Below are positions 1-25,522 of a stretch of DNA of 25,522 nt, in pieces (the stretch's first letter is position 1; each line of letters opens with the position of its first letter). Both the position numbers and the translations under genes were made by a program. Source of the stretch: a virus; IMG/VR virus record IMGVR_UViG_3300020459_000059, positions 1-25,522 of that record; one strand, written 5' to 3'. A model generated the notes under the pieces. It saw only the letters and a program-made list of their open reading frames with translations, was not told the DNA's origin and did not search any database.

Positions 1-43
1 ATGCCCTGTCATATTGCAGGGTCTTACCATCAAGTTTTAGCAT
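1..43 (-). CDS. Start of a hypothetical phage protein, cut by the window edge
   Basis: An ATG lies 15 bases after the stop of the giant fibre gene and opens a frame that runs off the window after 14 complete codons (M-L-K-L-D-G-K-T-L-Q-Y-D-R-A). I recall this opening, roughly LDGKxLxYDRAF, from small uncharacterised proteins encoded after the fibre genes of cyanophages and pelagiphages. That recollection is the only reason to call it, because the piece is very short. There is no clear Shine-Dalgarno sequence upstream, which is common in this window. Function unknown. Confidence 0.5.
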   Translation of the reverse strand, partial: MLKLDGKTLQYDRA

Positions 44-58
44 AGTTATTTGTGTTAA

Positions 59-3000
59 TTAGCGTGCGCGAGAATTTTTAAAAGGATGGGACGCGAATGC
101 AGCCCAGATGTAATTAGCACTGCTTCCATTAAACCAACCATCACTTCCTCGAAATTTAAAACCATTACTTACAGAATCACATACATTGCCGATGGTTGAT
201 CCATTTTCAGCATCAGCAACATTAGCAAGAAGATGATTGTCTATAACGTTAAAAGTATTGCGCTCAGTATCTACAATCACCCAGGGAGCGTTACCATCGT
301 ACCGTTTGACCATAATCCACTTAGGCCTGAAGCCGGTATAAACAAACGAACCATCAGATGAACCGTTGCCGGTGTAAGTTCCAAACTTGCTATAGCCTTC
401 GACAGGTGCAAAGCAATAAGCAATATAATCAGAATTTGTTGATTGCGATGGTTTAAACGTTGTTGAAGTAGGTGCATCAACACCAAAATTTGCGGATGCG
501 GGCGTGCTATTTAGAACTAAATAATCTGTTGTGTTCGCAAGTAGAGTTGTGATTACTACCCAGTCATAAGAATTATTCCTATCTTTAAGTATAATAAGTT
601 CAGGAGCAGCATTCAATCCGTGCGCAACATCAACAGCATTACTTGAGCTGCTGTAATCAACAATCGAGAACCCAGCAGACGGATTGGCGCGGACGGTTGA
701 AGCGATTGATGGGACGTTGGGTGCAGAAACGCCATTGTTCACGAGGAGCTTGCCATCAACCTCCACGCCACCCAGGTAGGGACCGACTAAGCCCGAATTT
801 GTAAGTTGAATGCTAGTTAGCTGTCCACCGAGTTCGGCAGCAGTTAAGGTAACAGGAACATTGTAATTACTTGTTCCGGTAATGTAACTGCCATTAACGC
901 GAGTGCCATACGAACTTCCGTTTGTTGGGTTGTAAACATAAAGAGTAACTGAAGTATTAACTGTAATAGCACTTGATGGCGTCCAGGTCAACGTTGCATC
1001 GGAAGCAGCAAAAGCAACATCAGAGGTTGTGGTAATAATGCCGTCAAAAGCTTTGTCCCAGTCAGTAGTTGAATTGTATGCAGTACCAGTTCCTAAAGAA
1101 CTCCAGGTCTGACTTTGGTTGTAAACAGAGCTATTCAGGCCGCCAGCAGGAATGATGCCAGCATCAACCAAAGGCTTCCCATCAATAACAATGCCCGCCA
1201 ATGCAGTCCAATCTGACCCGCTTGAGTTGACAGTAATTGCTGTAATTGATGCGCCGAAAGTCGAGTAAGGGTTGCTTACAGTTGTCGAAGCGATATTTGC
1301 ATTATCGACTGGTGTTACCGCTACCGAACCGTTGCTACATGTAACAGTAATGTTTCCTGTAGAACCGGTGTTGTGCCAAGTGTAAAATTCAACAGTGCTT
1401 GACGAAGTAAGTGTAATTGCGGTTGGGAACGTCAAAGTTGCTGACCCAGGGTAAAACCCCCACTGCTTTCCTGCACCAAAACTATCGCCAGGAGAATTTG
1501 AGCCATTAAAAGCGTTAGCGACTTCATACCCAGCGCCTGGTGTAGTTCCACTGTATGTGCCACTACTCCACGCTTGGCTTTGATTGTAAGCACTGTTGGT
1601 GGCTAAATCACCGCCGTCCCATGCGAAGCCGACATAAGTACTGCTGCCATCATTTACAGTGCTACTGGTTCCGATAGAAAACCCGTCACTTAAAAAAGCA
1701 TTCAAAAAAGCAGTCTCAGTTCCTTCCGATTGCGTATCGTTAGGGACAAGATTTTTAGTGGCTCCACGCACTGTATCCTGCAAACTATGGAGTGCAGTGG
1801 CACTACGCTGTTTAATCCATACCAAGTCAGGGCTAAAACCTAAGCCAGTGATATCCCTTTGCGTATCATTACCATTCCATGTCACCACATCAAACGCCGT
1901 CGAACCATCGGCAATCGTTGGGTCGGGAAGATTCGTTGTGCAGATACTGAGAAAATCAGTCGGAGGTGTATAGGCAAACGGTCTTTGGCCTGCATTTAAA
2001 GAGTAAACTTGACCAGTATTAGAATCAGACACAATAGGCGTATAAGCGGAATACGAAAGACCGCTAAAAGCATGTCCAGTTCCACCAACTGGATTGCCGC
2101 TGTTAATCCAAGTATTGTTTTTTGCAATCCACAACTTTCCTGAAGTTGCGTCTAACGCAAAACCTAATACATCCCCTTGTGTGTAGCTGACTCCAGATCC
2201 TGTGCTGCCATCACCATAAAGACCTCCAGTGTCTCGCATTGCAGCAATCTGACTTGTAGCCCAACCCCTAGAGCCTCCTGTCCGTATTTGTTCAACATCA
2301 AGAACACCGATATAAGCCTGACCAGCAGTCGTGACGGTTGTAATCGTAATCTCCCAGTACCACTTACCGCTTGTGACGGGTATTGTGCCGGTAAAATCAC
2401 CGCGAGGGTTGGTGTCTAAATTGCCATTTGTAGGCGCTTCCTGGTAATTAGCCGAAGCATTACGATCAATAGGGTTCCAAGTGCAATAGTTCCCGCCATT
2501 GTTGCCAGAATCCGCCTCGTAATTCGTCGGCGTGTCGATCAGGCTATCAATATTTGATGTATTTTCAGAAACTAGAATAGTCCCGTCCACACGGACAGCA
2601 AATACATTTGAGCCAGGGTCAGGAGCATTTACAGAAATAGAAGTTACATTGCTTTGACTTCCAAAACTAATCCACTCTGCAGTTTGAGTTGTTTTAGAAT
2701 AAGTAGCTCCATTAGATAAAGTATAAACAGTTGGGTTGCCTTGATATGTACCTGGCAGATATACATATAATTCTATGACGCCCGAGATAGCTGTGCTAAG
2801 CGTTACAGTACTTGTGGTGTTGAAAATGTAGGGTGCAGGGTAGGATGTACTCCCGTTAAATGCCTGGCTCCAATTGCCGCTATAAAGTGAACCTGTTGAT
2901 GATGAAACATAATCAATAGCATTAGCCGTCAGGTTATTAACCGTCCAATCTGTGTCGTTTTTGCTGGTTGCGAATGGATCACCACTCGTGGTTAAAGTGT

Positions 3001-4693
3001 TAGGGCTAACTGTTGCAGCAGTCGCAGATGAGCTTGATTGGCAACAAAGCAACTTGGTGTTCGTAACATTTGTAAGAGGAGTAGAAGGAACTGTAAACGC
3101 TGTTCCATTTGGATAAAGGCAAGTACCATTTACGATACGGACATTTGAGATTACCCCGCTAAAATCATAGTTACCATCGCCGTCTTCACCAATTGTCACT
3201 GCTGCTGTACTGTCGTGAACTGTCCAGCCTGTAATACTGGTAGTATCCTCTTGGACACCATCTACATACATTCGCAGAGTATTCCCATCACGCACAATCG
3301 CAACATGTGCCCATTTATTTGCTGTAAAAGCTGTGGTTGAAGTAACAGTAACATAATTCAAACTGCTATCATATAGATAAAAAATTAGGCTTCCACCCGC
3401 AAAAAATGCTTGCCACCATGAATAACTTGAGTTACCGTATTTAGAAACTGTTACATCATACGTTTCAAACGAGGCTGGGTTTACAAAGTATTCAATAGTC
3501 CAATCGTTTGTGCCAAGTGTAAAATCACTATGATCTGCACTACTAACTACATCGCCAGAGCCATCAAAAGAAACTCCGGGCAAAGTAGTGCCAAGACCGC
3601 TGCTATCCGCTCCAAGCGCAGCGTTGCTGCTGTTGTCAAAGAAGTCGAGGTGGAATGAGTTAAATACTCTTGTGCCGCCAGTGTCGTACATCCGCAAATA
3701 TGTGCCATCGCCGCTTGTATAAACACGGAAATAACCTTCGTATCCACTTGGGAAATTAAACTTCGTATTTAGTGTTGCGCCTGCTGCAATCGTGACAGAG
3801 TTTCCGCCAGAGCTAGTAAAAGTTCCAGAGTTAGCAGCACTACCACCTACCCAGGGTTGAATATAAACAGTTATCGAACTAGATTTAGTGTTTTCCCATT
3901 TAATGTTTATAGATGGTTCGTTAGAGGCGCTATATGTATATCCAATAAAATCACCTGTAGGCACTCCGTAGGTACTTAAATCACCATCAATAGTTTTGGC
4001 TACTTCTGTCGAAGTAATGTCTGAACCGTATGATGGACCATAAGCGGGAGCTGTGTGGGTTCCGTAGCTTCCAGTAAACTCCTTCGGCTGCCAAACATTG
4101 TTGTCGTCAAATTCACCGAAGTCAGTTGGAGCAAGGGCTTGACCGTCGATGAAGTGAACGTCGGCTAAGTAGCCGTCAAGATAATCGTAGCTAAGGTAGT
4201 TACCAATGCGATGCGTATCGGCTTGATTTATTGCAAGGTCAGCATTCTGACTAGGGTTATTAAATGCAGAAAAATCAGTTATTTGACTTCCATTTACGTA
4301 CACCTTGATCCTGTCATTAGCAGTAGCGTTCGTGGTATCTACAGCAACGACCACATGCTGCCATGCACTAAAGTCACGAAAAATTGCGGAAGTTGTTCTC
4401 CATACAGTCGACCAACCTAGTACCCTCAAGGAACCGCCACTTAAGTAATCAATGAAAAACGCTCCACTGTCGCTTTGTGCGCTGTAGGAGTGAAATAATA
4501 CTTGCCCTTTGTTTTTGCAGAGTTTTACCCACCCACTCCAAGTCCACGTCTTGCGATTACCTGCAGTTGACGGAGTTCTGGAAAGATAACTGGAATCTCC
4601 TGAGTTAAATCTAAGCGATCTTGAAATTTTGTAGTCAGCAGCGCCGCCTTGTCCTGCGGCACCTGCTAGTTGATTATTACTAATTACACTCAT
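59..4693 (-). CDS. Giant mosaic tail fibre / adhesin with LamG-like and SPRY-like domains
   Basis: A 1544-residue protein, probably a distal receptor-binding fibre. It is a chain of recognisable modules: a LamG/concanavalin-like fold at about 25-200 (containing WTWSGWVK and WQHVVVAVD), a second at about 372-540 (WTIEYFVNP, KWAHVAIVRDG), and a SPRY-like domain at about 735-912 (GKWYWEI, GDVLGFALD). Three looser beta-rich modules at about 595-708, 1035-1176 and 1190-1318 each start near a YNQSQxWSS- or SGNWSQ-like motif with AFxG and end with a VDGxxLV motif. A repeat with the pattern GFxPxxIxxK...W...D..R occurs at about 950, 1359 and 1453, and the chain ends on a module typical of marine phage fibres (YIWAAFASHPF). 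Composition is rich in Ser, Thr, Asn and Gly with little Lys. The start overlaps the previous gene by ATGA. Domain names come from motif reading, so fold calls are moderate in certainty; the role as an adhesin is inferred from position. Confidence 0.85.
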   Translation of the reverse strand: MSVISNNQLAGAAGQGGAADYKISRSLRFNSGDSSYLSRTPSTAGNRKTWTWSGWVKLCKNKGQVLFHSYSAQSDSGAFFIDYLSGGSLRVLGWSTVWRTTSAIFRDFSAWQHVVVAVDTTNATANDRIKVYVNGSQITDFSAFNNPSQNADLAINQADTHRIGNYLSYDYLDGYLADVHFIDGQALAPTDFGEFDDNNVWQPKEFTGSYGTHTAPAYGPSYGSDITSTEVAKTIDGDLSTYGVPTGDFIGYTYSASNEPSINIKWENTKSSSITVYIQPWVGGSAANSGTFTSSGGNSVTIAAGATLNTKFNFPSGYEGYFRVYTSGDGTYLRMYDTGGTRVFNSFHLDFFDNSSNAALGADSSGLGTTLPGVSFDGSGDVVSSADHSDFTLGTNDWTIEYFVNPASFETYDVTVSKYGNSSYSWWQAFFAGGSLIFYLYDSSLNYVTVTSTTAFTANKWAHVAIVRDGNTLRMYVDGVQEDTTSITGWTVHDSTAAVTIGEDGDGNYDFSGVISNVRIVNGTCLYPNGTAFTVPSTPLTNVTNTKLLCCQSSSSATAATVSPNTLTTSGDPFATSKNDTDWTVNNLTANAIDYVSSSTGSLYSGNWSQAFNGSTSYPAPYIFNTTSTVTLSTAISGVIELYVYLPGTYQGNPTVYTLSNGATYSKTTQTAEWISFGSQSNVTSISVNAPDPGSNVFAVRVDGTILVSENTSNIDSLIDTPTNYEADSGNNGGNYCTWNPIDRNASANYQEAPTNGNLDTNPRGDFTGTIPVTSGKWYWEITITTVTTAGQAYIGVLDVEQIRTGGSRGWATSQIAAMRDTGGLYGDGSTGSGVSYTQGDVLGFALDATSGKLWIAKNNTWINSGNPVGGTGHAFSGLSYSAYTPIVSDSNTGQVYSLNAGQRPFAYTPPTDFLSICTTNLPDPTIADGSTAFDVVTWNGNDTQRDITGLGFSPDLVWIKQRSATALHSLQDTVRGATKNLVPNDTQSEGTETAFLNAFLSDGFSIGTSSTVNDGSSTYVGFAWDGGDLATNSAYNQSQAWSSGTYSGTTPGAGYEVANAFNGSNSPGDSFGAGKQWGFYPGSATLTFPTAITLTSSSTVEFYTWHNTGSTGNITVTCSNGSVAVTPVDNANIASTTVSNPYSTFGASITAITVNSSGSDWTALAGIVIDGKPLVDAGIIPAGGLNSSVYNQSQTWSSLGTGTAYNSTTDWDKAFDGIITTTSDVAFAASDATLTWTPSSAITVNTSVTLYVYNPTNGSSYGTRVNGSYITGTSNYNVPVTLTAAELGGQLTSIQLTNSGLVGPYLGGVEVDGKLLVNNGVSAPNVPSIASTVRANPSAGFSIVDYSSSSNAVDVAHGLNAAPELIILKDRNNSYDWVVITTLLANTTDYLVLNSTPASANFGVDAPTSTTFKPSQSTNSDYIAYCFAPVEGYSKFGTYTGNGSSDGSFVYTGFRPKWIMVKRYDGNAPWVIVDTERNTFNVIDNHLLANVADAENGSTIGNVCDSVSNGFKFRGSDGWFNGSSANYIWAAFASHPFKNSRAR

Positions 4694-5271
4694 GAATAAG
4701 CAAGGGTTGCGACTGCATGGATAGAAGTAGAACTGCGAACGACATAATCAATACGATCAACAGCGGATGCAGTTGTAGTCAAAGTCGGTGCAGTACCTCC
4801 AGCAAAGTCCCAATAAGAACCCCAGGAAGCTAAACGGCTACCAGTGCCATCTTGGACAAGGAAGATAGAACCAGATTGACCTGCAGTTAAGTTGGTAGGG
4901 TTAGCAATTGTTCGGTTGCCACCGAGCGTTAAACTATAGTTATTAGATGTCGAGAAATCAGGCGTTACCGTAGCGCCATCGGTCAACGTAGTGATAGTGC
5001 CACGCTGCGCAGCACTGAAGGTTTGTGTAACATCAGTCTTTGCAGTGTCAGCATCAAACGCTTGAATGGTTGTCCCAATGTCTGAATCCTGTGCGTAACC
5101 AGTTAGGTCAGCTTGTGTAGAAACAAGGCTTGACCCTTCCTTGACATATAGTTTGTCTTGATCAGTTGCGTAACAAATCTCACCCTCTTGAATATCAGAC
5201 AGCGAGCCATTAAGATTAGAATATGTACCTCGTGCAACGCGCAGAGGAGTTCTGTTAGTAGGTGTAGGCAT
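4690..5271 (-). CDS. Small tail fibre protein
   Basis: A 193-residue protein between the T7-type fibre adaptor and the giant adhesin. The N-terminal half (NRTPLRVARGTYSNL, then EGEICYATDQDKLYVKEG) matches a segment found at the front of many marine phage fibre proteins. The middle holds a DVTQTFSAAQRG motif, also seen in phage fibres, and the rest is a beta-rich stretch with many Thr, Ser and Gly (SLTLGGNRTIANP). The start codon overlaps the adaptor stop as TAATG and its own stop overlaps the giant adhesin start as ATGA, so the three fibre genes look translationally coupled. It could be a short fibre, a connector between adaptor and adhesin, or a collar-like piece; the sequence does not decide this. 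No enzymatic motif was seen. Confidence 0.85.
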   Translation of the reverse strand: MPTPTNRTPLRVARGTYSNLNGSLSDIQEGEICYATDQDKLYVKEGSSLVSTQADLTGYAQDSDIGTTIQAFDADTAKTDVTQTFSAAQRGTITTLTDGATVTPDFSTSNNYSLTLGGNRTIANPTNLTAGQSGSIFLVQDGTGSRLASWGSYWDFAGGTAPTLTTTASAVDRIDYVVRSSTSIHAVATLAYS

Positions 5272-6653
5272 TAGTCGAAAGATCCTCCGTCGTAAGTAGT
5301 AGAAGTAGAAACAAGTGAAGTACCGCTAGCAAAATTGCCGCCATCAGCAACAAGAGTCCCGCCACTAGAACTCGATACAGTACCTGGCATCCAATGACTC
5401 ATTGATTGATTCCAAACCAAAGCTTGACCATTAGTCGGAACATGTCCAGATGAGGAAGTATCAACGTCAGTTAAATCACTAATAGAATCTGGAATGGTTG
5501 GTTTATTACTCAGGTCGTTGTAGTTACCAGAAAATCCGCCACCACCACCACCTGTAGTTGCGTCGAGATTAATTTCAGTGTTACCAGACTGGTTAACAGT
5601 AAATGTACCTTTAGTAGTGCCGCCCTGTTTGAGGGTAATAGTGCCGTCACCAACTGTAGGAATCGTTGGTTGGTTAGTTAGATCGTTGTAATTACCACTA
5701 AACGCAGCAGGTACAGCTTCCCAAGCTGCATCCTTACGACCGTATAGGACACCGTCGTTAGGAACATCAGTAACCCCAGGAGTACCAGTATCTCCTTTGT
5801 CACCTTTAGGACCAGACTTAGAGACTGCCACCCACTGAGCACTTTGCTCATCTACATAGTAGACATACATAATGGCTCGATAGGAATCAAACCAAAGGTC
5901 TCCACTTTCAAGTGATCTAGCATTATTACTACCAACAGCAGGATATTGAGTCGGAGGATTGTCACCAACTATTACTTTACCTGGAGGACCGAAGTCACCC
6001 TGTACACCGGAAGGACCTGAGGCAGTAAAACTAACCCAAGCTCCTACACTTGCATCCCAGAAATAATGACGAAGATCATCCGTATCATTCCAGATTTTAC
6101 CGTCTTGTTCGTATGTAACTGCAGCGGGTTGGTCGTCTTGAACGTAAGCATCATGCCTAGCTGCTATTGCAGCTGCATCGAATATATGAGAACTATCTAG
6201 AAGAGCTTCAGCTTGACCAGCTTTTTGCTGAGTTTCAGTAATAGTTGAATCAATCTTACTCCAGTATTTGAGATCTGAAGTATTACTATATCGTTCTGTA
6301 TAGCATCGTACTTCTTCAACAGCAGATTTAATAACAAAGAAATTATTATTTAAATCTTCTGCTTTGATTGAATGGCCTGGAAAAAATTCTGCAGGAAGTG
6401 ATACTAAGTCAGTACAACGATAGATAATAAATTCTTGATTGAATGCTGGTGGATCATTAAATCGAATTAAAGTATCGTGCTGAAAAGTCCAATCTGCATT
6501 AGGGATTTTTACCCAACTTGCTAGACTTACATCAAAGAAAGCAACTGCGACATCATCTCTTGTGTAGTATTCAAATGTAATTAAGTATTCTTTTTGTACA
6601 CCATTACCGGTGTATGTGTCTCTTGCGGTATCGCAATTGTGACATAGAGCCAT
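5271..6653 (-). CDS. T7 gp17-like tail fibre adaptor with collagen-like segments
   Basis: 460 residues. The first 125 or so (YTGNGVQKEYLITFEYY ... SIKAEDLNNNF) match the N-terminal domain of the T7 tail fibre, which attaches fibres to the tail nozzle. After a helical segment come two short collagen-like Gly-X-Y runs at about 213-225 and 281-293 (GPKGDKGDTGTPG). A 15-residue repeat follows at 318-332 and 374-388, both reading FSGNYNDLxNxPTIP, separated in part by a run of six glycines. The C-terminus is Ser/Gly/Thr-rich with no obvious receptor domain. This suggests a short trimeric rod that carries the next two fibre proteins rather than a complete T7 fibre (T7 gp17 is about 550 residues). 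It starts two bases after the gp16-like stop. Confidence 0.9.
   Translation of the reverse strand: MALCHNCDTARDTYTGNGVQKEYLITFEYYTRDDVAVAFFDVSLASWVKIPNADWTFQHDTLIRFNDPPAFNQEFIIYRCTDLVSLPAEFFPGHSIKAEDLNNNFFVIKSAVEEVRCYTERYSNTSDLKYWSKIDSTITETQQKAGQAEALLDSSHIFDAAAIAARHDAYVQDDQPAAVTYEQDGKIWNDTDDLRHYFWDASVGAWVSFTASGPSGVQGDFGPPGKVIVGDNPPTQYPAVGSNNARSLESGDLWFDSYRAIMYVYYVDEQSAQWVAVSKSGPKGDKGDTGTPGVTDVPNDGVLYGRKDAAWEAVPAAFSGNYNDLTNQPTIPTVGDGTITLKQGGTTKGTFTVNQSGNTEINLDATTGGGGGGFSGNYNDLSNKPTIPDSISDLTDVDTSSSGHVPTNGQALVWNQSMSHWMPGTVSSSSGGTLVADGGNFASGTSLVSTSTTYDGGSFD
5490..5534 (-). repeat. Copy 2 of a 15-codon direct repeat in the fibre adaptor
   Basis: Encodes FSGNYNDLSNKPTIP (residues 374-388), directly after a six-glycine linker. 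The same kind of YNDLxNxP motif is, from memory, frequent in cyanophage fibre proteins, where it may form a repeated structural turn in a trimer. Confidence 0.85.
5658..5702 (-). repeat. Copy 1 of a 15-codon direct repeat in the fibre adaptor
   Basis: Encodes FSGNYNDLTNQPTIP (residues 318-332 of the adaptor). The second copy differs at two of 15 residues. Synonymous differences between the copies show it is not a recent exact duplication. Confidence 0.85.
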
Positions 6654-6655
6654 GA

Positions 6656-9600
6656 TTATCTAGTTGGAATTAACAGTTCTGTTGTCCTATTATTCATACG
6701 ATCCTGCTCTTGCTCAAATCGACGTTGATTTAGCGCACCACCTGACTCTTCATTAATCCTGTAGATAGCTGCTTCTTTAGCAAGGTTAAGTTCCTTATCA
6801 AGCATGATATGGATACTGCCAAAGTCTTGTAGACGCGGAGGTTGTTCGTTATTATCACGAGCTTTCTTAAATGCTTCTCTAAACTTTCTACCATCCACTG
6901 ACTGCATAATCTTTTGAACGGCTTTTTTGAATGTACCGTCCTGACCAATGTACTTATAAACCTGTGCTTGTTCTGCAATAGTAAGTTTCAGACCTTGACC
7001 ATCAGTCATCATTGACGGGCGGTGGTCGTACTCAATATCCATCATGAACTGTTTCTCATCGCTAATCTTTCCGTTGACCTTCCATGGACTGTAGGTGTTA
7101 TAGACACGAGCAATAAAGTTACCAGGCTCATTAATTAAGTCACCATCAAACCAGTCATACTGCTCAGGCAACATGCCTTTAGCAGGTGTTCTGTTAGCCA
7201 TCATTGCAAAGAGATTCTCCTCAACAACACGAAGCTCAGGACTAATTAGACGGGTAAGTTCAGCCATCTGACTGGATCCACGGAACACAGTAGAAGGTAA
7301 GAATGATGATGCCCAACGGTTAATAGCAGCAGGGTTGCCAGACGCAATGTCATAGAGAGGTTCAATGCCAGCAAGCATTGACTTATCAGTAATGGATGCA
7401 CTGAGAACAAAACCCACAGCATTGAGACTGGTAGCAAGGTTTCTATCATCGAGAGAATCAAAGTTATCCATGATGTCAGCAGTCAATGCCAGCCAATCAG
7501 TAAAAGGACCAAGGTTGTCGTAGCTCACCCAGTTACCACCAGGAGCTTTAATTGACCTAGGCTTCCAATCCATGTCACGACGTACACGTTGCTTTTGTCT
7601 GTCGTAGTGACCGTTACCAGTAATGCGATCGTTCATGAATAGACCAAAAGCACTCATAGTTGCAAGTGCACCAATAGCCTTTCGACCTTTTAGCTCAGCT
7701 CTAATCGCGTTGTAGTTAGCTTCAGCAAATTTCAAATCATCCATAGGAATACCTCTAGATGACAGCAGCTTTTCTACCTTTTGAATAGGCATCTGCTCAA
7801 ACGGAAGGCTGAATGCATTAAGCTGATTGGCAAACACACCTACAGGGTTGTGTGTACCGAACAACTGGATCATATTGACAGGTGTCTTATTAAACAAAAG
7901 GAACGGACGAAGACCAGGTACACGATTCAAGACCGTAGAAATAGTGTCGGTAAGCTTGTTATCCAGGTTCATAGCGATCTCACCAGAAGCCTGCTTAACA
8001 GCCTTGTCTGTAACGATCTCTCGACCCATAGAATCCTTGCCCCAAATCTCTTTGTAAGACTTCTCGTAAGCAGCTTGAATATCGTCTGGTTTTACAGAAC
8101 CAATATTTACAGCATCAAATGCTCTTCCTCTAGCCTCAGCAACGCCAATAACAGCCTGAGTAAAGCCATCAGTAGCCTGCATCAGGCGTGTACCAAATCG
8201 CAGCCAAGGATGGTCAGCAAGAGCTTGAATCTCTTCAATCTGAGCCATCAATGCTTGAGGTCCATATTCACCTTGCTTAGCCTTAGCATCTGCATAGGAG
8301 TTCAGAATCTCGATCTGTTGCTCGTTCTTGCGGATCAGCATGTCACGACCAGCAACACCCGCATACGTAGGGTCTTTCGCTGAGCGAGTCATGGTCTCAC
8401 CGAAGTACTTCATACCCTTCTGCATAGCCTCTGTAAAGGCTGAATACTGATAGAGACCTCTACGTAAGGTGTAGCCATCACGGTGCGTCAGAGCACCAGC
8501 AAACGTAGCTACAGGACGTTCAATAAGTAAGGCACCTGCAGAAGCAACAGCCTTGATAGGTGTAGCAAAAGCAGACAGTGTGCTGTTATAAACATTAGAC
8601 CAGAAACCCTGCATGATTACAGAAGGGATCTCAGGCTGCATGTCAACTAATGCTTTGTTTATCACTCCAGTTGATTGTCGGAAGTAGTTATTAAGAGCAT
8701 CAATAGTCTTTACTGAACCATCACTAGCCTCGTATGCGAGCATCAGAGGTTCAAGCATCTCAGGGTTCTTTTCCTTAATTTCACGAAGTGTGGCAACAGC
8801 AGCTTTAGCTTCTGCCTGTAGTTGCTTCAGGGTGTCAGCACCTTGCTTACGCAGCTGTGCAGCAGTAGGCTTCTCTCCACCACGCTTAAATACATTCATC
8901 AAGTTAAGCAGCAGACCACGTTGCTTACCTGTCTCTCCATTAGCCACCATCAGTAGCTCAATACGATCCAGGATCTGCTCCTGTGAACGCAAGACACCAG
9001 CAGTACCTTCTGAATAACGCATACCTTGCGCCATGTCAGAGACCTGACCAGCAATAGATGTACGAACAAGAGAGTCAGCAACACCATCAGTAGCAAGACC
9101 GAACTGTTGCATGGATTCTTTAAGCATCAACTTGACAGCAGTCATACCCTCAGATGACATCATCGGAGCACCTGTGTCAGGGTTAATACCGACCTTCATT
9201 CTGTCTAACTGACGAGTAAGCTCTTTGTTAGACATGTAGCCAAGTGATTCAGCTAGGTCTTCACCAGCATCACGGATAGTTTTAGAGTTAATATACTTAC
9301 CACTTTTGAGTTTGTAACCGTATTCATCAGCTTCAAGTAAAGTTTCCCGCAGACCCTTCATCACATTGGTGTATTCCTCTACACCCTCCAGTGAATACTT
9401 GAGTGCAGGTTCAGTCATTACACTACCTAAACGACCATATGAGGTATCTAGATTGTTTTGAACGCGAACAAGGTCAACAGAAGCACCAACAATACCCATG
9501 TCATCAGCTGACCTAATACCCATCTCTTCATAGCCATACAAGTCATGTATACCAAAGATAGGTTCATCTAGGTTCTGTGCCTTAGAGAAGTTATAACCTC

Positions 9601-10489
9601 CAAGGTTGTCTAAATCTTCTGTACGCTTAGTAACACCCTTATCAATTACATCTTCTGTTGCATCAGGTGCGTTATTTTTCAGCCAAGACTTGGCTTTTTC
9701 TGACTCGGGAATCCATCGTGTAGCAGCCTTAGAACCCGCAAGTTTTGCAGCTAACTTGACAGCTCCACCAACAATGTCAGTGAAGATACCAAGACCAGTG
9801 CTTTCATAAATGTTCTTAGCACGCTTCTGATCAGGACTATCAGTGTCAAGTGTGGCAAGGTCACTAGGCACCCAGCCATAAGTCCTAGGGAAAGACTTCT
9901 TTAATGTGCCAAGTATGTTGTCATCACGTTCATTGACCTCAGCTACAAAATCAACACCAGCACCAATACCGGCACTAGCTCCTGTAGAAGCTAACCACTT
10001 GATAAAAGGGTCAGACAAAGCTGCAATCTTGGAGCCTTTACCAGCAGCTTGCAAAGCACCAACACCTGTCAGTGTAAGACCAACAGTAGGAACAACGACA
10101 CTAGAGATATCTCTAATAGCTGTAGCAGTTTCGTTTTGATATGTAGGTAGCTTAGGTATCTCGACACCAGGGATCTTGTTGATAAGCTCTATGCCCCAAT
10201 CAATAGTACCTGTAGCAACTGCCTCGCCAGGCATTACAGGACCTTTACCAGCAAGGATATCCTCTACTGGCATAGGTTCATTTTTAGTCTGTTCTGCCTT
10301 AGCAGGTTCAGGCTTTACGTCAGGTTTAGAATTTGGAGCAACATCGTACTCAGGCTTTTCCTCTACCTCTGTCCTTAGTGTTTCTGCATCTGCTGCTCTT
10401 TGTTCATTAGCAGCCTGCATTTCTAATAGTTCATCCTGATCAATCCCGTCCGGCGTACCGTTAAAGATTTCATTAATAGGATCGCTCAT
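6656..10489 (-). CDS. Internal virion protein, T7 gp16-like
   Basis: 1277 residues, close to T7 gp16 (about 1318), and in the gp16 position between the gp15-like protein and the fibres. In T7 this protein is the last of the ejected core and forms the channel through the inner membrane for DNA entry. The first 110 residues are acidic then Pro/Lys/Glu-rich (KPDVKPEPAKAEQTKNEP), and look disordered. Residues 130-190 and 230-260 contain hydrophobic, Gly/Ala-rich stretches (VVVPTVGLTLTGVGALQAAG; GIFTDIVGGAVKLAAKLAG) that could contact membrane. Long helical segments fill the rest. I found no lytic transglycosylase motif here, unlike T7 gp16, whose N-terminus carries one; the domain is on the upstream gene instead. 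The start overlaps the previous stop as ATGA. Confidence 0.9.
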   Translation of the reverse strand: MSDPINEIFNGTPDGIDQDELLEMQAANEQRAADAETLRTEVEEKPEYDVAPNSKPDVKPEPAKAEQTKNEPMPVEDILAGKGPVMPGEAVATGTIDWGIELINKIPGVEIPKLPTYQNETATAIRDISSVVVPTVGLTLTGVGALQAAGKGSKIAALSDPFIKWLASTGASAGIGAGVDFVAEVNERDDNILGTLKKSFPRTYGWVPSDLATLDTDSPDQKRAKNIYESTGLGIFTDIVGGAVKLAAKLAGSKAATRWIPESEKAKSWLKNNAPDATEDVIDKGVTKRTEDLDNLGGYNFSKAQNLDEPIFGIHDLYGYEEMGIRSADDMGIVGASVDLVRVQNNLDTSYGRLGSVMTEPALKYSLEGVEEYTNVMKGLRETLLEADEYGYKLKSGKYINSKTIRDAGEDLAESLGYMSNKELTRQLDRMKVGINPDTGAPMMSSEGMTAVKLMLKESMQQFGLATDGVADSLVRTSIAGQVSDMAQGMRYSEGTAGVLRSQEQILDRIELLMVANGETGKQRGLLLNLMNVFKRGGEKPTAAQLRKQGADTLKQLQAEAKAAVATLREIKEKNPEMLEPLMLAYEASDGSVKTIDALNNYFRQSTGVINKALVDMQPEIPSVIMQGFWSNVYNSTLSAFATPIKAVASAGALLIERPVATFAGALTHRDGYTLRRGLYQYSAFTEAMQKGMKYFGETMTRSAKDPTYAGVAGRDMLIRKNEQQIEILNSYADAKAKQGEYGPQALMAQIEEIQALADHPWLRFGTRLMQATDGFTQAVIGVAEARGRAFDAVNIGSVKPDDIQAAYEKSYKEIWGKDSMGREIVTDKAVKQASGEIAMNLDNKLTDTISTVLNRVPGLRPFLLFNKTPVNMIQLFGTHNPVGVFANQLNAFSLPFEQMPIQKVEKLLSSRGIPMDDLKFAEANYNAIRAELKGRKAIGALATMSAFGLFMNDRITGNGHYDRQKQRVRRDMDWKPRSIKAPGGNWVSYDNLGPFTDWLALTADIMDNFDSLDDRNLATSLNAVGFVLSASITDKSMLAGIEPLYDIASGNPAAINRWASSFLPSTVFRGSSQMAELTRLISPELRVVEENLFAMMANRTPAKGMLPEQYDWFDGDLINEPGNFIARVYNTYSPWKVNGKISDEKQFMMDIEYDHRPSMMTDGQGLKLTIAEQAQVYKYIGQDGTFKKAVQKIMQSVDGRKFREAFKKARDNNEQPPRLQDFGSIHIMLDKELNLAKEAAIYRINEESGGALNQRRFEQEQDRMNNRTTELLIPTR

Positions 10490-12930
10490 AATATCGAAGG
10501 TCTAAATGTTGTAGGGTCTTGGAGAGCTTGCTTTCCATAACCGTAACTACCAGCATTACGAATAACCTTTCCATAGTATTCTTGGTTCTCCCTACTACCA
10601 GGGATAGGACCGCCATACTTTTTAATGTTACCCATACCACCGTTGTAAGCAAAAATAGCAAGGCGCATATCGCCTTTAAAATAATCAATAAGGTATCTTA
10701 GGTACTTAGCACCACCATCAATAGCAGAAGCAGGATCATATACATTTACTCCAAACTCTGCAGCTGTAGGATCCATAAACTGAGTCAAGCCTTTTGCACC
10801 TGAACGACTAACAGCGTTCGGGTTCCAACCAGATTCAGTTTGAATAAGTCCAGCCAGAATAGCTGGATCAATATTGTGCTTTTTAGCTGATGCTTCCACC
10901 ATAGGACCGAAACCCTTAGGCACGATATCTGGTGTGAAAGCTGATACTCCCATCAGACCTCTATTAGATCTTTCAGGTGTTTTATATTTATTAAGTAGTC
11001 TTTGCTGTGTAGGAGTTAGTTTATTAGCTACCTCAATAGCAGGACTAGGAGGTAATGCATCCATTTTGTTAGCTTTTAATTGTCTGTTTAAAACCGTGAG
11101 TGGATCTACACCTAACTTGTCTGCGATATAATCAATCTGTGGGTCAGTAGTCCAGTTCTCAGAACCAAAACCTTTGACCATATTCTTTAGTGACTCTTGT
11201 GAGAAAAGAGCGTTTGGCATATCGAGAACAGCACCACCATATGACTGAAGGTTGGTATCAATAAACCTGATTCGATAGTCCATCTCTTCCTGAGATGTCT
11301 GCACACCACCTCTGTCAAATGCAAACTCATGTGCATAGGCATTTGCAGTTGATTCAATAGACTCAAACTCAGATTCAATTTGCCTGTAAGCATCACCTAC
11401 AGGATCATTACTACCACCCTGTGCATAAGAAGTTACAAGGCTGTTAAATCTTTGCTGCTGTCTAGCAACCATGAGTCCAACAGAAGGATGTTTCTTACTA
11501 TCTCTAGTGACACCAGCTTTATACTCAACCATATCTTTAATGGCATCAAGTTGGACCTTAAGTTGACCAGTCTCATGTAGTTTGTCAGTAGTCTGAGCAA
11601 CACTCAGATATTTCTTCTGCAGTTGTGGGTCATACCTCTTGAGCCGATCAGTAGTTAACAGGTTATAAGCTATAAGATTTTCAATTTGATCTTCTTGTAC
11701 TTCACGCTGTTTAGCATCAACAGTAGAGTTTTTAAGTGCAGCTAGTTCTCTACTCTCCATACCATAGTTGTCTCGAAGAGTATTGATAGCATCATCAATC
11801 TGATCATCAGTAAACCCATCTTTATCAGATGAGTCAATAAAAGAATTGACTAACTCTTGTTCAGCTTTTTCAAATTCTTGTCGACGATCTGTCTCTTCGT
11901 TATTCCAGTCTTGCCGTCTCTGTGCAGCAGCTTGTCTACGGATCTTGCCGAACCTAGTCCCGTATAGTTCACCATAGGTACGACCTTTAGGGTCACCAGG
12001 GATAGGCTGACCTTCCATAGCAACAAGATCACCTTCAGAGTATTTACCAGCAGCAATACCATCAGTCAGCTCTTTCTCATACAATGCCCATGCACCTGAA
12101 TAACCAAGAGGTTGACCGTTCTTATCAACAGTATTACGTGTAGCATCTAGAAATGAAGGAATATCTTTAGTAGCTAGAAGTGTTGTAGATGCCTCAGCTT
12201 GGCGTTGAAAGGAATCATCAATAGCAAATCCCAACTGCCTTTTACGCTTCAATGCAGCGTCATGCTTACGAAGTGATGGATAGACACTTTTGGCTAAAAA
12301 CTGAGGCTTTAGATCAGATAGTCCAGCCTTCTGAAAAAACTCCTTTCTTACTTCTGATAATGCTGCAGCATACTCACCTGAGGTTTTGAAGGTCTTATCT
12401 CCAAGTCTTTGCTCAACAAAGTTTGGGTAATCAGTAGCAGCCGCCATAGCAAAACCACGGCGTACATTTACTTTTTTTAAAGCAGTGTTATTACCAATAT
12501 TCGCAGCAGCTTCATAGTTAGCACCGCTATTCTTCAGTACATCAGCCTCGACATCACTAGCAATAGCATCTTGCTCGTTAACTGTATCCATGCCTTCATT
12601 AAAGCTGGACATGTCAAGACCATTTTCCTCATAAAGTTGGTAACCTTTTTCTACATCAATAGCTGCCTGTTCTTCGTTCTTCTCTTTTTGTCTATCGACC
12701 AGTAAGTCTACAAGCTTTCCGCTAAACTTACTGAGTGCAATAATATCTTGCCCTGCAAGCTTAGCGTTTTCTACCTTCTGTCTGTTGTTCTCACGAATTG
12801 CGGCGAGAAACTCTGCATCAGCTGAGCGTTGCCTTGCTTGTTCCCTATCGATAGCAGGAATCAAGTCAACCTGATGCACAGTTTGATACTGCACACCATT
12901 ACCGTATATCTGAAATTGATCTTGTTCCAT
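10486..12930 (-). CDS. Internal virion protein, T7 gp15-like, with C-terminal lytic transglycosylase domain
   Basis: 814 residues, against about 747 for T7 gp15. The first 660 residues are hydrophilic and helical, rich in Gln, Glu, Lys and Arg, as expected for the ejected core protein that spans the periplasm. Residues from about 673 to 790 form an SLT (lysozyme-like, family 1) transglycosylase domain: catalytic Glu near residue 699 in LIQTESGWNP, then SGAKGLTQFM, then AYNGG at about 761-765 followed by NIKKYGG. These three motifs are the diagnostic ones of the family. It would cut peptidoglycan locally during DNA injection. The start overlaps the gp14-like stop as TAATG and the stop overlaps the gp16-like start as ATGA. 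Confidence 0.93.
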   Translation of the reverse strand: MEQDQFQIYGNGVQYQTVHQVDLIPAIDREQARQRSADAEFLAAIRENNRQKVENAKLAGQDIIALSKFSGKLVDLLVDRQKEKNEEQAAIDVEKGYQLYEENGLDMSSFNEGMDTVNEQDAIASDVEADVLKNSGANYEAAANIGNNTALKKVNVRRGFAMAAATDYPNFVEQRLGDKTFKTSGEYAAALSEVRKEFFQKAGLSDLKPQFLAKSVYPSLRKHDAALKRKRQLGFAIDDSFQRQAEASTTLLATKDIPSFLDATRNTVDKNGQPLGYSGAWALYEKELTDGIAAGKYSEGDLVAMEGQPIPGDPKGRTYGELYGTRFGKIRRQAAAQRRQDWNNEETDRRQEFEKAEQELVNSFIDSSDKDGFTDDQIDDAINTLRDNYGMESRELAALKNSTVDAKQREVQEDQIENLIAYNLLTTDRLKRYDPQLQKKYLSVAQTTDKLHETGQLKVQLDAIKDMVEYKAGVTRDSKKHPSVGLMVARQQQRFNSLVTSYAQGGSNDPVGDAYRQIESEFESIESTANAYAHEFAFDRGGVQTSQEEMDYRIRFIDTNLQSYGGAVLDMPNALFSQESLKNMVKGFGSENWTTDPQIDYIADKLGVDPLTVLNRQLKANKMDALPPSPAIEVANKLTPTQQRLLNKYKTPERSNRGLMGVSAFTPDIVPKGFGPMVEASAKKHNIDPAILAGLIQTESGWNPNAVSRSGAKGLTQFMDPTAAEFGVNVYDPASAIDGGAKYLRYLIDYFKGDMRLAIFAYNGGMGNIKKYGGPIPGSRENQEYYGKVIRNAGSYGYGKQALQDPTTFRPSIL

Positions 12931-13601
12931 TATGCATCGTTAAGTTGGTTGTATGTCTGATAGCCACCGATAGCAGCACCACCAAGATCCGCAACCAAGC
13001 CAAGTGGTGACGGCCCAGGTGTCATGACAGGAGGTGGAGCAGCAATACCTAGTTGAGGTTGTATAGCCACGTTTTGATACGCCTTATTGTTATCTCCCTG
13101 CAGTGACCTGTTGATAGATCCAACACGGTCCTGATAAGCCATGCCTGCACCAAATAGAGACTCAGCAGCAATGGCTTGATTACGACCAAACTGACTAACA
13201 ATCTGATTGTCTAGTCGCTGTGCTGATCTACCAGTCATGCCAGCTGCAGCGGCTCTATCAGATCCTTGTACTAATTGCGCGAGGTTAGCTTGATTCCTAA
13301 ATGACGCTTGCTTATAAATATTATTTAGCTTTTGCTGTTCACTTGCGTAGGCACGGTTAGCAGCTAAAGCATTTTCACTTAGGTTACGTTTGTACTGAGA
13401 GACACTACGGTTATAACGGAACTTTTCACGATCCCAGTTACGTTCCCGTATCTTCATTTTATATTTGTAGTTGCTACTTGCAGCTTCATTCTGGGCATTA
13501 GCCTGAGCTTGTGCGGACTGGTGAGAACCTACGGCTCCTACAGCTGATACTCCGAACGAAGCAATACCTAGACCCAGTGCAGGTGTCATTGGAGTGCACA
13601 T
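12930..13601 (-). CDS. Internal virion protein, T7 gp14-like
   Basis: 223 residues (T7 gp14 is 196) in the gp14 position. In T7 this core protein is ejected first and forms the pore in the outer membrane. A short N-terminal Cys-Pro start (MCTPMTPALG) precedes a hydrophobic Gly/Ala stretch at 8-26 (ALGLGIASFGVSAVGAVG) and a long alanine- and glutamine-rich helical region at about 27-170; a second hydrophobic stretch occurs near the C-terminus (LGLVADLGGAAIGGY). The chosen start overlaps the gp13-like gene by 16 bases; an in-frame ATG at 13589 would give an ATGA junction instead. I prefer the first because MC-P openings are common in this family as I remember it. Confidence 0.88.
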   Translation of the reverse strand: MCTPMTPALGLGIASFGVSAVGAVGSHQSAQAQANAQNEAASSNYKYKMKIRERNWDREKFRYNRSVSQYKRNLSENALAANRAYASEQQKLNNIYKQASFRNQANLAQLVQGSDRAAAAGMTGRSAQRLDNQIVSQFGRNQAIAAESLFGAGMAYQDRVGSINRSLQGDNNKAYQNVAIQPQLGIAAPPPVMTPGPSPLGLVADLGGAAIGGYQTYNQLNDA

Positions 13602-14026
13602 TTATCGAATCGTATAAAGGGTAAGTTGTTGGGACCATGCCTCACTTCCTCGTGCAGCGTGAACCCTAGAAAGTTGAGTAGTTTGATGTGGACGGTATTT
13701 CTCTTGTCAACGATGTTCCACAGGTAAGGCTCAGGACGTCTGTCAATAAAGCGTTTAGCCTCTCTTGCAAAATGATGCGGAAAGTCTTCTATGGCTGTTG
13801 TACATAACATCCATATCTGACCATTTTTATGAATACCAGCCAGACCGGCAATCCTGCCGTCAGGCACGTTGAATGATACGCAGAAGCCTTCTGTAGAGGC
13901 GAGAGGGATGTGGATGGTAGGTATGATCCCATGTCCCTCTTCGCACTCTCTACGGTCATCCTCGCGTAACTGAGAGGCAACCTGATAGGCAGCCTCCAAT
14001 GTACATGGGTGAATAAATTTAGACAC
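13586..14026 (-). CDS. T7 gp13-like internal protein
   Basis: 146 residues, close to T7 gp13 (138), lying between gp12-like and gp14-like genes as in T7. The C-terminal part has the pattern RNTVHIKLLNFLGF...E...PFIRF, which I associate with gp13-like proteins of podoviruses and with the tail end of an acetyltransferase-like fold. T7 gp13 is needed for assembling the internal core but is not a stable virion part. The start is GTG and overlaps the stop of the nozzle gene by eight bases (GTGTCTAA); there is no other in-frame start close by. Acetyltransferase activity is not claimed, since I cannot identify a cofactor loop with confidence. Confidence 0.82.
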   Translation of the reverse strand: MSKFIHPCTLEAAYQVASQLREDDRRECEEGHGIIPTIHIPLASTEGFCVSFNVPDGRIAGLAGIHKNGQIWMLCTTAIEDFPHHFAREAKRFIDRRPEPYLWNIVDKRNTVHIKLLNFLGFTLHEEVRHGPNNLPFIRFDKCALQ

Positions 14027-16724
14027 GTTTGTAATAGCGTTGATTATAATCTCCTTCCCATCTCATAGAACGCAGAACTAATGGATGTGGAAACTCAGAC
14101 TCAAGAGACATGTTCAGGTTTGTATTCCTTGTATAAACAGGAACTGTCCTTTCTATTTCCGTTACCAGAGGATCTTCATCAGCTGTATATTCATCCATAT
14201 ATTTAGATTCATATAGGACCTTGTAGTCATCCATACCATCTCTAGATATAAGGAATTCATAACTACCAATGTCGGCAAAGTTAAAGTTACATCTATGCAC
14301 CACAAGAGATGCTGTGGTGTCAGACCTAAACTGATTTTGCTCTGCTTTTAATACATTGATAATAGGAAAGTCAAGTTTAAATTTATATGATTTCTGCGTA
14401 CTTGCTGTATTAACAGGGTCGTCCTGCCAGTAGTCATAGAACGGACCTGCTGTAGGCAGAGCGTCTAATTGCAGTTTGATGAACTTACTAAATCCATCAT
14501 CATCCTCTACAACACAATAGTAGTCACCATCAATGACGAAGTGCTGAGCTAATGATCCAGGCAACTGCCATCTAAACCAACAAGTCTGAATGTTATTCTG
14601 GTTACCTTCTGAAAAGTAACGGTATCCATAAACAATATCAGAGTCAAACTTACCTACAAATACAACATTAGCTTCTTTAGAATCAGCAATTAGATTAAGA
14701 CCATTAGGAATCGTTCTGCTAATAATCTTACTTCTCTCGAGAACATCAACCGGACCCTGATCAAACACATTCGTTAACTCATAGAACGTACTATGAGTTG
14801 TAGATAAACCCATGAAACCAATGTTAGTTCCAAGAGCAAATGGTCTAGTCTCGGTATCAAATTCATACCTACTGATTTCAGAGATCTTTGCAGTACTAGG
14901 ACTTAGAATGTCATTAGATGTATCTAGTCTAAATTGCTGGTACTTACTAAACAGAACCATACCACTGTTAATAACAATGGCATCTTGCAAAACTGAGCTA
15001 AAGTTAGTAGAGACACTAAGGTCAATAGGATCACTAGCTGCTACACCAAGAGCTGAAGCAGGGAACATATTAAATAGATCGCCAGCTCTTGACATGACAA
15101 CATTCTCTTCGCTCAGGAATACAAGCCTGTTCCTATAGAAGTGAACATTAGATATTGGTTTATTGACAAAACTAGGATTAAAGTCATCAGTTCCACAAGT
15201 CCTATCGCTGTAGTCAACAGAAGATGCGACAAAACATGGCACACCATTATTGGTAGCAAATATAATGACATGAGGCATATTCGCTGAGTTCAGAATAGTC
15301 TCAGTACCAGGCTCTGCTACCTCTTCCCAATAACCTGTTGCAGCTACGATATTACTGGAACTTACTTCTCCATAGTTAGAAACAAACCGAACAAAGTAGT
15401 CATCATCATCAGAGAACGCATTAGCAACTTTAACAACAAGACCATCCTTACATTCGATAGGAAGTCTGGATACATTATTTACGACAACATAAGGATTATC
15501 TTGCTCCTCGTCTGTATTACTAAGGATATTCATTAAATCCTTTTCACTTGTGCTTATAGTGAATGGTTCGTCATGGTGGATATACAGACCATTACCTACA
15601 ATGTCTATTTTTGCGCCAAGCAAGGGAGTAGCAGTAAGCTGTGTTTTTAAATCATTCAGTACATCGTTAATCGTAACTACGGTGCTACCACTGCTAGGTG
15701 TTTGTACACCAGTAATTGCATACTGATTAGGAGAGTAGACAGTTTTAACTTCAGTAACTTCAATGATGTAATAAATATCATCACCAGTTGGTCTTGGTTT
15801 ACCTTTATCACCAGACTGTGACACAAGAACCTGATCACCTACCCTCCAACCAGTACCACCAGAAATTAGGTCAAGGTTAGTACGATAGGTGCATTTTAAA
15901 TTATTACCTTTGCCTTGTACCTGGACACCCGTAGTGTTGATGTCTATACGCATACCCTGTTGACCACGCCGACCACCTCTAAATTCATAGGTATCATCAA
16001 ATTCAATAATTTGATGGTAAGTACCAGGACAAGAGGGATCTTTATTTACAGACTCACGGGTGTTGACTACATCAATTAAGTTGACTTTAGTAGCAACAGT
16101 ATATTCGGCATTAGGTGCAGTATTATTTAGTAGGTCAAGACCAAGAAGATATTCCCTATTATAAGCAAGTTGTGTAATTTCAATAAATGCTTCAAATGGT
16201 CTTTTGTTATCAGACGTAGATGTAGTTACAACATTCTCAGGGTTAGTAACAACAGTAAAGTTATTAACAGTAACAGCCTTCAGACCATTGTTATCCTCAT
16301 GTGAAAAATAATTATAGCGTTCACAAGTTAATAGTTGACTAAAATCTATATTGCCTTCATTAATCTGCTTGGCTGTAAGAGGTTCTTGACTATAAAATAC
16401 ATCTACATTATTACCATCCATATCATAAGCGTGGAAACTACCAGCCTGATTGATATAGAACAAATAATTTTCTTGAGTTTTAGTGGTTGTGTTCTGCCTA
16501 ATAAATGGGAACCAAGTACCATTCTGTGGTTGTGGAATATTCCCATTACACTCATCGTACAGAGAACTAAGTAGTTTAAAGCCAGGTCGTTTATACAGAC
16601 CATTGACAAGATCAGGGTAAGCATTCAGACAATCCCTTAGCTGACCTGGTTTCTTTAGTTCGTCTGGTTGGTCAGAGATACCACCAGTTGCATAGTTAGG
16701 AATAATCTGTGAAATGCTGCTCAT
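14019..16724 (-). CDS. Tail tubular protein B (nozzle), T7 gp12-like
   Basis: 901 residues (T7 gp12 is 794). The N-terminus shows the conserved gp12 pattern: a loop with GGISDQPDELKKPGQLRDC and then NAYPDLVNGLYKRPG, in which the phage nozzle protein contacts gp11. The rest is beta-rich with many aromatic and Asn/Thr/Ser residues, and contains the conserved HFYRNRLVFLSEENVVMSRAGD segment in the middle, typical of this family. It forms the hexameric nozzle through which DNA leaves, and carries the fibres. The start overlaps the gp11-like stop as ATGA. It is about 100 residues longer than T7 gp12, which may reflect an inserted domain at about 220-420, where the similarity I can recall is weakest. 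Confidence 0.93.
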   Translation of the reverse strand: MSSISQIIPNYATGGISDQPDELKKPGQLRDCLNAYPDLVNGLYKRPGFKLLSSLYDECNGNIPQPQNGTWFPFIRQNTTTKTQENYLFYINQAGSFHAYDMDGNNVDVFYSQEPLTAKQINEGNIDFSQLLTCERYNYFSHEDNNGLKAVTVNNFTVVTNPENVVTTSTSDNKRPFEAFIEITQLAYNREYLLGLDLLNNTAPNAEYTVATKVNLIDVVNTRESVNKDPSCPGTYHQIIEFDDTYEFRGGRRGQQGMRIDINTTGVQVQGKGNNLKCTYRTNLDLISGGTGWRVGDQVLVSQSGDKGKPRPTGDDIYYIIEVTEVKTVYSPNQYAITGVQTPSSGSTVVTINDVLNDLKTQLTATPLLGAKIDIVGNGLYIHHDEPFTISTSEKDLMNILSNTDEEQDNPYVVVNNVSRLPIECKDGLVVKVANAFSDDDDYFVRFVSNYGEVSSSNIVAATGYWEEVAEPGTETILNSANMPHVIIFATNNGVPCFVASSVDYSDRTCGTDDFNPSFVNKPISNVHFYRNRLVFLSEENVVMSRAGDLFNMFPASALGVAASDPIDLSVSTNFSSVLQDAIVINSGMVLFSKYQQFRLDTSNDILSPSTAKISEISRYEFDTETRPFALGTNIGFMGLSTTHSTFYELTNVFDQGPVDVLERSKIISRTIPNGLNLIADSKEANVVFVGKFDSDIVYGYRYFSEGNQNNIQTCWFRWQLPGSLAQHFVIDGDYYCVVEDDDGFSKFIKLQLDALPTAGPFYDYWQDDPVNTASTQKSYKFKLDFPIINVLKAEQNQFRSDTTASLVVHRCNFNFADIGSYEFLISRDGMDDYKVLYESKYMDEYTADEDPLVTEIERTVPVYTRNTNLNMSLESEFPHPLVLRSMRWEGDYNQRYYKRV

Positions 16725-17359
16725 CGTGCAAGTGCTCTATAAGGTTGATAGCTTCTATACATTGATCCATCTGGTGAACCAAAGATAGTGTGGTCACCTT
16801 GATTACATTCGTACTCCAAACATGCAGCACGAGCCTGTGCCTCTTGTGTACCTAAAAGCTGTACCAACTGAGGGTTGGTAACCAGCTGTGTAGCAGCACG
16901 ACCGCTAGCACGTAGAGTGATATAACGCTTGAATACCGAAGGCAGCTCTTCATAATCCCACTTCCAAGTAATATCAAAGCAGATCTTTACTTGTGAGTCG
17001 AATGTATAAGTGTGGTTATATTTGTCATATACCTTGCCTCCTCTCAATACAAAATCAGTAGTCCGATAAGTAGCGTTATCGTACATATCAATACGGAGAA
17101 CATTCTCCGGTACATAGATCTGTCCATTTGCATCCGGTGTGAGTGGATAGTTAAGTTCACGATTAAATACCCATCCTTCATTCTGTACATCAGTGTTAAC
17201 CTCCATTAGGAGCTGATGGATAAAAGCGATCTCAGGGTTTATATATGTCAACTCACCATCAGTGTTGTTATAGATACGACTGATAGGTGCTTGCCCGATG
17301 CTCCCAAGTATTGAGTTGACGCTGGAGAGTTCGGTCTCAGTTTGAATGGTTGTATTCAT
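16721..17359 (-). CDS. Tail tubular protein A (adaptor/gatekeeper), T7 gp11-like
   Basis: 212 residues, near T7 gp11 (196). Typical features are the N-terminal VNSILGSIGQAPIS, the segment NEGWVFNRELNYPL, LRGGKVYDKYNHTYTF, and the C-terminal helix LPSVFKRYITLRASGRAATQLV. A dodecamer of this protein joins the portal to the gp12 nozzle. It is the first gene after the intrinsic terminator that ends the capsid group, and it has only about 24 bases of leader after the T-run, with a weak GAG-type ribosome site. Its expression must come either from read-through of the terminator or from a promoter hidden upstream. Confidence 0.94.
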   Translation of the reverse strand: MNTTIQTETELSSVNSILGSIGQAPISRIYNNTDGELTYINPEIAFIHQLLMEVNTDVQNEGWVFNRELNYPLTPDANGQIYVPENVLRIDMYDNATYRTTDFVLRGGKVYDKYNHTYTFDSQVKICFDITWKWDYEELPSVFKRYITLRASGRAATQLVTNPQLVQLLGTQEAQARAACLEYECNQGDHTIFGSPDGSMYRSYQPYRALAR

Positions 17360-17383
17360 TAATTATCATTCTCAATAAGGGTT

Positions 17384-17411
17384 AAAAAAAAGGAGCCTCC
17401 GAAGAGACTCC
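17384..17411 (-). terminator. Intrinsic terminator after the capsid genes (T-phi-like position)
   Basis: On the minus strand an 8-bp stem (GGAGTCTC / GAGGCTCC, one G-U pair) closes on a TTCG tetraloop and is followed at once by eight T. It starts eight bases after the stop of the 71-residue gene and precedes the tail tube genes. T7 has its main late terminator, T-phi, at the equivalent place between genes 10 and 11. Confidence 0.93.
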
Positions 17412-17419
17412 CTTGTTAA

Positions 17420-17635
17420 TTAGGAGCGATCTCGCGCAGGAGAATCGCATTCGACACCAGGATAAGCAAAACGCAAAGACGCAGTCTCGCTATAGACAGC
17501 AGATGCTGATACAGCAGAGCCATAACCTTTAGCGGTTTTAGCAACAGAGGTACGGATAGCTGTGTTGCCACCACTGATACCTGATGTGGAACCGGAAACA
17601 CCATTGTTACCGGATGTAGATGCAGGATTAGCCAT
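17420..17635 (-). CDS. Small Ser/Gly/Ala-rich protein downstream of the capsid gene
   Basis: 71 residues, unrecognised. The first 30 are almost only Ser, Gly, Asn, Thr and Ala (GNNGVSGSTSGISGGN), then a mixed segment (AKGYGSAVSASAVYSETASLRFAYPG) ending in charged residues. It has one of the better ribosome-binding sites in the window (AGGAG, seven bases before ATG) and follows the capsid gene by 12 bases, so strong expression with the capsid is likely. T7 makes a second capsid form (10B) by frameshifting; here a separate gene occupies that place. A capsid decoration or head-associated protein is an inference from position and composition only. Confidence 0.8.
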   Translation of the reverse strand: MANPASTSGNNGVSGSTSGISGGNTAIRTSVAKTAKGYGSAVSASAVYSETASLRFAYPGVECDSPARDRS

Positions 17636-17647
17636 GTTTATCTCCTA

Positions 17648-18655
17648 TTAGCTAGCTACAAGCTCGATGGCTGCAGCAGGGTTAAGGACACCGGCACCCA
17701 TGGCCAAGCGCCCAACCACCACGTCACCTTGGTACATTGTCTTCACGTCCGAACCTGTGGTCTGGACTTGAGGACCGATACCTTCGACAACAGCAGCAGC
17801 ATCACGCATGTAGATGAGGCCAGCGTGGTTGGAGAAGTCACCGGAGTAATCGTTGTTCTCACCATCGACACGAGAAACAGTACCAGCCATGAAAGGCAGG
17901 TTGTTAGAACGACGGATAGAGATACCAGCGATCTCATAGAGACCTTCACCAGAGTTCAAGGAACCTTGAGAAGCGCCAAAATCCCGGTTGAGGATGTTGG
18001 TGTCGACCTGCGAAATCAACGCATAGTACTGACGAGGAGACAGCACAGCGAAACGTCCAGCAGAAGGTACGTTCTTCTCATCAAGGATTGCAGCAGCTTC
18101 AAAGAAGCCATCGACCAAAGCCTGAGCATTCAGTTGATTGCCAGAGCCAAGGTTGATCTGTGAACCACCGGGTTCGCCAGTGATAGGACTAGCGTCACGA
18201 GCGGACTTAGCGATCATGCGGAAGATCTTTTTGTCATAGGACTCAGCAAGAGCATGACCGATCTTTGCAGAGATCTCAGACCTCAGGCTGTAATGAGCAA
18301 GTGTCTCATCAAGCTCATACAAAAATGCAGAAGCCACGAGGAGGTCATCCATGATGATCGTCTTCTCAGCCACCGGAGGATCACCGGATCCGAGGATCGG
18401 AGTTCCAGGTGTGTGGTAGCCAGCTTCCATACGTCCCGTGTAGATGAACTGCAGGGACTTGCCGTTACGCAGGGTACGAGACTGGACAGTACCTTTGGCG
18501 ATACATGCAGACTCGTAAGCTTTGATCATCTCACCTGAAAAAAGCTTCAGATAAGTTGCGTACTTGGCATCATAGTTAGCTCCACCTTGGGTAAGGTTAA
18601 GAGTTGATGGGTTCTGATTAATAGAACCAATTGGAGTAATAACTGAATTAGCCAT
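17648..18655 (-). CDS. Major capsid protein, T7 gp10-like
   Basis: 335 residues, near T7 gp10A (345), HK97-type fold. The sequence runs as expected for the family: N-arm with FSGEMIKAYESACI, then RTLRNGKSLQFIYTGRMEAGYHTPG, IIMDDLLVASAFLYELDE, the long helix AKIGHALAESYDKKIFRMIAKSAR, RFAVLSPRQYYALIS, and a C-terminal region with ISIRRSNNLPF. It builds the icosahedral head with the scaffold. The ATG at 18655 has no Shine-Dalgarno sequence: the leader is AT-rich and ends in CTATAATA. For the most abundant virion protein this is unusual, although leaderless or weak sites are common in picocyanobacteria. It follows the structured gap after psbA. Confidence 0.96.
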   Translation of the reverse strand: MANSVITPIGSINQNPSTLNLTQGGANYDAKYATYLKLFSGEMIKAYESACIAKGTVQSRTLRNGKSLQFIYTGRMEAGYHTPGTPILGSGDPPVAEKTIIMDDLLVASAFLYELDETLAHYSLRSEISAKIGHALAESYDKKIFRMIAKSARDASPITGEPGGSQINLGSGNQLNAQALVDGFFEAAAILDEKNVPSAGRFAVLSPRQYYALISQVDTNILNRDFGASQGSLNSGEGLYEIAGISIRRSNNLPFMAGTVSRVDGENNDYSGDFSNHAGLIYMRDAAAVVEGIGPQVQTTGSDVKTMYQGDVVVGRLAMGAGVLNPAAAIELVAS

Positions 18656-18808
18656 TATTATAGTTAAAGTAAAAAGTTATCGTTTCTCTTGCTAGCAAAA
18701 TTTTTTGATTGAAAATGTTAAGGTCTTTTCATTACCGTGCACGGTAGAGTTATCGCCTTAGCGGCTCTACCAATAGCGAGGCAGGGACTTGCACCCTGCT
18801 GTTGGCTA
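18656..18808 (-). other. Structured gap between psbA and the capsid gene
   Basis: This 153-base gap is the longest non-coding stretch in the window. On the minus strand it begins with hairpins just past the psbA stop: a 6-bp stem (18805-18810 with 18772-18777) enclosing a 6-bp stem with a 7-base loop (18794-18799 with 18781-18786), then a 7-bp stem GGTAGAG/CTCTACC (18765-18771 with 18743-18749) containing an inner CGC/GCG stem with a CTTA loop. A 14-base perfect palindrome TACCGTGCACGGTA (18733-18746) overlaps the last stem. The final 75 bases are AT-rich with no gene. There is no T-run after the hairpins, so a simple terminator is unlikely. It should hold signals for capsid expression, by analogy with phi-10 of T7, but I cannot name a promoter. 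Confidence 0.75.
18733..18746. repeat. 14-base perfect palindrome
   Basis: TACCGTGCACGGTA equals its own reverse complement. Four of its bases (18743-18746) also belong to the neighbouring 7-bp stem, so the two structures exclude each other in RNA. Confidence 0.9.
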
Positions 18809-19864
18809 TTATCCAATCGCTGGAGCCTTGTATGTAGCAAGGTCCAATGGAAAGTTGTGTGCGTTTCTTTCGTGCATCACCTCCATGCCAAGACCGGCAC
18901 GGTTAAGAATATCTGCCCAGGTGTTTACCACATGACCTTCACTCGAATTAATGGATTGATTGAAGTTGAATCCATTGAGGTTAAAAGCCATGGTACTGAC
19001 GCCGAGGGAGGTAAACCAGATACCAATAACTGGGAATGCTGCGAGGAAAAAATGCAGTGACCTAGAATTGTTAAAGCTAGCATATTGAAAAATTAGTCGT
19101 CCAAAGTATCCGTGAGCCGCAACGATATTGTAGGTCTCTTCCTCTTGACCAAACTTGTATCCATTGTTGTGGGATTCTTGCTCGGTAGTTTCCCTAATAA
19201 GCGAGGATGTGACGAGACTTCCGTGCATAGCTGAGAAGAGAGCGCCACCAAATACACCAGCGACACCAAGCATATGGAATGGGTGCATGAGGATATTGTG
19301 TTCGGCTTGGAAAACGAGCATATAGTTAAATGTTCCACTGATACCTAGAGGCATAGCATCACTAAAAGATCCTTGTCCAAATGGGTACACAAGGAAGACT
19401 GCAGAAGCTGCAGCAACTGGAGCTGAGTAAGCAACAAAGATCCAGGGACGCATACCTAGTCGATAGCTAAGTTCCCATTCTCGTCCCATGTAAGAATAGA
19501 TACCAATGAGGAAGTGGAAAACGACAAGCTGGAATGGACCTCCGTTGTAGAGCCATTCATCAAGTGAATTAGCTTCCCAAATTGGGTAGAAGTGTAGTCC
19601 GATGGCATTGCTGCTCGGAACGACGGCTCCCGATATGATGTTGTTTCCATAAAGGAGGGAGCCTGCGACTGGTTCTCTGATTCCATCAATATCTACTGGT
19701 GGTGCTGCAACGAATGCAGTGATAAAACAAATGGTTGCTGCCAGAAGTGTCGGGATCATAAGGACACCGAACCAACCAACATACAACCGATTATTAGTGC
19801 TGGTTACCCAGCTGCAGAACTCATCCCAATTAGAACGAGACTGCTGTTGAATTAATGCGGTCAT
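18809..19864 (-). CDS. psbA: Photosystem II D1 protein
   Basis: 351 residues and complete: D1 of the photosystem II core, which carries the redox tyrosine, the manganese cluster ligands and the QB site. Numbering is one lower than in the usual D1. I see the redox tyrosine at 160, D169, E188, H197, H214, H271, H331-E332, D341 and the processing site after A343 (NFPLDLA). Position 129 is Glu (GREWELS), equivalent to E130 of the high-light D1 type. The C-terminal extension after the cleavage site is only eight residues (TYKAPAIG), against about 16 in most cyanobacteria. Five membrane helices are expected at about 35-55, 110-135, 142-165, 195-220 and 268-292. Phage D1 replaces damaged host D1 during infection. 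It lies between small head-region genes and the capsid gene, with no clear ribosome site. Confidence 0.98.
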
Positions 19865-19885
19865 GTAAATTAAGTATGTTTAGAA

Positions 19886-19899
19886 CCAACCCACCCACC
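19886..19899 (-). promoter_or_regulatory. G-rich leader segment before psbA (possible two-tier quadruplex)
   Basis: In the 43-base gap between the 49-residue gene and psbA the coding strand has four G-tracts with one- or two-base spacers: GG, T, GGG, T, GGG, TT, GG. It ends 21 bases before the ATG. A weak RNA quadruplex or a protein site is possible, but the motif is short. Confidence 0.3.
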
Positions 19900-19907
19900 A
19901 CAATTAA

Positions 19908-20057
19908 TTACTTTTTCTTGGCAGTCTTAGCTGCACGCTTGAAGTTCTTAGCTGTTGGTGCTCCTTTCGCACCAGGCTTTCTCATTTTTTCTCCACTACC
20001 AGCAGCAATACGCTTACGCTTAGCGTGGATGTTTGCATAAAGTCCTTGCTTAGCCAT
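19908..20057 (-). CDS. Small basic conserved phage protein (49 residues)
   Basis: 49 residues, beginning MAKQGLYANIHAKRKRIAAG and continuing SGEKMRKPGAKGAP. I recognise this as a widespread but uncharacterised small protein of marine T4-like and T7-like phages. About a third of the residues are Lys or Arg and there are only one or two acidic ones, so it should bind nucleic acid or an acidic surface. A good ribosome site (AGGAG, eight bases upstream) and a TGATG overlap with the preceding gene support the start. It is the last of three basic proteins encoded between scaffold and psbA. Function unknown. Confidence 0.87.
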   Translation of the reverse strand: MAKQGLYANIHAKRKRIAAGSGEKMRKPGAKGAPTAKNFKRAAKTAKKK

Positions 20058-20257
20058 CAGGCACTCCTCTTTTTCTTTTTACGTTTAGCCAGTGGTGTCC
20101 CATCCATCTTGGTTTTACCAGGTGGTGTGTAAGGACGACCGCCTTTCTTTGGGTCTTCACCCATTGGCGTCTTCTTCAAGATACCTTTAAGGTATGGATT
20201 GAACTTTGCTTTAAGTTTATCTTTCTTCTTAGGTGTTGACTTACTTGTTCTAGCCAT
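20057..20257 (-). CDS. Small lysine-rich protein (66 residues)
   Basis: 66 residues starting MARTSKSTPKKKDKLKAKF. The C-terminal part reads PYTPPGKTKMDGTPLAKRKK and ends in a run of Lys and Arg. I do not recognise a fold; it looks disordered and strongly positive. An upstream in-frame ATG at 20272 would add five residues and overlap the preceding gene; I prefer 20257 because that ATG follows the previous stop by two bases and MARTSK is a more natural opening. It is probably co-expressed with the two other basic proteins beside it. A role in the head, in DNA condensation or on host nucleic acid is possible but not shown. Confidence 0.82.
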   Translation of the reverse strand: MARTSKSTPKKKDKLKAKFNPYLKGILKKTPMGEDPKKGGRPYTPPGKTKMDGTPLAKRKKKKRSA

Positions 20258-20259
20258 AA

Positions 20260-20499
20260 TTAACATTTCCATTTGCGGAGTGCCAATGCTTTACGGGTTG
20301 GCTTGCCGTTAGGTTTTTTCATCGGACCTTTTACACCAGACATACGAGCACAGAAGGACCGCTTACGTGGACCTCCTCCAGGCTGTGGTGCTTGCAGGTT
20401 TGAGCCAGTCGCCCTGTTGTACTTACGACGACCCGCAGCAGTCAGACCACCGCTACGGGATTTATGTTTGCCCATCTTCAGGCTTACATTCTTAGACAT
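20260..20499 (-). CDS. Small basic conserved phage protein (79 residues)
   Basis: 79 residues with the pattern SRSGGLTAAGRRKYNRATGS, then NLQAPQPGGGPRKRSFCARMSG, GPMKKPNGKPTRKALALRKW. This is a family found in many marine phages of both T4 and T7 types (I recall it as a DUF6321-like protein of unknown function; the number is from memory). The conserved Gly, Arg and Lys residues and the lack of acidic residues suggest nucleic acid binding. The start overlaps the scaffold stop as TAATG, so translation is probably coupled. Its fixed place next to the scaffold hints at a head-related or packaging role, which is inference. Confidence 0.88.
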   Translation of the reverse strand: MSKNVSLKMGKHKSRSGGLTAAGRRKYNRATGSNLQAPQPGGGPRKRSFCARMSGVKGPMKKPNGKPTRKALALRKWKC

Positions 20500-21266
20500 T
20501 AGTAGTTGATATCAGAACGTGATAGTTTCTCAAAGACATCATTACGGTAAGCAGGATCACGGTCATACCTAGGATCACTCATTGCCTCTACGACTTCCGC
20601 TTGACTACGGAACACGTCAGCAGGTTGATTAGGCGCACGACCAGTAACCATCTCACCATCAAAACCAACAGCTTTCTCCATCTCTGAACGGAGACCAGAC
20701 ACAGCAAGACGAATGAGTCGTGCATTACCTGATTCCACTAAAGCATCAAAGGCATCGATATCAGCTTGGTCTAGATTCTCACCAGACCACGCCATCAGTT
20801 GGTTGTAACCATCTTCACCGCCAGCTGAGTTCTGAATCTGATTCACCTCACTATCAGTTAAGTCAGGTGACTCAGCTTGAGGTAGGTTACCTTGCATCTC
20901 AATGTATGCATTAACCAGATCTGTACTAGACATGGAGGTGAACTGTTCCATCACTTCAGGAGTCAGCTCACCTTTCTCTGCATACAACTGTGATGCTTCG
21001 TTGATCAGATCAACAGCAGGGTTTGATTCTACTTCTTCTTCGGAGGTTTCTTCTTGCTCCCGCAGGCTCTCATCTTCATTGGTTTCTCCAAGTTTCTTTT
21101 GTAGTTCGATGTAAGCTTTCTCAAGCTCTTCTGCATCTTTAAACTTACCAGCATATGCAGCTTCTTGTTCCTTAGCAGCAGCCTCACCAATTGCTAGTGC
21201 TTCTTGTTCTGCTTCATTAAATTCAGGCTGATCAGCTGGAGTGGGATCATACGTCAGTGTAGCCAT
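20499..21266 (-). CDS. Capsid assembly scaffold, T7 gp9-like
   Basis: 255 residues (T7 gp9 is about 307), very acidic and predicted helical. A short motif AGKFKDAEELEKAYIELQKKLG at about 39-60 is characteristic of T7-type scaffolds. A Glu-rich stretch (about 65-83) follows, then helices separated by acidic linkers. The C-terminal end (DPAYRNDVFEKLSRSDINY) is the part that should contact the capsid protein, as in other scaffolds. It is expelled from the procapsid at DNA packaging. The start overlaps the end of the 72-residue gene by 20 bases and has no clear ribosome site, so coupling to that gene is likely. Confidence 0.92.
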   Translation of the reverse strand: MATLTYDPTPADQPEFNEAEQEALAIGEAAAKEQEAAYAGKFKDAEELEKAYIELQKKLGETNEDESLREQEETSEEEVESNPAVDLINEASQLYAEKGELTPEVMEQFTSMSSTDLVNAYIEMQGNLPQAESPDLTDSEVNQIQNSAGGEDGYNQLMAWSGENLDQADIDAFDALVESGNARLIRLAVSGLRSEMEKAVGFDGEMVTGRAPNQPADVFRSQAEVVEAMSDPRYDRDPAYRNDVFEKLSRSDINY

Positions 21267-21465
21267 TAACTGTATTTACTTTAAGGTTTCCAAGTCCGAC
21301 AGTAGTAACCATATTCTTCGGACGATTAGCACCAATCTTAGGCTTAGGTGCATACTTATTTTCAGGCTGGATAGGTTCTTCTACAGTCAGCTCTACCTTT
21401 TCATTAGGTGGCTGCTCCACCTTCCGGGTTCGGGTTCGTTTGGCCGACGCCTTGGGTGAATCCAT
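21247..21465 (-). CDS. Hypothetical protein overlapping portal and scaffold genes
   Basis: 72 residues: a basic N-terminus (SPKASAKRTRTRKVEQPP), a middle rich in Glu and Pro (EKVELTVEEPIQPENKYAP) and a more ordered end (GANRPKNMVTTVGLGNLKVNTVNGYTDV). The frame overlaps the portal 3' end by 62 bases and the scaffold 5' end by 20. Despite this, a good ribosome site (AGGAG, about nine bases before the ATG) and the otherwise unfilled 137 bases between portal and scaffold argue that it is real. I do not recognise it. It may be a head-tail or portal accessory protein, judging from position only. Confidence 0.75.
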   Translation of the reverse strand: MDSPKASAKRTRTRKVEQPPNEKVELTVEEPIQPENKYAPKPKIGANRPKNMVTTVGLGNLKVNTVNGYTDV

Positions 21466-23038
21466 CTATCATCTCCTGTGCTTGTGGATTTTTACTTGGA
21501 TCTAACATCGGTGCTGATGCAAATTGACCAGCTTGCTTAACCAGCTCTTGCTGAGCTGCCATTTGCTGCTGTTTCTGCATCTCACCTTGGATGTCAGACA
21601 TACTCTTGACCAGGTTCAACACGTCAATACCCTGTGCGGTAGCCAGACGCTTGATGTATTCATCAGGATTGATAAACCTCTGAATAGCTTCTGGACCCAT
21701 GGTCTGGGCAATGGTTGTAATGAACTGGATGAGTGATTCCCTATCTTGACCACGACCCAATGCATTGACACCAGCCACGATCTGTGGTCGGACAATACCT
21801 TTAGGTAGTTTGGGTAGCTGACCACTGCGTTGCAGTACCATCAGCGTACGATCAAGATATGGTTTAAGGAACTCAACTGTTAGCAGGCTGAACAATCCAG
21901 CGAGTTGACTATCGAGTTCGAGTTGTGTGAGACGTACCTCCTCTGCAGTGGTGCGCTCAGACTGTCTGACATTTAGGACCATGAATGCATCAAGGATGCG
22001 TTGACCCAGCTGATTAGCCATGTCATATGCAGTCCTGAAGTCAGCAGTCTTACCAACCTGAACAACAGCAATATCATCAGGTCTACCCTGAATGATTGCA
22101 CCGTTGCCAGCTTGCGCCAGAGTCTGTGGTTTAGTAGTGCTAGATGGTGAGACAAGGAAAACAACCTTAGCGGCTGCTGCAGAGCCTTCTACGAGTGCCT
22201 GAGAGAGTGCTTCGAGGGATTTAAGATCTCCTAAAAACTCCTCTACTCTGCCTCTACCGTAGGCTTCACCATCAAAATTATTGAATCTAAGAACCAGCCA
22301 AGGTGATGCATTCTTAGGCGATGTACCACGGCTATCAGGTAGCTGCTTATCTTCAGCCTCTTGATACCATGTCCAGCGTCCGTTGCTCTTGTCTAGTTTG
22401 ACGTGGGTGTACACCTCACAGTCGTCTTCATATGTGTTCGTTCCTGTCTTGGCATTTAGTCCACCACCAGCACTAACCTCATTAGGTTTAGTTTCAGACG
22501 GTGTAGAAAGACCAAGTAGTTTACGACTAATAAGTTCCTTCGTGACAATCTCGATGACATTACCGTTGCCATCACGGTCCACTACATAACGATTGAGTGG
22601 GTAGTTCTTCAGACCATCTTTACCCATATAGATAAGAGAGTTACCACCTACAACGAGGTGCTTGATAGCCTGGTGAATTACAACACGATCGTTAGATGCA
22701 TTGATAGAGTCCATGACCATCCTCTCCATCTTGGAAAATGACAGGTCAAGTTCACTACGAATCTGTGGATCTATCTCTTCACCCAGCTTGTCATCTCTGA
22801 CTTGCAGTTTGAAGAAGCTAGTCTGTGGAGGCAGCAAAGCTAGCATCAACTTAGATGCTAATGTCACTGTTGCTTTGGCTCCAATACTTTGCCAAGGTGT
22901 TTTCAGTGGTTTGTGCTGAGAATTATCGTCTTGACGTTTGATTAGGTAAGGCAGCGTTAGCTGAGAACATTCATGAGCGATGTCAAGGAACTGCTGACGT
23001 TCACTCTGTAGTTCGTTATATCGTAACCTCGCCTTCAT
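21404..23038 (-). CDS. Portal (head-tail connector), T7 gp8-like
   Basis: 544 residues, matching T7 gp8 (536). The conserved opening has RYNELQSERQQFLDIAHECSQLTLPYL, followed by PWQSIGAKATVTLASKLMLALLPPQTSFFKL, the wing and stem domains (AIKHLVVGGNSLIYM; NFDGEAYGRGRVEEFLGDLKSLE) and ERTTAEEVRLTQLELDSQLAG. The C-terminal 80 residues are Gln-rich and probably line the crown. A dodecamer forms the DNA entry channel at one vertex and docks the terminase and later gp11. The start overlaps the proline-rich gene by ATGA and has a good ribosome site (GGAGG, nine bases before the ATG). Confidence 0.96.
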   Translation of the reverse strand: MKARLRYNELQSERQQFLDIAHECSQLTLPYLIKRQDDNSQHKPLKTPWQSIGAKATVTLASKLMLALLPPQTSFFKLQVRDDKLGEEIDPQIRSELDLSFSKMERMVMDSINASNDRVVIHQAIKHLVVGGNSLIYMGKDGLKNYPLNRYVVDRDGNGNVIEIVTKELISRKLLGLSTPSETKPNEVSAGGGLNAKTGTNTYEDDCEVYTHVKLDKSNGRWTWYQEAEDKQLPDSRGTSPKNASPWLVLRFNNFDGEAYGRGRVEEFLGDLKSLEALSQALVEGSAAAAKVVFLVSPSSTTKPQTLAQAGNGAIIQGRPDDIAVVQVGKTADFRTAYDMANQLGQRILDAFMVLNVRQSERTTAEEVRLTQLELDSQLAGLFSLLTVEFLKPYLDRTLMVLQRSGQLPKLPKGIVRPQIVAGVNALGRGQDRESLIQFITTIAQTMGPEAIQRFINPDEYIKRLATAQGIDVLNLVKSMSDIQGEMQKQQQMAAQQELVKQAGQFASAPMLDPSKNPQAQEMIDGFTQGVGQTNPNPEGGAAT

Positions 23039-23280
23039 GAGTTCAATCCTCCCTCATTGCCACTGATGTTCAGTGTATTTCGTAGAGAACTAGATGTAAC
23101 TCTATTCTTTTGTGTAGATGCTTTCTTCTGTGCACCTATTCGCAAGTCCGGCTGCGAGCCAACAGGCTGCGTCTGCTTAGGTGCAGGTGCAGGCTTCGGT
23201 GGCGGCGGTGGAGGTGCGGGTGCAGGAGGAAGCGGCGGTGGCTTTGGTGGACGAGGAGGTGTTGGTGCTCCAAAACACAT
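23035..23280 (-). CDS. Small proline-rich protein upstream of the portal
   Basis: 81 residues: MCFGAPTPPRPPKPPPLPPA, more Pro/Ala runs including six prolines in a row, then a basic part (RIGAQKKASTQKNRVTSSSL) and a Gly/Asn-rich end (RNTLNISGNEGGLN). I know this type (MCFG start, poly-Pro, then SLR-x-L or similar) as a conserved gene before the portal in marine podoviruses, without a defined function. The start at 23280 makes a TAATG overlap with the previous gene and has GGAG eight bases upstream; an in-frame ATG ten codons earlier is less likely. Poly-Pro runs of this kind usually require EF-P for efficient translation. Confidence 0.87.
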   Translation of the reverse strand: MCFGAPTPPRPPKPPPLPPAPAPPPPPPKPAPAPKQTQPVGSQPDLRIGAQKKASTQKNRVTSSSLRNTLNISGNEGGLNS

Positions 23281-23471
23281 TAATCTTGCTCCATTTGTTG
23301 TTTGATCCACTCCACAACATGACGTTGACCAGCTCGATACATGATCTGTTCAATCGGCATGTCAGGAGTAGGGTTAACGGGTGGAAAAGTTTCTTCTAAA
23401 GACTCAAGTACCTGCTGTGAATGCAGGCCAACAGTCTCTAGGAGATTAAGCATATTGTGGGAGGTTGACAT
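23280..23471 (-). CDS. Small hypothetical protein between RNR beta and the proline-rich gene
   Basis: 63 residues: MSTSHNMLNLLETVGLHSQQ, then EETFPPVNPTPDMPIEQI and a helical end MYRAGQRHVVEWIKQQMEQD. The last part (YRAGQRxVVxWI) reminds me of a conserved hypothetical protein of marine podoviruses that lies near the portal. The start is uncertain: 23471 has a weak GAG site, while ATG at 23453 would overlap the reductase stop by only eight bases (57 residues). A longer frame reaching 23540 exists but would overlap the reductase gene by 95 bases and seems unlikely. No function can be assigned. Confidence 0.75.
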   Translation of the reverse strand: MSTSHNMLNLLETVGLHSQQVLESLEETFPPVNPTPDMPIEQIMYRAGQRHVVEWIKQQMEQD

Positions 23472-24162
23472 TAGAATGCTCAAAGAATGCTGGCATCCGA
23501 GCAGACTTAGTGGCAGATAGTTCAGGTGCTTTACCTTCATACATCAGCCGGTCACTGGAATCCAACCAAAATTTTTTGTTCAGATATTTATCAGTTGCTG
23601 TAGCGGACAGCGGTTGCATCACCCAGTTAATAGTTGCCTTGCGTAGCTTATCCAGGGACTGAGAAGGAACGAGTCCAAGCTCAGCACACACAAGGCTATT
23701 AGTCGCCACATGTATTTGTTCATCTCTGCTTATGTCCGCAGAGGTTGTACGCATTGCAGCGTCACCATTAAATCGAAAGAATGGGAGTAGTACGAAGAAA
23801 ATCGCACGCTCGGCAACCATTGCTTTGAGTACCGTGTGATCTGGATGCGACACCCACGCTTCTCGTAGCGCCATCGCTTCCTTCTCAGCTTTTTCATCAA
23901 CGCCGTAAGCATCGGCAATGAAACCGAGTGCCAGGTCGTGGTTCTCTTCATCCCGTACATTGTGGATGAGTATTTCTCTTGAGACTTCTGGTATGTCAGT
24001 GGATAGAGCATCGGTAATAAAATCTCCGACAGGTAATTCCATATGCCTTAATGCAAGAGCGCGATAGATAGCTTCCTCCGCACCTTCCTTGCAGACACCA
24101 GCTGTAGGTTTAACTGGTGTCCATTTGCGCTTACGCGCCATTAGTTTTTGATAAGGGTTCAT
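23446..24162 (-). CDS. nrdB: Ribonucleotide reductase class I beta subunit, short and lacking the radical tyrosine
   Basis: 238 residues, ferritin-like, against about 340-375 for typical NrdB. Metal-ligand motifs are in the correct order: Glu42, E72-x-x-H75 (RDEENHD), E118 (MVAERA) and E148-x-x-H151 (RDEQIH). In canonical beta subunits the radical tyrosine lies four residues after the first histidine; here that position is Leu79, so a stable tyrosyl radical at that site is not possible. This fits the published re-annotation of cyanopodovirus reductases as class I with an unusual beta subunit, as I recall it. It should generate the oxidant that activates the alpha subunit encoded just upstream (ATGA overlap). 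The alternative, an unrelated ferritin-like oxygenase, is unlikely because of that pairing. Confidence 0.85.
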   Translation of the reverse strand: MNPYQKLMARKRKWTPVKPTAGVCKEGAEEAIYRALALRHMELPVGDFITDALSTDIPEVSREILIHNVRDEENHDLALGFIADAYGVDEKAEKEAMALREAWVSHPDHTVLKAMVAERAIFFVLLPFFRFNGDAAMRTTSADISRDEQIHVATNSLVCAELGLVPSQSLDKLRKATINWVMQPLSATATDKYLNKKFWLDSSDRLMYEGKAPELSATKSARMPAFFEHSNVNLPQYA

Positions 24163-25522
24163 TCTGCACAGTCACATTCAAGTTCTTTCTCAGGTTCAAG
24201 GATGCTGCTCAAGTAATCATCAACGTCAGCTTCATCCAAAGCAGCATACGCATTTGATTTATCTTGAACATCACCCATCACCTGCAAGCTGTAATACAGC
24301 GATGTTTGTGGAGACCGTAGCCACTCTTCGATGAACTCATTATCCATGACAGTCATATCAGACCACCAATTAAATGAGTAACCGTGTAGAAGTCCACTGC
24401 GTTGGTAGAGTTCCATGATGCCGTCAGCGACAGCTTTATAGTTTTCCCAACCAACTTCACTAGCGATTTCTACATCGCCATAGTCATATGTCTGGACACC
24501 AAAGGTGCCGGAGTCACGGTCAACTGTCCGTGCAATAGGTGGTGCAATCTCAGGTGTACAGGTATAACCATCAGAGTCCTTTGAGCGATAGCTACAAGAC
24601 GCTGTGGGAGCGATTGCAAAGGCTCGCACCATGTTGTAACGACGAGCAATACCTGCAGCATCCTGGATGCCCTGGTTAATTTTCTTCACCAAGGTATAAG
24701 CAACTGTTGCTTTCTCTACTCCTGCCAAGAACTGCTTAAGTGCTCGTCCAAACTGTTCGTATGTGACACCGTACTTTCGCAAGAGGTTTGCGAGACCCAA
24801 CACTCCAAGTCCAACTTGTCGATCCTCGGTAGGACTGAGGTATTCTCCAGTCTCTCCAACACCTGTTTCTGCATGGAGTTCACAAAGTTCTGACATCCCT
24901 TGCATGAAAGCAGTAGGGATTTCATCGAATGAACATGCTCCAAGGCTAACGTGCTGTAGCAGACAGGTCCCTCGGGATGGCAAGTACACTTCAAGGCATA
25001 CATTTCCACGGATTCTTTTGTTTCCTTCATACTTAACTTTGTTCAGCCAGATATCACCAGCTTTGATAGCTTTCAGTAATTTTTGTCTCGTGATGATGTC
25101 CATATCATCCCACCACTCTTGAGTGATATTCACACAACGCTTTACCCATGGGAGCACTTCTCGCGGAGCGGTAATGAACTCATCAATATCCGGATGCGAC
25201 GCGTCCAGATGGAGCACTATCGCACCGTTCTTGTACTTGCCTCCTCTTCGGAGAGTTTCGTTAAGAGCTGATAGGATTCTCCCAAATGAAACAGGACCAG
25301 ACGCAACGACACCTGATGGTCTCTCGTATCCCTTGGGATCGAGTCGCGATAGATGTACTGCAACTCCTGCACCATTTCGGAGAGCATGGGAAGCAAATCG
25401 CCAACTGGCTTCGATTCCATTTGGTCCCTCCATTTCATTGTCAACTACAAATACCGTGCACGACACGGGAAGACGTCCAGTCGGATCATCAATCCAACTT
25501 TGTACACGTCCAGTTCTAGAAA
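24159..25522 (-). CDS. nrdA: Ribonucleotide reductase class I alpha subunit, 5' end outside the window
   Basis: 453 complete codons are visible and the frame stays open to the window edge; the first in-window GTG (25466) is not the true start, because reductase sequence continues upstream of it. Counting from the first whole codon, catalytic residues are visible: the N-terminal redox Cys at 21 (VSCTVF), N173-x-C175-x-E177 (NVCLE), the partner Cys at 186 (GTCLL), and the paired tyrosines Y409-Y410 (SLYYSL) that carry the radical between subunits in class I. The C-terminal Cys pair (CDC, 449 and 451) would be reduced by thioredoxin or glutaredoxin. A class II enzyme would not need the Tyr-Tyr pair. 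It makes dNTPs for phage replication and overlaps the beta gene by ATGA. Confidence 0.93.
   Translation of the reverse strand, partial: SRTGRVQSWIDDPTGRLPVSCTVFVVDNEMEGPNGIEASWRFASHALRNGAGVAVHLSRLDPKGYERPSGVVASGPVSFGRILSALNETLRRGGKYKNGAIVLHLDASHPDIDEFITAPREVLPWVKRCVNITQEWWDDMDIITRQKLLKAIKAGDIWLNKVKYEGNKRIRGNVCLEVYLPSRGTCLLQHVSLGACSFDEIPTAFMQGMSELCELHAETGVGETGEYLSPTEDRQVGLGVLGLANLLRKYGVTYEQFGRALKQFLAGVEKATVAYTLVKKINQGIQDAAGIARRYNMVRAFAIAPTASCSYRSKDSDGYTCTPEIAPPIARTVDRDSGTFGVQTYDYGDVEIASEVGWENYKAVADGIMELYQRSGLLHGYSFNWWSDMTVMDNEFIEEWLRSPQTSLYYSLQVMGDVQDKSNAYAALDEADVDDYLSSILEPEKELECDCAE

Follow-up and report, generated by a model that had tools for sequence, protein, structure and literature searches.

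The 1,544-residue putative adhesin encoded in a 25.5-kb virus fragment is shown here, by comparison with its relatives, to change piecemeal, a single domain or module being replaced in each case by DNA of other phages. The whole fragment analysed (25,522 nt; IMGVR_UViG_3300020459_000059, positions 1 to 25,522) is referred to below as the window. With a probability of about 0.75, the protein would be a fibre-tip adhesin of a T7-like cyanophage, borne by a dock domain and composed of a fixed chassis and optional sugar-binding-like modules, with one-domain replacement and crossovers in the linkers. The names VDG modules (V1-V3), repeats R1-R3, module M1, and dock are our own labels, and L-numbers denote the loci of relatives.

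Gene neighbourhood and domain map

The window is, by gene content, a genome fragment from a T7-like cyanophage. Its portal protein is 64-70% identical to those of P-SSP7, S-SBP1, and S-CBP3, and psbA is located among the structural genes, the combination expected of the T7-like cyanopodoviruses (MPP). Synechococcus podoviruses account for most of the DNA matches, which cover the genes for ribonucleotide reductase, the capsid, and psbA; the megablast matches overlapping psbA showed ~75-81% identity. The features of the window are listed in Table 1.

Table 1. Features of the window and, for domains of the adhesin, the nearest relative with amino acid/nucleotide identity (the match of V3 to L002, seen in other comparisons, is omitted)
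Feature	Position	Strand	Residues	Basis or remark	Nearest relative
Whole adhesin gene	59-4693	minus	1544 aa	ORF, Pfam	
LamG1, N-terminal chassis domain	4058-4633	minus	21-212	Pfam, profiles, AlphaFold2	L053, 89%/87%
Module M1, optional insert	3659-4057	minus	213-345	low pLDDT, fold unclear from model	
Conserved linker	3584-3661	minus	345-370	border comparison	
LamG2, optional insert	3014-3583	minus	371-560 (profile core 397-533)	Pfam, AlphaFold2	L002, 96%/97%
VDG module V1	2555-2938	minus	586-713	matched by V2 and V3 profiles	
SPRY domain, chassis	1952-2491	minus	735-914	Pfam, AlphaFold2	L080, 66%/65%
R1, first DUF7483 repeat	1601-1939	minus	about 919-1031	Pfam, profiles	L060, 92%/93%
VDG module V2, R1-R2 slot	1154-1588	minus	1036-1180	profiles, relatives	L003, 86%/83%
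VDG module V3, R1-R2 slot	713-1129	minus	about 1189-1327	profiles, relatives	L055, 84%/86%
R2, second DUF7483 repeat	404-706	minus	about 1330-1430	profiles	L002, 90%/93%
R3, third DUF7483 repeat, and conserved C-terminus ending AR	62-403	minus	1431-1544 (repeat to 1535)	profiles	L004, 87%/88%
193-aa gene	4690-5271	minus	193 aa	last ~110 residues (4693-5031) are the dock domain	
460-aa fibre protein	5271-6653	minus	460 aa	weak T7 gp17-type N-terminus (residues 13-104); Pfam and PHROG	
814-aa internal virion protein	10486-12930	minus	814 aa	C-terminal lytic transglycosylase-like part, residues about 669-797	
psbA (photosystem II D1)	18809-19864	minus		amid structural genes	

The 1,544-residue ORF reported by the initial annotation is real and is encoded on the minus strand, the plus strand of the same interval being full of stops. 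As that annotation claimed, the protein is larger than the T7 fibre (gp17, 553 aa as given in PMC3909814). Positions 1-58, directly past the adhesin stop codon, contain a short inverted repeat, by eye a possible terminator. The strongest Pfam match of the protein is DUF7483 (PF24299; 293.1 bits, cut-off 27), followed by Laminin_G_3 in two stretches (108.7 bits, cut-off 27.6) and SPRY (33.4 bits, cut-off 26.3), and domain borders were set with profiles built from relatives. In AlphaFold2 models of residues 1-735 (mean pLDDT 70.9) and 714-1544 (mean pLDDT 79.1), LamG1, LamG2, and SPRY form separate folds; model quality was poor for M1 and V1 and middling for V2 and V3. LamG2 matched PAPP-A (Z 20.1, rmsd 3.0 over 189), and the two LamG domains together matched the laminin LG4-5 pair (Z 16.2) with an rmsd of 15.2, because they are placed differently; the structure matches of the LamG folds are to laminin G and pentraxin. 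SPRY matched human Ash2L (Z 21.6, rmsd 2.2 over 168). The list from the fold search with the C-terminal model was filled by SPRY, and a search of the viral library returned mostly unnamed proteins. The two LamG-like folds and one SPRY-like fold of the initial annotation, a claim that was to fall if structure prediction failed to separate them, are therefore confirmed, and annotations of named phages bear out its statement that SPRY folds occur in marine phage fibres.

DUF7483 corresponds to three tandem repeats of ~105 aa, which in the window are split by two VDG modules. An iterated profile seeded with R1 matches R2 at E 3e-23 and R3 at E 3e-26, and 30 of 30 repeats from relatives also match DUF7483. 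A profile search of the PDB with the repeats gave a single match, at E 0.74, and nothing usable. The tandem repeat appears to be old because it is common to the whole family. Both this triplet and M1 (residues 213-345), which has relatives only in L063 and L080 (39-42% identity), were absent from the initial annotation.

Towards the adhesin, the gene order is internal virion proteins, the 460-aa fibre protein, the 193-aa gene, and the adhesin gene. The 460-aa protein scores 15.6 bits against Phage_T7_tail, below the cut-off of 25.2, and its N-terminal part matches PHROG tail fibre profiles at E 9e-12. The 193-aa protein scores 16 bits against Mtd_N (cut-off 26.3) and is thus not assigned to Mtd, the variable protein of DGRs. 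Its C-terminal dock domain has no Pfam family; a profile search of the PDB with it gave 23 matches up to E 1, mostly antibody chains (best E 0.048), none of them usable. A dock ends the ORF just upstream of the adhesin in 80 of 99 cases, including the window (median, 9 residues from the C-terminus), and is lacking upstream of the other 19; this count omits 12 adhesins without upstream sequence and three with LamG far from the frame start. In L022, SS120-1 (L049), and L082, the dock is fused in one ORF to a gp17-type N-terminus. Because the dock precedes most of the adhesins and is sometimes fused to a T7-type fibre, we read the adhesin as a fibre-tip protein. The same gene order and fusions suggest that the dock may carry the adhesin, the two proteins binding each other. 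The fibres of P-SCSP1u are anchored to the tail through their N-termini, with the distal portions left unresolved (PMC10575957).

Chassis, insertion slots, and VDG modules

The order LamG-SPRY-R1-R2-R3 is kept in 91 of 102 5'-complete relatives, a sample that includes L065-L143, the 80 matches most similar to the alignment among at least 596 rather than a random draw. Of the 11 others, seven consist of R repeats alone, one lacks LamG, and three are cut at the 3' end. The plain chassis, with no additions, is seen in 58 of the 5'-complete rows. Among the 91 proteins, 28 VDG or M modules are located between LamG1 and SPRY (in 18 proteins), 17 between R1 and R2 (11 proteins), and two inside R1, splitting the repeat (PSS2, i.e. 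L045, and L058); none was found between SPRY and R1, between R2 and R3, or past R3. In 56 proteins retrieved with an R2R3 profile, gaps of >90 aa were present in the LamG1-SPRY slot of 14 and in the R1-R2 slot of two, with VDG or M modules in two proteins (three modules, none in R1-R2). Since only two of these 56 proteins carry such modules, the VDG-rich picture owes much to window- and VDG-seeded searches.

Several variants of the chassis were observed. In some relatives (L041, L066, L084, and others), another R triplet lies between LamG and SPRY. Two full LamG-SPRY-RRR genes lie back to back in L136 (2660-5158 and 5162-7663) and in L110, and two occur on one contig in L108. The R1 repeats of the L136 paralogues are 80% alike and their other measured domains 32-49%, as would be expected had a single repeat been copied from one paralogue to the other. 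L031 encodes a 2,140-aa relative (9556-15975) in which LamG occurs five times and SPRY twice, next to a second relative of 1,080 aa (5716-8955).

The three divergent beta modules that the initial annotation described as each ending in VDGxxLV are, by profile comparison, homologous: iterated profiles seeded with V2 and V3 each match V1, V2, and V3, and the V1-seeded profile matched V1 only. Their endings are VDGTILV, IDGKPLV, and VDGKLLV, so that the motif is strict in two of the three modules, with I for V in the other. The proposal of a build-up by module duplication is not supported for these modules. V1, V2, and V3 are only 23-30% identical to one another, whereas V2 is 72-86% identical in amino acid sequence to modules of five other contigs and V3 80-84% to modules of three others, all located in the LamG1-SPRY slot. 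In-place duplication was rejected on this comparison. Because outside identity far exceeds mutual identity, V2 and V3 look imported rather than copied in place; V1 has no close relative among the fetched loci.

The VDG modules are probably CBM32/6-like, with a galactose-binding-like jelly roll as the likely fold. A 41-member V profile matched 2rv9 and 4zxe at ~E 9e-5 (best match with a bias of 10.9 bits); these are named glucanase/chitosanase, and we take them to be CBM32-type discoidin domains. Further matches were 2ls6 (E 0.0027), 7blg (CBM32; 0.0071), and 2yb7 (CBM6) and 2w3j (0.022). With a 17-member profile, antibody chains came close behind CBM6. In Pfam, CBM77 matched one of the 41 modules (E 0.0033), no family matched more than two of the 41, and none fits. 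Searching 50,697 named phage records with tblastn at E 0.01 gave no match for V2 and one for V3 (S37-C6, 34%), and the VDG modules of PSS2 are visible only with profiles.

Single-domain exchange and the linkers

Mosaic tail fibres are well known. In the present gene, the domains listed with a relative in Table 1 have different nearest relatives, L002 serving for both LamG2 and R2, and the donors' other domains show protein identities of 21-65% once the linkers and shared VDG modules are set aside. For V2 and V3, DNA identity measured per ten codons is 60-100% within the module, against about 20-63% at its edges and in the flanks. The suggestion that the adhesin was assembled by module shuffling is thus upheld, and on stronger grounds than the initial annotation had. 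Among 4947 pairs of proteins, 22 share one domain at ≥78% with another at <60%, and 18 of these 22 do not involve the window; no pair is ≥75% alike in all measured domains, which holds only after the removal of copies. Identical ends and copies of one contig or phage (including L033-L035, L052, L054, L059, L061, L065, L106, L130, and L142), such copies being alike throughout, were dropped before the mosaic and linker counts.

Of 999 pairs of VDG or M modules, 973 are <45% identical, 21 are 72-100% identical, and two fall between 50 and 70%; one 100% pair (L011-L036) probably represents a single phage. V2 and V3 occupy the R1-R2 slot of the window and the LamG1-SPRY slot of the contigs carrying their close relatives (at least 72% identity), and all seven clear different-slot pairs involve the window. 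One or two relocations are therefore seen, and the slot changes of V2 and V3, both confined to the window, may be a single event.

Several donors appear to be phages of another tail type. In L002, a central tail fibre gene of lambda-J type is present (phrog_31 match at E 5e-146); phrog_31 matches that are shorter, covering about 146 positions with E 2e-9 to 4e-12, occur in L004, L053, L055, and L080, and L004 and L053 also carry a PHROG tail protein. This family was found in nine of 19 records and is absent from the window. With a lambda-J-type gene in several donors and T7-type genes in the window, the exchange of domains seems to reach across tail types: phages of apparently different tail type have domains in common whose DNA is 87-97% identical. 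This is firmest for L002; the lambda-J-type gene suggests long tails in the donors. PSS2, which we take to be a siphovirus, also lacks phrog_31, so its absence in L003 and L060 is uninformative on tail type. A T7-like portal and tail tube were found in one of 16 relatives' records and psbA in none of the 16, a count without weight because the records are fragments; Phage_tail_2 occurred in one of 19, below the cut-off. T7-like phages with a related adhesin include L057 (portal 65%) and S37-C6 (Autographiviridae).

At seven domain borders, the third base of same-amino-acid codons was compared with domain-interior rates, in pairs with one or both of the flanking chassis domains <60% identical. 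In a hand-picked near set of 23, identity was 0.508 at borders vs 0.428 in interiors, an excess of +0.080 (0.045-0.128 in 63% subsamples) that was positive at seven of seven borders; interior controls gave +0.010, one of them (LamG1 20-55) itself +0.05, and the other 77 sequences gave -0.002. In a set chosen by identity (the 22 most window-like sequences and the window), the excess was +0.035, again positive at all seven borders, with controls at 0.000, and it was +0.034 without the window. More distant relatives gave -0.002 (ranks 23-50) and 0.000 (rank 51 and below), and 20 random sets of 23 gave a mean of +0.005 (sd 0.015, maximum +0.027). The excess is thus roughly halved under an objective choice of near relatives and is absent in distant ones. 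DNA handles at the ends of VDG modules were also considered but are not claimed: nucleotide identity in the two end windows was 0.47 and 0.52, above the 0.32-0.44 of the module interior, yet the third-base values at codons for the same amino acid (0.48 and 0.39) overlapped the interior range (0.32-0.47).

The synonymous excess, modest as it is, favours shared recent DNA ancestry of the linkers and hence crossovers there; crossovers probably fall in the conserved inter-domain linkers, a view supported rather than proven by these figures. A specific version is tentative and somewhat doubtful: short linkers that stay similar in DNA would anchor homologous recombination, through which phages with short and with long tails, drawing on a common pool of hosts, would exchange single domains in frame and shift a VDG module from one of the two sites to the other. 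Only slightly short of even odds is the alternative that the adhesin is the same but its mosaic arose through illegitimate recombination, with selection retaining only products with intact domains, and that the linkers are required for folding rather than serving as crossover sites. The linkers are indeed conserved as protein even in distant relatives, where the synonymous excess is absent, and the ends of the VDG modules are so conserved without raised third-base identity. Against it stands the excess at seven of seven borders in near relatives, which in the objective set without the window still exceeds the maximum of the random sets.

Function, alternatives, and known systems

In the fibre-tip reading, the gp17-type protein would form the root of the fibre, the dock at the end of the 193-aa product would carry the adhesin, and the adhesin would be located at the tip of the tail fibre. 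The fixed chassis would accept optional modules (an extra LamG and the CBM32/6-like VDG modules) between LamG and SPRY and between R1 and R2, from which two tolerated sites they may bind host surface glycans. Single domains would be replaced by DNA from other phages, including those with a lambda-J-type gene, through crossovers in the conserved linkers. Position and folds make a host-range role plausible; host binding by the adhesin and the crossover mechanism are inferred.

Three other readings were weighed. That the protein is a virion component elsewhere, i.e. a capsid decoration, horn, or baseplate part, is unlikely: PHROG 19943, which matches part of the protein, is filed under 'head and packaging, virion structural' and some relatives' records say only 'virion structural protein', but the gene lies directly after the fibre genes, is paired with the dock, and matches PHROG 24898 ('tail fiber protein'), and several records say fiber or tail fiber protein. 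It is very improbable that the protein is a glycan-cleaving depolymerase rather than a binder, since the folds found (laminin G/pentraxin, SPRY, and CBM-like) are binding folds and no enzyme family exceeds its Pfam cut-off, although the LamG (ConA-like) superfamily, according to its Pfam name, also contains glucanases. Chimeric metagenome assembly as the source of the mosaic we regard as slightly less probable still. The window and its close donors are metagenome contigs that may be incomplete; however, the shared tracts are 82-97% identical in DNA (SPRY, 65%) rather than 100%, the frame is kept over all borders, single-domain sharing recurs in pairs without the window, and the same gene order occurs in a fosmid record of an Autographiviridae phage.

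Among named marine phages, the same chassis was recognized by profiles, in a similar place after fibre genes, in PSS2 gp073, the S37-C6 fiber protein, SS120-1, MEP301 gp16, CRP-811, HTVC011P gp36-gp37, and Greip gp3-gp2. All are <60% identical to the window protein, without any of them spanning 80% of the query at a single place; HTVC011P and Greip differ in that the chassis is split into two ORFs, LamG-SPRY and RRR, and VDG modules were seen only in PSS2 and S37-C6. Greip gp2 (L050 7245-8315) is annotated as 'SprT-like protease', and profiles show three DUF7483 repeats across it; the label is probably a misannotation.

In its gene order, with the adhesin directly after the fibre gene and the dock ending the upstream ORF, the system resembles T2/S16-type gp38, a separate adhesin on the end of the gp37 fibre trimer with hypervariable parts between conserved motifs (PMC12892980). 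The window adhesin would work like gp38 as a separate tip adhesin but is not a member: no gp38 family appears among its Pfam matches at E up to 1, and gp38, as described in that source, is a glycine-rich poly-glycine II sandwich, in contrast to LamG, SPRY, and DUF7483. By analogy, it would also work like the evolved Dit and long Tal proteins of siphophages of Gram-positive hosts, adhesion proteins in which CBMs are added at tolerated points (PMC8540738), again without being a member; core folds, hosts, and phages differ, and the account in PMC8540738, as far as it covers these proteins, does not describe one-domain DNA exchange. Among the genes that can be identified in the variable metaviromic islands of marine phages, those for host recognition (carbohydrate-binding, tail fibre, C1q, and lectin-like genes) are the most frequent; the parts of PMC3909814 concerned describe variable genes and C-termini, but neither the architecture of the window adhesin nor domain-by-domain exchange. 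In the open-licence literature, no paper was found on DUF7483 or on LamG and SPRY together in a phage tail fibre.

Beyond the initial annotation, the present analysis adds the DUF7483 triplet together with the dock and the mosaic of single domains, in which domains, and even individual repeats, differ from one another in their recent relatives, with exchange apparently reaching across tail types. DUF7483 probably serves as the repeat region of a fibre-tip adhesin, and the data point to a conserved upstream domain without a Pfam family as its partner. The family thus offers a countable system for receptor change in phages, in which the module in each slot can be scored per host, and crossovers as falling in linkers or not.
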